Shown: positions 1 to 64,000 of the stretch, piece by piece
Numbering within the stretch: position 1 is the stretch's first letter
Layout: each line of letters opens with the position of its first letter
NCBI RefSeq assembly: GCF_001422445.1
Contig: NZ_LMNA01000001.1
Location: 790,735 to 854,734, forward strand
Direction of reading: 5' to 3'
Length of the DNA stretch: 64,000 bases
DNA from: Pseudorhodoferax sp. Leaf274
GTDB lineage: Bacteria > Pseudomonadota > Gammaproteobacteria > Burkholderiales > Burkholderiaceae_C
Made by a program: the position numbers and the translations under genes
Notes under the pieces: generated by a model
What the model saw: only the letters and a program-made list of their open reading frames with translations
What the model was told of the DNA's origin: nothing
Database searches by the model: none

Positions 1-1632
1 TTTGCGTTGTGCCTGGCCGGGCTGGCCGCCAGCGTGCTGGCCGTGCTGCTGGCGCCGGCCGCGTGGCTGGCGTGGCTGCTGCTGGCGGTGTTCGCGGCGC
101 TGAGCGCCACCGGCGTGCACGACCTGCGCCAGACGCGCCACGCCATCCTGCGCAACTACCCGGTGATCGGCCACCTGCGCTTCCTGCTGGAGTTCATCCG
201 GCCGGAGATCCGCCAGTACTTCATCGAGAGCGACGCCGAGGCCGCGCCGTTCTCGCGCGCCCAGCGCTCGCTGGTCTACCAGCGTTCCAAGGGCGAGCCG
301 GACAATCGGCCCTTCGGCACCCACCTGGACGTGAGCCTGCTGGGCTACGAGTGGATCAACCACTCGATGCGGCCGACGCAGCTGGCCGGGCACGACTTCC
401 GCGTGGTGATCGGCGAGACCGGCGGCCCGGCCCACACCCATCCCTGCACGCAGCCCTACAGCGCCAGCGTGTTCAACATCTCGGCCATGAGCTTCGGCGC
501 GCTGTCGGCCAATGCCATCCTGGCGCTGAACCGCGGGGCCGGGCTGGGCCGCTTCGCGCACGACACCGGCGAAGGCTCCATCTCGCAGCACCACCGCGTG
601 CACGGCGGCGACCTGATCTGGGAGATCGGGTCGGGCTACTTCGGCTGCCGCAACGACGACGGCACGTTCAGCCCCGAGCGCTTCGCCGCCAATGCGACCG
701 ATCCGCAGGTCAAGATGGTCGAGATCAAGCTGAGCCAGGGCGCCAAGCCCGGCCATGGCGGCGTGCTGCCCGGCCCCAAGGTGACGGCCGAGATCGCCGC
801 GGCCCGCGGCGTGCCCGTGGGGCTGGACTGCATCTCGCCCTCGGCGCACAGCGCTTTCGGCACACCAGTGGAGATGATGCGTTTCGTGGCCGAGCTGCGG
901 CGCCTGTCGGGCGGCAAGCCGGTGGGTTTCAAGTTCTGCCTGGGCCATCCGTGGGAGTGGTTCGCCATCGTCAAGGCGATGCTGCAGACCGGCATCACGC
1001 CGGACTTCATCGTCGTCGACGGGGCCGAGGGCGGCACCGGCGCGGCGCCGGTGGAGTTCAGCGACCACGTCGGCGCGCCGCTGCAAGAGGGGCTGCTCAT
1101 GGTGCACAACACGCTGGTCGGCGTGAACCTGCGGCACCGCGTGAAGATCGGCTGCGCGGGCAAGGTGATCACCGCCTTCGACCTGGCGCGCATGATGGCG
1201 CTGGGGGCCGACTGGTGCAACGCCGGGCGCGGCTTCATGATGGCGCTGGGCTGCATCCAGGCCCAGGCCTGCCACACCGGCCACTGCCCCACGGGCGTCA
1301 CCACGCAGGACCCGCTGCGCCAGCAGGCCCTGGTGGTGCCGGCCAAGGCCGAGCGCGTGCACAACTTCCACCGCAGCACGCTGCATGCACTGCAGGAACT
1401 CGTGCAGGCCGCGGGCCTGGAGCATCCGCAGCAGATCACCGCGCACCACATCGTGCGGCGCATCTCCGACACCGAGGTGCGGCTGCTCTCCAACCTGATC
1501 ATGCGGGTGGCACCCGGCGCGCTGCTGGGGCCGGTGGACCAGCTGCACAACGTGTTCCGCTACTACTGGCCGATCGCCAGCGCCGAGAGCTTCCAGCCGC
1601 TCAAGGAAGGGCTGCACGCCGAGGCGGCTTGA
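1..1632 (+). CDS. FMN-binding glutamate synthase family protein (5' partial)
   Basis: The frame is open from the first base, and the TTG at 7 lies inside a hydrophobic stretch, so the true start is left of the window. The first 40 or so residues are an Ala/Leu-rich membrane segment. The rest matches the FMN domain of glutamate synthase: an LSQGAKPGHGG motif near residue 245, a VDGAEGGTG phosphate-binding segment near 340, and three cysteines spaced C-x5-C-x4-C near 418-429, followed by HCPTGV, the pattern of the 3Fe-4S site in GltS. No glutaminase domain or NADPH subunit is nearby. This is the membrane-anchored stand-alone GltS-like family, whose substrate is not settled, so I call the family and not glutamate synthesis. 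Confidence 0.9.
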   Translation, partial: FALCLAGLAASVLAVLLAPAAWLAWLLLAVFAALSATGVHDLRQTRHAILRNYPVIGHLRFLLEFIRPEIRQYFIESDAEAAPFSRAQRSLVYQRSKGEPDNRPFGTHLDVSLLGYEWINHSMRPTQLAGHDFRVVIGETGGPAHTHPCTQPYSASVFNISAMSFGALSANAILALNRGAGLGRFAHDTGEGSISQHHRVHGGDLIWEIGSGYFGCRNDDGTFSPERFAANATDPQVKMVEIKLSQGAKPGHGGVLPGPKVTAEIAAARGVPVGLDCISPSAHSAFGTPVEMMRFVAELRRLSGGKPVGFKFCLGHPWEWFAIVKAMLQTGITPDFIVVDGAEGGTGAAPVEFSDHVGAPLQEGLLMVHNTLVGVNLRHRVKIGCAGKVITAFDLARMMALGADWCNAGRGFMMALGCIQAQACHTGHCPTGVTTQDPLRQQALVVPAKAERVHNFHRSTLHALQELVQAAGLEHPQQITAHHIVRRISDTEVRLLSNLIMRVAPGALLGPVDQLHNVFRYYWPIASAESFQPLKEGLHAEAA

Positions 1633-1656
1633 CCGGCTCCCGGGCGTGACCGGCGC

Positions 1657-1830
1657 CTACGTGCCCGCCGCGTCGGGTGCGAGCGGCTTGCCGGGCTTGT
1701 CGCGGCCCAGTTCCTCCATCATCTTCTCGCCCTTGGTGTCCTTGCCATCGTTGGGCACGGCTTCCTCCTGGCGCAGCTCGGGTTCCTCGTGCGGGGTGGC
1801 TTGCGGCTTGGCGGGGCGTGGATCGGTCAT
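1657..1830 (-). CDS. Small charged hypothetical protein (57 aa)
   Basis: This 57-residue frame starts at an ATG preceded by GGAGAC about seven bases upstream on the minus strand. The product is very hydrophilic, rich in Glu, Lys, Asp and Pro, with no hydrophobic core, signal peptide or membrane segment. It runs convergent to the glutamate-synthase-like gene. I do not recognise the family. Its composition resembles small disordered stress-type proteins of Burkholderiales, but that is only an impression. Confidence 0.5.
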   Translation of the reverse strand: MTDPRPAKPQATPHEEPELRQEEAVPNDGKDTKGEKMMEELGRDKPGKPLAPDAAGT

Positions 1831-1989
1831 GCGGGTCTCCGGCAGATGGTCATGCCCACAGCATGGCCGTGCCGCGGGCCCATGGCGCCCGGCGGTGGGC
1901 GCGAGCCCCTGTAGTCGCCGGCCGACGCGGGCCCCGGCCTGGCATGGCTTTCGCGTGACAATCGTCGCCCCACCGACCGGAGAACCGCC

Positions 1990-2475
1990 TTGGACATGCC
2001 CGCCCACCAGCTCACGATGACCGTGCTCATGACGCCCGACACCGCCAACTTCTCGGGCAACGTGCACGGCGGCACCATCCTCAAGCTGCTGGACCAGGTG
2101 GCCTACGCCTGCGCGGCGCGCTACTCGGGGTGCTACGTGGTCACGCTGTCGGTGGACCAGGTGATGTTCCGCGAGCCCATCCTGGTGGGCGAGCTCGTCA
2201 CGTTCCTGGCCTCGGTCAACTACACCGGCACCTCGTCGATGGAGATCGGCATCAAGGTCATCGCCGAGAACATCCGCACCCAGGCTTCGCGGCACGTCAA
2301 CAGCTGCTTCTTCACGATGGTGGCGGTGGACGAAGACCGCAAGCCGGTGGCGGTGGCGCCGCTGCGGCCGTTCTCGCCGGACGAGCGCCGCCGCCATGCG
2401 CAGGCGCAGGAGCGCAAGCAGCTGCGGCACGACCTGGCCCGGCGTTCGGACGCGATCCGCGCACAGGAGGCCTGA
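1990..2475 (+). CDS. Acyl-CoA thioesterase, hotdog fold (YciA/BACH type)
   Basis: The protein of about 160 residues has the single-hotdog acyl-CoA thioesterase pattern. An early Asn and the segment NVHGGTILKLLDQ (residues 18-31) carry the active-site region; then come a central strand with a VDQVMF motif and a C-terminal Arg/Lys/Gln-rich helix. The family hydrolyses acyl-CoA to free acid and CoA in the cytoplasm. The start is either TTG 1990, six bases after GGAGA, or ATG 1996, which has a looser spacing. The gene stands alone between two minus-strand genes, so its physiological acyl-CoA cannot be told from context. Confidence 0.88.
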   Translation: MDMPAHQLTMTVLMTPDTANFSGNVHGGTILKLLDQVAYACAARYSGCYVVTLSVDQVMFREPILVGELVTFLASVNYTGTSSMEIGIKVIAENIRTQASRHVNSCFFTMVAVDEDRKPVAVAPLRPFSPDERRRHAQAQERKQLRHDLARRSDAIRAQEA

Positions 2476-2523
2476 CGTCCCGGCGCCCAGGCGGGGCGAG
2501 GGGGCCGGGCAGCAGGGTGACGC

Positions 2524-3102
2524 CTACGGGCAGCCCGGCGGCACGCCGATCCGGTGCTGGCGCGCCATCTCGCGCGCGCGTTCCAGCACGGCCGGCTGCG
2601 TGAACTTCGGGCCGAGGACCAGCGCCACGAATTCGTGGTCGACCTTGGCCGTCGCGCCTTCGGCGGCCTGGAACAGCGCCACCACCATGACCGGGCTCTT
2701 GCACGACACGCGGATCACGTCGCGGTAGTACACGCGCCACAGCCGGCCGAACACCAGCGGGTTCAGCTTGCGCGTGATGAACCATTCGTCGAACACGTAC
2801 TGCCAGTACTTGACCAGGTAGGCGAACTGCGCGGCATCCGGCATGTCCTGCAGCGTCCAGAACCGTGGCGGCAGGGACGTGCGCAACGCGTTGAAGCCCA
2901 CGCGCAGGTTGCGGAAGGTGTCGGCCCGCGAAGCCAGCAGCGTGAACGTCAACCCCACGAAGGCCACTGTGGCCGAACACGCCAGGATGATCGCCGTCAG
3001 CAGGGGCAGGCTCAGCCAGCCGAAAAGCAAGGGCACGGCCGCACCTGCCGGCATGGCGCTGGCTGCGATCTGGGCGATGGCGGGAACGGCGGCCGTCGAC
3101 AT
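2524..3102 (-). CDS. Hypothetical membrane-anchored protein (192 aa)
   Basis: The N-terminal 60 residues are strongly hydrophobic (Ala/Leu/Val-rich, one or two membrane spans). They are followed by a soluble segment with several aromatic residues and a mixed C-terminal domain. I do not recognise the family. The gene lies between the thioesterase and the LysR gene, with its own ATG at 3102 and a short AT-richer stretch upstream that could hold its promoter. Nothing in the sequence points to an enzymatic motif. Confidence 0.65.
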   Translation of the reverse strand: MSTAAVPAIAQIAASAMPAGAAVPLLFGWLSLPLLTAIILACSATVAFVGLTFTLLASRADTFRNLRVGFNALRTSLPPRFWTLQDMPDAAQFAYLVKYWQYVFDEWFITRKLNPLVFGRLWRVYYRDVIRVSCKSPVMVVALFQAAEGATAKVDHEFVALVLGPKFTQPAVLERAREMARQHRIGVPPGCP

Positions 3103-3218
3103 GGTGGTTGTGGGGGGGGTGGCCGGGCCATATTAGCTGGGTTTTTAGCCAGTGTCTCGCGGCTGCACATCCCGTTACCGTTGGCGCGGACGCGCGCCTG
3201 GCGGGGTGCGCGCCGGCC

Positions 3219-4151
3219 TCATGTGCGGCGTGCGCTCGCGCCGTTCCGGGCCTCGGCGGCGGGGGCATGGGCGGCGCCCGAGGGTCCCATGGCGTCCAGC
3301 AAGGCGGCCACCAGCACGTTGTCGGTCGCCGCGCGCCACACGCCGTAGGCCTCCGATTGCGCCGCCACGCCCTGCAGCGGCCGGAACACCACGCCCGGCA
3401 TTTCGCAACGCTGCATCGCCTGCGGCACCAGCCCCACGCCCAGGCCCTGCGCCACCATCGACACCACCGCCAGCCAGTGCCGCACCTCGTGCCGCACCTC
3501 GGGCAGGAAGCCGGCCTGCGCGCAGATGGCGAGGATGCGCTCGTGGTAATCCGGCGAGGCGGCGCGCGAGAACAGCACGAAGGTCTCGTCGCGCAGCGCC
3601 GCCGGCGCCAGCCGCCCCGCGCGCGCCAGCACATGGCCTGCCGGCACGCAGGCGACGAACGGCTCGGCCAGCAGCAGCCGCGATTGCAGCTCGGCCGGCA
3701 GCCGCGCCGTGTGCATGAAACCCAGGTCCAGCCGGTCGTGCAGCAGGTCGGTGATCTGCTCGGCCGAATTCAACTCCACCAGGCTGGTGCGCACGGCCGG
3801 ATGGCTGGCCTGGAACGCGCGCAGTGCCTGCGGCAGCCCGCGGTACAGCATGGCGCCGACGAAGCCGATGCGCAGACGCCCGGCCGAGCCGGCCGCCACC
3901 TCGCGCGCCTCCAGCGCGGCCTCCTCGGCCTGGCGCAGCAGCTTGCGCGCCGACGCGCGCAGCGCCTGCCCCGCCGGCGTCAGCCGCACCTGCTTGCTGT
4001 TGCGCTCGAACAGGCGCGCGCCCACGGCATCTTCCAACTGGCGGATCGCCACCGACAGCGGCGGCTGCGAGATCGCCAGCCGCTCGGCCGCGCGGCCGAA
4101 GTGCAGCTCGTCGGCCAGCACGGCGAAGTAGCGCAGGTGGCGCAGTTCCAT
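3219..4151 (-). CDS. LysR-family transcriptional regulator
   Basis: The 310-residue protein begins MELRHLRYF and has a winged helix-turn-helix over residues 1-60 (SQPPLSVAIRQLEDAVGARLF), followed by a periplasmic-binding-protein-like effector domain. It is divergently transcribed from the acyl-CoA dehydrogenase operon with a 93-bp shared intergenic region (4152-4244), the usual arrangement for a LysR regulator controlling its neighbour. I infer that it controls 4245-8640, probably in response to an acid or CoA-ester intermediate. The C-terminal 25 residues are Ala/Arg-rich and probably disordered. Confidence 0.93.
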   Translation of the reverse strand: MELRHLRYFAVLADELHFGRAAERLAISQPPLSVAIRQLEDAVGARLFERNSKQVRLTPAGQALRASARKLLRQAEEAALEAREVAAGSAGRLRIGFVGAMLYRGLPQALRAFQASHPAVRTSLVELNSAEQITDLLHDRLDLGFMHTARLPAELQSRLLLAEPFVACVPAGHVLARAGRLAPAALRDETFVLFSRAASPDYHERILAICAQAGFLPEVRHEVRHWLAVVSMVAQGLGVGLVPQAMQRCEMPGVVFRPLQGVAAQSEAYGVWRAATDNVLVAALLDAMGPSGAAHAPAAEARNGASARRT

Positions 4152-4244
4152 GAATACGCATCTCCTATGGGTCGAGTCGGCAACGATATTGGACACGCAT
4201 GGATCAGCGCCGCACCATCGCGCTTCCACGCAGGAGACAAGCGA

Positions 4245-5939
4245 ATGCCCGACACCGCCGCCCACCCCATCCCCGACCGCCACGGCCAGAACCTGTTCAC
4301 CACCGACACGGAGCTGCACCAACTGCTGCAGCTCTACCTGCCCGACGCACTGCGCCGCCACATGCTGCCGCACTTCGAGCGTCTGGGCGGCCTGGCCGGC
4401 GGCGAGCTGGACACGCTGGCCGGCACGGCCGACCACAACCCGCCCGTTCTGGAGCACCGCACGCGCACGGGGCTGGATATGCAGCGCATCGCCAAGCACC
4501 CGGCCTACGTGGAGATGGAGCGGCTGGCGCTGTCCGAGTTCGCCATGGGCGCCATCTCGCACCGCGACGAGAGCTTCGGCTGGCAAGGCAAGATGCCGCC
4601 GGCCGTCAAGTACGTGCTGTTCTACCTGTTCGTGCAGGCCGAGTTCGGCCTGTGCTGCCCGGTCTCGATGACGGACTCGCTCACGCGCACGCTCAAGAAG
4701 TTCGGCGACCCCGAACTGGTGGCGCGCTGCCTGCCGCGCCTGACCTCGCTGGACTTCGACGAACTGGCCCAGGGCGCCATGTTCATGACCGAGCAGGCGG
4801 CCGGCTCCGACATCGCCGCCACGCTCACGCGGGCCAGCGCCCAGGGCGATGGCAGCTGGCGCCTGACGGGCGACAAGTGGTTCTGCTCCAACCCCGACGC
4901 CGACTTCGCCATGGTGCTGGCCCGGCCCGATGGCGCACCGCCCGGCATCAAGGGCGTCTCGCTGTTCCTGTTGCCGCGCGTGCTGGAGGATGGCAGCCGG
5001 AACCGCTACCGCATCGTGCGCCTCAAGCACAAGCTGGGCACCCGCTCCATGGCCTCGGGCGAGATCACGCTCGACGGCGCGCAGGCCTGGCTCGTGGGCG
5101 AGCGCGGCCGCGGCTTCGTGCAGATGGCCGACATGGTCAACAACTCGCGCCTGTCCAACGGCGTGCGCTCGGCCGGCATGATGCGCCGCGCCTGCGCCGA
5201 GGCCGAGTTCATCGCCAGCCAGCGCATGGCCTTCGGCAAGCGGCTGGCCGACATGCCGCTGATGCAGCGCCAGCTCGACAAGCTGCGCCTGCCGGCCGAG
5301 CAGGCGCGCTCCATGGTGTTCCAGACCGCGCAGGCGCTGCAGCGTTCGGACGCGGGCGAGGAGGGCGCCTATGCGCTGCTGCGCATCCTCACGCCGATGA
5401 TCAAGTTCCGCGCCTGCCGCGATGCGCGCAAGGTGGCCGGCGACGCGATGGAGGTGCGCGGCGGCTGCGGCTACATCGAGGAGTGGTCCGACGCGCGGCT
5501 GGTGCGCGATGCGCACCTGGGCTCGATCTGGGAAGGCACCAGCAACATCGTGGCGCTCGACGTGGTCCGCGCCATCCAGCGCGAGAACGCGCTGCCCGTG
5601 CTGCAGGCGCACCTGCATGCGCTGCTGGATGCCGCGGCCCTGGCGCCGGCCTTCGGGCAGGCCCTGCGGGGCGCCCTCGCTCGCGCCGCCGCGCTGGCCC
5701 AGACGGCGGCGGCGCAGGGCGGCGAGGTGCTGGCGCGCCAGGCCGCCAGCGGCCTGTACCACTGCACCAGCGCCATCGCCATGGCCTGGGAGGCCAGCCG
5801 CACGGGCTCGGCCGCACGGCTGCGCTGGGCGCAGCTGGTGCTGCTGCACCGCGTGTTGCCGCGCGATCCGCTGGCCATCGCCGACATCCCGGCCGACTGG
5901 CAGGCCGGCGCCACGCGCCCCGCGGCGGTCGCGGCCTGA
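4245..5939 (+). CDS. Acyl-CoA dehydrogenase family protein (564 aa, AidB-like size)
   Basis: This flavoprotein dehydrogenase is longer than the usual 380-residue enzymes and resembles the AidB/long acyl-CoA dehydrogenase group. Visible family features are the FAD/substrate loop MTEQAAGSDIAAT near residue 183, GDKWFCSNPDADF near 210, a GGCGYIEEW segment near 406 and WEGTSN near 428. ATG 4245 follows AGGAGA with seven-base spacing. It heads an operon with a TctC binding protein, a thioesterase and a CoA transferase. That suggests uptake of a carboxylic acid, CoA activation and alpha,beta-oxidation. The actual substrate is unknown. Confidence 0.93.
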   Translation: MPDTAAHPIPDRHGQNLFTTDTELHQLLQLYLPDALRRHMLPHFERLGGLAGGELDTLAGTADHNPPVLEHRTRTGLDMQRIAKHPAYVEMERLALSEFAMGAISHRDESFGWQGKMPPAVKYVLFYLFVQAEFGLCCPVSMTDSLTRTLKKFGDPELVARCLPRLTSLDFDELAQGAMFMTEQAAGSDIAATLTRASAQGDGSWRLTGDKWFCSNPDADFAMVLARPDGAPPGIKGVSLFLLPRVLEDGSRNRYRIVRLKHKLGTRSMASGEITLDGAQAWLVGERGRGFVQMADMVNNSRLSNGVRSAGMMRRACAEAEFIASQRMAFGKRLADMPLMQRQLDKLRLPAEQARSMVFQTAQALQRSDAGEEGAYALLRILTPMIKFRACRDARKVAGDAMEVRGGCGYIEEWSDARLVRDAHLGSIWEGTSNIVALDVVRAIQRENALPVLQAHLHALLDAAALAPAFGQALRGALARAAALAQTAAAQGGEVLARQAASGLYHCTSAIAMAWEASRTGSAARLRWAQLVLLHRVLPRDPLAIADIPADWQAGATRPAAVAA

Positions 5940-5957
5940 GTTCGAACGCCTTGCCCA

Positions 5958-5976
5958 CCCGCCACCCGTTGGCGGG
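5958..5976 (+). terminator. Intergenic hairpin, possible attenuator
   Basis: Arms CCCGCCA and TGGCGGG form a perfect 7-bp stem with a 5-nt loop, followed by a pyrimidine-rich stretch (CCCTTTCCTTG), between the dehydrogenase stop and the TctC gene. There is no clean U-run, so it may instead be a 3'-end-stabilising or partial-termination element that sets the ratio between the two genes. Confidence 0.4.
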
Positions 5977-6007
5977 CAGCCCTTTCCTTGCCCTTCCGGA
6001 GACCACC

Positions 6008-6976
6008 ATGCGCATCCTCGCCACCCTGCTGTCCGCCGTGCTGCTGGCCCTCGCGCCCACGGCGCAGGCCGACACCTTCCCCGACAAACCCGTCATGCTG
6101 GTCGTGCCCTTCCCGCCCGGCGGGCCGACCGACGCCATGGCCCGCCTGCTTGCTGCCGAGATGAAGGACAAGCTCGGCCAGCCCGTGATCGTGGAGAACC
6201 GCGCCGGCGCGGGCGGCAACATCGGCGCCGAATACGTGGCGCGCGCCGCGGCCGACGGGCAGACGCTGCTGTTCGGCACCTCCGGCCCGCTGGCCATCAA
6301 CGTGAGCCTGTACCGCAAGAGCGGCTACGACCCGGTCAAGAGCTTCGCGCCCGTCGTCCAGATCGGCCACCTGCCCAACATCCTGGTCGTGCACCCCGGC
6401 GTGCCGGCGCAGAACGTGCGCGAGCTGATCGCCTACGCCAAGGCCAACCCGGGCAAGCTCAGCTACGCGTCCTCGGGCAACGGTGCGTCCTCGCACCTGG
6501 CCGGCGTGCTGTTCAACGAGAAGGCCGGCACCGACATCCAGCACATCCCGTACAAGGGCACGGGCCCGGCGCTCAACGACCTGCTGGGCGGCCAGGTCGC
6601 GATGAGCTTCACCGACGTGCTGACCGCGCTGCCCTACGTCAAGGCCGGCAAGCTGCGCGCGCTGGGCATCGCCACTGCACAGAGATCGCAGGCGCTGCCC
6701 GACCTGCCCAGCATCGCCGAGCAGGGCGTGCCCGGCTACGACGTGAGCGTGTTCTTCGGCATCGTGGCGCCTGCCGGCACGCCGGCCGACCGCATCGCCA
6801 GGCTGAACAAGGCCTTCGTGGAGGTGCTGGCCAGCCCCAAGGTGAAGGAGCTGTTCGCCGCGCAGGGGCTGGAGAGCGCGCCCGACCACTCGCCCGCGCA
6901 ACTGGCGAAGTTCATCGCCGCGCAGAAGGCCGCCTGGGCGGCGGTGGTCCGGCAGTCCGGTGCGCAACTCGATTGA
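6008..6976 (+). CDS. Tripartite tricarboxylate transporter substrate-binding protein (TctC/Bug family)
   Basis: The 322-residue protein has a 21-residue signal peptide ending at AQA and the family layout: PVMLVVPFPPGGPTDAMAR near residue 28, a GAGGNIGAEYVARA segment near 65, and PYKGTGPALNDLLGGQ near 180. These proteins bind small carboxylates in the periplasm. No TctA or TctB membrane subunit lies in the window, as is common for the expanded Bug family of Burkholderiales, so it may share a transporter or act as a sensor. ATG 6008 follows GGAGAC. Confidence 0.93.
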   Translation: MRILATLLSAVLLALAPTAQADTFPDKPVMLVVPFPPGGPTDAMARLLAAEMKDKLGQPVIVENRAGAGGNIGAEYVARAAADGQTLLFGTSGPLAINVSLYRKSGYDPVKSFAPVVQIGHLPNILVVHPGVPAQNVRELIAYAKANPGKLSYASSGNGASSHLAGVLFNEKAGTDIQHIPYKGTGPALNDLLGGQVAMSFTDVLTALPYVKAGKLRALGIATAQRSQALPDLPSIAEQGVPGYDVSVFFGIVAPAGTPADRIARLNKAFVEVLASPKVKELFAAQGLESAPDHSPAQLAKFIAAQKAAWAAVVRQSGAQLD

Positions 6977-7028
6977 CGGGGGCCGTCCGGTAACCTCCGG
7001 CTTCCTTCCGCTCCGCCCCGACGCACCC

Positions 7029-7445
7029 ATGCCCTCCTTCGAGAACGAAGCCCCCGACACCCTGTTCAGCCTGCGCATGCCCATGGTCCAGGCCTTCGGC
7101 CTGCGTGGCCTGCACATCGAAGGCGACGAAGCGCGCGTGCTGATGCCCGCCAACCCGCAGCACACCAACAGCCGCGGCGACGTGCACGGCGGCGCCTATG
7201 CGGTGCTGATGGACTGCGTGCTGTCCTGCGCCGCGCGCGCCCACGATCCCGCACGCTACGGCGTCATCACGGTCGACATGGCGCTGCACTACGTGGCCGG
7301 CACGCGTGGCAACGTCACCGCCACGGCCCGCTGCGAGCGGCGTGGCAAGTCGCTGTGCTTCGTGCGCGGCGAGGCGCACGACGCCGACGGCAACCTGCTC
7401 ACGCTCGCGACCGGCACCTTCAAGCTGGTCGAGCGCATGACATGA
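7029..7445 (+). CDS. PaaI-type hotdog thioesterase
   Basis: The 138-residue protein contains the PaaI/hotdog core: HTNSRGDVHGGAYAVLMD near residues 40-58, where the His-Gly-Gly turn and the Asp belong to the active site, and TVDMALHYVAGTRG near 78. It probably hydrolyses an acyl- or aryl-CoA ester in the cytoplasm. It sits between the TctC gene and the CoA transferase, in the same direction, consistent with releasing CoA from a dead-end or product thioester of the same pathway. Confidence 0.9.
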   Translation: MPSFENEAPDTLFSLRMPMVQAFGLRGLHIEGDEARVLMPANPQHTNSRGDVHGGAYAVLMDCVLSCAARAHDPARYGVITVDMALHYVAGTRGNVTATARCERRGKSLCFVRGEAHDADGNLLTLATGTFKLVERMT

Positions 7446-7509
7446 CCCACCTCCTGCTCCGCGGCCCTGCGCGCCGCATTGCGGCGAGTTCTACCGATTG
7501 GAGATTCCC

Positions 7510-8640
7510 ATGACGATCGCTCCCGGCGCACTGGCCGGCATCCGCGTGCTCGACCTCTCGCGCATCCTCGGCGGCCCCTACTGCGGCCAGATCCTCGGCG
7601 ACCACGGCGCCGACGTGCTCAAGGTCGAGCCGCCTGGCGGTGACGACACGCGCACCTGGGGGCCGCCCTTCAAGGATGGCGTGGCCTCCTACTACCACGG
7701 CCTGAACCGCAACAAGCGCGTGCAACACCTGGATCTCTCCGATCCGGCCGAGCGCGACAAGCTGCTGGCCCTGGTGGGCGAGGCCGACGTGCTGGTGGAG
7801 AACTTCAAGACCGGCACCATGGAGCGCTGGGGCATCGGCTACGAACAACTGTCGCAGCGCTTCCCGCGCCTGATCTGGTGCCGCGTCTCGGGCTTCGGCG
7901 CCGACGGCCCGCTGGGCGCGCTGCCCGGCTACGACGCCGCCGTGCAGGCCATGACCGGCCTCATGAGCGTGAACGGCGAGGCCGGTGGCGAGCCGCTGCG
8001 CGTGGGCCTGCCCGTGGTCGACATGGTCACGGGCCTGAACGCCGTGATCGGCGTGCTGCTGGCGCTGCAGGAGCGCCACAGGAGCGGCCAGGGCCAGTTC
8101 GTCGAGGCCGCGCTGTACGACGCCGGCATCTCGCTGCTGCACCCGCACGCGGCCAATTGGTTCATGGACGGCCGCGTGCCGGGCCGCACGGGCAACGCCC
8201 ACCCCAACATCTACCCCTACGACACCGTGCGCACCGCCACCGACCCGGTGTTCCTGGCCGTGGGCAACGACCGCCAGTTCGCGGCGCTGTGCCGCGTGAT
8301 CGGCGTGCCCGAGCTGGCGCAGCACGCCGACTACCGCGAGGCCGGCGGCCGCTCGGTGCACCGCGCAGCGCTCAAGCCGCTGCTGGAGGCGGCGCTGGAG
8401 AAGTTCGACGGCCGCCAGCTCGTCGACGACCTCATGGCCGCCGGCGTGCCGGCCGCGCCCGTGCTGCCGGTGGACGCGGCGCTGACGCACCCGCACACGG
8501 CGCACCGCGGCATGGTGGTGGCGCTGGAAGGCGGCTACCGCGGTGTCGGCGCGCCGGTGAAGCTGAGCCGCACGCCGGCCAGCTACCGGCATGCGCCGCT
8601 GACGGCGGGAGAGCGGTTCCTCGACGAGCGGGAAGGCTGA
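7510..8640 (+). CDS. CaiB/BaiF-type (family III) CoA transferase
   Basis: The 376-residue protein begins with the family motif for CoA binding (GIRVLDLSRILGGPYCGQIL, residues 8-27). GADVLKVEPPGGDDTRTWGPP follows, and VENFKTG near residue 97. The catalytic Asp of the family is expected near 166 in the segment ERHRSGQGQFVEAALYDA. These enzymes move CoA between carboxylic acids. ATG 7510 follows GGAGA; a TTG four codons earlier is a less likely start. As the last gene of the operon it would activate the acid that the dehydrogenase oxidises. Confidence 0.95.
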   Translation: MTIAPGALAGIRVLDLSRILGGPYCGQILGDHGADVLKVEPPGGDDTRTWGPPFKDGVASYYHGLNRNKRVQHLDLSDPAERDKLLALVGEADVLVENFKTGTMERWGIGYEQLSQRFPRLIWCRVSGFGADGPLGALPGYDAAVQAMTGLMSVNGEAGGEPLRVGLPVVDMVTGLNAVIGVLLALQERHRSGQGQFVEAALYDAGISLLHPHAANWFMDGRVPGRTGNAHPNIYPYDTVRTATDPVFLAVGNDRQFAALCRVIGVPELAQHADYREAGGRSVHRAALKPLLEAALEKFDGRQLVDDLMAAGVPAAPVLPVDAALTHPHTAHRGMVVALEGGYRGVGAPVKLSRTPASYRHAPLTAGERFLDEREG

Positions 8641-8654
8641 AGAGGCCACCCGCT

Positions 8655-8682
8655 CCGCAGCGGCGCCATGGGCGCGCTGCGG
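8655..8682. terminator. Bidirectional hairpin between convergent genes
   Basis: The arms CCGCAGCG and CGCTGCGG pair perfectly (8 bp) around an inner GCGCC/GGCGC pairing. The element lies in the 52-bp gap between the convergent CoA transferase and catalase genes, so it can serve both. There is no U-run on either side. Confidence 0.45.
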
Positions 8683-8692
8683 TCCATCCGCA

Positions 8693-10930
<2,238 letters not shown>

Positions 10931-11251
10931 GGAATCTTTCAGTGAGGAAGGGTGGCCCGCCGTGTCCGTGGCGGGGCGGCCCCGTGCGGGGCGTTGCATC
11001 AGCGCGCGGTTGACGCGATGGCCACGTGCAAGGTGGCGGCGGCGAAGATGTCGGACAGGCCATGGTCCGCCCGCGCAGGACGCGCCGGCGTAAGACATCG
11101 CGCAGACAAAGGCAGATGCCTGTCCCACGCCGGCCGCATGCGCGGCGCCGTCTGCAGGCATCCCGGCCGCACCCGCCGGGCGGCGAAACCTGGTGGTGCG
11201 GTGGGCGACCGGGGTGGGCGCCGCGCCCCCGGCCTCACCGCCCCGGCGGCG
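10931..11251. other. Intergenic region upstream of the catalase
   Basis: This stretch of about 320 bases has no credible gene and must carry the catalase promoter. It includes an inverted repeat GATGCCTG (11115-11122) and CAGGCATC (11155-11162). I see no clear -35/-10 pair and no obvious OxyR site by eye. Confidence 0.4.
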
Positions 11252-11680
11252 TCAGCGGACCTGGCAGGCCGCGCGCAGGATGGTGTCCTTCGGATTGGGC
11301 ACCAGCCCGCCGAAGGCCATCGGGCGTATTTCGGGGAAGTTCTGGAAACTGGAGGCGCCACGCCAACCGGCCTGCTCGAAGCGTGTCTGGTGCACGTGCA
11401 CGATCGCCGATGCGAGGCAGTCGATCTCGATCAGGGAGACGTAGGACTGGTACTTCTCGCCCGATGCCATGGTGCGCTGGGCCGCCAGGTTGACGCGCAG
11501 GTCCATGGCCTTCTTCTCTCCGCGGAACGACAGTTCCCCGACATTGAGTTCGACGGTATCTGCCGTCGGCTCTGTCAGGTCGCCCATGACGGTGAACCAC
11601 AAGGGCGCCGCCGTGGCCACCGGTGCGCACGAGAAGGCCAGCACCGTGAGGCCGTAGGTCAGGGCGGACATCTTGTGCAT
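11252..11680 (-). CDS. Secreted hypothetical protein (142 aa), possibly adhesin-E-like
   Basis: From ATG 11680 the product has a clear Sec signal (about 22 residues ending ATAAP) and a beta-rich mature domain. That domain has the pattern of small secreted Burkholderiales proteins resembling surface-adhesin E: an early strand, a segment ending in a Cys of the form SLIEIDCLAS, and a second Cys near the C terminus (RAACQVR) that could form a disulfide. An upstream ATG 13 codons earlier gives a poorer signal peptide. The family assignment is tentative and the function unknown. Confidence 0.6.
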   Translation of the reverse strand: MHKMSALTYGLTVLAFSCAPVATAAPLWFTVMGDLTEPTADTVELNVGELSFRGEKKAMDLRVNLAAQRTMASGEKYQSYVSLIEIDCLASAIVHVHQTRFEQAGWRGASSFQNFPEIRPMAFGGLVPNPKDTILRAACQVR

Positions 11681-11774
11681 GGCCGAGTTTAGGGCGCAAG
11701 TGGCCGGCCCCCTGTGCAACCAGGCGGTGTCTTGAACCTACAGCCCCGGCAGCCTGGCCGGGGCCTGCGCCGGC

Positions 11775-13787
11775 TCAGGCCTTGTAGGCCGGATCGGTCA
11801 CCCCGGCGACGGGCGCGATGAAGCTCACGAGGTTGCCCAGGTTGCCCACGAAGGTGCTGCTGTTGATGACCTGCTCGACCGCGGGCGGGTTGGAGACATA
11901 GGGCTCCCTGGCGGGCATCTGGTTGCTGCCGAAGGGCGAGGTGTCGAACTGGTCGCCCACGTGCGTGCTCATGTACTCCTTGCCCAGGTAGGGCGTGTCC
12001 GGCCCGTTCCGGGTGTAGGCGTTGGTGAAGACCGACTGGTCTTCGCTCCAGTAGTTCTTCTCGCCCAGGCTGTCGATCAGCGTCTGGGTCTGCGCTGCGG
12101 TGCGCGTCGCCGTGCCTTTCACGGAATTGGCCCACAGGTGCTGGAAGTCCACCTCGCCGTTGACCGTGAAGTACATGGGCAGCACACGCTCGCCCGGCAC
12201 GTTGAGCGGCGAGTTGGCCACCATCGCGGCGATCTCGGCGTTGGACAGCGCCAGCATCCTGGCCAGCGTCGCGCGCGGGGCCGCGGTGCTGGCGTTCTGC
12301 GAGGCGCCGTAGTGGCCCGGCGTGCGGCGCCAGTCGTGGTCGATGAAGTAGGCGCCGTTCCAGATGTTGCTGCCGTAGCGGTGCGGAAAGCGCGGGCGGT
12401 TCGATTCCAGCTCCACCACGCGTGCGTGCGTGCCCGTCAGGATGCTCTCCGGGTCACCGGTCGGGCGCGCCGTGGTGCGTGCGCGCTGGTCCTCGCGCAG
12501 CGCGCAGGTGTCGATCCAGTCGAACACCTTGGAGAGCTTGGACAGGTACTTCTTGTCGCCGGTCAGCCGGAAGTAGTGGAACAGCTGCGTGGCGTTGGTG
12601 ATCGAGACCGAGGGGCTCAGGCCGCGCGGCTCGTAGCTGCGTGCCGCGGCCGGCAGCCCGGCCTTGCGCAGCACGCCGTAGGCGTCCACCGTGTCGGCCG
12701 ACAGATGCTGCAGGCCCCAGCCGGCCTGCGGCGTCGCCGTCGCGTTCGGGTTGCTGGCCTTGGCGGTGTCGCCGTCGTACTCGTACATGATGTTGTACAT
12801 GCAGTCCATGGCGGCCACGGCCGGGGCTTTCAGGCCCATGTCGCCCAGGCCGAAGGAGGCGAGCATCAGGAACTTGATGTTCTCGCCCATCACGTCGTCG
12901 TTGAAGGTCACGAAGTTCGTGTAGTCGCCGTCTTCCATGCCGCTGAAGATGCCGGTGTAGCCCGGCTGGCCCGGTACTCCGCCGGGGCCCTGGCCGATGT
13001 AGTCGCCGTTCCGGTTGCCGGGCACCAGCTGCTCCCAGCCCGGGCCGGTCGGCGGCCAGTTCGGCGCCGGCATGGCCCGGGTGGCGTTGTAGGCCCGCGG
13101 GAAGCGCTGCGGCCAGCCGCCGGCGGCGACGCCGGACTTGAACTGCGCGTCGAGGATGAAGGCGATGGCCTTGTCGACCGCGGTCTTGAAGCGCGGGTCC
13201 TTCTTCTCCAGGTACATGCGCAGCATGAACTGCGCCGACACGGCCGTGGTGGCGTCGTCGAAGGTGGCGTTGCCGTAGTAGTGCTGGAACTCCTCCAGCC
13301 GCCAGCCGTTGGCGCCGACCGTCTCGTACCAGCGCTTGAGCGAGGACTCGCCGGCCAGGTCGTAGATGTAGTTCCAGCCGCCCGAGGGATGCTGGGCCTC
13401 GACCATGACCAGCGCCGTGCGCTCGGCGGCCTTGTAGAAGGTCTCGTCCTTGGTGGCGTGGTAGGCGTCGATCAGGGCATGGCCTACCGAGGGTGTGCCG
13501 GTCGGCTGCATCCAGACCATGGACGAGGTGGCCTCCATCTCGCCCCAGCACTTGTTGCGGTTCGACGCCAGATAAGACCAGACGTAGGCGCCGCTGGAAG
13601 AGACGCTCTGGTCCATGTAGCGCGCGGCGCGGCGCATGGCCAGCTTGGTCGATTGGCGGAACGGATCGGGATCGACGGGCAACTCGGGCTCGGCCGGCGT
13701 CGCCGGCTCGCCGCCGTCGTCGCCGCCGCCGCAAGCGGTCGTCACAAGGGCTCCGGCAACGGAACCGAGGAAAAGTCTGCGCTCCAT
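11775..13787 (-). CDS. Pectate lyase family 10-like lipoprotein
   Basis: The 670-residue product starts with a signal ending in a lipobox-like VTTAC followed by a Gly/Asp-rich linker, so it is probably a lipoprotein on the cell surface or in the periplasm. The body is an alpha/alpha-toroid type polysaccharide lyase. SGGWNYIYD (about 130), GGWPQRFP (about 222) and FVTFNDDVMGENIKFL (about 290) match the PL10 pectic acid lyase signature of alternating GGWPQ and FNDxxM motifs. It would cleave polygalacturonate by beta-elimination. AGGAGACACC precedes ATG 13787. No pectin transporter or regulator is next to it, but a possible operator lies upstream. Confidence 0.85.
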   Translation of the reverse strand: MERRLFLGSVAGALVTTACGGGDDGGEPATPAEPELPVDPDPFRQSTKLAMRRAARYMDQSVSSSGAYVWSYLASNRNKCWGEMEATSSMVWMQPTGTPSVGHALIDAYHATKDETFYKAAERTALVMVEAQHPSGGWNYIYDLAGESSLKRWYETVGANGWRLEEFQHYYGNATFDDATTAVSAQFMLRMYLEKKDPRFKTAVDKAIAFILDAQFKSGVAAGGWPQRFPRAYNATRAMPAPNWPPTGPGWEQLVPGNRNGDYIGQGPGGVPGQPGYTGIFSGMEDGDYTNFVTFNDDVMGENIKFLMLASFGLGDMGLKAPAVAAMDCMYNIMYEYDGDTAKASNPNATATPQAGWGLQHLSADTVDAYGVLRKAGLPAAARSYEPRGLSPSVSITNATQLFHYFRLTGDKKYLSKLSKVFDWIDTCALREDQRARTTARPTGDPESILTGTHARVVELESNRPRFPHRYGSNIWNGAYFIDHDWRRTPGHYGASQNASTAAPRATLARMLALSNAEIAAMVANSPLNVPGERVLPMYFTVNGEVDFQHLWANSVKGTATRTAAQTQTLIDSLGEKNYWSEDQSVFTNAYTRNGPDTPYLGKEYMSTHVGDQFDTSPFGSNQMPAREPYVSNPPAVEQVINSSTFVGNLGNLVSFIAPVAGVTDPAYKA

Positions 13788-13906
13788 GGTGTCTCCTGGT
13801 TTGGAATGAAAAGAAGCTGTGCCTGGGCCGGCGTCAGGGCAATGCAACCTAACTTGTACGATGTCTGGCCAGCTGAATGGCTAGATAGGGCCGGATTCAC
13901 TGTAAG

Positions 13907-13916
13907 TAAACGTTTA
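13907..13916. promoter_or_regulatory. TAAACGTTTA palindrome upstream of the pectate lyase
   Basis: This is a perfect 10-bp palindrome with a central CG, the typical shape of a LacI/GalR-family operator. It lies in an unusually AT-rich pocket about 120 bases upstream of the pectate lyase start. The rest of the 291-bp gap (13788-14078) shows no gene. Confidence 0.4.
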
Positions 13917-14078
13917 ACTTTTGCGTCAGACGGCGCCAGTCGTCGTATGACTGACTGTATGCCCGCGCGAAGCGGGAAGTCAATGCGGTGCGGGGCTGGG
14001 TATTCCCTGGGGCGGCCGTGCGCGCGCTAGCCGCCGGCGCCCCGTACCGCTGGCCTGCGGGGCCCCTTGGCGGCGCCC

Positions 14079-14639
14079 TCAGTCGCCGGCCGCCTGCAGC
14101 GCGGCGATCTCGGCCTCGCTCCAGCGCGGCGTGATGTGCTGTGCGCAGTTCCAGTCGAAGGCCTCCAGCCGCAGCCGCACGATGCGCTCTGGCCGGCCGC
14201 GGTAGCCGGGCACCACCGCCTGCGCGGTCAGCGCGGGGTCGGCATCGAGCGCCAGCACTTCGGTATGCGCATAGACCTTGAGCCGCGCACGGCGGCGGTA
14301 GTCCATCAGGAACAGGCACACGCGGTCGTTCGCGCGCAGGTTGCCGGCGCTGATGTACTGCCGGTTGCCGCGGAAATCGGCGAACGCCAGCGTGCGCTCG
14401 TCCACCACCTTCAGGAAGCCGCGCGGCCCGCCGCGGTGCTGCATGTAGGGCCAGCCGGTCTCCGACACGGTGGCCATGTAGAAGCTGTCGCGCTCGGCGA
14501 TGAAGGCGGCCTCGGCCTCGGTGAAGCGGTCGAAGTCGCGGTGGCCGGCGAAGTCGGTCCACAGGCTGTCGGCGCCCATGGCCGCCTGGGCGGCACGCAC
14601 GCTCGGGGTGATGGCGATGTCGAGGAATCCGTAGGCCAT
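14079..14639 (-). CDS. Pyridoxamine 5'-phosphate oxidase-fold flavin protein
   Basis: The 186-residue protein has the split-barrel flavin-binding fold: an N-terminal helix region, FYMATVSETGWPYMQHRGGPRGFLKV (residues 53-78) containing the FMN phosphate contacts, and NLRANDRVCLFLMDY (about 99-113). The family includes pyridoxamine-phosphate-oxidase-like reductases acting on diverse substrates. AAGGAGAAC precedes ATG 14639. It is divergent from a LysR gene, which probably regulates it. Its own substrate cannot be read from the sequence. Confidence 0.9.
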   Translation of the reverse strand: MAYGFLDIAITPSVRAAQAAMGADSLWTDFAGHRDFDRFTEAEAAFIAERDSFYMATVSETGWPYMQHRGGPRGFLKVVDERTLAFADFRGNRQYISAGNLRANDRVCLFLMDYRRRARLKVYAHTEVLALDADPALTAQAVVPGYRGRPERIVRLRLEAFDWNCAQHITPRWSEAEIAALQAAGD

Positions 14640-14704
14640 GGCGTTCTCCTTGTGGGGTGTGCCAATGGTCCACCTTTCCAGTCCGATTGATAATCCAGGG
14701 ATCC

Positions 14705-14719
14705 GGAGAATGAGTCTCC
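14705..14719. promoter_or_regulatory. GGAGA-N5-TCTCC dyad in the divergent promoter
   Basis: A perfect 5-bp inverted repeat separated by five bases lies in the 110-bp region shared by the flavin protein and LysR genes. It is the size of a LysR recognition site (T-N11-A type). Just left of it is an AT-rich TTGATAAT stretch that could be a promoter -10 for one direction. Confidence 0.4.
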
Positions 14720-14749
14720 CGAAAAATGGAAAGGCGAACGCGCAGGCAC

Positions 14750-15673
14750 ATGGACCGTCTCGACGCCATGGCGATGCTGGTCAAGGTCACCGAGACCGGC
14801 AGCCTGTCGGCCGCCGGCCGCGCGCTGCAGGTGCCGCTGGCCACGCTGAGCCGGCGGATCTCCGACCTGGAGGCGCAACTGGGCACGCGCCTGCTGGTCC
14901 GCACCACGCGCAAGCTCACGCTCACCGACGCCGGCCAAGCCTACGTGGCGGCCGCGCGCCGCATCCTGGACCTGGTGCAGGCGGCCGAGCAGGAGGCAGC
15001 CGGCGAGTACACGGCGCCCCGCGGCGAACTCGTCGTCACCGCGCCGGTGCTGTTCGGCCGGCTGCACGTGCTGCCCATCGTGGCCGACTTCCTGGCCGCC
15101 TTCCCGCAGATCGACATCCGGCTGGTGCTGGCCGACCGCAACATCGACCTGGTCGACGACCACGTGGACATGGCCGTGCGCATCGGCCGCCTGCCCGACA
15201 GCAGCATGGTGGCCACGCAGGTGGGCCTGCTGCGCACGGTGGCCTGCGCCAGCCCGGCGCTGCTGGCCGCGCAGGGCACGCCGCAGGTGCCCGAGGACCT
15301 GGCCCGGCTGCCCTGCATCGCCGTGGACACGCCCATGCCCGCGCCCTCCTGGCGCTTCCGCGCGCCGGGCTCGGGCGCGCCGCGCGATGTCGCGGTGCGG
15401 CCGCGCCTGACCGTCACCCATCCGCAGGCCGCGGCCGATGCGGCCGTGCGCGGCATCGGCGTCGTGCGGCTGCTGCACTACCAGGTGGTGGATGCGCTGT
15501 GCAGCGGCGCGCTGCGGCCGGTGCTGGAGCCCTACGAGCCCGCGTCCGTGCCGGTGCACCTGGTGCATGCCGCGCGCGGGCAGATGCCGCTCAAGATGCG
15601 CCGGTTCATCGACGCTGCCGCGCCGCGGCTGCGGCAGGTGCTGGCGCAGGTTGCCGCGGGCGCACCGGCCTAG
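14750..15673 (+). CDS. LysR-family transcriptional regulator
   Basis: The 307-residue protein begins MDRLDAMAMLVKV, the usual start for the AaeR/PgrR-like LysR subgroup; an in-frame ATG at 14726 would add eight Arg-rich residues. The helix-turn-helix spans residues 18-55 (SLSAAGRALQVPLATLSRRIS), followed by a substrate-binding domain from about 90. It is divergent from the pyridoxamine-oxidase-fold gene, with a dyad between them, so I infer it controls that gene. Confidence 0.92.
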   Translation: MDRLDAMAMLVKVTETGSLSAAGRALQVPLATLSRRISDLEAQLGTRLLVRTTRKLTLTDAGQAYVAAARRILDLVQAAEQEAAGEYTAPRGELVVTAPVLFGRLHVLPIVADFLAAFPQIDIRLVLADRNIDLVDDHVDMAVRIGRLPDSSMVATQVGLLRTVACASPALLAAQGTPQVPEDLARLPCIAVDTPMPAPSWRFRAPGSGAPRDVAVRPRLTVTHPQAAADAAVRGIGVVRLLHYQVVDALCSGALRPVLEPYEPASVPVHLVHAARGQMPLKMRRFIDAAAPRLRQVLAQVAAGAPA

Positions 15674-15760
15674 GTTCTGGCGGTGGCCACCTGGCCTGCA
15701 TGGTCGGTGCCCGCCAGGGCCACGGCCGGCGGACTGCCGCTGCGGCGGGGGCGGCGTCGC

Positions 15761-16774
15761 TCACGCACCCTCGGCGCGGTTGCGGCCCTGGCGCTTGGCG
15801 GCATAGAGCGCCTCGTCGGCGCGCTGCACCAGCGACCCGCTGCTGTCGCTCGTCTGCGCAGTCGCCACGCCGCAGCTCACGCTGACGGCGTGATCGCCGG
15901 CCAGCGGCCGCGCGGCGATGTGGGCGCACAGCGCGCGGGCCTTGTCCAGTGTCTGCGCGAAGCCGGTCTCGGGCAGCACGGCGATGAACTCCTCGCCGCC
16001 CCAGCGGCCCAGCATGTCCACATCGCGCAGCACCTCCTTCGCGCGCGCGGCCAGGTCCACCAGCACCGCATCGCCGACGCCGTGGCCATGGCGGTCGTTG
16101 ATCCGCTTGAAGTGGTCGATGTCGATCAGGATCACCGAGAAGGCGTGGCCGTAGCGCCTGGCGCGCACCAGTTCGGCGGCGACCTCTTCGCCCACGCGGC
16201 GCCGGTTCGCCAGGCCGGTCAGGGCGTCCGTGTTCGCCAGGCGCGCGAGCTCGTCCACCGTCAGCTGTGCCGCCTGCAGGCGGTGCTGGTAGCTGGAGAA
16301 GAAGTACAGCGCCGCGACCAGGATGGCCGAGACCATGTGCAGCTGGAACGTGAAGTTGGCATGCGGCGCCACGGGCCGCTGCAGCAGGTACGGCAGGCTG
16401 ATGGCGACGAACAGCGCCAGGATGGCCAGCGACAGCCGCAGGCTGGACCGGTGCCCGGTCAGCGTGAAGGCGAACACGTAGATGACCGGGATCCACAGGT
16501 ACAGCGGCTGGATGTCGATCTTCGCGCCCAGGGCGGGCACATACAGCCGCAGCGCCATGCAGGCGGCGCACAGGCCGGCCGCGAACAGCAGGCAGGCCAT
16601 GTCGACCACGCGCATCGGCAGCAGCCGGCGCCAGAGCACGAAGAACGCCGCCGGATGGAACACGCCGTTCAGGCCGAACACCGCACGCAGCACGGCCGAC
16701 GATTCGCCGCGCGCCTCGATGAGGCCCCAGGCCGTGACGGAGCCGATCCAGGCCAAGGCCAGGATGGCCAGCAT
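15761..16774 (-). CDS. Membrane diguanylate cyclase (GGDEF)
   Basis: From ATG 16774 the protein has about six membrane segments over residues 1-160, a short helical linker and a GGDEF domain. The active motif is GGEEF (259-263), with a complete inhibitory RxxD site nine residues upstream (Arg250/Asp253). It should therefore make cyclic di-GMP and be feedback-inhibited by it. The N-terminal helices probably sense a membrane or small-ligand signal. The true start may be a TTG a few codons upstream. It is convergent with the preceding LysR gene and not in an operon. Confidence 0.92.
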   Translation of the reverse strand: MLAILALAWIGSVTAWGLIEARGESSAVLRAVFGLNGVFHPAAFFVLWRRLLPMRVVDMACLLFAAGLCAACMALRLYVPALGAKIDIQPLYLWIPVIYVFAFTLTGHRSSLRLSLAILALFVAISLPYLLQRPVAPHANFTFQLHMVSAILVAALYFFSSYQHRLQAAQLTVDELARLANTDALTGLANRRRVGEEVAAELVRARRYGHAFSVILIDIDHFKRINDRHGHGVGDAVLVDLAARAKEVLRDVDMLGRWGGEEFIAVLPETGFAQTLDKARALCAHIAARPLAGDHAVSVSCGVATAQTSDSSGSLVQRADEALYAAKRQGRNRAEGA

Positions 16775-16950
16775 GACACGGCGCTTGAGTGGGTCTGCAG
16801 CGGAGGGCAAGGGGTGGCGTGGGCGGAGTTCCGGGCGGCGAGAGTATCGCCAACACGTGTCAGGGCCCGGGCGACACCAGCTCCTGCAGCGCCTGCACCG
16901 GCAGCGGCGCATCGGCGGGGCGGGCGCAGCCCTGTGCGAGCATGCGGGCC

Positions 16951-17481
16951 ATGTCTGATTTGCGCCACCTGTCCCGCCAGTTCCCGCACGCCGGCCGCGT
17001 GCAGGCCATCGTGCTGCGCCCCGCGCGCGATGCGCCCGCGCTGTCGGTGGAGCGCGCGCTGGCGCTGCCCGAGCGCGGCCTGCAGGGCGACCGCAGTGCC
17101 GCGCGGCCGGCCAGCCGGCCGGGCGGCGGCAAGCGCCAGGTCACGCTGCTGCAGGCCGAGCACCTGCCGCTGGTCGCGGCCTGGAGCGGCCTGGCACAGA
17201 TCGACGCCACGCAGCTGCGCCGCAACCTCGTGGTCGAGGGGCTGAACCTGGTGGCGGCGCGCACCCTGTTCGCCGACCAGCCGCTCGTGCTGTGCATCGG
17301 CACGGCGGTGGTGCTGCAGTTGACCGGGCCCTGCGATCCCTGCTCGAAGATGGAGGCCACGCTGGGGCCGGGCGGCTACAACGCGCTGCGCGGGCACGGT
17401 GGCATGACGGCGCGCGTGCTGCAGGGCGGGGAGGTCGCGGTGGGCGATGCGGTGCGGGTGGAGGTGGCGTCGCCTGGGTAG
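16951..17481 (+). CDS. MOSC domain-containing protein
   Basis: The 176-residue protein matches the MOSC (molybdenum cofactor sulfurase C-terminal) beta-barrel. LPERGLQGDRSA is near residue 31, QVTLLQAEHLP near 55, LRRNLVVEGLNL near 80, and the conserved Cys sits in LTGPCDPCSKME near 118, the proposed sulfur-carrying or Moco-binding residue. YiiM-like members act with molybdenum cofactor to detoxify hydroxylated substrates. It is divergent from the diguanylate cyclase gene and convergent to the transglycosylase, so it is probably a single-gene unit. Confidence 0.9.
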   Translation: MSDLRHLSRQFPHAGRVQAIVLRPARDAPALSVERALALPERGLQGDRSAARPASRPGGGKRQVTLLQAEHLPLVAAWSGLAQIDATQLRRNLVVEGLNLVAARTLFADQPLVLCIGTAVVLQLTGPCDPCSKMEATLGPGGYNALRGHGGMTARVLQGGEVAVGDAVRVEVASPG

Positions 17482-17503
17482 CTGCGCCGGGCCGAAGAGC
17501 CAT

Positions 17504-18805
17504 TCATCCCGAGGAAGAAAGCAGCCGGCCGGGGGCCGATGGCGGCGGCCCCATGTCCCGCAGCGCCCCCTGCACAGCCCGCCGCTCGCGCTCCCGCGTG
17601 CCGCCGCGCAGGTTGCCGGCGACCCATCCGGCCCGCTCCAGCGCGATGCCGCCGCTGCGCATCCAGGCGCGCGCCTCGGCATCGGGCTGGTGCAGCATGG
17701 CCGCCAGCCACACGGCCTGGGCCGGGGCCAGCTCCCGCGCACTGCGCCCGAAGTAGCCGCGCGCCGCCGCCTCGGCACCGCACAGGCCCGCGCCCCAGGG
17801 CGCGTTGTCCAGGTACAGCTGCAGGATGCGCGCCTTGCCCAGCGTCTGCTCCATCTCCACGGCGTAGAGCAGTTCGCGCAGCTTGCGCGTGGCGCTGCGT
17901 TCGTCGCCCGTCACGAGGCGCTTGGCCAACTGCTGGCCCAGCGTGCTGGCGCCGCGGCGCACGCCGCCTTCGGCCTGGTTGGCCTGCAGCGCGGCCTGCA
18001 ATTCGCGGATGTCGTAGCCGGGGTGCTCGAAGAAGCGCTGGTCTTCGGCCGCCAGCACGGCGCGCACCAGCCAGTCCCTGGACTGCAGCCGGCTCGGCGC
18101 GCCGCAGCTGGTGCTGGCGCGGGCCCAGGCCTCGGTGCCCAGGCCCTGCACCGTGAAGCCTTCGAGTTGCGGCTGCATGCGCAGCGGGCCGGCCGGCAGC
18201 TGCCAGCTGGCCTGCACCTTGAGCCGGCCGCCGATGCGGGCCTGCCGCAGCTCGGGCAGGTCCGGCGCCAGCACGGCGTAGGCGTCGGCGATGGGGGTGT
18301 CGGGCACGCGCAGCTGCAGCGCCAGGCCGTCGTCCTGCAGCCGGCCCGTGAACCAGGCCTGCAGCGCGGGGCCGTCGTCCACGCCGGTGTCGGCGCGGAC
18401 CAGGCCCTGCACGCTTTCGAAGTCGCGGAACACCGCGATCTGCAGCCTTTGCAGCTGCAGCGGTGTGCTGCCCAGTGCGGACGCCGGCAGGCGGCACGGC
18501 GCGCACTGCAGGTGCAGGCTGCGGTCGGCGGGTTGCCATTGCAGCTGCACCGGCCCCCAGCGCGTGCGCAGCCGGCGGCCATCCAGCCAGCGCGCGAATG
18601 GCGCTGCCGTGGCCACGCGCAGCACCGCCGGCACGCTGACGGCCGTCTGCCAGGTGCCGATGCGCAGCGGCGCCGCCCATTCGCCGGGCCGCGGCGCCAG
18701 CAGCCGCAGTGCCACGGCGCCCCCCAGCAGCAGGGCCACCAGCAGGGCCAGCAATACGGCGGCCAGCGTGCGCAACACCGGCCGCAACGCCTTGGCCGGA
18801 TTCAC
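17504..18805 (-). CDS. GT51 peptidoglycan transglycosylase with extra N-terminal domain
   Basis: The C-terminal half is a family-51 glycosyltransferase that polymerises lipid II. It has AEDQRFFEHPG (catalytic Glu254), RGASTLGQQLAKRL (285-297) and RKLRELLYAVEMEQTLGKARILQLYLD (308-333). There is no transpeptidase domain, but the protein (433 residues) is much longer than MtgA. One membrane span (about 14-36) is followed by some 200 residues of beta-rich sequence with a CAPC pair (101-104) that I do not recognise. The GTG start overlaps the stop of the EpsI-like gene (GTGA), so it is translationally coupled to the exosortase cassette. Confidence 0.88.
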   Translation of the reverse strand: MNPAKALRPVLRTLAAVLLALLVALLLGGAVALRLLAPRPGEWAAPLRIGTWQTAVSVPAVLRVATAAPFARWLDGRRLRTRWGPVQLQWQPADRSLHLQCAPCRLPASALGSTPLQLQRLQIAVFRDFESVQGLVRADTGVDDGPALQAWFTGRLQDDGLALQLRVPDTPIADAYAVLAPDLPELRQARIGGRLKVQASWQLPAGPLRMQPQLEGFTVQGLGTEAWARASTSCGAPSRLQSRDWLVRAVLAAEDQRFFEHPGYDIRELQAALQANQAEGGVRRGASTLGQQLAKRLVTGDERSATRKLRELLYAVEMEQTLGKARILQLYLDNAPWGAGLCGAEAAARGYFGRSARELAPAQAVWLAAMLHQPDAEARAWMRSGGIALERAGWVAGNLRGGTRERERRAVQGALRDMGPPPSAPGRLLSSSG

Positions 18806-19395
18806 AGCAGCCTCGCTGGCGCGGCGGAGGGGAGCGGTGTGGCCGTCGTCACGGCCAGCCAGGGGCCGGCGGACTGGCCGCGCAGGGCGGCCCAGTACCA
18901 GGCCGAGGTGTCGGTGAAGGCCTGGCCCCGGGCGTCGGTCGTGCGTTCGCACACGCGCAGCGGCTGGCCGCCGTGGCGCGTGGCGACGAAGCAGCGCCAC
19001 AGCTGTGCATGCGCGTCGTGCTCCAGCCGCGCGCTCGCGATGCTGTAGCCCAGCGCGCGGTAGCAGTCCTCGGCCGGGTGCAGCATGCGCGTGGGCGCCG
19101 TCACATGGCGCAGCACCAGCACGCGTTCGCCGTCCGTCATGCGCGCGATGGCGCCCGGGAACTGCCGTGCGAAGCGCTGCTCCACAGGCCCCAGGGCCAA
19201 GGGGCGCAGCGCGGCGCCCTCCCATTGGCTGGGCCATTCCCAGGCCGTGGCCTCGGCGGGCGCCGCGGCGCCGGGCCGGACGGCTTCGGCCGCGCCCCAG
19301 AGCATGCACAGCGCCAGGCCCGTGGCGAAGGCAGTCTTGTGCAGCACGCGCTGCACGAAGCGGTTGGCGAACAGGGTTTCAAGCCGCGTGGGCAT
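18802..19395 (-). CDS. epsI: EpsI-like exosortase-associated protein
   Basis: The 197-residue protein has an N-terminal membrane anchor (about 20-40) and a periplasmic domain. The domain contains HPAEDCYRALGYSI (about 106-120), the variant of the HxPExC..G motif typical of the EpsI domain that accompanies exosortases. Its start overlaps the end of the exosortase gene by 17 bases and its stop overlaps the transglycosylase start. The family role is poorly known; it is thought to assist cell-surface polymer or protein maturation linked to the exosortase. Confidence 0.8.
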   Translation of the reverse strand: MPTRLETLFANRFVQRVLHKTAFATGLALCMLWGAAEAVRPGAAAPAEATAWEWPSQWEGAALRPLALGPVEQRFARQFPGAIARMTDGERVLVLRHVTAPTRMLHPAEDCYRALGYSIASARLEHDAHAQLWRCFVATRHGGQPLRVCERTTDARGQAFTDTSAWYWAALRGQSAGPWLAVTTATPLPSAAPARLL

Positions 19396-20251
19396 GGCGC
19401 ACTCCGAAGGACAGGGGTGGGGCAGCGGGCCGCTGCATCTGCCAGGCGATCGCGGCGCAGACCGTGCCGAGCACGGCCAGGCCCAGCAGCTCGTGGCCCC
19501 AGGCCGGCAGCGGCCAGCCCGCGCCCTCGGCCGCCACGAGCAGCGTGTTGCGCAGCACGTTGCCGGCCAGCACCGTGAGGCCGACGATGGGCAGCCGGGC
19601 CAGCACGGTGCGGTCTGCCAGGCGCGCCCACAGCGCCGTGGCGCTGGCCGTGAAGTAGCCCAGCCAGGCCATCTGCACGCCCGAGCAGGGCGCGTCCACG
19701 ATCACGAGGCGCCCGTCCACGAGCAGCGTGCTGCCTTCGCGCCAGACCGTGAAGAACGGCGCCAGCAGCCAGTGCGAGGCCTCGGCCGTGAGCACGCGCA
19801 GCGGGTAGCCGGCATAGAACTGCAGCGAGGACAGCAGCGGCAGCGCCAGCACCGCGAGCAGCAGCACGGGCACGGCCGCCACCTGGCGCGGCAGGAAGGC
19901 CAGCAGCGTGGCGGCCCCGGCCAGCACGGCCAGCAGGCTGGCCAGCAGCGGCGGCAGCGTGCCGTGCGCGAGCGTGGCGGCCAGCGTCAGCCCTGTGCCG
20001 GCGGCCAGCCAGACCAGCGCGGGCGAGGCGCGCAAGGCCTTGCGGTGCAGGCACGCCAGCGCGGTGAGCGCGGCCAGCGCCAACAGGCCCAGCGGGTCGT
20101 CCGCGCCGTCGGCCAGGCGCCGTGCCATCCAGGTCCAGGCGGGCAGCAGGGCCAGCGCCTGCAGCGCGATCCAGGCCCCGGCCGGCAGACGGTCGACGGC
20201 GATGCCCCAGCGCACGAACGCCGGCTTGCGGATCAGGTCGTGGCTGGTCAT
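19379..20251 (-). CDS. Exosortase, dedicated type
   Basis: This 290-residue integral membrane protein has about eight hydrophobic segments and the exosortase catalytic set: Cys189 in VDAPCSGVQM, Arg234 in NVLRNTLL and His253 in WGHELLG. Exosortases cleave and re-anchor proteins that carry PEP-CTERM tails. Its ATG overlaps the stop of the VIT/VWA gene (ATGA), which itself ends in a PEP-CTERM-like tail, so that protein is the obvious substrate. No polysaccharide biosynthesis genes flank it, unlike XrtA/EpsH systems, which points to a one-substrate exosortase. Confidence 0.88.
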   Translation of the reverse strand: MTSHDLIRKPAFVRWGIAVDRLPAGAWIALQALALLPAWTWMARRLADGADDPLGLLALAALTALACLHRKALRASPALVWLAAGTGLTLAATLAHGTLPPLLASLLAVLAGAATLLAFLPRQVAAVPVLLLAVLALPLLSSLQFYAGYPLRVLTAEASHWLLAPFFTVWREGSTLLVDGRLVIVDAPCSGVQMAWLGYFTASATALWARLADRTVLARLPIVGLTVLAGNVLRNTLLVAAEGAGWPLPAWGHELLGLAVLGTVCAAIAWQMQRPAAPPLSFGVRHAHAA

Positions 20252-22332
20252 TGCGTGAAGCTCCCGCTGCGGGTGCGCCGGGCACGGCGCTGCAACATGG
20301 CCAGCACCGAGAGCACCAGCAGCACGGCGCCCAGCGTCTCGGGTTCGGGCGTGCTGGGCACCTCGGCGCCGGCGATCACGGTGGCGCTCTCACCCAGCGC
20401 GCGCTCGCCCACGCCCTGGGGCAGGGGCTGCGGCTGCTGCACGCGCTGGCTGTCGTGCGGGGCCAGGTTGCGCACCACCTGGTCGATGGCGATGAAGCTC
20501 GTGTAGGGCGTCAGCAGCGCGTAGTCCAGGCCCAGCCGCGTGATGGCGGCGCGCTGGGCGTCGCCGCCTTCCAGCGCTTCCTGGTCGGTCAGTTGGGCGA
20601 TGCGGTGGCGCGCCCACAGCGCCGGCAGGGCGCTGGCCTGGCCGGCCGCGGCAGGCTGCACCTCCACCGCCTGCTGCCAAGGGCCGGCGGCCGTGTGGCC
20701 CAGCACCCGCATGCGGCCCTGCGGCTGGCCACGCCACTTGCCGAACACCACGACGGGCCGCTCGCCCAGCACATCGGGCTGCACGGCGGGTTCGAGGTCG
20801 TACACATCCAGGCCTTCGAACTGCAGGCGCACGCCGGTCAGCACGGGCGACTCCACCATGCGCCGAAAGCGTGCGGCCTGCCCGGGGGCCTGCACGGGGT
20901 CGGTGATGATGAAGGGCTCCCCGCCGCCGGCGCGGGCCAGGCCCTCGAGCAGCGCGCGGTTGACCGACGAGCCGATGCCGAAGGCGAACAGGTTGGCCTG
21001 GTTCAGGTGCTGGCGCACGAGCGCGAAGGCTTCCTGCTCCACGCTCACGTAGCCATCGGTGACGACAACGATGGTGCGCGCCACGTCGGGCGTCTTGGGC
21101 TCTGCGTAGACACGGCGCAGGGCGGGGATCAGCTCGGTGCCGCCGGCGCCCTGCGTCTGGCCCAGCGCGGCCAGCGCGCGGTCGATGTTGGCCTGCGTGG
21201 CAGGCACCGACCGGGGCGCCAGCATGCGGCTGCTGCCCGAGAACAGCAGCACGTTGAAGCGGTCGCCGGCCCGCAGGCCACCGATCAGGCGCTGCAGCAT
21301 GGCCTTGGCGGTGTCCAGCGGAAAGCCGTGCATGGAGCCCGAGATGTCGACCACGAAGATGTATTCGCGCGGCGCGATCTGCGTGGCGGCCACGGCCTGG
21401 GGCGGCGCGACCAGCGCGAGGAAGAAGTTCTCGGCGCCTGGCCCCTGGCCTTCGGACAGCATCAGGCCCGCGGCCAGCTGGTCGCCGGCCAGGCTGTAGT
21501 CCAGCACGAAGTCGCGGTCGTTGGCCGGGCCGCTGCCTTCGGCCAGGCGCACGCTGGCGTGGCGGGGCTGGTCCTGCGGCTGCTCGACGGCGATGGCGTG
21601 CGTGCGCGAGCGGATGGCGCGCAGCGGCAGCGGTGCGTCCAGCTGCATCTGCAGCGTGAAGCGGCTGGCCGGTGGCTCGCCGGCGCGCAGCGTGGGTTGG
21701 GCAGCCCAGGTGTCCTGGCCCTGGCTGGCCGCGTGGGCGTAGCGCGGGCCGACGACGGTCGGGAACACGAATGCGTAGCGCCCGTCCTGCGGCAGCAGCA
21801 GTTCGGTGTAGCGCAGTTCCACGCGCACGTCGTCGCCGGGCAGGATGTTGGCGACACGCATCTGGAACACGTTGGGCCGCTGCTGCTCCAGCAGCGCCGC
21901 GGTCTTGCCTTCCTGTTTGGCGGTGGCGTACTCGATGCGCGCCTGCTGCTTCTCGCGGATCTGCGCCGTGACGAGCCGCTCGCCCAGGCGCACCTGCAGT
22001 CCGCCCACAGCGGCGCGCGTGGAGCCCGGGAACACGTAGTCGGCCTCGATGGCTTGCTGGCCCTCGTTGCGGTAGTGCTGCACCACGCGCACCTCGGCGA
22101 TCACGCCGGAGACCTGCACCGAGACCTCGGTGCCCTTGAGCGGCAACGCGTCCGTGCCGGGCGCGCCGCCACGCACGACGAAGTAGGGGCTCTCGGTCTG
22201 CTGGCGCGGGCCGTCGGCGTCGCGCGGCTGCGCATAGGCGGGGCGGTGCAGCAGCGCTGCGCACAGCGCCAGCGCGGCTGCGGCAAGCCAGCGGCCGGTG
22301 GCGCTCTGGGGAAGAAGGAGGAAGGCGATCAC
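20248..22332 (-). CDS. VIT and VWA domain protein with PEP-CTERM sorting tail
   Basis: From GTG 22332 the product has a signal peptide (ending AYAQP at about 32-36), a vault-inter-alpha-trypsin (VIT) domain (about 55-195), a von Willebrand A domain with an intact metal site DISGSMHG (Asp329, Ser331, Ser333), and a C-terminal tail. The tail reads TPEPETLG, then a hydrophobic helix, then RRARR: the PEP-CTERM pattern read by exosortases. It should be exported, cut and displayed, perhaps as an adhesive or matrix-binding protein. The layout parallels the marine proteobacterial sortase target proteins, with an exosortase replacing the sortase. The start is uncertain; a GTG 42 codons upstream is also open. 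Confidence 0.88.
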   Translation of the reverse strand: MIAFLLLPQSATGRWLAAAALALCAALLHRPAYAQPRDADGPRQQTESPYFVVRGGAPGTDALPLKGTEVSVQVSGVIAEVRVVQHYRNEGQQAIEADYVFPGSTRAAVGGLQVRLGERLVTAQIREKQQARIEYATAKQEGKTAALLEQQRPNVFQMRVANILPGDDVRVELRYTELLLPQDGRYAFVFPTVVGPRYAHAASQGQDTWAAQPTLRAGEPPASRFTLQMQLDAPLPLRAIRSRTHAIAVEQPQDQPRHASVRLAEGSGPANDRDFVLDYSLAGDQLAAGLMLSEGQGPGAENFFLALVAPPQAVAATQIAPREYIFVVDISGSMHGFPLDTAKAMLQRLIGGLRAGDRFNVLLFSGSSRMLAPRSVPATQANIDRALAALGQTQGAGGTELIPALRRVYAEPKTPDVARTIVVVTDGYVSVEQEAFALVRQHLNQANLFAFGIGSSVNRALLEGLARAGGGEPFIITDPVQAPGQAARFRRMVESPVLTGVRLQFEGLDVYDLEPAVQPDVLGERPVVVFGKWRGQPQGRMRVLGHTAAGPWQQAVEVQPAAAGQASALPALWARHRIAQLTDQEALEGGDAQRAAITRLGLDYALLTPYTSFIAIDQVVRNLAPHDSQRVQQPQPLPQGVGERALGESATVIAGAEVPSTPEPETLGAVLLVLSVLAMLQRRARRTRSGSFTQ

Positions 22333-22419
22333 GGGATGTCCGCTGGTGGCCGTGCGACGGTGCACGGGTGGGACTTTCAGTGGCGCGTGCGAAGGCAGTT
22401 CGAAGGATTCGACGCCTGT

Positions 22420-22435
22420 GTGAAGCCTGTGTGAA
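22420..22435 (-). promoter_or_regulatory. CreB-binding tag (TTCAC-N6-TTCAC)
   Basis: Read on the minus strand this is TTCACACAGGCTTCAC, an exact match to the cre/blr tag TTCAC-N6-TTCAC bound by CreB in Escherichia coli and BlrA in Aeromonas. It lies in the 165-bp gap between creC and the VIT/VWA gene, about 90-100 bases before the latter's start and in the same orientation. That position suits activation of the exosortase cassette by the CreB encoded next door. Confidence 0.75.
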
Positions 22436-22497
22436 GTAGGCGCGGCCCTGGTGGCCACATGGGCACCGCCGTGCCTGGCCGGGACCAGCCGCTTGGC

Positions 22498-23949
22498 CTA
22501 GGCCCGCCGCACCGGCAGCACCAGCGTCGCCAGCGCCCCGCCGCCCGCGGCGTTGTGCAGCGTCGCCTGGCCGCCATGCTGCTGCGCGATCTCGCGCACG
22601 AAGGCCAGGCCGAGCCCGGTGCTCTTCTTGCCGCTGTCCGGCCTGGCCAACGAATAGAACTTCTCGAAGACCTTGTTGCGCGCGTATTCCGGAATGCCGG
22701 GGCCGTGGTCGCGCACCGTCACATGCGCATGGCGTGCATCGGCGCGCAGGGCGAGGTCGATGCGGCTGCCGGCCGGCGCGAAATCGAGCGCGTTGGCCAG
22801 CAGGTTGCTGACGGCGCGCCGCAGCAGGAAGGGGTCGCCCCAGACGCTGGCCGCGGCCTCGACCGCCAGCACGAGCTCCAGCCCGCGCGCGGCGGCGGCG
22901 GCCTGGTGGCTGCCGGCCAGTTCCTCCAGCAGCGGCGCCAGCGCCACGGCGCCGGCATGCTCCAGCACGCGCCGGCTTTCCAGCGCGGTGAGCTCCATCA
23001 TGCGGTCCACGATCTCCTGGATGCGCTGCGTCTCGCGCGTGATGTTGTCCAGGAAATGCGCGCGCGTGCCGGCCGGCATGGCCGGGTCGTCCAGCAGTTC
23101 GGCGGCGCCGCGGATGGCCGACAGCGGGCTCTTGATCTCGTGCGTGAGCGTGGCCACATGGTCGGCCATGGTGTTGCGGCCGGTCAGCGCGTCGCGCGTT
23201 TCGTGCACGCCGGCGCGCAGCAGGGCCGCGGCATGGCGCAGCATCGGCCGCGGGCGCAGCCGGGGCTGCGTGCGGGCCCAGGCCATGTAGTCGCGCACCA
23301 GGCCGAAGGGGCGCACCAGCCAGATGGAGACGATGAGCGCGCCCACCAGCAGCGCCAGGGCCGAGCCCACGCCGACCCAGATCGTGCGCCAGCGCGCGTC
23401 CTGCACGAACTTGCCGAAGCTCTGCACGGGCTTGCCCACGCTGACCACGCCGATGGTCACGCGGTCGCGGTTGCGCACCGGCGCCGCCACGTACATGACC
23501 GACGTGCTGGCGTCGCTGGTCACGTCGCGCGAAGTGCGCGCGCCGTACAGGCCGTCCAGCGTGTAGCGCACGTCGCGCCAGTCCAGGAAGTTCTCGCCCC
23601 GGTGCCGGTTGATGCCGCCACGGTCGGCGTCGAACAGCACGCGGCCTTCGGCATCGGTCACGTACAGGCGCAGGTCCACGCGCGTCTTGCGCAGGCCGTA
23701 GATCTCGGCGTCGAACTGGCGCGCGTGGAGCGTGCGCAGCAGCGGCTCCAGCCGTGCCGGGTCGATGCGCCCGCCCTGCAGGTCCTGCTCGACCAGGCTG
23801 GCCACGAGGTTGGCGGTGTCGACCAGCGATTCCTCGGCCGATTCGCGGTAGCGTGGGTCGATGTCGCCGACCACGCGGTACAGCAGCAGCGCAATGCCGG
23901 CCACGTAGATCGCCAGGATGCCGACGAAGATGCGCGTGCGGCGGCTCAC
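22498..23949 (-). CDS. creC: CreC-type sensor histidine kinase
   Basis: The 483-residue kinase has a first membrane span at about 6-25, a periplasmic CreC-like sensor domain (about 28-185), a second span (about 188-212), a HAMP-like linker, and a dimerisation domain with the phospho-acceptor His270 in LTHEIKSPLSAIRG. The ATPase domain has NLLANALDFAP, DHGPGIPE and GLGLAFVREI. It overlaps creB by four bases (ATGA). CreC homologues respond to penicillin-binding-protein or metabolic stress. Here the adjacent targets are envelope genes, including a transglycosylase. Confidence 0.93.
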   Translation of the reverse strand: MSRRTRIFVGILAIYVAGIALLLYRVVGDIDPRYRESAEESLVDTANLVASLVEQDLQGGRIDPARLEPLLRTLHARQFDAEIYGLRKTRVDLRLYVTDAEGRVLFDADRGGINRHRGENFLDWRDVRYTLDGLYGARTSRDVTSDASTSVMYVAAPVRNRDRVTIGVVSVGKPVQSFGKFVQDARWRTIWVGVGSALALLVGALIVSIWLVRPFGLVRDYMAWARTQPRLRPRPMLRHAAALLRAGVHETRDALTGRNTMADHVATLTHEIKSPLSAIRGAAELLDDPAMPAGTRAHFLDNITRETQRIQEIVDRMMELTALESRRVLEHAGAVALAPLLEELAGSHQAAAAARGLELVLAVEAAASVWGDPFLLRRAVSNLLANALDFAPAGSRIDLALRADARHAHVTVRDHGPGIPEYARNKVFEKFYSLARPDSGKKSTGLGLAFVREIAQQHGGQATLHNAAGGGALATLVLPVRRA

Positions 23950-24680
23950 GGCGCGGCGGCGCGGGAGGCGGGCAGGTTCTCGTGCAGCGCGTAGCCGGTG
24001 CCGCGCAGCGTGCGGATCGGCTCCACCTCGGGCGCCACCGCCTTGAGCTTGGCGCGCAGCGTCTTCACGTGCGCGTCCACCGTGCGGTCCAGGCTCTGGG
24101 CGGCATCGTCCCAGACCATGTCGAGCAGCTCGTCGCGCGTGTAGACGCGGCCGGGCCGCTGCACCAGCAGGGCCAGCAGGCCGTACTCGTAGCGCGAGAG
24201 TTCGAGCGGCTGGCCGTAGTAGCGGATCTGCCGGCGCTCGCCGTCGATCTGGAACACGGGTGCCAGCGCAGGCGACGGCGCCGGGGCGCTTGCGCCGCGC
24301 GCGCTGCGGCGCAGGATGGTGCGCACGCGCGCCACCAGCTCACGCGGCGAGAAGGGCTTGGCGATGTAGTCGTCCGCACCGAGTTCCAGGCCCACCACGC
24401 GGTCGATCTCGTCGCTGCGCGCCGTCAGGAACAGCATGGGCACGGCATCCGCGCCGGGCAGCTCGTGCAGGCGGCGGAACAGCTCGAAGCCGTTCATGTC
24501 GGGCAGGCCCACGTCCAGGATGGCCAGGTCCGGCCTGTGCGCGCGGTACTGTGCCAGCGCCTGGCCGGCGGTGGCGCACCAGATGGGCTCGTAGCCGTCG
24601 GCGCGCAGCACGTAGGCGAGCGTGTCCGCGATGCCGGATTCGTCCTCGGCGATCAGGATGCGGGGGCGGGCTGCAGACAT
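23946..24680 (-). CDS. creB: CreB-type response regulator
   Basis: The 244-residue protein has a receiver domain with the acidic pocket ED (12-13), phospho-acceptor Asp56 in AILDVGLPD and the Lys of the YIAKPFSP segment. An OmpR-type winged helix follows (from about 145: LELSRYEYGLLALLVQRPGRVYT). The full set fits CreB. Its likely DNA target, TTCAC-N6-TTCAC, occurs 1.5 kb downstream in front of the VIT/VWA gene. No creD homologue is in the window. Confidence 0.93.
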   Translation of the reverse strand: MSAARPRILIAEDESGIADTLAYVLRADGYEPIWCATAGQALAQYRAHRPDLAILDVGLPDMNGFELFRRLHELPGADAVPMLFLTARSDEIDRVVGLELGADDYIAKPFSPRELVARVRTILRRSARGASAPAPSPALAPVFQIDGERRQIRYYGQPLELSRYEYGLLALLVQRPGRVYTRDELLDMVWDDAAQSLDRTVDAHVKTLRAKLKAVAPEVEPIRTLRGTGYALHENLPASRAAAP

Positions 24681-24726
24681 GGCGGCATGGTAATTGCCGC
24701 GAGCCCGTGTCTCCTCTGTTGTCCCT

Positions 24727-24754
24727 GGCCCGGCCGCTGGCGGCGCCCCCCTGG
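24727..24754. repeat. GC-rich palindromic intergenic repeat, copy 1
   Basis: Read on the minus strand this begins CCAGGGGGGCGCC, has a short palindromic centre and ends GCGGCCGGGCC. Two related copies lie upstream of the ABC ATPase genes at 45.8 and 54.2 kb. It sits between creB and the 968-residue hydrolase gene, just after a terminator hairpin. Confidence 0.45.
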
Positions 24755-24764
24755 AGGAAAGAGA

Positions 24765-24790
24765 GGACTTCTGCACGAAGTGAGAAGTCC
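24765..24790 (-). terminator. Rho-independent-like terminator of the multidomain hydrolase gene
   Basis: On the minus strand, just after the stop at 24805, GGACTTCT and AGAAGTCC pair perfectly (8 bp) around a 10-nt spacer. The pyrimidine tract TCTCTTTCCTCC follows. It separates the 968-residue hydrolase gene from creB. Confidence 0.6.
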
Positions 24791-24804
24791 AAACGGGGGG
24801 CTCG

Positions 24805-27711
24805 TCAATACCCGCGCAGGTCGTCCACCGCCATCGGCAGCTTCCTGCTCCCGCGGATGCGCTGCAGCGTGCGCGTGACCACCTCCACGTCGTTGTCGAA
24901 GCTGCCGTGCGCGGGCGCCTGCGTGGCGATGGGCTGGCCGTCGGCGTCCACGGCCGTGCTGATGCGCTCGGTGTCGAGCACCGTGGTGCGCTTGGCCAGC
25001 TCCACCTGCGCGGCGGCGGCGCGCCACGCGGCCAGCGCTTCGCCGGTGTCGGAAGTGCCGTCCCAGCCGCTGTAGCCGGTGTCGTGGATGCGGTCCATCC
25101 CCAGGATGGGCAGGCGCATGTCGGTCTCCAGCGCGTTGGAGACGAAGTACAGCAGTGACTTGCGGTACACGGCCGCCACGCTGTCCTTGCGCTCCACGCG
25201 GTCGGACAGCACATCGATGTACAGGCGCTCCATCACGTGCGCGTTGCGGGCATAGCGCGCGTTGGCGAAAGGCACGCTGCAGGCCGGCGCATACAGGTGG
25301 GCCGAGGCCAGCTTGTCGTGCAGGCCGCCGTCGCGGCCCTCGGCCTTGCGCTGCGCCAGCGCGGCGATCAGGTGGCCCAGCGCGATGGAGCCGGCCGAGT
25401 GGCCGACCACGTGCAGCTCGAAGGCATCGCCCCAGGTGCTGGCCAGGGCCTGCAGCGCGTCCAGCAGCAGGTCGCCGCCGCGGCGCGGCGAGAAGGCCAG
25501 CTCGGCGTTCTCCTTCATCTCGCTCCAGATGGGCCGCGCCAGCGGGCGCCCGACCGTCTTCTCGAGCAGCAGGTCGGTCTTCTCGCTGATCCACTCGCCG
25601 ATGCCCGCGCCGGCCAGGCCGCGGTCCTTCTGGCGGCCGTCCTCCAGGATGTTGCCCAGCGTCTCGAACAGGCCCGTCTTCCAGACCAGGAACAGCGGAT
25701 AGCAGCCGTTGGCCACGAAGTAGCGGCCCATGGCGCTGGCGCGCTTGATGGCCGCGCCCTCGTCGTTGAGGCCGCCGTGCACGTACAGCACGAGCCGCTT
25801 GGTCTTGTCCTTCTGCGCGCGGAACCACTCGTCGGGCAGCGTGGTGCACTGGTACTGCAGCTTGCGCGGCTGCTCGTCCTGCGTGAGGTAGCGGCTCACG
25901 CGGCCGTCGTTGCCCAGCACCACGCTGTGCTGGTAGGCCAGGCCCTGGTCCCACCACTTGCTGCGGTCGGTGCCGGCCAGCGCGCCGGCCTGGCCGTTGG
26001 AGACGGCGAGCCGGCCCGCCACCACGCCCGGCACGCCCAGCGCGACGACCCAGGCGTCCATGCCATTGGCCAGCCAGTCCAGGTAGGTGAGCACGCCGAA
26101 GCCGCCCGCGCCCCAGTTGTCGCCCCAGGAGTTCTGCACGATGAAGCCGACGGAATTGAAGCCCACCAGCGCGAAGGCGTGGCCGCCGTCCTGCGAGGGC
26201 CGGCCGTCGAACGGGATCGCGGGCAGGTCGGCATGGTCCTGCGGCACGGCGCGGCGCGTGCGCACCTGGTTCCAGCCGTCGTGCGTGAATCCGGAGACGA
26301 ACACCGCGAAGTGCTGGTGGATGGCGGCCTGCATGTCGGTGATCGACTTGGTGTCGATGCGGTAGTACACGCCCAGCGTGTTCTGCACCGCGCGGTCGGC
26401 GAAGCCGTAGCGCGCCGGGTTGGCCTTGTCGGGCGCGTAGGGCCAGTCGCTCTCCAGGCATACGCCGTTGTTGAACCAGCCCTTGAGCGCGCCGCGGCAG
26501 CTGGAGCCGTCGTAGTTCTCGCCCTCGTACTCGTCGTGCCGGCGCGCCAGCGTGTAGAGCATGCGCGGGCTGACCGACTCCATCTGCACCGGGTTGCCGG
26601 CCTTGACCCAGCGCAGGTAGTTAACCACGCAGGCCAGGCCGAAGCCGGTGCAGGCGCCCTCCTGGCCCTGGTCCAGGATCAGGCCAGCGCCCGTGTAGCC
26701 GGGCATGAAGCGGCTGATGTCCTGCGGCGTGGGCACCTGGTCGGGCAGCGTGATGGCGGCGGGCTGGAACATGCGGTCGCGCAGGTCGGCCGCGTCCTTG
26801 CGGGTGTGCAGGTTGCGGGGCTTCTTGGGAACGGGCTTGACCGCGGCCAGCGCCGCGGACTTGCCGCCTGCGCGCTTGCCGGCGGCCGTGCGGGGCGGGG
26901 CCGGCGGCCAGACCGCCGCAGCGCGCTTGAACACGTCGGAGAAGCTTTCCAGGCCGTGCGATCCACCGTTGACCAGGCGGCGCGCTGCGCGCAGGTCGCC
27001 GGCCGCCACGGCGGCGCGGAACTTGGTGGCCTTGTCGGCCAGGAACTGCGCGAGGATGACGGCGGCCACCTCAGGGGCGTTGGCGCGGTCGGGGAAGGCC
27101 ACTAGGTCGATGCCGATGCGCTTGCCGTAGGTGGCGTAGTTGGCCTTGCCCGTCAGCTGCACGAAGCCGCGGCCGCGGTAGCGCTCGCCGTCGCCGCGCG
27201 CGCCGTTGCCGATGTCCTTGCGGGTGTCGTACAGCGAAAACGGGGCGCCGCCGGGCGGGGTGTTGTACTTGGAGGGCATCTCGGCGATCGGCACGAAGCC
27301 TTCGGTCTCGGCGCGGATGGTGCCCAGCGCGCCGACGACCATGGCGGTGTCGTCCAGGCCCGCCGCGCCCAGCGCCGCGTCCACATAGGGCAGGTAGCGC
27401 GCGATGTTGGCCGGCCGCGTGGCCGGGAACAGGCGGCAGGTGTCGCCGACGTTCAGCGCAGGCTGCAGTGGCACGGGCTGCGCGAGCTCCAGCAGCACCT
27501 GGCAGCGCGGGCCGACGATGCCGTCGGCGATCAGGCCCACGCCGGATTGCCAGCGCCGGATGGCGGCGTCGAAGTCGTCGTCGATGGGGCTGCCGGGCGG
27601 CGCCGACAGCGAGGGGAAGGCGTTGCCGTCGGCGGCCAGCAGGGTGGCCAGCGTGGCCCGCAGGAGATCGACGTCGCTGCCGGCGTCGCCCTTGGTCAGA
27701 AGATGCTTCAT
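24805..27711 (-). CDS. Four-domain hydrolase: PG-binding, GH19-type, papain-like protease, alpha/beta hydrolase
   Basis: The 968-residue protein has four recognisable parts. Residues 5-77 are a peptidoglycan-binding repeat (DDDFDAAIRRWQ...ADGIVGPRC). Residues 95-265 are a GH19 chitinase/endolysin-like domain with RAETEGF (Glu135/Glu137) and RGRGFVQLTGKANYATYG (180-196). After a Lys/Ala-rich linker (about 270-305), residues 335-565 are a C1 papain-like protease with Gln348, Cys354 (DQGQEGACTGF), His511 (DGGHAFALVGF) and Asn527 (QNSWGDNWG). Residues 635-880 are an alpha/beta hydrolase with LYVHGGLN and the nucleophile Ser772 in GHSAG. There is no signal peptide. All catalytic residues are present, so every module may be active. 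Target and route are unknown; an antibacterial effector or lysin-derived enzyme is possible. Confidence 0.88.
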   Translation of the reverse strand: MKHLLTKGDAGSDVDLLRATLATLLAADGNAFPSLSAPPGSPIDDDFDAAIRRWQSGVGLIADGIVGPRCQVLLELAQPVPLQPALNVGDTCRLFPATRPANIARYLPYVDAALGAAGLDDTAMVVGALGTIRAETEGFVPIAEMPSKYNTPPGGAPFSLYDTRKDIGNGARGDGERYRGRGFVQLTGKANYATYGKRIGIDLVAFPDRANAPEVAAVILAQFLADKATKFRAAVAAGDLRAARRLVNGGSHGLESFSDVFKRAAAVWPPAPPRTAAGKRAGGKSAALAAVKPVPKKPRNLHTRKDAADLRDRMFQPAAITLPDQVPTPQDISRFMPGYTGAGLILDQGQEGACTGFGLACVVNYLRWVKAGNPVQMESVSPRMLYTLARRHDEYEGENYDGSSCRGALKGWFNNGVCLESDWPYAPDKANPARYGFADRAVQNTLGVYYRIDTKSITDMQAAIHQHFAVFVSGFTHDGWNQVRTRRAVPQDHADLPAIPFDGRPSQDGGHAFALVGFNSVGFIVQNSWGDNWGAGGFGVLTYLDWLANGMDAWVVALGVPGVVAGRLAVSNGQAGALAGTDRSKWWDQGLAYQHSVVLGNDGRVSRYLTQDEQPRKLQYQCTTLPDEWFRAQKDKTKRLVLYVHGGLNDEGAAIKRASAMGRYFVANGCYPLFLVWKTGLFETLGNILEDGRQKDRGLAGAGIGEWISEKTDLLLEKTVGRPLARPIWSEMKENAELAFSPRRGGDLLLDALQALASTWGDAFELHVVGHSAGSIALGHLIAALAQRKAEGRDGGLHDKLASAHLYAPACSVPFANARYARNAHVMERLYIDVLSDRVERKDSVAAVYRKSLLYFVSNALETDMRLPILGMDRIHDTGYSGWDGTSDTGEALAAWRAAAAQVELAKRTTVLDTERISTAVDADGQPIATQAPAHGSFDNDVEVVTRTLQRIRGSRKLPMAVDDLRGY

Positions 27712-27805
27712 GGCTTGTCTCGCTCCGATGGTGGATGGCGGTGCCTATGATCGCGCGCTTGTCCCACTCCTGCGCGTGCCTGTGGTCACCGCATCGGCGA
27801 AAGTG

Positions 27806-28195
27806 ATGAGCAACCGTATCCGCATCAGTTCCGGCTCCACCTTCGAGGAGCAGATGGCCTATTCGCGCGCCGTGGTCGATGGCGAATGGGTCTTCGTGTC
27901 CGGCACCACGGGCTTCGACTACGGCACGATGGCCATCGAGGACGGCATCGTGGCCCAGGCCGACCAGTGCTTTCGCAACATCGCCGCCGCGTTGGCCCAG
28001 GCCGGCAGCAGCCTGGCCGACGTGGTGCGCGTGACCTACGTGCTGCCCGACGCCAGCCTGTTCCCGCAGTGCTGGCCCGTGATGCGCGAGCACCTGGGCG
28101 AGGTGAAGCCGGCCGCCATGATGATCAGCGCCGGGCTGGCCGATCCGCGCATGAAGATCGAGATCGAGGTGACGGCACGCAAGCGTGTCCCCTGA
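27806..28195 (+). CDS. RidA family (YjgF/UK114) protein
   Basis: The 129-residue protein shows the RidA trimer fold with VSGTTGFDYGTM (about 31-42), QADQCFRNIAAALAQAGSSLADVVRVTYVL (about 51-80) and IEIEVTARK at the C terminus. The position of the active-site Arg of true imine deaminases is Lys-rich here (RMKIEIEVTA), so the deaminase activity is not certain. RidA proteins remove reactive enamine/imine intermediates. The gene is divergent from the multidomain hydrolase and convergent with the Lrp regulator. Confidence 0.9.
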   Translation: MSNRIRISSGSTFEEQMAYSRAVVDGEWVFVSGTTGFDYGTMAIEDGIVAQADQCFRNIAAALAQAGSSLADVVRVTYVLPDASLFPQCWPVMREHLGEVKPAAMMISAGLADPRMKIEIEVTARKRVP

Positions 28196-28231
28196 TGCGT
28201 GATCCGGGGCGCGACCCGACAGGCCGCCCGG

Positions 28232-28708
28232 TCAGGCGTAATCCAGCGGCAGCGCCGTCGTGAACTTGATCTGCTCCATCGCGAAGCTGGAGCTCACGTC
28301 GGACAACTCCACCTCGCGGATCAGCCGCTGGTAGACCGCGTCGTAGCCCTTGATGTCGGGCACGACCACGCGCAGCAGGTAGTCGATCTCGCCGCTCATG
28401 CGGTAGAACTCGACGATCTCGGGAATGGCCTTCACCACCTCGGTGAAGCGCCTGGCCCATTTCTCGTTGTGCTGGTTGGTGCGCACCGAGACGAACACCG
28501 TCACGCCCACGTTGAGCTTGGCCGGGTTCAGCAGTGCCACGCGCTGCTGGATGTAGCCCTCGCGCTCGAGCCGCTGGATGCGGCGCCAGCACGGCGTGGC
28601 CGACAGGTGCACCAGCGCGCTGACTTCCTGCAGCGAGGCCGTGGCGTTGGTCTGCAGCGCATCGAGGATGGCCTTGTCGATCTTGTCCAAGGCGGGGCGC
28701 GGTTCCAT
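28232..28708 (-). CDS. Lrp/AsnC-family transcriptional regulator
   Basis: The 158-residue protein has the Lrp N-terminal helix-turn-helix (LDKIDKAILDALQTNATASLQEVSALVHLSATPCWRRIQRLE, residues 8-50) and the RAM ligand-binding domain with GEIDYLLRVVVPDIKGYD (about 106-123). It is divergent from the cysteine desulfurase-rhodanese gene with a 112-bp promoter region between them. In several proteobacteria Lrp-type regulators of this group (DecR/CyuR) respond to cysteine and control cysteine-degrading enzymes, so I infer a similar cysteine-responsive role. Confidence 0.93.
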   Translation of the reverse strand: MEPRPALDKIDKAILDALQTNATASLQEVSALVHLSATPCWRRIQRLEREGYIQQRVALLNPAKLNVGVTVFVSVRTNQHNEKWARRFTEVVKAIPEIVEFYRMSGEIDYLLRVVVPDIKGYDAVYQRLIREVELSDVSSSFAMEQIKFTTALPLDYA

Positions 28709-28723
28709 GGGTAGAAATTTCCA

Positions 28724-28787
28724 GGGTTCAGACGGTTAGGAGAATGGATTTCCACTGATGAGGTGTTATGCGCTGGATTTTGAACCC
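28724..28787. promoter_or_regulatory. Lrp/desulfurase divergent promoter with GGGTTCA/TGAACCC dyad
   Basis: GGGTTCA (28724-28730) and TGAACCC (28781-28787) form an inverted repeat with a 50-bp spacer in the AT-richer region between the divergent genes. Lrp proteins often bind spaced half-sites that wrap DNA. A repeated GGATTTCC/GGAAATTTC motif also occurs here. Confidence 0.35.
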
Positions 28788-28820
28788 ATGTTGCGCAGCA
28801 CGGCCTGCAAAATTTTGGCC

Positions 28821-30323
28821 ATGGAAATCTACCTCGACGCCAACGCGACCACGCCGGTGCTCGCGCAGGCCCGCAGCGCGGCGCTGGCCGCCATGTCCGA
28901 CCTGTTCGGCAATCCCAGCAGTACCCACGCCGCCGGCCTGAAGGCGCGGGCGCTGCTCGACGGCGTACGTGCCAGCGCACGCCGGGTGCTCGGCGTGCCG
29001 GGCGGGCGGCTGCTGTTCACGAGCGGCGCCACCGAAGGCATCCAGACCGCCGTGCTGTCCGCGCTGCAGGCGCTGCGCCAACAGCGCGACGCGGGCCAGT
29101 CCGTCGCGCCGCTGCTGCTCTATGGCGCGACCGAGCACAAGGCCGTGCCCGAGGCGATCCGGCACTGGAATGCGCTGCTGGGCCTGGACCTGCGCGTGCA
29201 GGCGATCCCCGTGGGCCGGGATGGCCGGCACGACCTGGCCTGGCTGCGCAGCCACGCCGCCCAGGCCGGCCTGGTCTGCACCATGGCGGCCAACAACGAG
29301 ACCGGCGCCATCAGCGACCTGGACGGCATCGCCGCCGCGCTGGCCGGCAGCCCCGCGCTGTGGCTGGTCGATGGCGTGCAGGCCCTCGGCAAGCTGGACT
29401 TGCGGCTGGCCGAGCGCCGCATCGATTACGCGCCGTTCTCGGGCCACAAGCTCTACGCGCCCAAGGGCATCGGCATGCTCTACGTGCGCGAGGGCGCGCC
29501 GTTCACGCCGCTGCAGGCCGGCGGCGGCCAGGAGGGCGGCCAGCGCGCCGGCACCGAGAACATGGCCGGCATCGCCGCGCTGGGCGCGGTGCTGCAGGCG
29601 CTGGAGGCGGGCGACGTGTTCGCCTCCCACGGCACGCTGCAGGCGCACCGCGCGCAACTGGCCGCCGCGCTGCGCGAGGCCTTTCCCGGCGTGGTGTTCA
29701 ACGCGCCGTTCGAGACCAGCCTGCCGACCACGCTGAACCTCGCGGTGCCGGGCGTCGCGGCGCATGCCCTCATCGCGCTGTTCGACGCGGCCGGCGTGCG
29801 CGTGAGCGGTGGCTCGGCCTGCGGGGCCGCGCGTGCCGAGCCCAGCTACGTGCTGCAGGCCATGGGCCTGCCGCACTGGCAGGCCGCGTCGGCCGTGCGC
29901 CTGTCTTTCGGTGCCGCCGACGGCGCGGCCTTCGTGCAGGAGGCCTGCGCCCGGCTGCGTGCCTGCGGAGAGGCGCTGCGCGCGGGCCAGGTGCTGGACG
30001 ACGCCGCGCGTGCCGCGCTGGAGATGGACGCACCGGCCGTGCGCCAGGCGCTGCGGGCGCCCGCCCGGCCGCTGGTGGTCGATGTGCGCGAGGCGGCCGA
30101 GCAAAGCCTGCAGCCCGCCACGGATCTCGCCGCCGAGCCGGTGCCGCTGTCGGCGCTGGCCGATGCGCTGGCGCGCTGGCGCAACCTGCCGGCCACCACG
30201 CAGGTCATCTTCGTGTGCCGCAGCGGCCGGCGCAGCGCCGAGGCCGCCGATGCGCTGCGGCGCCAGGGCCATGCGAATGCCTGGAGCCTGGCCGGCGGGC
30301 TGGCGCAATGGGCCGCGGCGTGA
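28821..30323 (+). CDS. Cysteine desulfurase fused to a rhodanese domain
   Basis: From ATG 28821 the 500-residue protein begins MEIYLDANATTPV, the canonical NifS/IscS start; an ATG 21 codons upstream is open but less fitting. The PLP Lys is in FSGHKLYAPKG (about residue 211), the cofactor-contact His in ATEHKAVPE, and the catalytic Cys loop is SGGSACGAARAEPSY (about 335). After residue 410 comes a rhodanese domain with VVDVREAAE and the active Cys in IFVCRSGRRS (about 465). The fusion would take sulfur from cysteine and pass the persulfide to its own rhodanese Cys. The divergent Lrp gene is the likely regulator. Confidence 0.93.
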   Translation: MEIYLDANATTPVLAQARSAALAAMSDLFGNPSSTHAAGLKARALLDGVRASARRVLGVPGGRLLFTSGATEGIQTAVLSALQALRQQRDAGQSVAPLLLYGATEHKAVPEAIRHWNALLGLDLRVQAIPVGRDGRHDLAWLRSHAAQAGLVCTMAANNETGAISDLDGIAAALAGSPALWLVDGVQALGKLDLRLAERRIDYAPFSGHKLYAPKGIGMLYVREGAPFTPLQAGGGQEGGQRAGTENMAGIAALGAVLQALEAGDVFASHGTLQAHRAQLAAALREAFPGVVFNAPFETSLPTTLNLAVPGVAAHALIALFDAAGVRVSGGSACGAARAEPSYVLQAMGLPHWQAASAVRLSFGAADGAAFVQEACARLRACGEALRAGQVLDDAARAALEMDAPAVRQALRAPARPLVVDVREAAEQSLQPATDLAAEPVPLSALADALARWRNLPATTQVIFVCRSGRRSAEAADALRRQGHANAWSLAGGLAQWAAA

Positions 30324-30415
30324 CGGCGGCGCGAACGCCCCGGCCCCGGTGCACCGCGATGGCCCCAGGCCTGGGCAGGTTGACGGCCATGCCCGCCATG
30401 CACGGCTTGCCGCGC

Positions 30416-30433
30416 GGGGAAAATTCTTTCCCC
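30416..30433 (+). terminator. Hairpin downstream of the desulfurase gene
   Basis: GGGGAAA and TTTCCCC pair perfectly (7 bp) around a 4-nt loop, about 90 bases after the desulfurase stop. There is no U-run behind it. The rest of the 267-bp gap (30324-30590) is AT-richer, with ACGCAAT (30505-30511) and ATTGCGT (30549-30555) inverted to each other, and should carry the promoter of the next operon. Confidence 0.35.
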
Positions 30434-30590
30434 TTGGCGCGCGCGCACCGCATGGGTTGGAAAAAATTCTTCTGAGATTCGCCATCCAGTGAAAGAAAAA
30501 ACCAACGCAATGGGTTGCCATCAGCATGGCTTGCTCAATGGCATGGTGATTGCGTCAATCCGGTTTTTTCAATCTCACCGAGGAATCTTC

Positions 30591-31592
30591 ATGCTGGATC
30601 TGTTCAAGAACATGCGCGGCGCCGCGCCCGCCCTGGCCGCCTGCCTGGCGCTGGCCGCCACGGGTGCCCAGGCCGAGGCCAACTGGCCGACCAAGCCCGT
30701 CACGCTGATCATGGGTTTCCCGGCCGGTTCGGGCGTGGACGTGGTGGCGCGTGCGATCCAGGATCCGCTCAGCAAGTCGCTGGGCCAGCCGGTCATCATC
30801 GACTACAAGTCCGGCGCGGCCGGCAACATCGCCTCCGAGTACGTGGCGCGCGCCAAGGCCGACGGCTACACGCTGTCCTTCGGCACGGCCGCCACGCACG
30901 GCAGCAATGCCGCGCTGTACAAGAAGCTGCCCTTCGACGTGGAGGCCGACTTCGTGCCCGTGGCGCCCGTGCTCGACGTTTCCAACGTGCTGACCATCAA
31001 CCCCAGCGTGATGCCGGTCAAGACGCTCAAGGAGTTCGTCGACCTGGTCAAGGCCAACCCGGGCAAGTACAACTACGCCTCCACCGGCAACGGCGCCGGC
31101 ACCCACATGGCGTTCGCCGAACTCAATTCACGCCTGGGACTGGACATGGTGCACGTGCCCTACAAGGGCGGCCCCGAGGCGCTGACGGCCGTGGTGCGCG
31201 GCGAGACCTGCTGCATCATGAATCAGGTGCAGACCGTGCTGCCGCAGTACAAGGCCGGCACCGTGCGCCTGCTGGCCGTGACCACCGCCAAGCCCGTGGC
31301 GGCCGTCTCCGAGGTGCCCACCATTGCGGCCAGCGGCCTGCCCGGCACCAAGGGCTTCGACAGCTCGATCTGGTTCGGCGTGTTCGCGCCCAAGGGCACC
31401 GACCCGGCCATCGTCGACAAGCTCAACGCCGCCATCAGCGCCGCCGTGCAGCAGCCGGATGTGCGTGCGCGCTTCGAGAGCCAGGGCAACAGCCTGCGCG
31501 TCGAGACACCCGCGCAATTCAAGCAGACCGTGCACGACAACCGCACCAAGTGGGCCGAGGTCGTGAAGGCCGCCAACATCGAACTGAACTGA
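30591..31592 (+). CDS. TctC/Bug-family substrate-binding protein
   Basis: From ATG 30591 (preceded by GAGGAA) the 333-residue protein has a signal peptide ending AQA and the Bug-family motifs PVTLIMGFPAGSGVDVVAR (about 36), GAAGNIASEYVARA (about 75) and PYKGGPEALTAVVRGE (about 190). It has Cys-Cys in the segment GETCCIMNQ. It binds a carboxylate-like ligand in the periplasm. It heads an operon with a flavin monooxygenase, a CMD/AhpD fusion and a GcvH-like protein, so its ligand may be the monooxygenase substrate. Confidence 0.92.
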   Translation: MLDLFKNMRGAAPALAACLALAATGAQAEANWPTKPVTLIMGFPAGSGVDVVARAIQDPLSKSLGQPVIIDYKSGAAGNIASEYVARAKADGYTLSFGTAATHGSNAALYKKLPFDVEADFVPVAPVLDVSNVLTINPSVMPVKTLKEFVDLVKANPGKYNYASTGNGAGTHMAFAELNSRLGLDMVHVPYKGGPEALTAVVRGETCCIMNQVQTVLPQYKAGTVRLLAVTTAKPVAAVSEVPTIAASGLPGTKGFDSSIWFGVFAPKGTDPAIVDKLNAAISAAVQQPDVRARFESQGNSLRVETPAQFKQTVHDNRTKWAEVVKAANIELN

Positions 31593-31609
31593 TCCACCGA
31601 CCACCGTCC

Positions 31610-33079
31610 ATGCCCATTGAAGCCTCCACCACCACCGATCCGAACGCCGGCCTGGCCGCGCTGGAGCAGCGCCTGGTCCAGGACCTGCAGTACCTGGGCC
31701 TGCCGCCGCGCGCCTGGGTGCCGCCGCGCACCGTGGACGGGCAGCCGGTGCTGGACGTGGTCGTCATCGGTGGCGGCCAGGCCGGCCTGGCCGCGGCCAT
31801 TGGCCTGGCGCACCAGGGCATTGCCGCCGTGGTGCTGGACAGGGCCGCGGAGGGCTTCGAAGGCCCCTGGGCGACCACGGCGCGCATGGAGACGCTGCGT
31901 TCGCCCAAGGAGCTCGTGGGCCCGGCCATGGGCCTGCCGGCACTGACCTTCCGCGCCTGGTTGGTGGCGCAGTTCGGCGCAGCCGACTGGGAGGCGCTGG
32001 ACAAGATCCCGCGCCTGCAGTGGATGGACTACCTGCGCTGGGTGCGCCGCGTGATGCGGGTGGACGTGCGCAACGGCACCACCGTCACCGACATCGCGCC
32101 GCGCGCCGATGGCGTGGTGCGCCTGGCGCTGCGCACGGCCCAGGGCGCGGGCAGCCTGCTGGCGCGCCGCGTGGTCGTGGCCACCGGGCGCGACGGCCTG
32201 GGCGGCCCGGCGCTGCCGGGCTTTCTGCAGGGCGTGCCGCATGCGCTGTGGGCGCATTCGTCCGACCCCAACGACTACGCGGCCCTGCGCGGCAAGCGCG
32301 TGGCCGTGGTCGGCGCCGGCTCCTCGGCCATGGACAGCGCGGCCACTGCGCTGGAGAGGGGCGCGGCCAGCGTGGACCTCTTGATCCGCCGCGCCGACCT
32401 GCCGCGCGTCAACAAGAGCAAGGGCTCCATCGTGGCCGGCCTTACGCACGGCCACCACGACCTGCCGGACGCCGACAAGTGGCGGCTGCGCCAGTACATC
32501 AACGCCACACAGGTGCCGCCGCCGCGCGGCAGCACGCTGCGCGTGTCGCGCAACCCCAACGTGCGCTTCCTGCTGGGCTGCCCGGTGCAGGCCGTGCAGG
32601 CCCAGGGCGACGGCCTGGTCGTGCGCACGCCCAAGGGTGCGTTCGACTACGACTTTTTGATCGTCTCCACGGGCTTCCAGATCGACTGGGCGCGCCGGCC
32701 CGAGTTCGCACACATCGCGCCGCACATCCGCATCTGGTCCGAGCGCTACCAGCCGCCCGCCGCGCTGCACGACCAGGAGCTGGCCGATTCGCCCGTGCTG
32801 GGCCCGGCCTTCGAGTTCCAGGAGAAGACGCCCGGCAGCTGCCCGGGCCTCTCGCACGTGCACTGTTTCTGCTATCCGGCCACGCTGTCGCACGGCGCGC
32901 TGGCCGGCGACATTCCCAACATCAGCGACGGTGCGCGCCGGCTGGCGGCCGGCATCGCCAGCCACTTCTACCGCGAAGACTTCGAACAGCACTTCGCCAA
33001 CCTGCAGGCCTACGCCGAGCCCGAGCTGCTGGGCGACGAGTGGGTGCCCGCCGAGCTGCCGGCCGCCGTGCCGGTGTGA
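31610..33079 (+). CDS. FAD/NAD(P)-dependent flavoprotein monooxygenase-like oxidoreductase
   Basis: The 489-residue protein has an FAD-binding Rossmann motif VVVIGGGQAGLAAAIGL (about 51-67), a second dinucleotide motif VAVVGAGSSAMDSAATAL (about 231-248) for NADPH, and the segment DFLIVSTGFQIDW, a variant of the ATG motif of class-B flavin monooxygenases. These enzymes insert oxygen into or N/S-oxidise small organic molecules. It follows the TctC gene by 17 bases. Its substrate is unknown; the partner CMD/AhpD gene suggests peroxide or carboxylated-aromatic chemistry. Confidence 0.88.
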   Translation: MPIEASTTTDPNAGLAALEQRLVQDLQYLGLPPRAWVPPRTVDGQPVLDVVVIGGGQAGLAAAIGLAHQGIAAVVLDRAAEGFEGPWATTARMETLRSPKELVGPAMGLPALTFRAWLVAQFGAADWEALDKIPRLQWMDYLRWVRRVMRVDVRNGTTVTDIAPRADGVVRLALRTAQGAGSLLARRVVVATGRDGLGGPALPGFLQGVPHALWAHSSDPNDYAALRGKRVAVVGAGSSAMDSAATALERGAASVDLLIRRADLPRVNKSKGSIVAGLTHGHHDLPDADKWRLRQYINATQVPPPRGSTLRVSRNPNVRFLLGCPVQAVQAQGDGLVVRTPKGAFDYDFLIVSTGFQIDWARRPEFAHIAPHIRIWSERYQPPAALHDQELADSPVLGPAFEFQEKTPGSCPGLSHVHCFCYPATLSHGALAGDIPNISDGARRLAAGIASHFYREDFEQHFANLQAYAEPELLGDEWVPAELPAAVPV

Positions 33080-33113
33080 TCCCTTCCGCCTTCCCTAGAA
33101 AGACAAGACCGAC

Positions 33114-34280
33114 ATGACCTCTTCCGAGACTGTGCCCGTGGACGTGATCGACCAGGCCGTGCCGCTGGCCGCAGGCGACGCGCTGTACGCGCTGCGCCGC
33201 CAGCGCCCCAAGATCGTCGACGCCACGCAGGGCAGCTATGCCGGCATGTTCGCGCCCACGGTGGCCGGCGTGTCCGTGGTCGAGCGCCTGCTGATCGCCT
33301 TGCATGCCTGCCACCTGAGCGGCGCCGCGACGCTGGCCGACCACTACCGCGCACGGCTGCAGGCCGAGGGCGCCGACGCGGCGCTGGTGGCCGCGGCCGA
33401 GGGCAACGGGACCGCAGCCGACGCCCGCGTGGCCACGCTGCTGGCCTTCACGGCCAAGCTCATCGTGCGTCCCATCGAGGGCGACCGCCGCGCCGTGCAG
33501 TCGCTGACCGGTGCCGGCCTGGCGCCGGCCGCCGTCGTGGCCGTGGGCCAGCTGATCGCCTTCCTGTCCTACCAGATCCGCGTGGTGGCGGGCCTGCAGG
33601 CGCTGGCCGCGGCCGGCGGCGAAGGCCCTGCGACGGCGCAGCCGCCCGAGGCGCGCGGGGGCAGCACCGTGGCCAGCCCGATCCGCATCCGCGGCTTCAC
33701 CAACGAGGTGCTGGACTGGACGCCCTGGGCCGAACCCGTGCGCCTGGAAGACGCCACGCCCGAGCAAATGGCGGCTCTGCACGAGATGAGCCCCACGGCC
33801 AAGGACCAGGCCTACTTCCGCCTGCTGGCGCACCAGCCGGAGATGCTGCTGCAGCGCTCCATCGCCTTCAACGCCATCATGTTCGCGCCCGGCGGCATGC
33901 CGCGTGCCGAGCGCGAACTGGGCGCCACGGTGGAGTCGCGCCTCAACGGCTGCGTCTACTGCGCCTCGGTGCACGCCCAGCGCTTCGAGCAGCTGGCCAA
34001 GCGCAACGATGTGATCGTGCAGCTGTTCGAGGACCCGGCCACGGCCGGCACCAGCGCGCGCGAGAAGGCCATCGTGCAGTTCTCGGCCAAGCATGGCCTG
34101 GCGCCGGCAGACATCGGCGCGGCCGATGTGCAGGCGCTGCGCGCAGCCGGCCTCACCGACGGCGAGACGCTGGACCTGGTGCACGCCGTGGCGCTGTTCG
34201 CCTGGGCCAACCGGCTCATGCTGAACCTGGGCGAACCCATCCACAAGGACGGCACGCTGGCCGAGAAGGCACGCCTGTGA
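33114..34280 (+). CDS. Fused CMD-domain / alkylhydroperoxidase-domain protein
   Basis: The 388-residue protein joins two AhpD-fold modules. The first half (about 1-175) resembles the CMD domain proteins of the Avi_7170 type. The second (about 195-388) resembles the alkylhydroperoxidase-domain proteins of the Avi_7169 type, with the redox pair in CVYCASVHAQRF (Cys at about 281 and 284 and a nearby His). In other genomes these are described as two adjacent genes; here they are one reading frame. The likely role is thiol-dependent peroxide reduction linked to the upstream flavin monooxygenase. The gene overlaps the next by four bases. Confidence 0.85.
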   Translation: MTSSETVPVDVIDQAVPLAAGDALYALRRQRPKIVDATQGSYAGMFAPTVAGVSVVERLLIALHACHLSGAATLADHYRARLQAEGADAALVAAAEGNGTAADARVATLLAFTAKLIVRPIEGDRRAVQSLTGAGLAPAAVVAVGQLIAFLSYQIRVVAGLQALAAAGGEGPATAQPPEARGGSTVASPIRIRGFTNEVLDWTPWAEPVRLEDATPEQMAALHEMSPTAKDQAYFRLLAHQPEMLLQRSIAFNAIMFAPGGMPRAERELGATVESRLNGCVYCASVHAQRFEQLAKRNDVIVQLFEDPATAGTSAREKAIVQFSAKHGLAPADIGAADVQALRAAGLTDGETLDLVHAVALFAWANRLMLNLGEPIHKDGTLAEKARL

Positions 34281-34642
34281 TCCGCTACACCGCAGAGCAT
34301 TTCTGGGTCCGCCTGGAAGAAGGCGGCACGGCCGTGGCCGGCATCACGCGCCATGCGCAGGACACGCTGGGCGACATCGTCGTGGTCGACGTGACGGCCA
34401 GTGGCCGTCAGGCCGAGAACACCGTCATCGGCATGGTCGAGTCGGTCAAGACCGCCTCGGACTTGCACATGCCGCTGGACGCCGAGATCGCCGAGGTCAA
34501 CGCGGCGCTGGCCGACAACCCGGCCCTGGTCAACGAAGACCCCATGGGCGCGGGCTGGATGCTGCGCCTGGCCCACGTGGACGAGGCCCGCTTCGCCACG
34601 CTGCTCGACGAAGCGGCCTACGACGCCCTCACGGGCAACTGA
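34277..34642 (+). CDS. Glycine cleavage H-like lipoyl carrier protein, stand-alone
   Basis: This 121-residue protein begins at a GTG overlapping the previous stop (GTGA). It has the GcvH fold: YTAEHFWVRLEEGGTAVAGIT at the start, LGDIVVVDV (31-39), and the lipoylation site Lys58 in GMVESVKTASDLHMPL. No gcvT or gcvP is nearby. A lipoyl carrier coupled to a CMD/AhpD fusion and a flavin monooxygenase suggests the lipoyl thiols serve as the reductant for the AhpD-type Cys pair, as dihydrolipoamide does for mycobacterial AhpD. That link is inference. Confidence 0.88.
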   Translation: MIRYTAEHFWVRLEEGGTAVAGITRHAQDTLGDIVVVDVTASGRQAENTVIGMVESVKTASDLHMPLDAEIAEVNAALADNPALVNEDPMGAGWMLRLAHVDEARFATLLDEAAYDALTGN

Positions 34643-35977
34643 TCAGCCCAGCGCGGCCTCGACGGCCAGCGCCACGGCCGCCAGCCGCGCATCGTCGCCG
34701 CGCACCGACGACAGCATCAGCCCGGCCGGCAGCTCGCCTGCTTCATGGCAGGGCAGGCTGAACGCGCAGCCGTCCAGGAAGTTGATCGCGAAGGTGTTGC
34801 GCAACAGCATGCCGTTGGCCTGGAAGAAGGCCTCGTCCGTGGCCAGCGATTCGATCGAAGGCGCGGCGATCGGCACCGTGGGACACAGCAGCGCGTCGAA
34901 GCCCTGCAGCGCGCCCTCCATGCGCGCGATCCAGTCGGCGCGGCGGTGCTGCATGGTGATGTAGTCGGCCGCGCTGACCGTCATGCCCAGGTCGATGCGG
35001 GCGGCCACGCGGCTGTCGTAGTCGGCACGGTGTTCGCCGATGGTCGCCCGGTGCACGGCCGCGGCCTCGATCGGCGAGAAGCCGCCCGGCGCGTTGATCT
35101 GGGCCACCTCGGCCAGCTCCGCGAGCGTGATGTCCACGACCTGCGCGCCGGCCGCCGACAGCTTGGACACGGCGCGCTGGAAGGCGCGCGCTGTGGGCCG
35201 GTCGATGCCGTCGAACATCAGCGTGCTGGGCACGGCGAGGCGCAGGCCCTGCAGTGGGCGGCGGCGCACCTGCAGCGGCGTATCGGCCAGCGCGGCATCG
35301 GCCACCAGGCAGTCTTCCACCGAGCGGGCCATGGCGCAGACCGTGTCCAGCGTCTGCGACAGCGGGAAGGCGCCCGTGCGCGGCGTGCGCGATTGCGTGC
35401 TCTTGAAGCCCACGATGCCGCACAGTGCGGCCGGGATGCGGATCGAGCCGCCCGTGTCCGAGCCCAGGCCGACGACGGCCAGGCCCAGCGCCACCGACAC
35501 GGCTGCGCCCGAGGAGGAGCCGCCCGGGATGCGCGCGATGTCCGGATCGGCCGGGTTGCGCGGCGTGCCGTGGTGCGGGTTGATGCCCACGCCCGAGAAC
35601 GCGAACTCCGTCATGTTGGTCTTGCCGACGATGGCGGCTCCCTGGGCGCGCAGGCGCTGCACGGCCACGCTGTCCTGCGCAGCGGGTGCGGCCCCGCGGC
35701 GAACGATGGAGCCGGCCATCGTGGTCTCGCCGGCCACGTCGTAGAGGTCCTTGATGGACACCGGCAGGCCGGCCAACGGCGGCAGTTGTACGCCGGCCTT
35801 GCGCGCGGCATCGGCATGGCGGGCGGCGGCCAGCGCGGCGTCGGTGTAGAGCCGGGTGAAGACATGTTCGGCCGATGGCAGCTTCGCGCCCTCCAGTGCC
35901 TGCGTGACGAGGGCCTCGTGCGAGGCGTTGCCCGCGTCGAGCCGCGCGCGCATGGCGGCGATGACCGGCCGCGTCAC
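34643..35977 (-). CDS. Amidase (amidase-signature family)
   Basis: The 444-residue enzyme has the amidase-signature triad region: a catalytic Lys in LPVSIKDLYDVAG (about 74), the cis-Ser in GGSSSGAAVSVALG (about 151) and the nucleophile Ser in SDTGGSIRIPAAL (about 175). It hydrolyses an amide to a carboxylate and ammonia. The GTG start overlaps the DUF2848 stop (GTGA), so it is the last gene of the TRAP/cupin/DUF1445 operon. Its stop directly abuts the stop of the convergent GcvH-like gene. The substrate may be the molecule brought in by the TRAP transporter. Confidence 0.9.
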   Translation of the reverse strand: MTRPVIAAMRARLDAGNASHEALVTQALEGAKLPSAEHVFTRLYTDAALAAARHADAARKAGVQLPPLAGLPVSIKDLYDVAGETTMAGSIVRRGAAPAAQDSVAVQRLRAQGAAIVGKTNMTEFAFSGVGINPHHGTPRNPADPDIARIPGGSSSGAAVSVALGLAVVGLGSDTGGSIRIPAALCGIVGFKSTQSRTPRTGAFPLSQTLDTVCAMARSVEDCLVADAALADTPLQVRRRPLQGLRLAVPSTLMFDGIDRPTARAFQRAVSKLSAAGAQVVDITLAELAEVAQINAPGGFSPIEAAAVHRATIGEHRADYDSRVAARIDLGMTVSAADYITMQHRRADWIARMEGALQGFDALLCPTVPIAAPSIESLATDEAFFQANGMLLRNTFAINFLDGCAFSLPCHEAGELPAGLMLSSVRGDDARLAAVALAVEAALG

Positions 35978-36690
35978 GCAACGACCTCCAGCACGGAGAC
36001 CGCATACCGGTGCACGATGCTGCGGTTCAGCCGCGGGTCGTGCAGCGTGATCTCCATCTCGGCGGCCGGGCGGATCGCCTCGCCCTTGGCATTGGGCAGC
36101 GCGCCCAGGGTTCCACAGGTCATGATGCTTCCTTCTTCGGGAGCTGCATCGTAAATGCCGTCGCGCAGCCCTGCGAGGGGGCGGATCGTCGCCAGCGTTC
36201 CCCTCTGGTAGTCGACCCAGCCCCCGTCCTCCAGGATGCGCGAGGACAGTTGCAGTTCGTCCTGGTAGGCCGCCACGTCGGACCAGCGCCAGGCGGCCGT
36301 GGCCACGGGCTTGGCACACAGTTGCTTGGAGACGGCGACCGAGTAGGTCTCCACATGCCGGTCGGTGTGGTCCGAGCCCACCGTCAGCCACCAGTCGCCA
36401 TCGGCGAAGAACAACGTGGGCTCGGCCTCGCCCGAGCTTTGCGCGCCCAGGGCCTCGATCTGCGCGGCCTGGGTCAGCAGCGCTGCGCCCATGCGGTAGT
36501 ACAGCGGCACGCTCGAGGGCGGGGGCACGCCCAGGGCCTGCAGCTCTTCGATGTGGTGCTGGATGGCGGCGGCGTTGCGGCCGGTCCAGCCCGCGACGAT
36601 GAGGCGGCGCGGCACGAAGGGCAGCACGCGGGTGGAGCGCACGCCGTCGGCGGCCACGGATTCGCAGGCGAAATGGAGGGTGTTGGTCAT
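35974..36690 (-). CDS. DUF2848 family protein
   Basis: The 238-residue protein has the DUF2848 pattern: an N-terminal beta-rich segment with VAGWTGRNAAAIQHHIEELQALGVPPPSSVPLYYR (about 31-65), LTVGSDHTDRHVE (about 99-111, with an Asp-His-x-Asp cluster that may bind metal) and a C-terminal GTLGALPNAKG segment. The biochemical role is not established. Proteins of this family travel with amidases and transporters and may act on a fumarylacetoacetate-hydrolase-like keto acid. It is translationally coupled to the amidase. Confidence 0.82.
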   Translation of the reverse strand: MTNTLHFACESVAADGVRSTRVLPFVPRRLIVAGWTGRNAAAIQHHIEELQALGVPPPSSVPLYYRMGAALLTQAAQIEALGAQSSGEAEPTLFFADGDWWLTVGSDHTDRHVETYSVAVSKQLCAKPVATAAWRWSDVAAYQDELQLSSRILEDGGWVDYQRGTLATIRPLAGLRDGIYDAAPEEGSIMTCGTLGALPNAKGEAIRPAAEMEITLHDPRLNRSIVHRYAVSVLEVVA

Positions 36691-36707
36691 GGTGAGGAAC
36701 GCAGGGT

Positions 36708-38102
36708 TTACATGGCCACGCTGGGCAGCCAGAGCGCGATGGCCGGGAACACCATCAGCACGACGATGGCCAGCATGTAGACGAGCATGAAGGGCATGAC
36801 GCCGGAGAACACGTCGGTGATGGGCCCGGGCTGGCGCCGCATGCCCTGCAGCACGTAGAGCACGGTGCCGTCGGGCGGGCTGATCATGGCGATCTCCACC
36901 AGCATGGTGATGACCACGCCGAACCAGATCGGGTCGTAGCCCAGCGCCGTGACGACCGGGAACACCAGCGGGATCGTGGTGATGACCATGGCCATGCCTT
37001 CCATGAAGGTGCCCATGGCGATGTAGAAGCCGATGATCACCAGCATCACCACCCAGCCCGGGAATGGCAGCTCGGTCAGGAACTTGGCCAGCATCTGCGG
37101 GATGCCCAGGGACGACAGGATGTAGTTCAGGAAGTAGGCCCCGAACAGGATCAGCGCGATCATCGAGGTGGTGCGCGCCGTGGCGTGCATGGACTCGGCC
37201 AGCATCTTCCACTGGAGCTTGCGGTCCACCAGGGCCAGCACCAGGCTGCCGGCCACGCCGAGCGCCGCTGACTCCGTGGGCGTGGCCCAGCCCGCGTAGA
37301 TGGTGCCCAGCACCAGCGCGATCAACAGCGCGGTCGGCACCAGGTCCGACAGGCTGGCCAGGCGCTGGGCGGCAGTCGGCTTGGCACCGCCGGCATCCCC
37401 ATGCAGCTTGAGCTTCCAGCTGTAGTACAGGATCACGGCCAGGAACAGCACGATCACGAGGATGCTCGGCCCCACCGCCGCCAGGTACAGCGCGCCGACC
37501 GAGGTCTCGGTCAACAGGCCATAGATGATGAAGGTGATGCCGGGCGGGATCAGGTTGCCGAGGGCACCGCCGGCCGCCAGCGAGCCCAGCACCAGCTTCG
37601 GCGGATAGTGGCTCTTCTCGAAGTAGGGCAGCGCCACCGAGCCCATGGTCGCGGCCGTGGCCACGCTGGAGCCGGCCACGGCCGAGAACACGCCGCAGGA
37701 CACGATGTTGGTGTGCAGCAGCCCGCCGGGCAGCCGGCCCATCCAGACGTTCATGGCGCGGTACAGGCGCTCGGAGAGCCCTGCGCGCAGCATGATCTCG
37801 CCCATCAGCAGGAACAGCGGCACCGAGACCAGCACGAAGTTGGTCGAGGGGTTCCAGATCATCTCGCCGATGAAGTTCCAGAACGGCCGGTCCGACAGGC
37901 CGAAGCCGGCCAAGAGCGACAGCAGCGCGAGCGCAGCGCCCACGTAGATGCCACCGGCGAAGAAGCCGACGAAGGCCGCCAGCACGCTGGCCAGCGCCCA
38001 CCAGGGCACGGCGGCCGCGGTCGAGGCCGGCACCTGCACGCCGAACAGCGAGGCGCCGCCGATGAGCAGGCCGATGGCGACGATGAAGACGATGGCGATC
38101 AT
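36708..38102 (-). CDS. dctM: TRAP transporter large permease (DctM type)
   Basis: The 464-residue protein has 11-13 hydrophobic segments, and motifs such as VSVPLFLLMGEIMLRAGLSERLY (about 93-115), GGLLHTNIVSCGVFSAVAGSSVATAATMGSVALP (about 126-160) and NLIPPGITFIIYG (about 183), typical of DctM. It drives sodium- or proton-coupled import of a carboxylate-type ligand delivered by the DctP protein. It overlaps dctQ by four bases. Confidence 0.95.
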   Translation of the reverse strand: MIAIVFIVAIGLLIGGASLFGVQVPASTAAAVPWWALASVLAAFVGFFAGGIYVGAALALLSLLAGFGLSDRPFWNFIGEMIWNPSTNFVLVSVPLFLLMGEIMLRAGLSERLYRAMNVWMGRLPGGLLHTNIVSCGVFSAVAGSSVATAATMGSVALPYFEKSHYPPKLVLGSLAAGGALGNLIPPGITFIIYGLLTETSVGALYLAAVGPSILVIVLFLAVILYYSWKLKLHGDAGGAKPTAAQRLASLSDLVPTALLIALVLGTIYAGWATPTESAALGVAGSLVLALVDRKLQWKMLAESMHATARTTSMIALILFGAYFLNYILSSLGIPQMLAKFLTELPFPGWVVMLVIIGFYIAMGTFMEGMAMVITTIPLVFPVVTALGYDPIWFGVVITMLVEIAMISPPDGTVLYVLQGMRRQPGPITDVFSGVMPFMLVYMLAIVVLMVFPAIALWLPSVAM

Positions 38103-38722
38103 GCGGGCACCTTGGCGGTGTTGGTTGTCGTGGGGGAGGGGCCTCCCATGCCCTGCTGCGCGTCGGCCACGGCCTCCAGGGTCTCGGCCGCCTCGTCGAT
38201 GTAGGTGCGTGCCATCAGCATGCGGTCCATGCCATCGGCATCACCCGTGGCCAGCTGGCGCACGGCGCGCGCGGCCATGGCCAGCACCGCCAGCAGCAGC
38301 AGGCTCAGTCCTGCGGCCCACAGGCCTTGCGGGATCGCCAGCGGCGTGTGCATGGCCGACAGGTCGGTCGAGCCGAAGTCGTACGAGTCCTTGGCCAGCG
38401 AGAACGCGCCGTAGACGAAGAAGCATGTCGCCACCAGCAGCGCGGCCAGCGAGGCGAGGTGCAGCCACACGCGCACCTGGAGCGGCAGCTTCTGCACCAG
38501 CACGTCGATGCGTACGTGGCCGCGCTCGAACAGCGTGCCGGCCAGGCCCCAACTCATGCCGACCGCCATCAGGTAGCCGGTCAGCTCGGCCGTGGCCTCG
38601 GTCGAGAAGCCCAGCAGCCGCCGGGCCAGGATGTCGAAGCAGATCAGGGCGGTGATCAGCAGGTAGCACCAGCCGGCGACGGTCATCGCGCGGCGGCTCA
38701 GCCATTCGAGCGCGCGGAACAT
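38099..38722 (-). CDS. dctQ: TRAP transporter small permease (DctQ type)
   Basis: The 207-residue protein has four membrane helices with the family pattern: VAGWCYLLITALICFDILARRLLGFS near the N terminus and ELTGYLMAVGMSWGLAGTLFERGHVRIDVL near 46-75, followed by a longer C-terminal tail than usual. It forms the membrane unit with DctM. It starts four bases after the dctP stop. Confidence 0.93.
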   Translation of the reverse strand: MFRALEWLSRRAMTVAGWCYLLITALICFDILARRLLGFSTEATAELTGYLMAVGMSWGLAGTLFERGHVRIDVLVQKLPLQVRVWLHLASLAALLVATCFFVYGAFSLAKDSYDFGSTDLSAMHTPLAIPQGLWAAGLSLLLLAVLAMAARAVRQLATGDADGMDRMLMARTYIDEAAETLEAVADAQQGMGGPSPTTTNTAKVPA

Positions 38723-38726
38723 GGTC

Positions 38727-39785
38727 TTACTTCACCGCGCTGTACTTGATGCCCGTGATGGGCGCGATCACGTCGTTGTAGACGCCTTCGCAGCGGCCAC
38801 CGCAGCGCTTGATCCAGCCCGGCAGCACCTCGCCGGCCAGGTGCTGCTGCAGCGAGGCGGCGACGTTGGCGGCGGGCTTCACCTCGGCCATGGGCTTCTT
38901 CATCAGCGTGTGCATCTTGCAGCCGTCGGCGCGGCCGACATTGCAGGCGATGCCGTCGTCGGTGGCTTCGACGCCCAGCGTCCACTGCGCTTCCTGCACT
39001 TCGGCGAAGGTCTTCTCGAACTGCGCGCGGATGGCCGGGTCGAGCTTGTTCCACCAGCCCAGGTTGACGAAGTAGCCGGCCGTGGACCAGGACACCGGCA
39101 TGGTGTAGAGGTGCGTGGTGACCTCGGGCCACTTGACGCCGTTGCCCGAGCCCGCGCCCGTGATGCCGCAGTCCACCGTGCCGCGCTCCAGCGCCGTGTA
39201 GACCTCGCCGAAGGCCAGCGAGACGGGCTGGCCGCCGTAGGACTTGATCAGGTCGGAGGCCGACGGGCCGTTGGTGCGCACCTTCAGGCCCTTGAGGTCC
39301 TCCAGGCCCGTGATGGGCTTGCGGCAGAACAGCATCTGGCCCGAGAACGGATAGGTGGCAACGAGCTTGATGCCCAGGCGCTCGAGCTCCTTGTTGGCCA
39401 CCGGCACCATGGCGTCAGCCACCTTGCGGGCCTGCTTGATGTCGATGTTCATGCCGGCCAGGTCCACGCCGTCCAGCATGGGCACGTCGCCCGAGACCGT
39501 GGTCAGCGGGCCGGCCGCGATGTCGACCTGGCCCGAGCGCACCAGGCGCAGCACCTCGGGGCCGTTGACGTTGCGCTCGGGCCAGGACGACAGCGTGATC
39601 TCCACGCGGCCGTTCGTGGCCTTGGCCATGCCGTCGCGCAGCAGCGGCTGGTCGACCTTGGTGTACTGCGGCAGGTTGGGGGCTACCTGCGTGATGGCCT
39701 GCACGGCAATCTTGGGTTGGGCTGCGGCGAGCGTGGCGGCCAGGGTCAGCGTGGCGGCGGCGAGAAGTTTGAACGGGGCTTGCAT
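38727..39785 (-). CDS. dctP: TRAP transporter substrate-binding protein (DctP type)
   Basis: The 352-residue protein has an Ala-rich signal peptide and the DctP fold with the key Arg in GLKVRTNGPSASDLIKSYGGQPV (about 165), which contacts the ligand carboxylate, and FGEVYTALERGTVDCGITGAGSG (about 190). A Cys-containing insert in the last third (DGIACNVGRADGCKM) and a C-terminal RCGGRCEGV hairpin probably form disulfides. AAGGAGCG precedes the start. The ligand is unknown; the neighbouring DUF1445 and amidase genes suggest a cyclic or amide-bearing acid. Confidence 0.93.
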   Translation of the reverse strand: MQAPFKLLAAATLTLAATLAAAQPKIAVQAITQVAPNLPQYTKVDQPLLRDGMAKATNGRVEITLSSWPERNVNGPEVLRLVRSGQVDIAAGPLTTVSGDVPMLDGVDLAGMNIDIKQARKVADAMVPVANKELERLGIKLVATYPFSGQMLFCRKPITGLEDLKGLKVRTNGPSASDLIKSYGGQPVSLAFGEVYTALERGTVDCGITGAGSGNGVKWPEVTTHLYTMPVSWSTAGYFVNLGWWNKLDPAIRAQFEKTFAEVQEAQWTLGVEATDDGIACNVGRADGCKMHTLMKKPMAEVKPAANVAASLQQHLAGEVLPGWIKRCGGRCEGVYNDVIAPITGIKYSAVK

Positions 39786-39825
39786 GGGCGCTCCTTGGAG
39801 GGGATGGGGACGGGGCAGGGAGGGG

Positions 39826-40635
39826 TCAAAAACTGGCGATGCGGTGGTTCAGCAGATCGGTCACGAGCATGCAGCCGGGCGCGTGCGTGATGCAGAAAGC
39901 GGGCCGTGCCGCCATCACCACGGCCTGCGGCGTCACGCCGCAGGCCCAGAACACGGGCAGCTCATCGCCGGCCACGGCCAAGGCGTCGCCGAAGTCGGGG
40001 CGGGCCAGATCGGCGATGCCGATCAGCGTGGGGTCGCCGATGTGCACGGGCGCACCATGTACCTGCGGAAAGCGCGAGGTGACCTGCACGGCGCGGATCG
40101 CATCGGCGGCCTTCATCGGCCGCATCGAGACCACCAGCGGACCGTGGAACACGCCGGCGGCCGCTGTCGGTACGTTGGTGCGGTACATGGCCACGTTGCG
40201 GCCCTCGGCCACGTGGCGCAGCGGCACGCCGGCCTCCAGCAGCGCCTCCTCGAACGAGAACGAGCAGCCGATCGCGAAGCCGACCAGGTCGCCACGCCAC
40301 AACGCCGTGATGTCGTCGATCTCGTCCACGAGAACGCCGTCGCGCCAGATGCGGTAGCGCGGCAGGTCGCTGCGCAGGTCCAGGCCCTCGCCCAGCGTGG
40401 GCAGCAGCGGGTCGCCGGGCTCGGTCACGGCCAGCAACGGGCAGGGCTTGGGGTTGCGCTGGCAGAACCGCAGGAAGTCGTCGGCCTGCGCCCGCGGCAG
40501 GATGGCCAGGTTGGCCTGCACGTGCCCGGGCGCCATGCCGGCGGTGTGGCCGTTGTAGGCGCCCGTGCGCATGAGGTGGCGCGCGGCGCGGCCGTCGGGC
40601 GCGCTGTGGGCGAGGGCGGAGCGTGGGATGGCCAT
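39826..40635 (-). CDS. DUF1445 family putative hydro-lyase
   Basis: The 269-residue protein fits DUF1445, whose members are annotated as hydro-lyases and include the vertebrate D-glutamate cyclase. Visible motifs are [24 protein letters not shown] (about 21-44), [18 protein letters not shown] (about 115), [21 protein letters not shown] (about 144-164) and [16 protein letters not shown] near the end. It may open or close a small cyclic amide such as 5-oxoproline or convert an unsaturated acid. It follows the cupin gene by one base and precedes the TRAP genes. Confidence 0.88.
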
Positions 40636-40636
40636 G

Positions 40637-41017
40637 TCAGTAGTAGCTGATCTCGAACAGCACGCAGCCGCCGCGCGTGGTGAACGGGCCGTGCAGCGCG
40701 CCGGGCGGGCGGCAGGCGAAGGTGTAGGCGCCGAAGCGCTCGCCGCCCTGGCCCTCGGCATCGCAGCCGACCACGAAGTCGCCCTCGACGATGAAGACCT
40801 CCTCGTGGAAGTCGTGCACGACCGGGCGGTCGATGAGCGCGCCGGCTGACCAGCGGGCCAGCCGCGTGCGCGAGCCGGTGCCGCTGTCGGGGTCGAAGTT
40901 GTCGGCCAGCACGATCTCTTCGATGCGGCCGGCGCTGGAGGGCACGGGTGTCCAGGCCGCGTCGCTGCGGTCGATGGCGAAGAACTCGCGGTGGATTCTG
41001 AAGCGGGGTGTCGGCAT
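40637..41017 (-). CDS. Small cupin-domain protein
   Basis: The 126-residue protein is a single cupin barrel with [22 protein letters not shown] (about 64-85) carrying a His-x-x-His-x4-Glu-type metal site, and PPGALHGPF (about 105) supplying the second His. It is probably a metal-dependent isomerase/lyase or a ligand-binding accessory protein. It is the first gene of the DUF1445/TRAP/DUF2848/amidase operon, below a strong operator-like dyad. Confidence 0.85.
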
Positions 41018-41064
41018 GGGGGCGCAGTGTTGTCGCGCCCCCTACCCCGGTCAAACGGGAAATT

Positions 41065-41100
41065 CTTGTGCCGGTCCAACAGATTTGGTGATGGCACAAG
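41065..41100. promoter_or_regulatory. Nested dyad upstream of the cupin-TRAP operon
   Basis: The arms CTTGTGCC (41065-41072) and GGCACAAG (41093-41100) are a perfect 8-bp inverted repeat. Inside it CCAA and TTGG form a second one around CAGAT. The element lies about 50-80 bases upstream of the cupin start, so it is a strong operator candidate, most likely for the LysR regulator encoded just upstream. It could also form a cruciform or terminator stem for lysR. Confidence 0.5.
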
Positions 41101-41168
41101 GCTGGCGCATGCCGCGCCCCAGGCTGGGGCCGAAGGTGCACCCGCGGGGTGCGGGAAAACCCCTGTGA

Positions 41169-42086
41169 CTACGGCGCCAGGATGTCCGGCCGGCTCGCCG
41201 CGACGAAGTCGTCGCTGGCCGATTGCGCCATGGCCACCAGCGCCTCGGCCATGGGCGAGGCCGGCTCCATGCGGAAGCTGGCCACCAGCGGCAGCGGCGC
41301 GGGCAGCGGGGTCACGTCCAGCAACACGAGCCGTCCCTGCTCCAGGTCCTGCTGGATCGCGCCGATGGGCAGCAGCGCGGCGCCGAAGCCCGAGCGCGCC
41401 ATGTCCACCATGGCGCCCAGCGAAGAGAAGTAGCTCACGCGCAGGTTGCTGCAGCCGGCCGTGTTCTGCGCGATGTTGCGGTAGACACTGGACTCGCGGT
41501 GGAACGAGATGATGGGGTGCTGCGCGATGTCGGCGAACGAGAGCTGCGTGCGCGTGGGAAAGCTCAGCGCGCGCGCCGGGCTGGCCACCCAGCCCATCGC
41601 GAAGTTGGCCAGCCGCCGGTTGTCGATGAAGCCCTGGGTGATCTCTTCGGACAGCACGGCGCAGTCCAGCGTGCCGCGCAGCAGTTCGTCGCGCAGGCGC
41701 GGCGTGGTGTCCGAGATCAGCTCCAGCGTGGCATTGGGATAGCGCTCGGCGAAGCGCGACAGCAGCGCGGGCAGCCAGGTGTGGGCGATGGTCTCGATCA
41801 CGCCGATGCGCAGCATGCCCGCGAAGGCCTCGGGCTGGCCCATGGCGGCCATCATGCGGGCCTGCAGCTCGATCATGCGCTCGGCATGCGGCATGAGCTC
41901 GGTGCCGTGCCGGTTCAGCATCACGCCGCGGTGCTCGCGCTCGAACAGGCGCACGCCGAACTGCTCCTCCAGCGTGGCGATGCGGCTGGAGATGCCGGCC
42001 TGCGTGGTGTGCAGCTTCTCGGCCGCGGCCTTGAAGCTGCCCAGCTTGGCCACCCAGACGAAGGCTTCGAGGAAACGCACGTTCAT
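41169..42086 (-). CDS. LysR-family transcriptional regulator
   Basis: The 305-residue protein begins [25 protein letters not shown] with a LysR helix-turn-helix ([23 protein letters not shown], residues 26-48) and an effector domain from about 90. It is divergent from atzF and in line with the cupin-TRAP operon 151 bases downstream, so it could control either or both. In Pseudomonas ADP a divergent LysR protein, AtzR, controls the cyanuric acid operon in response to nitrogen limitation and substrate. That precedent makes atzF the more attractive target. Confidence 0.92.
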
Positions 42087-42203
42087 GGCAGCGGCGTGGG
42101 GAGGGACGGGAGGGGGCGCCAAGCTTAGCGGATGCGCCGTGCTGGGCGCGGCTCTTGGCGCTGCGCGCTGCGGCAGCAACCATGGCACGCCGCTTGCATC
42201 TCA

Positions 42204-42217
42204 TCATGTACACATGA
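42204..42217. promoter_or_regulatory. TCATGTACACATGA palindrome at the atzF start
   Basis: TCATGT and ACATGA form a perfect inverted repeat with a 2-base centre, the size and shape of GntR-family operators. It overlaps the first possible ATG of atzF (42214). The core ATGTACACA recurs on the other strand at 48441-48449 after atzE, and TCATGTA recurs at 49205-49211 before the BMP gene. Confidence 0.5.
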
Positions 42218-43956
42218 TTGGATGCGTCAAAGTGGTGCAAATCGAATCTTCCCCCCCAAGCGCGGCCACCGCGGCCACCGCCCCGCTCGCCAAGCCCGAG
42301 AACGCCTGGATCTCCCGCGCGTCCTCTCCCGTGCAGACGGCCACCAGCGGCCCGCTGGCTGGTTTGGCGTTCGCGGCCAAGGACAACATCGACGCGGCCG
42401 GCTTCGCCACCACCGCGGCCTGCCCGGCCTTCGCCTACCAGCCCGCGCAACACGCCAGCGTGGTGCAGCGCCTGCTCGATGCCGGTGCGGCGCTGCTGGG
42501 CAAGACCAACCTCGACCAGTTCGCCTGCGGCCTGAACGGCACGCGCTCGCCCTACGGGCCGGTGCCCAATGCCATCGATCCGGCCTATGTGTCGGGTGGC
42601 TCCAGCTCGGGCTCGGCCTATGTGGTGGCCACGGGCGAGGCCGATTTCGCGCTGGGCACCGACACGGCCGGCTCGGGCCGCGTGCCGGCGGGGCTCAACA
42701 ACATCGTGGGCATCAAGCCCAGCAAGGGCCTCGTCAGCACGTGCGGCGTGGTGCCGGCCGCGCAGAGCGTGGACTGCGTCTCCATCTTCGCGCGCACGGT
42801 CGATGTGGCCGCCCGCGTGCTGGCCGTGGCCCAGGGCTACGACGCGCACGACCCGTACGCGCGCCGGCTGCCCCTGGCCACCACGCCGCTGCCGGCCGCG
42901 TTCCGCTTCGGCGTGCCGGCGCCGCTGGAGTTCCATGGCGACGCGCTGGCCGAACAGGCCTTCGCCCAGGCCATCGAAGGCCTGCGCGCGCTGGGCGGCA
43001 CGCCCGTGCAGATCGACTACGCGCCGCTGGCCGGCGCTGCTGCGCTGCTGTACGAGAGCGCACTGGTGGCCGAACGCTACGCGGCCGTGCGCGGCTTCGT
43101 CGATGCGCACGACGACCGGATCGTCGAGCCCGTGCGCGGAATCCTGCTGGCCGGCAAGGGCTACGGCGCGGCCGACCTCGTGGACGCCCAGGCCCGGCTG
43201 CGCGCCTTCGGCCAGCAGGCCGCCGCCATGTGGGAGGGCATCGACGTGCTGCTGGTGCCCACGGCGCCGACCCACTACACGGTGGCGCAGATGCTGGCCG
43301 ACCCGGTGGTGCTGAACCGCAACCTGGGCGCCTACACCAACTTCGTCAACCTGCTGGACTACGCCGCCATCTCCGTGCCCAGTAGCCTGCGGCCCGACGG
43401 CCTGCCCTTCGGCATCACGCTGATCGGCCCGGCCGGCAGCGACTGGCAACTGGCCGACCTGGGCCAGCGCTACCACCACGCCACGGGGTTGACGCAGGGC
43501 GCCACCGGCGCGCCGCTGCCGGCGCCCAGGCCCATCGCGGCGCTGCAACCCGCCGCGACGGTGGACGTGGTCGTCGTCGGCGCCCACCTGTCGGGCCTGC
43601 CGTTGAACGGCCAGCTGACCGAACGCGGCGCCGTGCTGCTGCGCACTGCGCACACGGTGCCCGACTACCGCCTGTTCGCGCTGCCCGGCACCGTGCCGCC
43701 CAAGCCCGGCCTGCTGCGCGTGGCGCCGGGGCAGGGCACGTGCATCGCGGTGGAGGTCTGGCGCATGCCGGCCAGCACCTACGGCAGCTTCGTCGCGCTG
43801 ATCCCGCCGCCGCTGGGCATCGGCACCCTGCTGCTGGCCGACGGCAGCGCGCTGCAGGGATTCGTGTGCGAACCCATCGGCCTGGAGGGCGCCCAGGACA
43901 TCAGCCATTTCGGCGGATGGCGCGCGTTCCTGCAATCGCGCGCCGCCGCTTCCTGA
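42214..43956 (+). CDS. atzF: Allophanate hydrolase (AtzF type)
   Basis: The 580-residue protein has an amidase-signature domain with Lys56 (FAAKDNID), cis-Ser130 ([10 protein letters not shown]) and nucleophile Ser154 ([13 protein letters not shown]). The Lys-Ser-Ser spacing of 74 and 24 equals that of Pseudomonas ADP AtzF. From about residue 450 comes the C-terminal allophanate hydrolase domain ([19 protein letters not shown]...[12 protein letters not shown]), which deals with N-carboxycarbamate. It converts allophanate to two ammonia and two CO2. The start is uncertain: ATG 42214 sits in a palindrome and lacks a ribosome site, so GTG 42232 or 42235 may be used. It is the common end-point enzyme of the cluster. 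Confidence 0.93.
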
Positions 43957-43988
43957 TCCTTCACCGACCGTCCTTGCTGGAGAACGCC

Positions 43989-44996
43989 ATGCTGACCCGA
44001 CCCGCTTCCCCGTCCCCGGCGCGCCGCCGCCTGCTCAAGACCGCGGGCGCTTCGGCCGCGCTGGCCACGCTCGGCGCGCCGCTGGCGCTGCATGCCCAGG
44101 CCGGCCCCAAGCTCCGCATCGGCTACTGGCCCATCGCGGCCGGCCTGCCGTTCTATGCCGCCGTGGAGCTGGGCTACTTCAAGGAGGCCGGCCTGAACGT
44201 GGAGCCGCTCAAGTTCGCCGGCGCCCAGCAGATCATGGAGGGCATGCTGTCCGACCGCTGCGATGGCAGCGCCAACGGCACGGGCTCGGCCAACATCGCC
44301 ATCGGCGAGATCGCCGCGCCCGGCAGCTTCAAGATCTTCTGCTCCAACCCCAGCAACGCCAAGCACGTGCTGGACGAAGTCATCGTGCCGGCGGGCAGCA
44401 CGGCCAAGACCATGGCCGACCTGAAGGGCAAGCGCGTGGGCTCGGGCCCCGGCATCCAGAACGTGACGCTGGCCAAGACCGTGCTCGAGCGCGGCGGCGC
44501 CACGGGCGCCACGGTGGTCGAGCTGCCCATCGGCCAGCACGTCGCGGCGCTCGCGGCAGGCCAGCTCGACGGCTGCTACACGCTGGAGCCCACCGGCACC
44601 ATCGGCCGCATGAACGGCACCACCCGGGTGCTGGAGGCCGGCGTGATCGCCCGGTACGTGCTGGGCGACCCGATGGCGCCGTGGTTCGGCGGCTCGGCCT
44701 CGCTCACGTCGGCCTTGATCAAGAAGAACCCGGCCGAGGCGAAGAAGTTCATCGCCGCCTACGCCAAGGGCGTGGCCTACGTGCGCAGCAAGCCCGACGA
44801 GGCACGCCAGTACATGAAGGGCTACACCGCCATCGAAGGCCCGCTCACCGGCGAGGTGCCGCTGGCCGCCTACATGATGTACGACGAATTCAAGCCGGCC
44901 GACATCGCGCACTTCCAGAAGTTCTTCGACCTGTTCAGCGAGAAGGGCATCTTCTCGTCGCGGCTCATGGTCGAGACCATGCTCTACAAGGGTTGA
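43989..44996 (+). CDS. NMT1/SsuA-type ABC transporter substrate-binding protein
   Basis: The 335-residue protein has an Arg-rich Tat-like signal ([19 protein letters not shown]) cleaved after ALHAQ. Its binding domain carries [33 protein letters not shown], the NMT1/THI5/SsuA layout for sulfonates, pyrimidines and similar small nitrogen compounds. GGAGA precedes ATG 43989. It is followed by a matching permease and ATPase and lies between atzF and atzG, so its ligand is probably a urea polymer such as biuret or a related amide. Confidence 0.9.
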
Positions 44997-45001
44997 CCGC
45001 G

Positions 45002-45829
45002 ATGTCGGCCACCCCCTCCACCGCCAAGCCCTGGACGCCGCCGGCGGCCCAGGCCACGGCCAGCGCGCCCAGGCCTGCGGCCTGGAACAAGGCGCTGCCC
45101 TTCATCGGCCCGGTCGTGCTGTTCATCCTATGGGACCTCGCGGTGCGCACCGGCATGATCAAGGCGCTGCTGCTGCCGCCGCCGCTCGACGCGCTCGGCA
45201 CGCTGGCCAAGGGCCTGTGGGGCGGGCCGCTGTTGACGGACTTCGCCGTCACCGTGTGGCGCACGTTGCAGGCCTTCCTGATCGCCGCCGTGGTCGGCAT
45301 GCCGCTGGGCGTGCTGCTGGGCAGCAACGAGAAGGCCTACCGCAGCGTGGAGTTCCTGATCGACTTCTTCCGCTCCACGCCCAGCTCGGCGCTGATCCCG
45401 CTGTTCCTCATGATCTTCGGCGTCTCCGACGTCAACAAGATCGCCATCGCGGCCTTCGGCGCCTTCCTGATCGTGGTGTTCAACAGCGCCTACGGCGTGA
45501 TCAACGCGCGCAAGCAGCGCGTGATGGCGGCCAAGGTCATGGGTGCCACGCGCTGGCAGGTGTTCAAGGACGTGCTGCTCTGGGAAAGCCTGCAGCCCAG
45601 CTTCGTCGGCCTGCGCTCGGCCGTGTCGATGGCGCTGGTCATCGTGATCGTGGCCGAGATGTTCATCGGCGCCGACTCGGGCCTGGGCAACCGCATCATC
45701 AACTCGCAGCAGGTCATGAACGTGCGCGACATGTACGCGTCCATCCTCGCGGCGGGTGCCCTGGGCTACGCGCTGAACATCCTGTTCCTGGTGCTGGAAC
45801 GCAAGATCGTGCATTGGAGCGGACGATGA
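45002..45829 (+). CDS. ABC transporter permease (SsuC/TauC type)
   Basis: The 275-residue protein has about six membrane helices and the EAA loop that contacts the ATPase (KVMGATRWQVFKDVLLWESLQPSF, about residues 179-202). It belongs to the binding-protein-dependent permease family used for taurine, sulfonate and thiamine-precursor importers. It starts five bases after the binding-protein stop and is followed by the ATPase gene after an 82-bp repeat-bearing gap. Confidence 0.93.
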   Translation: MSATPSTAKPWTPPAAQATASAPRPAAWNKALPFIGPVVLFILWDLAVRTGMIKALLLPPPLDALGTLAKGLWGGPLLTDFAVTVWRTLQAFLIAAVVGMPLGVLLGSNEKAYRSVEFLIDFFRSTPSSALIPLFLMIFGVSDVNKIAIAAFGAFLIVVFNSAYGVINARKQRVMAAKVMGATRWQVFKDVLLWESLQPSFVGLRSAVSMALVIVIVAEMFIGADSGLGNRIINSQQVMNVRDMYASILAAGALGYALNILFLVLERKIVHWSGR

Positions 45830-45905
45830 CCCCCACGCTTGTCATTACGTGTACTGCGCTGCCCCCCGAGGGGCCCCAAGCCTTCTTGGGGCGGCCCGGC
45901 GGAGG
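45826..45905. repeat. GC-rich palindromic intergenic repeat, copy 2
   Basis: This gap begins with ATGACCCCCACGC, which spans the permease stop and is identical to 54166-54178. It contains a perfect 8-bp hairpin (GCCCCAAG and CTTGGGGC, 45873-45892, 4-nt loop) and ends GGCGGCCCGGCGG. It lies directly before an ABC ATPase gene, as copy 3 does. Confidence 0.5.
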
Positions 45906-45911
45906 CTTGTC

Positions 45912-46733
45912 ATGAGCGCAGTCCTGAACGCCCCGGTGTTTGCCGACGTCCCCAAGCCGGCTTTCCAGCCCGGGCCGGCCGGCACCCACATCACGATCCG
46001 CGGCCTGACCAAGTACTTCGCGGGCTGGCCGCTGTACGAGAACTTCGACCTCGACATCCCCAAGCACAAGATCGTCTCGGTGTTCGGCCCCAACGGCTGC
46101 GGCAAGAGCACGCTGATCAACATGATCGCCGGGCTGATTCCCATCGATGCAGGCGAGATCCTGTTCGACGGCAAGAGCCTCAAGGACACGAAGATCGGCT
46201 ACGTGTTCCAGAACTACCGCGAGGCCATGTTCCCGTGGATGCGCACCATCGACAACATCGCCTACCCGCTCAAGCTGGCCGGCAAGAGCAAGGTCGAGGT
46301 GGACCGGCGCATGGCCGAGCTGGTGGCCAGCTTCGATGTGAAGTTCGACCTGAACCGCTACCCCTACGAGATGTCGGGCGGGCAGCAGCAGACGGCCTCG
46401 ATCATGCGGGCGCTGGCGCCCAACCCCGAGGTGCTGTTCCTGGACGAGCCGTTCTCGGCCCTGGACTTCGAAATGACGCTGTTCATCCGCGAGAAGCTGC
46501 AGGAGGTGTTCATGCAGACCGGCACCACCATGCTGCTGGTCTCGCACGATCTGGAAGAGGCCGTGTACCTGGCCGACGAGGTGCTGCTGCTGACCAAGCG
46601 GCCGACCAAGGTGGCAGAGATCTTGCCTTACACCGACCCGCGACCGCGCACCGTGGCCACGCTGTCGGAGCCCAGCTTCATCAGTGCCAAGAAGCTCAGT
46701 CTGGAGATTTTCCAGCGGGAAGTGCGGCGTTGA
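45912..46733 (+). CDS. ABC transporter ATP-binding protein (SsuB/TauB type)
   Basis: The 273-residue ATPase has Walker A GPNGCGKST (about 79-87), the Q-loop FQNYREAMFPW, signature MSGGQQQ (about 167), Walker B VLFLDEPF (about 188) and the H-loop His in LLVSHDLEEA. It powers the NMT1-type importer encoded upstream. The signature reads MSGGQQQ instead of LSGGQ, a mild variant. Its ATG lies behind a hairpin-bearing repeat that may affect its expression relative to the permease. Confidence 0.93.
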   Translation: MSAVLNAPVFADVPKPAFQPGPAGTHITIRGLTKYFAGWPLYENFDLDIPKHKIVSVFGPNGCGKSTLINMIAGLIPIDAGEILFDGKSLKDTKIGYVFQNYREAMFPWMRTIDNIAYPLKLAGKSKVEVDRRMAELVASFDVKFDLNRYPYEMSGGQQQTASIMRALAPNPEVLFLDEPFSALDFEMTLFIREKLQEVFMQTGTTMLLVSHDLEEAVYLADEVLLLTKRPTKVAEILPYTDPRPRTVATLSEPSFISAKKLSLEIFQREVRR

Positions 46734-46752
46734 TGTTGGCAAGGAGAGTTCG

Positions 46753-46956
46753 TTGACCCCACAGCAGATCGAAGCCTATGTGGACGCCGTGGCGCCCGCC
46801 CTGGGCCTGACCCTGGACCCCGCGCACCGCCCCGGCGTGCTGCAGTTCATGGCGCTGGCGGCCGGCATGGCCGACACCGTGGCGCGCGTGCCGCTCGCGC
46901 CGCACGACGAGACGGCGGTGCATTTCACGCCCATCGCGCCCGAGGACCTGGCATGA
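46753..46956 (+). CDS. atzG: AtzG-like small subunit of 1-carboxybiuret hydrolase
   Basis: The 67-residue protein begins at a TTG six bases after a strong AGGAG; no ATG fits. It has two amphipathic helices (TPQQIEAYVDAVAPALGLTL and PGVLQFMALAAGMADTVARVPL) and ends in an extended tail, the AtzG/DUF4089 pattern related to GatC. AtzG stabilises and completes AtzE in an E2G2 complex. Its stop overlaps the atzE start (ATGA), as expected for subunits made in fixed ratio. Confidence 0.9.
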   Translation: MTPQQIEAYVDAVAPALGLTLDPAHRPGVLQFMALAAGMADTVARVPLAPHDETAVHFTPIAPEDLA

Positions 46957-48437
46957 GCACCGCCGGGCCGCCCCAAGGTGCTCAGCACCGCAGCGCGCAG
47001 CGCGAAGCAACTCCAGTGGATGCCGCGGAATTGCTGCTGGCCGACGGCGCCACCATGGCCGCGGCCGTGCGCGCGCGCCAGGTCGGCGCTGTGGCCCTGG
47101 CCGAGGCCAGCCTCGCCCGCATCGCGGCGACCGACGGCCGCGTCAACGCCTTCACCGATCTGGTGCGCGGGCGTGCACTGGCCCGCGCTGCCGAACTCGA
47201 CGCGCGCGTGGCGGCCGGCGCCGACCTGTCGGCGCTGCCGCTGCTGGGCGTGCCCTTCGCCGTCAAGAACCTGTTCGACATCGCCGGGCTGTGCACGCTC
47301 GCCGGCTCGAAGATCGAGCGCGACAGCGCACCGGCCAGTGCCGACGGCGTGCTCGTGCAGCGGCTGGAGGCGGCCGGTGCCGTGCTGGTCGGCGCGCTCA
47401 ACATGGACGAGTACGCATACGGTTTCACGACCGAGAACAGCCACGAGGGGCCGTGCCGCAACCCGCACGATCTGGACTGCGTGGCCGGCGGTTCCTCGGG
47501 CGGCTCCGGCGCGGCCGTGGCGGCCGGCCAGGTGCCGATCACGCTGGGCTCGGACACGAATGGCTCGATCCGCGTGCCCGCGTCGCTGTGCGGCGTGTTC
47601 GGCTTGAAACCCACCTTCGGCCGGCTGCCACGCAGCGGCAGCTACCCCTTCATCTCCAGCCTGGACCACCTGGGCCCGTTCGCACGCTCGGCACGCGACC
47701 TGGCGCTGAGCTATGACGCCATGCAGGGCCCCGAGTCGGGCGCGCTGCGCGACCCCGGCTGCGCGCAGCGCGCGGCCGAGCCCGTCATGCTGCTGCTGGG
47801 CAAGGGTGTGGCGGGATTGCGCATCGGCGTGCTGGATGGCTGGTTCCGCGACAACGCATTGCCCGAGGCGCTGGCAGCCGTCGACCGCGTGGCCGAGGCG
47901 CTGGGCGCCAGCGCGCGCGTCGAACTGCCGCTGGTCGAGGAGGGCCGTGCGGCCGCGTTCCTGATCACCAACGCCGAGGCCGGCTCGCTGCACCTGGAAG
48001 ACCTGCGTCGCCGCGCGGGCGATTTCGAGCCCCATTCGCGCGACCGTTTCCTGGCTGGCGCGCTGCTGCCGGCTGCCTGGGTGGCGCGCGCCCAGCGCGT
48101 GCGCCGGCTCTACGCCGAGGCGGTGGCGCAGGTGTTCACGCAGTACGACCTGCTGCTGGCGCCGTCCACGCCCTGTGCTGCCACGCCCGTCGGCACCGAA
48201 TGGCTCACGCTGGGCGAACGCCGGCTACCGCTGCGCCCCAGCATGGGCCTGCTCACGCAACCGATCTCGTGCATCGGCCTGCCGGTGTGTGGCGTGCCGG
48301 TCTGGGACGCGCACCCGCGCATGCCCATCGGCGTGCAGCTGATCGCGGCGCCCTGGCGTGAAGACATCACGCTGCGTGCCGCTGCTGTGTTGGAAGGCCT
48401 CGGCGTGGTGCGGGCGCCTGTGGCCTCGTTGCCATGA
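46953..48437 (+). CDS. atzE: 1-carboxybiuret hydrolase catalytic subunit (AtzE type)
   Basis: The 494-residue amidase-signature enzyme has Lys105 ([12 protein letters not shown]), cis-Ser181 ([13 protein letters not shown]) and nucleophile Ser205 ([13 protein letters not shown]). An extra N-terminal tail of about 20 residues precedes the family start. With atzG directly upstream, it fits AtzE, which deaminates 1-carboxybiuret to 1,3-dicarboxyurea. AtzE descends from GatA. No cyanuric acid hydrolase gene, the usual source of carboxybiuret, is in the window; the second BiuH-like gene downstream may supply it from triuret. Confidence 0.9.
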
Positions 48438-48499
48438 CGCTGTGTACATCTTTGGGCGCATCGGTGTGGGTGCGGGACCACGCCGACGGCGTGCTCTCC

Positions 48500-48712
48500 T
48501 CCGCGAATGTCCCCCGCCCCGGGCCGCAGGCGGCCCGGGGCTCCTCCTTTATTTCGCTGCGGAGAACACACCATCGACTTGGTCCATCAACGTCGCGTCA
48601 CACGACCACGCACGACGCGACGTGTCCAAGGTCGAGGGTACTGGGTGGCCCCTGCAGCGAAATCAAGGAGGAGCCTGGGCCGCCTGCGGCCCTGGCGGGG
48701 GACATTCGCGGA
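48500..48712. repeat. 213-bp nested palindrome between atzE and atzH (MITE-like)
   Basis: The left arm (48500-48560) and right arm (48654-48712) are inverted copies differing at only a few positions. Further in, CGACTTGG pairs with CCAAGGTCG (one bulge), and ACGTCGCGTC (48590-48599) pairs perfectly with GACGCGACGT (48614-48623), leaving a 14-nt loop. Inside each arm is another hairpin (11-bp CCCCGGGCCGC stem, 2-nt loop in the left arm) followed by a T-rich CTCCTCCTTTATTT. The 349-bp gap 48438-48786 holds this and no gene. It resembles a miniature transposable element or paired inward-facing terminators. Confidence 0.7.
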
Positions 48713-48786
48713 AGGGGCCGCCCGGTGGCCTCGGCCAGGCCGCAACCGAAGCACGCACCGCCAGCAAAACACAGCCGAACAGAAAC

Positions 48787-49167
48787 ATGACCCAAGACAT
48801 CAACCTCCCCGACGTACTCGCAGAAGTCACCGCCGCATTCGCGCAATACGAAGACGCCCTCGTGCACAACAAGGTCGAGGTGCTGGACGCACTGTTCTGG
48901 AACAGCCCGCACACCTTGCGCTACGGCGCGGGCGAGAACCTGTACGGGTACGACGCCATCCAGGCCTTCCGTGCCAGCCGCCCGTCGCAGGGCCTGGCCC
49001 GCACCGTCACGCGCACCGCCATCACCACCTATGGGCGTGATTTCGCCACCACCAACATCGAGTTCCAGCGTGAAGGCAGCCCGCGCATCGGCCGCCAGAG
49101 CCAGACCTGGCTGCGCCTGCCCGAGGGCTGGCGCGTGGTGTCCGCGCATGTGAGCCTGATGGCCTGA
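48787..49167 (+). CDS. atzH: AtzH-like 1,3-dicarboxyurea deaminase
   Basis: The 126-residue protein has the SnoaL-like/DUF3225 cone fold: [43 protein letters not shown] (about 22-64) and a C-terminal [24 protein letters not shown]. This matches AtzH, shown to deaminate 1,3-dicarboxyurea to allophanate, which joins AtzE to AtzF. It is in the atzE direction but 350 bases further on, behind a long palindrome, and has no clear ribosome site, so it may have its own promoter. Confidence 0.9.
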
Positions 49168-49284
49168 CGCCCCGACCTCGCGCAGGCACGCTACTTGCAC
49201 GCTTTCATGTATCCAAGTTGAAGTTCAAGACCACCGCACTGCTTTGATGCAGCCCCAGCCCCGATCGCAAATGGAGTCAGCCCC

Positions 49285-50397
49285 ATGGACAAGATGAACC
49301 GCCGTACTTCGCTCAAGACCCTGGCCGCCGTCGGCGCCACCGGTGCACTGGGAGGCCTGCACGGCCTGGCGGCAGCGCAGGCGCCGCTCACCATCGGCGT
49401 GATCTACGTCGGCCCGCGCGACGACTACGGCTACAACCAGGCGCACGCCCAGGCAGCCGCCGAGGTCAAGAAGATGCCCGGCATCAAGGTGGTCGAGGAA
49501 GAGAACGTGCCCGAGACCGCGGCCGTGCAGAAGAGCATGACCGGCATGATTGCGCAGGACGGCGCCAAGCTGCTGTTCCCCACGTCCTTCGGCTACTACG
49601 ACCCGCACCTGCTGGCGCTGGCCGCCAAGTACCCCGACGTGCGCTTCTCGCACTGCGGTGGCATGTGGACCGAAGGCAAGCACCCCAAGAACGCGGGCAG
49701 CTTCTTCGGCTACATCGACGAGGCCCAGTTTCTCAACGGCGTGGTGGCCGGCCACCTGAGCAAGAGCGGCAAGATCGCCTTCGTCGCGGCCAAGCCCATC
49801 CCGCAGGTGCTGCGTAACATCAACGCCTTCACGCTGGGTGCGCGCTCGGTCAAGCCCGGCATCACCTGCAGCGTGATCTTCACGGGGGACTGGTCCATGG
49901 CCGTCAAGGAGGCCGAGGCCACCAACAGCCTGGCCGACCAGGGCTGCGACGTGTTCACCATGCACGTGGACGGCCCCAAGGTCATCGTCGAGACCGCCGC
50001 CAAGCGCGGCAAGATGGTCTGTGGCTACCACGCCAGCCAGGCCAAGCTGGCGCCGCAGGCCTACCTCACGGGCGCCGAGTGGAACTGGATCACGGCCTAC
50101 AAGACCATCATCGACGCGGCCCGCACCGGCAAGCCGCACCCGAACTTCCTGCGCGGCGGCATGAAGGAAGGCTTCGTGAAGATGTCGGCCTACGGCCCGG
50201 CGGTGACGGACGCGGCGAAGAAGCAGGCCGACGAGACCAAGGCCAGGATGCTGGCTGGCACCTTCGACATCTTCAAGGGTCCGCTCAAGGACAACAAGGG
50301 CAAGGAAGTGCTGGCCGCCGGCCAGGTGCAGAAGCAGACCGACCTGGCGTTGGAAGGCATGAACTACCTGGTCGAAGGGGTCCAGGGCTCGTTCTGA
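49285..50397 (+). CDS. BMP-family ABC transporter substrate-binding protein
   Basis: The 370-residue protein has a Tat/Sec-type signal (NRRTSLKTLAAVGATGALGG, cleavage near AAAQA) and the basic-membrane-protein fold: GVIYVGPRDDYGYNQAHAQA (about 38), VRFSHCGGMW (about 118), a GYIDEAQFLNGVVAGHLSKSGKIAFV segment and AEWNWITAYKTIIDAARTGK near 268. BMP proteins bind nucleosides, purines and related ring or urea compounds. GGAG sits eight bases before ATG 49285. With the two permeases and the double ATPase it forms a second importer within the biuret cluster. Confidence 0.92.
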   Translation: MDKMNRRTSLKTLAAVGATGALGGLHGLAAAQAPLTIGVIYVGPRDDYGYNQAHAQAAAEVKKMPGIKVVEEENVPETAAVQKSMTGMIAQDGAKLLFPTSFGYYDPHLLALAAKYPDVRFSHCGGMWTEGKHPKNAGSFFGYIDEAQFLNGVVAGHLSKSGKIAFVAAKPIPQVLRNINAFTLGARSVKPGITCSVIFTGDWSMAVKEAEATNSLADQGCDVFTMHVDGPKVIVETAAKRGKMVCGYHASQAKLAPQAYLTGAEWNWITAYKTIIDAARTGKPHPNFLRGGMKEGFVKMSAYGPAVTDAAKKQADETKARMLAGTFDIFKGPLKDNKGKEVLAAGQVQKQTDLALEGMNYLVEGVQGSF

Positions 50398-50407
50398 GCA
50401 CCGGGGC

Positions 50408-51514
50408 ATGGGCATGGACTCGCTAGCCAAGGACATCGGCCTGCCGGTGGCCGCCATCGCCGCGGCGCTGCTGCTGTTCGGCCTGTTCGTCGCGTTCGCC
50501 GGTGTCGACCCGGTGGAGGTCTGGACGCTGCTCTTCAAGGGCGCGTTCGGCGACTGGTTCTCGTGGCAGAACACGCTGCAGCGCGCCGCGCCGCTGATGC
50601 TCACGGCCCTGTGCGTGGCCATTCCCGCGCGCGCCGGCCTGGTCGTCATCGGCGGCGAGGGTGCCCTGGTGCTCGGCGGCCTGGGCTGCGCCGCGCTGCC
50701 CTACCTGGTGCCGTTGCCGGCCAACGCGGTCGGCACGGTGCTGGTGTGCGCGGCCGGCGCCGTCTGCGGTGCGCTGTGGATCGCGCTGGCCGGCTGGCTG
50801 CGCCAATACCGCGGCATCAACGAGACCATCAGCAGCCTGCTGCTGGCCTACGTGGCCATCGGGCTGTTCAAGCACCTCGTGGAAGGCGCGCTGCGCGATC
50901 CGGCCAGCCTGAACAAGCCATCGACCCTGCCGCTGGACGAGGGCATCCGCATCACCGGCATGCTGGGCTCGGACGTGCACTGGGGCCTGGCCATCGGCGT
51001 GGTGGCCTGCCTGGGCTTCTGGGTCTGGCTGCGCAGCACGGCCTCGGGCTTCTCGGTGCGCGTGGTGGGCGGCAACCCACGCACGGCGCAGCTGGTGGGC
51101 CTGCCGGCCTCCAGGCTGATCATCGTGGCCTGTGCGTTGGGCGGCGCCTGCGCCGGCCTGGCCGGTGCGGTGGAGGTGGCGGCCGTGCACACCAATGCCA
51201 ACGCCTCCATCATCGCGGGCTACGGCTACGCCGGCATCCTGGTGGCCTTCATGGCGCGGCACAACCCGCTGGCCATCGTGCCCGTGGCCATCCTGTTCGG
51301 CGGCTTCGGCGCGGCCGGCAGCCTGCTGCAGCGCCGCGTGGGCCTGCCCGACGCCTCGGTGCTGGTGCTGCAGGGCATCGCCTTCGTGCTGATCCTGGCC
51401 AGCGAGGCGCTGCGCCATGTGGACGGCAAGGTGCTGCTGGGCAAGCTGTTCTCGCGGCCTTACGAAGAACTGGAGCCGCAGCCCGCTCCGACGCTCAGGA
51501 GTGCCAGCGCATGA
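50408..51514 (+). CDS. ABC transporter permease (BPD_transp_2, nucleoside type, subunit 1)
   Basis: The 368-residue protein has eight to ten membrane segments and the branched-chain/ribose-type permease motif [18 protein letters not shown] (about 83-100) with [24 protein letters not shown] (about 137). It pairs with the next gene to form the channel of a BMP-type importer like YufP/NupP. It overlaps the next gene by four bases. Confidence 0.9.
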
Positions 51515-52431
51515 CCGCAGACCAATGGCTTGCCCTGTTCGCCGCCATCGTCGGCGGCGCGCTGCGGGTGGGCGTGCCGTTCCTGTTCGTGAGCCTGGGC
51601 GAATGCCTGACCGAGAAGGCCGGCCGCATCAACCTGGGGCTGGAAGGCGTGCTGGTGCTGTCGGCCATGGCGGCGTTCGGCGGCGCGTACTGGAGCGGCT
51701 CGCCCTGGGTCGGCGTGGCCATCGGCGCGTTGACGGGCGCGCTGCTGGCCACCCTGCACGGCATCCTGTGCTCGCTGCAGGGCGTCAACGACGTGGCCAC
51801 CGGCATCGCGCTGATGCTGCTGGGCATGGGCCTGGCGTTCTACCTGGGCAAGCCGCTGATCCAGCCGCAGGCGCCGCAGCTGCCGGCGATCCCGCTGGGC
51901 GGCTGGAGCGACTCGCCCGTGGTGCAGGCGGCGCTGCAGATCAATGCCCTGCTGCCCATCGGCATCGCGCTGGCCGTCGTGCTGTGGTGGGCCTTCGGCC
52001 GCACGCGTGCCGGCCTCTTGGTGCGGCTGGCCGGCGATTCGGCCAACGCCACGCGGGCGCTGGGCTACTCGGTCAACGGCATCCGCATCGCGGCCACGGC
52101 CACGGGCGGCGCCATCGCCGGCCTGGGCGGCGCCTCGCTGACGCTGTTCTACCCGGGCAGCTGGAACGAGGGCATCTCCAGCGGCCAGGGCCTGATCGCC
52201 GTGGCGCTGGTGATCTTCGCGCGGTGGAGCCCGCTGCGCTGCGTGGGCGCGGCGCTGCTGTTCGGCGGGGCCGGCGCCATCGGCCCGGCCATGCAGTCCA
52301 TCGGCGTGAGTTACGGCTACCACCTGTTCAACACCGTGCCCTATGTGCTGACGCTGCTCATCCTGGTGCTGACCTGCAAGCCCGGCGCGGTGGCGACGGG
52401 CAGCCCGGGCGAACTGTCGTCGGCGCGCTGA
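51511..52431 (+). CDS. ABC transporter permease (BPD_transp_2, nucleoside type, subunit 2)
   Basis: The 306-residue protein carries the second-subunit motif [34 protein letters not shown] (about 28-60) and [26 protein letters not shown] (about 92), typical of YufQ/NupQ. Its ATG overlaps the preceding stop. Fourteen bases after its stop comes the formamidase gene, so transport and amide hydrolysis are co-expressed. Confidence 0.92.
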
Positions 52432-52445
52432 ACGAAGGAGAAGAC

Positions 52446-53474
52446 ATGAGTGGTCTGGGCGGATTGAACAAGTCGAAGGCCGGCGTGGTGCTGGGCCTGG
52501 TGCAGCTGCAGCTGCCCGTGGTCGCGACGCCGGCCGACCTGGCGGCGCAGACGCGCCGCATCTGCGACATGGTGGGCAAGGCGCGGCGCAACATGGCGAC
52601 CATGGACCTCGTGGTGTTCCCCGAGTACGCGCTGCACGGCCTGTCGATGGACACCAACCCCGCGATCATGTGCTCGCTGGACGGGCCCGAGGTGGCGGCC
52701 TTCCAGGCGGCCTGCGTGGAGCACCGCATCTGGGGCTGCTTCTCCATCATGGAGGCCAACCCCGGTGGCAACCCCTACAACAGCGGGATCATCATCGACG
52801 ACCACGGGGCCATCCAGCTCTACTACCGCAAGCTGCACCCCTGGGTGCCGGTGGAGCCCTGGGAGCCGGGCAACCTGGGCGTGCCGGTGTGCGAGGGCCC
52901 CAACGGGGTGAAGCTGTCGCTGATCATCTGCCACGACGGCATGTTCCCCGAGATGGCGCGCGAGGCCGCGTACAAGGGGGCCGAGGTGATCCTGCGCACG
53001 GCCGGCTACACCGCCCCGATCCGCCACGCCTGGCGCATCACGAACCAGAGCAACGCCTTCCAGAACCTGGCCTACACCGCCAGCGTGTGCATGTGCGGCA
53101 GCGACGGCAGCTTCGACTCCATGGGCCAGGGCATGTTCTGCAGCTTCGACGGCACCGTCATGGTGGAGGGCGGCGGACGGCCCGACGAGATCGTCACGGC
53201 CGAGCTGCGGCCCGACCTCGTGCGCGAGGCGCGCGCCGGATGGGGTGTCGAGAACAACCCCTACCAGCTCTGGCACCGGGGCTACGTGGCGGTGCAGGGC
53301 GGCGCGCAGGACTGCCCTTACACGTTCATGCAGGACATGGTGGCGGGGCGCTACCGGCTGCCGTGGACCGACACCGTGCAAGTGACCGATGGCACATCCT
53401 GCGGCTTTGCGCCGCCCACGCGCCAGTATGGGGGCGCCGAGTCCGATCCCCTGACCCTGAGAAAGGTGGCCTAG
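52446..53474 (+). CDS. amiF: Formamidase (AmiF-like, nitrilase superfamily)
   Basis: The 342-residue enzyme has the nitrilase triad Glu60 ([10 protein letters not shown]), Lys129 (YYRKLHPW) and Cys162 ([10 protein letters not shown]). The Lys-Cys spacing of 33 and the Glu60 position agree with Helicobacter AmiF, and the C-terminal [16 protein letters not shown] and [16 protein letters not shown] segments are also of AmiF type. AmiF converts formamide to formate and ammonia. Its place right before biuH suggests the real substrate is an N-formyl urea compound (formylurea or formylbiuret) or formamide released in the same pathway; that is inference. AAGGAG precedes the start. Confidence 0.92.
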
Positions 53475-53476
53475 GC

Positions 53477-54169
53477 ATGACACCGCGCCATGTGAACGCC
53501 AACCCCTACGCCTGGCCCTACGACGGCAGCCTGCGGCCCGACAACACCGCGCTCCTCGTCATCGACATGCAGACCGACTTCTGCGGCAAGGGCGGCTATG
53601 TCGACGTGATGGGCTACGACCTGTCGCTGACCCAGGCGCCCATCGCGCCGATCAAGCGGCTGTTCGAAGTGATGCGTCCGCTGGGCTACACCATCATCCA
53701 CACGCGCGAGGGCCACCGGCCCGACCTGTCCGACCTCCCGGCCAACAAGCGCTGGCGCTCGCGCCAGATCGGGCGCGACGGCCTGGGCATCGGCGACGAC
53801 GGGCCCTGCGGCCGCATCCTGGTGCGCGGCGAGCCGGGCTGGGAGATCATCCCCGAGCTCGCGCCGCTGCGGGGCGAGGTGGTGATCGACAAGCCGGGCA
53901 AGGGCTCGTTCTACGCCACCGACCTGGAACTCGTGCTGCGCTCGCGCGGCATCGCCAACCTCATCCTGGCCGGCATCACCACCGACGTGTGCGTGCACAC
54001 CACCATGCGCGACGCCAACGACCGCGGCTTCGAATGCCTGCTGCTGTCCGACTGCACCGCCGCCACCGACCCGGCCAACCACCAGGCTGCGCTGAACATG
54101 GTCACCATGCAGGGCGGGGTGTTCGGTGCGCACACCACGTCCACGGCGCTCATCGAGGTCCTGGCATGA
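53477..54169 (+). CDS. biuH: Biuret amidohydrolase (BiuH)
   Basis: The 230-residue cysteine hydrolase of the isochorismatase-like family has Asp30 (VIDMQTDF), Lys139 ([10 protein letters not shown]) and Cys172 ([17 protein letters not shown]). The N-terminal [34 protein letters not shown] and [13 protein letters not shown] segments closely follow the Rhizobium leguminosarum BiuH I know. It hydrolyses biuret to allophanate and ammonia, which AtzF finishes. It follows the formamidase stop by two bases. Confidence 0.93.
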
Positions 54170-54242
54170 CCCCCACGCCCATCGCTTCGCTTGAAGCTGC
54201 ACCCCAGGGGGGCGCTTCGGTGCCTTCGGGCGGCCGGGCGGC
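54166..54242. repeat. GC-rich palindromic intergenic repeat, copy 3
   Basis: It begins with ATGACCCCCACGC across the biuH stop, identical to 45826-45838. It continues with GCTGCACCCCAGGGG, an imperfect hairpin and GGCGGCCGGGCGG. Like copy 2 it directly precedes an ABC ATPase gene (start 54249). Confidence 0.5.
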
Positions 54243-54248
54243 ATCGAC

Positions 54249-55829
54249 ATGATCGCCCCCGTCAAGGCGGTCCCCGCGGTCGAGGGCGCGCTGGCCCTGG
54301 AGACCTACGACCTGACCAAGCGCTTCGGCGCCTTCACGGCCATGGACCATGTGTCCATGCGCGTGGAGGCCGGCAGCGTGCACGCGCTGCTGGGCGAGAA
54401 CGGCGCGGGCAAGAGCACGCTGGTCAAGTGCGTGGCCGGGTTCCAGCAAGCCGAGGAAGGCTCCATCCTCATCGACGGGCGCGAGCGCGACATCGCCAAC
54501 CCGATCGTTGCGCGGGCGCTGGGCATCGGCATGGTCTACCAGCACTTCACCCTGGCGCCGGGCATGACGGTGGCCGAGAACCTGCTGCTGGCGGGCGGCA
54601 ACACGCCGGCCGTCATCGACTGGAAGGCCAAACGCGCAGAGCTGCAGGCCTTCCTCGCGACCACGCCGTTCCGGCTGGACCTCGATGCGCGCCCTGCAGA
54701 GCTCGCGGCCGGCGAGAAGCAGAAGCTCGAACTGCTCAAGCAGCTGTACCTCAGGCCCCGGCTGCTGATCCTGGACGAACCCACCTCGGTGCTCACGCCG
54801 CAGGAGGCCGACGAGGTGCTGGGCCACGTGCGCGCGTTCGCGCGCAGCGGCCAGTGCACCGTGCTCATCATCACGCACAAGTTCCGCGAGGTCATGGCCT
54901 ACACCGACGCCGTGACCGTGCTGCGCCGGGGCAAGGCCGTGCACCACTGCCGCGTGGCCGAGACCGACCCGGCCCGGCTGGCCGCGGCCATGATGGGCAG
55001 TGATCCAACCGGGTCCACGCCGGCCGAGGTGCTGCATGCGGAGAGCGACACCGCCGCCGCGCGCGCTCCGGTGCCGGCCGGTGCGCGCGTGGCCCTGCGG
55101 CTGCAGGGCGTGTCTGCCATGGGCGACCGCGGCACGCTGGCGGTGCACGGGGTCGACCTGGCCGTCAGGAGCGGCGAGATCCTGGGCGTGGCCGGCGTCT
55201 CGGGCAATGGCCAGCGCGAACTCGTCGAGGCCTTGGTCGGGCAGCGGCCGCGCCATGCCGGCAGCGTGCACGTGATGGGCGAGCCCTACGCCGCGCGCCG
55301 CAGCGAGAACACGCGCCTGAAGCTGCGCAGCCTGCCCGAGGAGCCGCTGCGCAACGCCTGCGTGGGCGACCTCTCGGTGGCCGAGAACATGGCGCTGCGC
55401 GACTACGATGCGCCCCCCCTGTCGTCCGGCGGCTGGCTGCGCTTCGGCCAGTGGAAGAGCCGCGCGCGCGCCTGGATCAAGGAGTACGGCGTGAAGACGC
55501 AGGGCGAGGGCGCGCCGATCAAGAGCCTGTCGGGCGGCAACGTGCAGCGCGCGGTACTGGCGCGCGAGCTGGCCGGCGACATCAACGTGCTGATCGCGGC
55601 CAACCCGGTGTTCGGCCTGGACTTTGCGGCCGTGCGCGAGATCCATGGCCGCATCGTGCAGGTGGCGGGCAAAGGCGGCGCGGTGCTGCTGGTCAGCGAA
55701 GACCTGGACGAGCTGCTGGAGCTGTCCGACCGCATCGTGGTCATGAGCGAAGGCCGCATCGTCTACGAAACCCCCGCGGCCAGCGCGGAACGCCATGTGC
55801 TGGGCGCGCACATGGGAGGAGGCCACTGA
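54249..55829 (+). CDS. ABC transporter ATP-binding protein with two ATPase domains (YufO/RbsA type)
   Basis: The 526-residue protein has two fused nucleotide-binding domains. The first has an intact Walker A ([13 protein letters not shown], about 49-61), [12 protein letters not shown] as signature and [11 protein letters not shown] as Walker B. The second has the degenerate [16 protein letters not shown] Walker A and [15 protein letters not shown] signature usual for this family. It powers the BMP-type importer whose permeases are at 50408-52431; two hydrolase genes lie between them. Its stop overlaps the next start (TGATG). Confidence 0.93.
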
Positions 55830-56524
55830 TGCAGAGCGACGTGCGCGAGATCCGCAGCCTGGCCGTGCAGGCGCAGCCCTTCGACTTCCCGTTCGACCTG
55901 GCCACCACGGCGCTGGTCATCATCGACATGCAGCGCGACTTCATCGAGCCCGGCGGCTTCGGCGCCAGCCTGGGCAACGACGTGTCGCTGCTCGAGGCCA
56001 TCGTGCCGGCCTGCCGGCGCACGCTGCAGGCCTGGCGCGCGGCGGGCGCGCTGGTGCTGCACACGCGCGAGGCGCACCGCCCCGACCTGCGCGACTGCCC
56101 GCCCGCCAAGCGCCTGCGCGGCAACCCGAGCCTGCGCATCGGCGATGCCGGGCCCATGGGCCGTGTGCTGGTGAGCGGCGAGCCCGGCGTGGAGATCATC
56201 CCGGCCCTGGCGCCGCTGCCCGGCGAGATCGTGGTCGACAAGCCGGGCAAGGGCATGTTCCACGGCACGCCGGTGCAGAACCTGCTGCAGCAGGCCGGCA
56301 TCCGCTCGTTGGTGTTCATGGGCGTGACCACCGAGGTCTGCGTGCAGACCAGCATGCGCGAGGCCAACGACCGCGGCTACGAGTGCCTGGTGCTGGAGGA
56401 CTGCACCGAGAGCTACTTCCCGCAGTTCAAGGCCGCGGCGCTGGAGATGGTCCGCGCGCAGGGCGGCATCGTCGGCTGGACGGCCACCAGCGCCCAGCTG
56501 CTGGCGGCGCTGCATTCGGAGTAA
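55829..56524 (+). CDS. Isochorismatase-like cysteine hydrolase, candidate triuret hydrolase (TrtA)
   Basis: The 231-residue protein is a diverged paralogue of BiuH with Asp33 (IIDMQRDF), Lys138 ([10 protein letters not shown]) and Cys171 ([17 protein letters not shown]); the Lys-Cys spacing of 33 is the same in both. It differs around the active site ([12 protein letters not shown] for [31 protein letters not shown]). TrtA, a BiuH relative known to cluster with biuH, turns triuret into carboxybiuret. With atzEG present to use carboxybiuret, TrtA is the best guess. A second biuret, ureidoacrylate or formylurea hydrolase remains possible. Confidence 0.85.
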
Positions 56525-56564
56525 GGTAGCGCCTGTCCCCACCACTGCAGGCTCCACGCGCCCC

Positions 56565-57293
56565 GTGCCCCCTACCGTTTCCAAGAAGCTCCCCGCCGCG
56601 CCGGCCGCGGCATTCCGCTCGCGCGCGGACGAGGTCTACGCGCAGCTCAAGCGCGACGTGGCCGACTTCCAGCTCGTGCCGGGCGACCGGTTCACCGAGA
56701 ACGAGATCAGCGAGCGCCTGGGGGTCTCGCGCACGCCGGTGCGCCAGGCGCTGTTCCGGCTGCAGCAGGAGGGCTTCGTCGAGGTGCTGTTCCGCTCGGG
56801 CTGGCGTGTGCTGCCCTTCGACTTCGACCAGTTCGAGCAGCTCTACGACCTGCGCATGGTGCTGGAGACCACGGCCATCCACCGTTTGTGCGAGGACGCG
56901 GTGCGCGTGGACCACGGGCTGCTCGACGCGCTGGCCGCGATCTGGCTGGTGCCGCCGGCCGAGCGCAGCAGCGGGATGGCCGAGGTCTCGCAGTGGGATG
57001 AGGCCTTCCACTGCCAGATCGTGGCGGCCGCCGGCAACGCCGAGATGGCGCGCGTGCACCGCGAGGTGACCGAACGCATCCGCATCATCCGCCGGCTCGA
57101 CTTCACGCAGCAGCTGCGCATCGACGCCACCTACGACGAGCACGCCAAGATCTTGAAGGCCGTGCAGCGCAAGCGCGGCGACCAGGCCGCGATGCTGATG
57201 CGCGCCCACATCGAGACCAGCCAGGCCGAGGTGCGCAAGATCACGCTGCACCAGGTGCACCTGGCGCGGCAGGGCGGCTACGGGCCGCGCTGA
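56565..57293 (+). CDS. GntR-family regulator (FCD subfamily)
   Basis: From GTG 56565 the 242-residue protein has a GntR winged helix (ADEVYAQLKRDVADFQLVPGDRFTENEISERLGVSRTPVRQALFRLQQEGFV, about 21-73) and an all-helical FCD effector domain with the metal-binding pattern WDEAFHCQIVAAAGN (about 144) and DEHAKILKA (about 190). It closes the biuret cluster in the same direction, 40 bases after the second cysteine hydrolase. It is a likely local repressor responding to a urea-polymer intermediate; the palindrome at 42204 is a candidate site. Confidence 0.92.
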   Translation: MPPTVSKKLPAAPAAAFRSRADEVYAQLKRDVADFQLVPGDRFTENEISERLGVSRTPVRQALFRLQQEGFVEVLFRSGWRVLPFDFDQFEQLYDLRMVLETTAIHRLCEDAVRVDHGLLDALAAIWLVPPAERSSGMAEVSQWDEAFHCQIVAAAGNAEMARVHREVTERIRIIRRLDFTQQLRIDATYDEHAKILKAVQRKRGDQAAMLMRAHIETSQAEVRKITLHQVHLARQGGYGPR

Positions 57294-59089
57294 GCGGGGC
57301 CGGCCGCCTGCGCCATGGCCACGCGGCCACGGCCTTCGCTCTTGGCGCGGTAGAGCATGGTGTCGGCGCGGTGCAGCAGGTCGCTCCAGCCCCGCTCGGG
57401 ATCGAGCCCCAGCGCGGTGCCCACGCTGGCGCCGATGTGTAGCGCCAGCGCGCCCACCTGGAACGGCTGGTGCGCCGCGTGCAGGATCTTGTCGGCCACC
57501 ACGCGCAAGGCATCGGCGTCCCGCACGCCCACCAGCAGCACCGCGAACTCGTCGCCGCCCATGCGCACCACTGCGTCGGTGGGGCGCACCAGGCCGCGCA
57601 GGCGCTCGGCAAAGCGCTGCAGCAGCTGGTCGCCGACCGGGTGGCCGTGCTGGTCGTTGACCGGTTTGAAGCGGTCCAGGTCGATGCACAGCAGGCCGAG
57701 TTGCGCGGTGTCGCCGTGTGCCTGCTGGAAGGCCAGCCAGTCCTGCAGGCCGGCGCGGTTCAGCAGGCCGGTCAGCGCGTCGCGTTGGGACAGGTTGAGC
57801 AGGCGCCGCGCTTCCTGGCGGTGCTGCGTGATGTCCTGGCCCACCGCGACGAAGCCGTCCAGCGCGCCGCTGTCCAACCGCAGCGGGATGTAGCTGATCG
57901 CCAGGTGCTGGCCGTGGTCGCGCTCGGGAAAGTGCAGCTCGAAGCTGACGGACTCGCCGGCCAGGGCCCTGGCGATCCATGGCCGCACGGGGTCGAACTC
58001 GGGCTGGCCGAGCAGCTCGTGCATGGTGTGGCCGATGATCTGTGCGCGCTGGCGGCCGTGCCAGCGCTCGAAGGCGCCGTTGACGAAGCGGTAGCGGCCG
58101 TCTGCATCGAGCACCGCGACGATGGCCGGGATCAGCTCGGCGACGGAGCGCAGCGTGGCGGTCTGGCGCAGCAGCGCGCGCTCGGTCTCGGCGCGCGCGG
58201 TGATGTCCACGCCGGTGGTGAACATGCCCAGCACGCGGCCGTCGGCACCGCGGTGCGGGATCAGCTGGCAGTCGATGCGGCGCACCCCGCCGTCGTCCTG
58301 GCCGTCGTCGAACTCGAAGCGCTGGGGCTGGCCGGCGAGGGCGGCGTCCACCCGCGCACCCACGGCGGGGTCGGGCGCGCGCTTGACCAGCATGCTCGGG
58401 CTCTGGCCCACGACCGCACCGGGCGGCAGGTCGAAGCGCTCGGCCTGGGCACGGTTGACGAACTGGTAGCGGCGCTGGTTGTCGATGTAGCCGATGCGCA
58501 CCGGCAGGCTGTCGGTGATCAGCCGCAGGAAGTCCTCGCGCTCGGCCAGGGCCTGCTCGTACCGCCCGCGCACCGCGAGCGCGCGGTCCAGCAGCTCGCG
58601 CCGCATCACCAGTGCCTGCACCGCGATGCGGCTGAGTTGCTCGAGCATGCGCGACTGCTCGGGCGTGAGCTGCTTGGCGTGGACGTCGAGCACGCACAGC
58701 GTGCCCACGCGGTCGCCATCGGGCAGCGCCAGCGGGGCGCCGGCGTAGAAGCGAATGTTGAGGTCGCCGGTGACCAGGGGGTTGTCCGCGAAGCGCGGGT
58801 CGTTGCGCGCGTCGGGCACCTGCATGACCGCGTCGTCCAGGATGGCGTGGGCGCAGAAGGCGACATCGCGCGGCGTCTCGCGCGCATCGCCAAGGCCGTA
58901 GTTGGCCTTGAACCATTGCCGTTCGGCATCGACCAGGGAGACCAGCCCGGCCGATGTGCCGCAGAACTCGGCGGCGGTGCGTGCCAGCGTGTCGAACAGC
59001 GGCTCGGGCTCGCTGTCGAGCACCAGCAGCGCGTGCAGCCGCTGCAATCGCTGCTCTTCGTTGTCGGGGAACGCGGCGGGCACGGTCAT
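57278..59089 (-). CDS. GAF-PAS-PAS-GGDEF diguanylate cyclase
   Basis: The soluble 603-residue protein has an N-terminal GAF domain (about 25-165, with FKANYGLGDARETPRDVAFCAHAIL), two PAS domains (about 185-300 and 312-425) and a GGDEF domain with GGDEF at 511-515 and the inhibitory RxxD site at Arg502/Asp505. It should synthesise cyclic di-GMP under control of ligands or redox state sensed by GAF/PAS. There is no membrane segment and no EAL domain. It is convergent with the GntR gene, and their 3' ends overlap by 16 bases. Confidence 0.92.
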   Translation of the reverse strand: MTVPAAFPDNEEQRLQRLHALLVLDSEPEPLFDTLARTAAEFCGTSAGLVSLVDAERQWFKANYGLGDARETPRDVAFCAHAILDDAVMQVPDARNDPRFADNPLVTGDLNIRFYAGAPLALPDGDRVGTLCVLDVHAKQLTPEQSRMLEQLSRIAVQALVMRRELLDRALAVRGRYEQALAEREDFLRLITDSLPVRIGYIDNQRRYQFVNRAQAERFDLPPGAVVGQSPSMLVKRAPDPAVGARVDAALAGQPQRFEFDDGQDDGGVRRIDCQLIPHRGADGRVLGMFTTGVDITARAETERALLRQTATLRSVAELIPAIVAVLDADGRYRFVNGAFERWHGRQRAQIIGHTMHELLGQPEFDPVRPWIARALAGESVSFELHFPERDHGQHLAISYIPLRLDSGALDGFVAVGQDITQHRQEARRLLNLSQRDALTGLLNRAGLQDWLAFQQAHGDTAQLGLLCIDLDRFKPVNDQHGHPVGDQLLQRFAERLRGLVRPTDAVVRMGGDEFAVLLVGVRDADALRVVADKILHAAHQPFQVGALALHIGASVGTALGLDPERGWSDLLHRADTMLYRAKSEGRGRVAMAQAAGPAQRGP

Positions 59090-59245
59090 CACGTGGGTCA
59101 CGGTCGGTGGGGCGTGGAGACGCGCCGACTTTAGCGTGCCCGCCGGGGATTGTCTCTCCGGTGCCAAAGGGCGCGGCCGGTCCCCGGCCCGGCCGTCGGC
59201 CCGCAACGGCGAAGTCAACGGCTGGAGTGCGCCGCCGCGCGGCCG

Positions 59246-60130
59246 CTACAGCGCCTGGATCTCGCGGGCCAGCAGCTCCTGCAGCACCTGCACCCGCATC
59301 GGCTGCCGGCGCCGCCGCGGGTACACGAGGTAGGCGTCCTGCGCCGGCCCGCTCCACTGCGGCAGCAGGCGCACGAGTTCCCCGCGCGCGATCAGGTCCT
59401 TGACCATCCAGCAGGGCTGGAATGCTATGCCCGCGCCGGCGCGCACCGCGTCCAGCAACGCCGCCGCATGGTTGATGCGGTAGCGCGTGGTGATCGGCAG
59501 CTCTACCGGGCCTTCGGCGCTGCGCAGGGTCACCACGTCGTCCGTCCATCCCGGGTAGCGCAGGAACGCGTGGCGGGCCAGGTCCTCCAGCGCCTGCGGC
59601 CGGCCGTGGCGTTGCACGTAGGCGGGCGAGGCGACGATGTAGCGCGGCCAGGTCGCCAACTGGCGCGCGACCAGGTCGGGCGGCAGCACGCCGCCGATGC
59701 GCACGGTCAGGTCGAAGCGTTCCTCGACGGGGTCGACGAAGCGGTCCTCCAGCATCAGGTCGATCTGCAGCTCGGGGTACTGCTGCAGCGCGCGCAGCAT
59801 GAGCGGATGGAGCTTGAGCTCGCCCAGCGCCACCGGCGCGGCGATGCGCACCAGCCCGCGCGGCTCGCGGGTGCGCTGGTCGAGGTCGGTGACCGCCTCC
59901 TCGTAGTCCTCCAGCAGGCGCCGCGCACTCTCGGCGAAGCGCAGGCCCTCGTCGGTGAGCACCATGCGCGCGGGGCCGCGCTCCAGCAGGCGCACGCCGA
60001 GCGACGCCTCCAGCGCCGCGATCAGCTTGCTCACGGTGGGCTGGGTGGTGGCGAGCGAACGCGCCGCCGCCGACAGGCTGCCCAGCTCGGCCGCGCGCAC
60101 GAACACCTGCATCGCGCGCAGTCGGTCCAT
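59246..60130 (-). CDS. LysR-family transcriptional regulator
   Basis: The 294-residue protein begins MDRLRAMQVFVRAAELGSLSAAARSL with the LysR helix-turn-helix at residues 15-50 and a substrate-binding domain from about 90. It is divergent from the SGNH esterase gene with a T-N11-A dyad in the 77-bp gap. I infer control of that gene. Confidence 0.92.
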   Translation of the reverse strand: MDRLRAMQVFVRAAELGSLSAAARSLATTQPTVSKLIAALEASLGVRLLERGPARMVLTDEGLRFAESARRLLEDYEEAVTDLDQRTREPRGLVRIAAPVALGELKLHPLMLRALQQYPELQIDLMLEDRFVDPVEERFDLTVRIGGVLPPDLVARQLATWPRYIVASPAYVQRHGRPQALEDLARHAFLRYPGWTDDVVTLRSAEGPVELPITTRYRINHAAALLDAVRAGAGIAFQPCWMVKDLIARGELVRLLPQWSGPAQDAYLVYPRRRRQPMRVQVLQELLAREIQAL

Positions 60131-60132
60131 GG

Positions 60133-60149
60133 CATTCCAGTTTCGAATG
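60133..60149. promoter_or_regulatory. LysR-type box CATTC-N7-GAATG
   Basis: CATTC (60133-60137) and GAATG (60145-60149) form a perfect 5-bp inverted repeat containing the T-N11-A pattern (ATTC-N7-GAAT). It lies immediately before the LysR start in the divergent gap to the esterase. Confidence 0.5.
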
Positions 60150-60207
60150 GAGAGGCTTCCACTTTGCCATCTTCTGCGTGCAAACGGAATGGACCACAGT
60201 GCCAGGC

Positions 60208-61461
60208 ATGCAACATCGAACCCGGACCTGTCTTGCCATCCTGCTGGCGGCGTTGTCGATGACGACGAACGCCGCACCACCGCCCGCGCCGGAGCACTGG
60301 CAGCCGACCTGGTTCTCCGCCGCCCAGCCCGTGTGGGACGACGGCTGGGTGCTGCCGCTCGGGATGCCGACCACGCTGCGCGACGTGACCTTGCGGCAGC
60401 CGCTGCGCAGCAGCCTGGGCGGCAGGCGGCTGCGGATCGTCGTCAGCAACGCATACGGCAGCACGCCGCTGGTGTTGGGCGCCATGGCGCTGCGCAAGGC
60501 GGATGCCCCGCTTGCACGGGCGGTGCGCTTCCAGGGGCAGGACGGCGTCGTGGTGGCGCCCGGAGCGCAGGCCGTCAGCGACCCGCTCGCTCTGCCCATC
60601 GGCGCTGGCGAGCGGCTGGAGGTCGACCTGCATCTGCCCGAAGCCACGACGACCGCGGGCTTCCACTGGGACGCGCAGGAGCAGACGCTGATCCTCCAGG
60701 GCAACGCCGTGGGGCGCCGCGAGGCCACCGTGCTGCAGGCCGTGACCACCCGCGCCTTCGTGTCCGGGCTCTGGGTGGACAGCGCGCGCCCGCCGGCGAC
60801 GGTGGTCGCGATCGGCGACTCCATCACCGACGGCAACGGCTCCAGCCCCGGGCTGGACCAGCGCTGGCCGGACCACCTCGCGCGCCGGCTCGCCCCGCGC
60901 GGCATCGCCGTGCTCAACGCCGGCATCGCCGGCAACCGCCTGCTGCGTGGCGGCTGGGGCGAGAGCGCGCTCGCGCGCTTCGAGCGCGACGTGCTGGGCC
61001 ACCCTGGCGTGCGCGCGGTCGTCGTGCTGCTCGGCACCAACGACATCGGCTTCCCGGGCGGCCCGTTTGCGCCGGCGGAGCCGCCGGCCACGCTGGACGA
61101 ACTGACGCGGGCCTTGCGGCAGCTCGTCGCGCAAGCGCACGTGCGTGGCGTGCGCGTGGTCGCCGGCACCGTGCCGCCCTTCGAGCGCGCGCTCGAGGGC
61201 ACGCCGCTGCAGGGCCACTACAGCCCGCGGAAGGAGGCGCTGCGCCAGGCGCTGAACGCCTGGATCCGCAACGCGGGCGCCTTCGATGCGGTGGCCGACT
61301 TCGACGCCGTGCTGCGCGACCCCGCACACCCCGCGCGGCTCGCTCCGGCGCTCGACTCGGGCGACCACCTGCATCCGGGCGATGCCGGCTACCGGCGCAT
61401 GGCCGAAGCGATCGACCTGGATGCCCCGCTGGGGGCGCCGGCAGGCGGGGCCAGGCCATGA
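60208..61461 (+). CDS. Secreted SGNH/GDSL-type esterase
   Basis: The 417-residue protein has a signal peptide ending TNAAP, an N-terminal beta domain (about 25-190), and an SGNH hydrolase domain with the nucleophile in VVAIGDSITDG (Ser about 210), oxyanion Gly/Asn in NAGIAGNRLL and LLGTNDIG, and the Asp-x-x-His pair in SGDHLHPGDAGY near 390. It matches secreted rhamnogalacturonan-acetylesterase-like and other GDSL lipases that de-esterify polysaccharides. The start could be GTG 60199 or 60178. The pectate lyase at 11.8-13.8 kb would be a functional partner, though far away. Confidence 0.9.
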   Translation: MQHRTRTCLAILLAALSMTTNAAPPPAPEHWQPTWFSAAQPVWDDGWVLPLGMPTTLRDVTLRQPLRSSLGGRRLRIVVSNAYGSTPLVLGAMALRKADAPLARAVRFQGQDGVVVAPGAQAVSDPLALPIGAGERLEVDLHLPEATTTAGFHWDAQEQTLILQGNAVGRREATVLQAVTTRAFVSGLWVDSARPPATVVAIGDSITDGNGSSPGLDQRWPDHLARRLAPRGIAVLNAGIAGNRLLRGGWGESALARFERDVLGHPGVRAVVVLLGTNDIGFPGGPFAPAEPPATLDELTRALRQLVAQAHVRGVRVVAGTVPPFERALEGTPLQGHYSPRKEALRQALNAWIRNAGAFDAVADFDAVLRDPAHPARLAPALDSGDHLHPGDAGYRRMAEAIDLDAPLGAPAGGARP

Positions 61462-61521
61462 GCAGCACGCCACGCGCTGCCCTGCCGTTGCCGCTGCGCT
61501 GGTGGCGGCGCAGCGGCGCAG

Positions 61522-61698
61522 CGGCGCTCCGCGGCCATCGCGCCGATGTTCAGCGGGTTGAAGCTGGCCAACGTGCTCGGCGGCTGGGCCGCCGACCGCT
61601 GGCCGGCATGTTCGATGTTCGCCATCCTCGCGGCGCTGGTGGCGGTCGAGGTGGCGCTGCACTTCAGCCTGCGGGTGCCCGCGCTCGTGGTCGCCTGA
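61522..61698 (+). pseudogene. C-terminal remnant of a membrane transporter
   Basis: In frame with ATG 61546, this stretch encodes RSAAIAPMFSGLKLANVLGG, then AADRWPACSMFAILAALVAVEVALHFSLRVP and a stop: an amphipathic loop and one hydrophobic helix, like the C-terminal end of a major-facilitator transporter. No start, ribosome site or upstream membrane segments exist, and the ATG at the esterase end opens another frame. It looks like the relic of a deleted gene. The family guess is weak because only about 60 residues remain. Confidence 0.45.
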
Positions 61699-61753
61699 AG
61701 CGTCTGCGCTCAGCGATGGATGGATGGCGTTGGCCGTCCCGGGTCTCGCCTGC

Positions 61754-62545
61754 TCACAGCGTGAAGTCGTAGTCGATGGTCAGCGGCGCGTGGTCGGAAA
61801 AGCGCTGGTCCTTGAAGACCGCGGCGCCGCGCGCGTGCGCGGCCAGTGCCGGCGTGGCCAGGTGGTAGTCCAGCCGCCACCCGACGTTGTTGGCCCAGGC
61901 CTGGCCGCGGTTGCTCCACCACGTGTAGCACTCGCTGGTGGTCTCGGGGTGCAGGCGGCGGTACACGTCGACCAGGCCGGTCTCCGACAGCAGCTTGGTC
62001 ATCCAGGCGCGTTCCTCGGGAAGGAAGCCGCTGTTCTTCTGGTTGCTGCGCCAGTTCTTGAGGTCGATCTGCTGGTGGGCGATGTTGATGTCGCCGCACA
62101 GGACGAACTCGCGCTCGCGCTTGAGCGCCACGAGGTAGGGGTCGAACAGGTCCAGGAAGCGGAACTTGGCGGCCTGGCGTTCCTCGCCCGAGGAGCCGCT
62201 GGGGAAGTAGCAGCTGATCACCGACAGCTTGCGGCTGGGCGTGTCGAAGCGCAGCTCGATGTAGCGGCCTTCGTCGTCGAACTCGGGCGCACCGAAACCG
62301 ATCCGTACGTCGCTCGGCACATGCCGGCTGTAGATCCCCACGCCGGAGTAGCCCTTCTTCTGCGCGAAGTGGAAGTAGCCTTGCAGCCCGGCCAGTTGCT
62401 CGAACCGGCCTTGCACGTCGGGCAGCTGGGCCTTGACCTCCTGCACACAAATACAATCCGGGCCCGTTGCCGAGATCCAGGCTTCAACGCCCTTGGTCGT
62501 GGCGGAACGGATGCCGTTGAGATTCAGGCTGGTCAACTTGAACAA
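61754..62545 (-). CDS. xthA: Exodeoxyribonuclease III
   Basis: The enzyme of about 263 residues has the AP-endonuclease/ExoIII motifs [12 protein letters not shown] (residues 4-15), VQEVKAQ (catalytic Glu about 35), [15 protein letters not shown] (about 150-164), and the C-terminal WRLDYHL and SDHAPL with the catalytic His. It repairs abasic sites and degrades 3' ends. I prefer TTG 62545 ([11 protein letters not shown], with GGGAGC upstream). ATG 62557 would share bases with the divergent pyrE start. It sits next to pyrE, as in other Burkholderiales. Confidence 0.95.
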
Positions 62546-62555
62546 GGAAGCTCCC

Positions 62556-63272
62556 ATGGTGGAACAAAGCGCCGGCGCGAAGGGCGCCGGCCAGAACGAT
62601 CGACTGGCCCAGGACTTCGTGCGCTTCGCGGTCGAGGCCGGGGTGCTGCGCTTCGGGGAGTTCAAGACCAAGGCGGGCCGCATGAGCCCGTACTTCTTCA
62701 ACGCGGGCCTGTTCGACGATGGCGCCAAGCTGGCCCGGCTCGCGCAATTTTATGCGTCGGCCCTGGAGGCCAGCGGCACCGAGTTCGACATGGTGTTCGG
62801 CCCCGCCTACAAGGGCATCCCGCTGGCGGCGGCGCTGGCGGTGGAGTTCGCGCGGCGCGGCCGCAACCTGCCGTTCGCCTACAACCGCAAGGAAGCCAAG
62901 GACCACGGCGAGGGCGGCACGCTGGTCGGCGCGCCGCTCAAGGGCCGCGTGCTGGTGGTGGACGACGTGATGTCGGCCGGCACCGCGGTGCGCGAGTCCA
63001 TCGCCATGATCCGTGCCGCCGGTGCCACGCCGCATGCCGTGGTGATCGCGCTGGACCGCCAGGAGATGGCGACCGAGGACGGCCGCGACGTGCCGCACAG
63101 CGCCGTGCAGTACGTGCGGCGCCAGCTGGGCCTGCAGGTCTGCGCCATCGCCCGCCTGGAAGACCTGCTGCAGTACCTGGCCGATGGCAGCCAGGCCGCG
63201 CTGGCCGAGCACCATGGCCGCGTGCTGGCCTACCGGCAGCGCTACGGCGTGCAGGAAGGCGCCGGCCAGTGA
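62556..63272 (+). CDS. pyrE: Orotate phosphoribosyltransferase
   Basis: The 238-residue enzyme has [33 protein letters not shown] (about 23-55), [15 protein letters not shown] (about 86) and the PRPP loop [17 protein letters not shown] (about 131-147). It makes orotidine 5'-phosphate from orotate and PRPP in pyrimidine synthesis. AAGGAAG lies five bases before ATG 62556. Its first bases overlap the 5' region of divergent xthA, so its promoter must lie inside or over the xthA start. Confidence 0.96.
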
Positions 63273-63901
63273 GGCTGGTGCACGTCTGCGCCCTGTGGGG
63301 TGCCCTGGCCGGCCTGGCGCAGGCGCAGGGCATCTACACCTGCGTGGACGGGCAGGGCCGGCGCATCACTTCCGACCGGCCGATCAAGGAATGCATCGAC
63401 CGCGCGCAGAAGGAACTCAATCCCAGCGGCAGCGTGCGGCGCGAGGTCGGCCCGTCGTTGACGGCCAGCGAGCGCGCGCAGATCGAGGCGCGCGAGCGCA
63501 AGGCGGCCGAGGAGCAGGCCCGCGCCAACGAGGAGACGCGCCGCAGCCGCGCCATGCTGTCGCGCTACCGCGACCAGGCGGCGCACGACCGGGCGCGCGC
63601 CGAGGCGCTGGCTTCCGTCGACGGGGTGCTGGCGCTGGCCCAGCAGCGCATGCAGGCGCTGGCCCAGCAGCGCCAGCTGCTGGACCGCGAGCTGGAGTTC
63701 TACCCGAACGTGCAGCCCGAGAAGCTGCCGCCCAAGCTGCGCAGCCTGCTCGACGAGCACCGGGCCAGCGTGGCCGCGCAGCAGCGCGTGATCGCCGAGC
63801 AGGAGGCCGAGCGCAAGCGCGTGAACGACCGCTACGACGACGAGCTGGCCCGCCTGCGCCAGCTGTGGGCCGAGCAGACGCTGCCCGGCCGGCCGCGCTG
63901 A
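63269..63901 (+). CDS. DUF4124-type periplasmic protein with coiled coil
   Basis: From a GTG overlapping the pyrE stop (GTGA), the 210-residue protein has a signal peptide (ending AQAQG). A short DUF4124 segment follows ([25 protein letters not shown], about 21-45) with two Cys that probably form a disulfide. The rest is a long charged helical region rich in Glu, Arg and Gln, likely a coiled coil. The function is unknown. The same gene order (pyrE, DUF4124, gatB) points to a conserved Comamonadaceae arrangement. Confidence 0.85.
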
Positions 63902-63916
63902 GCGCGGCCCGGGCCT

Positions 63917-64000
63917 TCAGCCCTCCAGCTTCTTGCGCAGCAGCGCGTTGACCTGGGCCGGGTTGGCCTTGCCCTTGCTCGCCTTCATGGCCTGGCCGAC
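63917..64000 (-). CDS. gatB: Aspartyl/glutamyl-tRNA amidotransferase subunit B, 3' end
   Basis: The last 27 codons of a minus-strand gene run to the window edge. The translation reads VGQAMKASKGKANPAQVNAL followed by LRKKLEG, the characteristic end of the GatB YqeY-like tail that binds tRNA. The rest lies outside. GatB works with GatA and GatC to make Gln-tRNA and Asn-tRNA by amidation. Confidence 0.9.
   Translation of the reverse strand, partial: VGQAMKASKGKANPAQVNALLRKKLEG

Follow-up and report, generated by a model that had tools for sequence, protein, structure and literature searches.

Triuret and biuret are impurities of urea fertilisers. The described systems closest to the locus studied here are the TrtA-BiuH-AtzF(-TrtB) triuret pathway of Herbaspirillum (PMC7948467), the atzDGEHF/atzRSTUVW system of Pseudomonas sp. 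ADP (PMC6219798, PMC6834077), for which sigma-54 control has been stated (PMC6834077), and the pRL10 cyanuric acid/biuret cluster of Rhizobium johnstonii 3841 (PMC5806882). An arrangement of the type AtzF-ABC-atzGEH-ABC plus amidases was described in 2018 for Rhodoferax/Variovorax without an assigned substrate, and the same paper did not settle what atzG-atzE-atzH clusters do in nature (PMC6219798).

Here, we analysed a gene cluster of Pseudorhodoferax sp. Leaf274 in its window, i.e. the whole 64 kb stretch of DNA. We propose that it is probably a scavenging cluster for small ureides under control of nitrogen starvation (RpoN/sigma-54).

Gene content of the cluster

The following features were assigned:

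41169..42086, minus strand: lysR, LysR-type regulator (open frame 41169-42188; probable start ATG 42086, matching the family start)
42183..42197, plus strand: sigma-54 (-24/-12) type site TGGCACG-N4-TTGC, exact match
42214..43956, plus strand: atzF, allophanate hydrolase (NCBIfam allophanate hydrolase 747 bits, cut-off 511)
43989..44996, plus strand: NMT1/SsuA-type ABC substrate-binding protein (profile matches including Pfam)
45002..45829, plus strand: ABC permease of the NMT1-type importer (profile matches including Pfam)
45912..46733, plus strand: ABC ATPase of the NMT1-type importer (Pfam scan only)
46753..46956, plus strand: atzG, AtzE partner subunit, TTG start (Pfam AtzG-like 48.6 bits; sole PDB match AtzG 6c62_C)
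46953..48437, plus strand: atzE, 1-carboxybiuret hydrolase-type amidase (675 bits, cut-off 461; PDB AtzE 6c62 554 bits)
48438..48786, plus strand: non-coding spacer between atzE and atzH with a palindromic dispersed repeat (MITE-like)
48787..49167, plus strand: atzH (Pfam AtzH-like 211.7 bits; 9/9 published pocket residues including Arg66)
49184..49198, plus strand: sigma-54 type site AGGCACG-N4-TTGC, 10/11 match
49285..50397, plus strand: BMP/PnrA-type ABC substrate-binding protein, AtzT-like (ligand residues altered: E165Q, N218H, N220D)
50414..51514, plus strand: ABC permease A of the BMP importer
51511..52431, plus strand: ABC permease B of the BMP importer
52446..53474, plus strand: amiF-like formamidase (558 bits, cut-off 406)
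53477..54169, plus strand: biuH, biuret hydrolase (415 bits, cut-off 370; 73% to R. leguminosarum BiuH)
54249..55829, plus strand: double ABC ATPase of the BMP importer
55829..56524, plus strand: trtA, probable triuret hydrolase, the second isochorismatase-like hydrolase (63% to Herbaspirillum TrtA; 6/6 specificity residues; A134M)
56565..57293, plus strand: gntR, GntR/FCD-type regulator

All genes named in the earlier note were thus recovered on one strand, with lysR divergent on the minus strand, and the limits drawn there, 42214 and 57293, coincide with the ATG of atzF and the stop of gntR. The grouping is not a product of chance, since AtzE and AtzH also occur together in 25 of 80 TrtA-centred loci from elsewhere; the amiF-like formamidase was found in 30 of these 80. 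In the whole genome, atzF is the sole gene above the allophanate hydrolase cut-off, and both its amidase domain and its allophanate hydrolase C-terminal domain score above cut-off. AtzG had zero NCBIfam matches, and a pattern search for elements resembling the atzE-atzH spacer returned no match.

Assignment of BiuH and TrtA

BiuH and TrtA merge in profile searches and were separated by residue comparison instead. The second hydrolase reached 260 bits on the BiuH profile, which is under the BiuH cut-off, while in the PDB comparison TrtA 6xix came top (298 bits; best BiuH 224). It has the isochorismatase fold with the Asp24-Lys129-Cys162 triad and is identical to Herbaspirillum TrtA at 13 of 14 compared sites, including F35, N41, E160, Y187, Q202 and I205. 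All 92 TrtA-type homologues agree in these six specificity residues; at five of them the TrtA consensus differs from BiuH, and Q202 is common to both but positioned differently. The BiuH of the window equals that of R. leguminosarum at 14 of 14 compared sites and has Y, Y, S, D, T and V, the residues typical of BiuH. Judged by these diagnostic residues, the two assignments of the earlier note are borne out, and the second hydrolase is probably a triuret hydrolase, TrtA.

Site 134 is Ala in 80, Met in 8, Ser in 3 and Gly in 1 of the 92 TrtA-type relatives. The window protein has Met in place of Ala134, a rare substitution. In BiuH, Ala134 is Ser, and A134S is not deleterious for TrtA (PMC7948467).

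The AtzG-AtzE-AtzH trio and its relatives

The AtzE of the window carries the amidase motifs Lys, Gly-Gly-Ser-Ser and Ser at residues 104, 179 and 199, adjoins the small AtzG and is 62% identical to pADP-1 AtzE, which for an activity of AtzEG on 1-carboxybiuret is a lead only. The AtzH pocket is complete, with Tyr22, Arg46 and seven further residues.

Might the trio instead belong to oxalurate/purine degradation (HpxXYZ) and have nothing to do with triuret? With 215 bits against a cut-off of 135, NCBIfam labels the window AtzH as oxalurate catabolism protein HpxZ, and the order hpxX-AtzE-hpxZ is identical in Klebsiella; however, pADP-1 AtzH, a member of a cyanuric acid operon, receives the same label. 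In our tree, pADP-1 AtzE falls within a clade of 27 rows (SH-aLRT 100), 16 of them labelled TrtA-linked (one, L240, from visible BMP genes only), which unites TrtA-linked and TrtA-less Comamonadaceae-type rows and stands apart from Klebsiella. Since Klebsiella HpxY, on a long branch, groups with four other TrtA-linked AtzE (support 97 for Klebsiella AtzE/AtzH with these rows), the tree fails to separate triuret-type and HpxY functions. The 16 genes contain no HpxW-type gamma-glutamyltransferase, and together with the linkage of AtzE to TrtA this makes the oxalurate reading improbable.

That linkage was assessed in 399 genomes sampled evenly across the family: AtzE is present in 91, TrtA in 102 and both in 76, in 68 of which they lie less than 20 kb apart. 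AtzE thus goes with TrtA far more than with the cyanuric acid hydrolase AtzD (12 of 91), in support of the earlier note. The position of AtzE/AtzH relative to TrtA varies from upstream (window) to downstream (L120, L121) or convergent (L117). Since 26 of the 102 TrtA genomes are without AtzE, AtzEG seems dispensable for triuret use.

AtzD was found neither beside the cluster nor anywhere in the genome, while among 300 genomes of the order the same search found it in 22. The proposal that the cluster serves urea polymers rather than s-triazines fits the present genome but not the cluster type: AtzD lies inside the cluster in R. johnstonii 3841, within the fetched locus in four of 91 others (L052, L071, L098, L116), and in or near it in G534 and G337. 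These relatives would fit the loss of AtzD from a former cyanuric acid operon, a reading which we nevertheless regard as very improbable given the low count of AtzD among AtzE genomes, its apparent lack in the present genome and its scattered occurrence, whereas BiuH-TrtA recurs.

A stand-alone AtzF-nSBP-nPer-nATP-AtzE-AtzH-GntR unit was found in L238, L239, L241, L242 and L245, and in L236 without a called AtzH. These six loci have no BMP, BiuH or TrtA gene, and their genomes have no AtzD and no TrtA- or BiuH-type match at E 1e-60, a threshold which a BiuH may just miss, e.g. at 2.3e-59; among 7 proteins scanned in the flanks of TrtA-less AtzE modules, no common extra enzyme appeared. The earlier view that triuret feeds AtzEG and AtzH is favoured by the AtzE-TrtA linkage, but TrtA need not be their sole feeder. 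One could go further and postulate two independent modules with a common AtzF: BMP-BiuH-TrtA for triuret and biuret, with carboxybiuret turning into biuret spontaneously before BiuH and AtzF act, and NMT1-AtzGEH-AtzF for some other ureide taken up by the cell. The two would have merged when BMP-BiuH-TrtA inserted between atzH and gntR. GntR indeed follows atzH in the stand-alone loci and trtA in the window, and each half is headed by a sigma-54 type site. We still consider full independence unlikely: AtzE and TrtA co-occur strongly, AtzE/AtzH directly follow TrtA in L120 and L121, where the fetched 20 kb contain no NMT1 importer, and Arg66 of AtzH tracks AtzE within TrtA clusters.

Arg66 is retained in 41 of 41 TrtA-linked AtzH with AtzE and absent from 24 of 25 without AtzE, hinting at two decarboxylase types within AtzH. 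The association is confined to TrtA/BiuH clusters, where a phylogenetic sign test yielded 3 independent pairs, too few for significance. A general rule stated beforehand, that AtzH has Arg66 exactly when AtzE lies next to it, was rejected: among 20 AtzH for which no AtzE was scored, 17 have Arg66, although in two of these 17 (L175, L180) an AtzE is visible that is cut by the contig end. In other lineages, AtzH alone or a cupin occupies the slot of the middle step. A link between the cupin beside alphaproteobacterial TrtA and a cupin-like gene at 40637-41041 was discarded as well; both match Pfam Cupin_7 but do not align with each other.

Regulation and uptake

Sigma-54 type sites precede each half of the cluster. 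No second exact match to the site near atzF occurs in the 64 kb (chance mean 0.10; 8 of 100 shuffles contain one); the site begins 31 nt upstream of the annotated ATG and is placed identically in L036 and L038. Since it lies very near this ATG, the true start of atzF may be the GTG at 42232 or 42235. The second site begins 101 nt upstream of the BMP binding protein. Matches of its 10/11 grade number 3 in the window against a chance mean of 3.8, which alone is not beyond chance, but the site is present in 39 of 62 loci versus 2 of 62 in the reverse-strand control; as a predicted site it is thus supported by position and conservation. Sigma-70 promoter and terminator scans gave no signal over shuffles. 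LysR and GntR may act as sensors of substrates or intermediates.

Residues 165, 218 and 220 of the BMP-type binding protein are Gln, His and Asp in all 74 cluster proteins above 600 bits, the window included (5 weaker matches were excluded), and the AtzT-type guanine contacts Glu165, Asn218 and Asn220 are absent from the window protein. In the proposed pathway, this importer would take up triuret and/or biuret.

Proposed pathway and significance

Our own observations are the gene identities, the diagnostic residues, the empty AtzD search, the AtzE-TrtA linkage and the conserved sigma-54 type sites; every reaction below, and the flow of the TrtA product into AtzEG, we infer from the published biochemistry of the families. 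TrtA would convert triuret to 1-carboxybiuret and NH3, AtzEG would deaminate carboxybiuret to 1,3-dicarboxyurea, and AtzH would decarboxylate the latter to allophanate. As AtzF would convert allophanate to NH3 and CO2, four of four triuret nitrogens would be released. Carboxybiuret turns into biuret spontaneously with a half-life of about 20 min (PMC7948467). BiuH, presumed at the outset to be the entry for biuret, keeps this role by its assignment and, because of this decay, may additionally serve as a rescue route, forming allophanate by deamination of biuret of either origin. The NMT1-AtzGEH half probably doubles as a module of its own for a further substrate.

The linkage of AtzE to a triuret hydrolase in 76 of 91 genomes suggests a probable everyday job for atzG-atzE-atzH and a possible source of the lower atrazine pathway. 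Tentatively, and with more doubt than confidence, we suggest that AtzG-AtzE-AtzH of the atrazine/cyanuric acid operon came from natural Comamonadaceae-like triuret-type clusters and that AtzH proteins are N-carboxy-ureide decarboxylases with a switch at residue 66, those with Arg66 acting on 1,3-dicarboxyurea from AtzEG and those without it (TrtB type) on carboxybiuret directly, while the cupin is a third, unrelated alphaproteobacterial solution. Relatives show three exchangeable solutions where the same unstable intermediate needs handling, and the data yield a single-residue prediction, Arg66 of AtzH. The 102 TrtA genomes among the 399 are flagged as probable users of fertiliser triuret and biuret. 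The AtzF-ABC-atzGEH-ABC-amidase arrangement was known before (PMC6219798); new here are the sigma-54 type sites, the Arg66 pattern in TrtA clusters and the exchange of the slot for AtzH alone or a cupin.

Comparison with described systems

The Herbaspirillum pathway shares TrtA, BiuH and AtzF with the window, but its carboxybiuret is decarboxylated by TrtB (PMC7948467), whereas the window has AtzG-AtzE and an Arg66-type AtzH. A Herbaspirillum-like locus (L114), with a TrtA 92% identical to the crystallised one, combines the TrtA/BiuH/AtzF core and both importers with a stand-alone AtzH-family gene (Cys at residue 66) lacking AtzE/AtzG; from this gene position, we infer that TrtB is an AtzH-family member. 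With Pseudomonas sp. ADP (PMC6219798, PMC6834077), the window has in common AtzG, AtzE, AtzH, AtzF, the LysR regulator, the BMP-type importer and, by its predicted sites, sigma-54 control; it differs in TrtA and BiuH, in that no AtzD was found, and in the altered guanine-contact residues of the binding protein. R. johnstonii 3841 has the identical order binding protein-permease-permease-formamidase-BiuH-ATPase-TrtA, but AtzD is placed between BiuH and the ATPase, a cupin gene stands where the window has AtzGEH, and no AtzF is annotated within 9 kb (PMC5806882). In the Variovorax/Rhodoferax clusters, the downstream amidases are not named as BiuH/TrtA in the text of PMC6219798, but the arrangement is very probably the same as in the window.

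Gene content of the cluster

Content, order, strand and limits of the genes all match the list drawn up in the earlier note, and the features discussed here are as follows:

42214 onward, + strand: atzF; NMT1/SsuA-type ABC importer (substrate-binding protein (SBP), permease, ATPase); atzG; atzE; 349-bp spacer; atzH
up to 57293, + strand: BMP/PnrA-type ABC importer (SBP, two permeases); AmiF-type formamidase; biuH; double ATPase of the BMP importer; second isochorismatase-like hydrolase; gntR
left of the cluster, divergent: lysR
48438-48786, between atzE and atzH: palindromic dispersed repeat, about 270-300 bp, MITE-like
42183-42197, just before atzF: sigma-54 type site, exact match
49184-49198, gap between atzH and the BMP SBP gene: sigma-54 type site, one mismatch

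AtzF, AtzE, AtzH (named HpxZ there), the formamidase and BiuH score above the curated NCBIfam cut-offs, while the evidence for AtzG consists of a Pfam match and a PDB match to AtzG itself. The host genome (6.7 Mb, 30 contigs) holds one AtzF and one BiuH over the cut-off, one AtzH and one urease alpha subunit; judged by TrtA (best 80 of 579 loci), its nearest named relatives are Variovorax boronicumulans DE0202 (97%) and Pseudorhodoferax soli (95%). Of 136 candidate copies of the repeat between atzE and atzH, 40 were scored, and the matches fall in at least 11 separate places; it is also present in this gap in L034 and L035. The gap measures -1 to 39 bp in nine of ten further relatives and reaches 307 bp in L073. 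Shorter non-coding inserts lie between cluster genes at 45830-45911 and 54170-54248, the latter recurring in L035 and, more weakly, in L095.

The second hydrolase and the search for AtzD

The second BiuH-like hydrolase had been read as the triuret hydrolase TrtA, and its residues bear this out. It reaches 260 bits against the BiuH model, under the cut-off of 370, and among solved structures it is closest to Herbaspirillum TrtA (298 bits, 63% identity; identity to BiuH is 49%). At the 14 sites named in the accessible text of the TrtA paper (PMC7948467), it equals TrtA in 13, including F35, N41, E160, Y187, Q202 and I205, with A134M as exception, and the BiuH of the window equals Rhizobium leguminosarum BiuH at all 14. 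The six TrtA residues just listed are kept in 92/92 TrtA-type relatives of the fetched loci, eight of which also carry Met134; A134S is the sole mutation reported there as not deleterious (PMC7948467). Given profile score, closest structure, residue agreement and conservation in relatives, the prediction that this protein is a TrtA with one odd residue is well supported.

A PF09663 search of the host genome for AtzD/barbiturase gave no match. Since its 14 built-in controls included no positive, a separate positive control was run, which gave matches in 22 of 300 genomes from the window's order and again none in the host genome.

AtzE with and without triuret hydrolase

For a sample independent of TrtA, 399 genomes were taken evenly from the window's family, counting AtzE at E <= 1e-100 and at least 55% identity to AtzE of pADP-1 (one second copy of 47% was dropped) and TrtA at 59% identity or more. 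AtzE occurs in 91 genomes, TrtA in 102 and both in 76, with the two genes within 20 kb in 68 of the 91 (median 7.7 kb) and on different contigs of the same genome in eight. AtzD was found in 12 of the 91 AtzE-carrying genomes, once as a weak fragment. Because TrtA accompanies AtzE so much more often than AtzD does, AtzE in this family is mainly a partner of triuret hydrolase.

In the AtzE tree, pADP-1 AtzE falls, together with AtzE from a P. putida plasmid and one AtzD-linked chromosomal AtzE, into a 27-row clade (SH-aLRT 100) with weak inner forks, which holds 16 rows labelled TrtA-linked (L240 by visible BMP genes only) and eight labelled TrtA-less (two of them partial loci); the AtzE of the window sits outside it, in another clade. 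In the AtzE+AtzH tree made before the TrtA-less rows were added, the clade of pADP-1 had 16 rows, 14 of them TrtA-linked. Such trees alone do not separate oxalurate-type from carboxybiuret-type AtzE, since the long-branched HpxY of Klebsiella clusters with four other TrtA-linked rows.

By the 59% measure, 15 of the 91 AtzE genomes lack TrtA, and 11 loci were fetched from them. Six (L236, L238, L239, L241, L242, L245) show AtzF, NMT1 importer, AtzE, in part AtzH, and GntR in a stretch free of BMP importer, BiuH and TrtA; among the others, L244 lacks GntR, L235 is AtzD-AtzE-AtzH, two loci (L237, L243) are partial, and BMP genes stand at the contig end in L240. The six genomes gave no TrtA- or BiuH-type match at E 1e-60 (a weak BiuH could score just above) and no AtzD, and the seven proteins scanned in the flanks of TrtA-less AtzE modules include no shared extra enzyme. 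Because these six modules do without TrtA, BiuH and AtzD, the left half of the cluster can exist alone, and their AtzEG must be fed by something other than TrtA or AtzD. These stand-alone modules speak against a simple linear route from triuret. From gene order, the cluster of the window looks like an AtzF-NMT1-AtzE-AtzH-GntR module with a BMP-BiuH-TrtA block between atzH and gntR.

Residue 66 of AtzH

Each of the nine pocket residues named in the available part of the AtzH paper (PMC6219798) is present in the window's AtzH. In the discovery set, Arg66 was found in 30/30 AtzH with AtzE in the locus (window counted) and was absent from 21/22 without. The expectation that Arg66 occurs exactly where AtzE is present, fixed beforehand, was then tried on 49 new AtzH loci: Arg66 occurs in 28/29 with AtzE, and nevertheless in 17/20 without, so that the general rule was rejected. 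The one exception with AtzE, L210, has Cys66, and its fetched stretch is without TrtA. Among those of the new loci that have TrtA or BiuH, Arg66 is present in 11/11 with AtzE and lacking in 3/3 without; pooled, TrtA-linked AtzH have Arg66 in 41/41 with AtzE and another residue in 24/25 without, the exception, L096, being cut by a contig end beside AtzH.

With column 66 excluded from tree building, loss of Arg66 takes four changes, of which supported branches force three or more (L175 and L180, whose AtzE is cut by a contig end, were treated as having AtzE); three independent pairs on supported branches are too few to claim significance. The accessible text names Y22A, Y22F, R46A, R46K and R63K as impaired variants and R66 variants not among them (PMC6219798), which argues against Arg66 being essential; it may set the preference of AtzH. 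By this mark, the AtzH of the window would be of the AtzEG (dicarboxyurea) type, in agreement with the earlier assumption.

The TrtA of locus L114 shares 92% identity with the Herbaspirillum TrtA that has been crystallised. In the 20 kb fetched for this locus AtzE is absent, and a member of the AtzH family with Cys66 lies between the TrtA and GntR genes. That is the position expected for TrtB, which is reported to decarboxylate carboxybiuret, and from it we infer that TrtB is this AtzH-family protein.

Importer ligand and promoter-like sites

The BMP SBP of the window shares 40% identity with the guanine-binding AtzT. Of the residues that contact guanine, Y45, S97 and W194 are invariant among 74 cluster SBPs (five matches under 600 bits left out) and F98 is kept in 71, while E165, N218 and N220 are replaced throughout by Q, H and D. 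As H218 and D220 also occur in the related chain 3s99, which keeps E165, the change that sets the cluster SBPs apart is Q165. The ligand is therefore likely other than guanine; triuret or biuret would be a guess from context.

The sigma-54 consensus, which we took to be TGGCACG-N4-TTGC, is matched exactly once in the 64 kb, before atzF (chance mean 0.10; one found in 8/100 shuffles). One-mismatch matches number three, not above chance (mean 3.8), and the site at 49184-49198 thus rests on its place and conservation: within 250 nt upstream of the BMP SBP, sites of at least 9/11 occur in 39/62 related loci versus 2/62 on the reverse strand, and of at least 10/11 in 20/62 versus none. Upstream of the other 14 cluster genes there are at most five such sites (TrtA 5/81; highest share AtzG 2/12). 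The site before atzF recurs at the same place in L036 and L038 only, and any such site in 3/39 loci, in many of which atzF is not the first gene. In the window this site lies so close to ATG 42214 that a ribosome-binding site would barely fit between the two, and atzF may instead start at GTG 42232/42235. The sites indicate putative nitrogen-limitation control of the cluster, as is stated for the pADP-1 operons in the available text of PMC6834077.

Variation across relatives

The TrtA profile scan kept the best 80 of 579 confirmed loci, a sample biased to close relatives, in which the core of BMP importer, (formamidase), BiuH, ATPase and TrtA recurs in Comamonadaceae, other Burkholderiales and Alphaproteobacteria. 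Within these 80, AtzE and AtzH accompany TrtA in 25 (two without called AtzG), AtzE without AtzH in two, AtzH without AtzE in 18, and a cupin of about 115 aa replaces both in 14; 21 have none of the three (12 of these under 15 kb; one, L065, with a cut AtzH), and the cupin never co-occurs with AtzE or AtzH. The formamidase is present in 30/80. Among 91 loci, AtzD lies inside the fetched stretch in four. In alphaproteobacteria, a ChrR-type cupin by trtA (L032, 12659-13012; L033, 12671-13018) takes the place held by AtzH-family genes in betaproteobacteria. The TrtA-side cupin is a candidate non-orthologous carboxybiuret decarboxylase.

Several further arrangements were seen. A small, mobilizable IncR plasmid of Enterobacter hormaechei (L234) carries atzF-BMP importer-formamidase-biuH-trtA-gntR, and Klebsiella aerogenes has a TrtA match at 61%. 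On an Escherichia coli IncF plasmid (L233), a TrtA-like hydrolase (58%) lies beside DUF2877-fdrA-DUF1116-carbamate kinase-cytosine permease-LysR, an oxalurate/allantoin-type set; at E 1e-30, 78 Escherichia plasmid records match TrtA (gene context viewed in one). One stretch, L115 (G023:C34), holds two TrtA-type paralogues (66%, 58%), BiuH and a further isochorismatase-like protein (49% to BiuH).

Comparison with known systems

The open literature gave no paper with both triuret and Variovorax and, in the text available and with subscription papers outside the search, no account joining TrtA with AtzEGH clusters. As far as the accessible parts go, TrtA, BiuH, AtzF and a decarboxylase are already published as a pathway, in a paper that also discusses AtzEG as an enzyme already known to act on carboxybiuret (PMC7948467); the set atzF-biuH-trtA-trtB-bmpA has likewise been published from nitrifier MAGs (PMC12625717), and AtzF-ABC-atzGEH-ABC-amidase clusters of Rhodoferax and Variovorax are described, no substrate being given there (PMC6219798). 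The crystallised BiuH comes from R. johnstonii 3841, where the order is SBP-permease-permease-formamidase-BiuH-AtzD-ATPase-TrtA-cupin.
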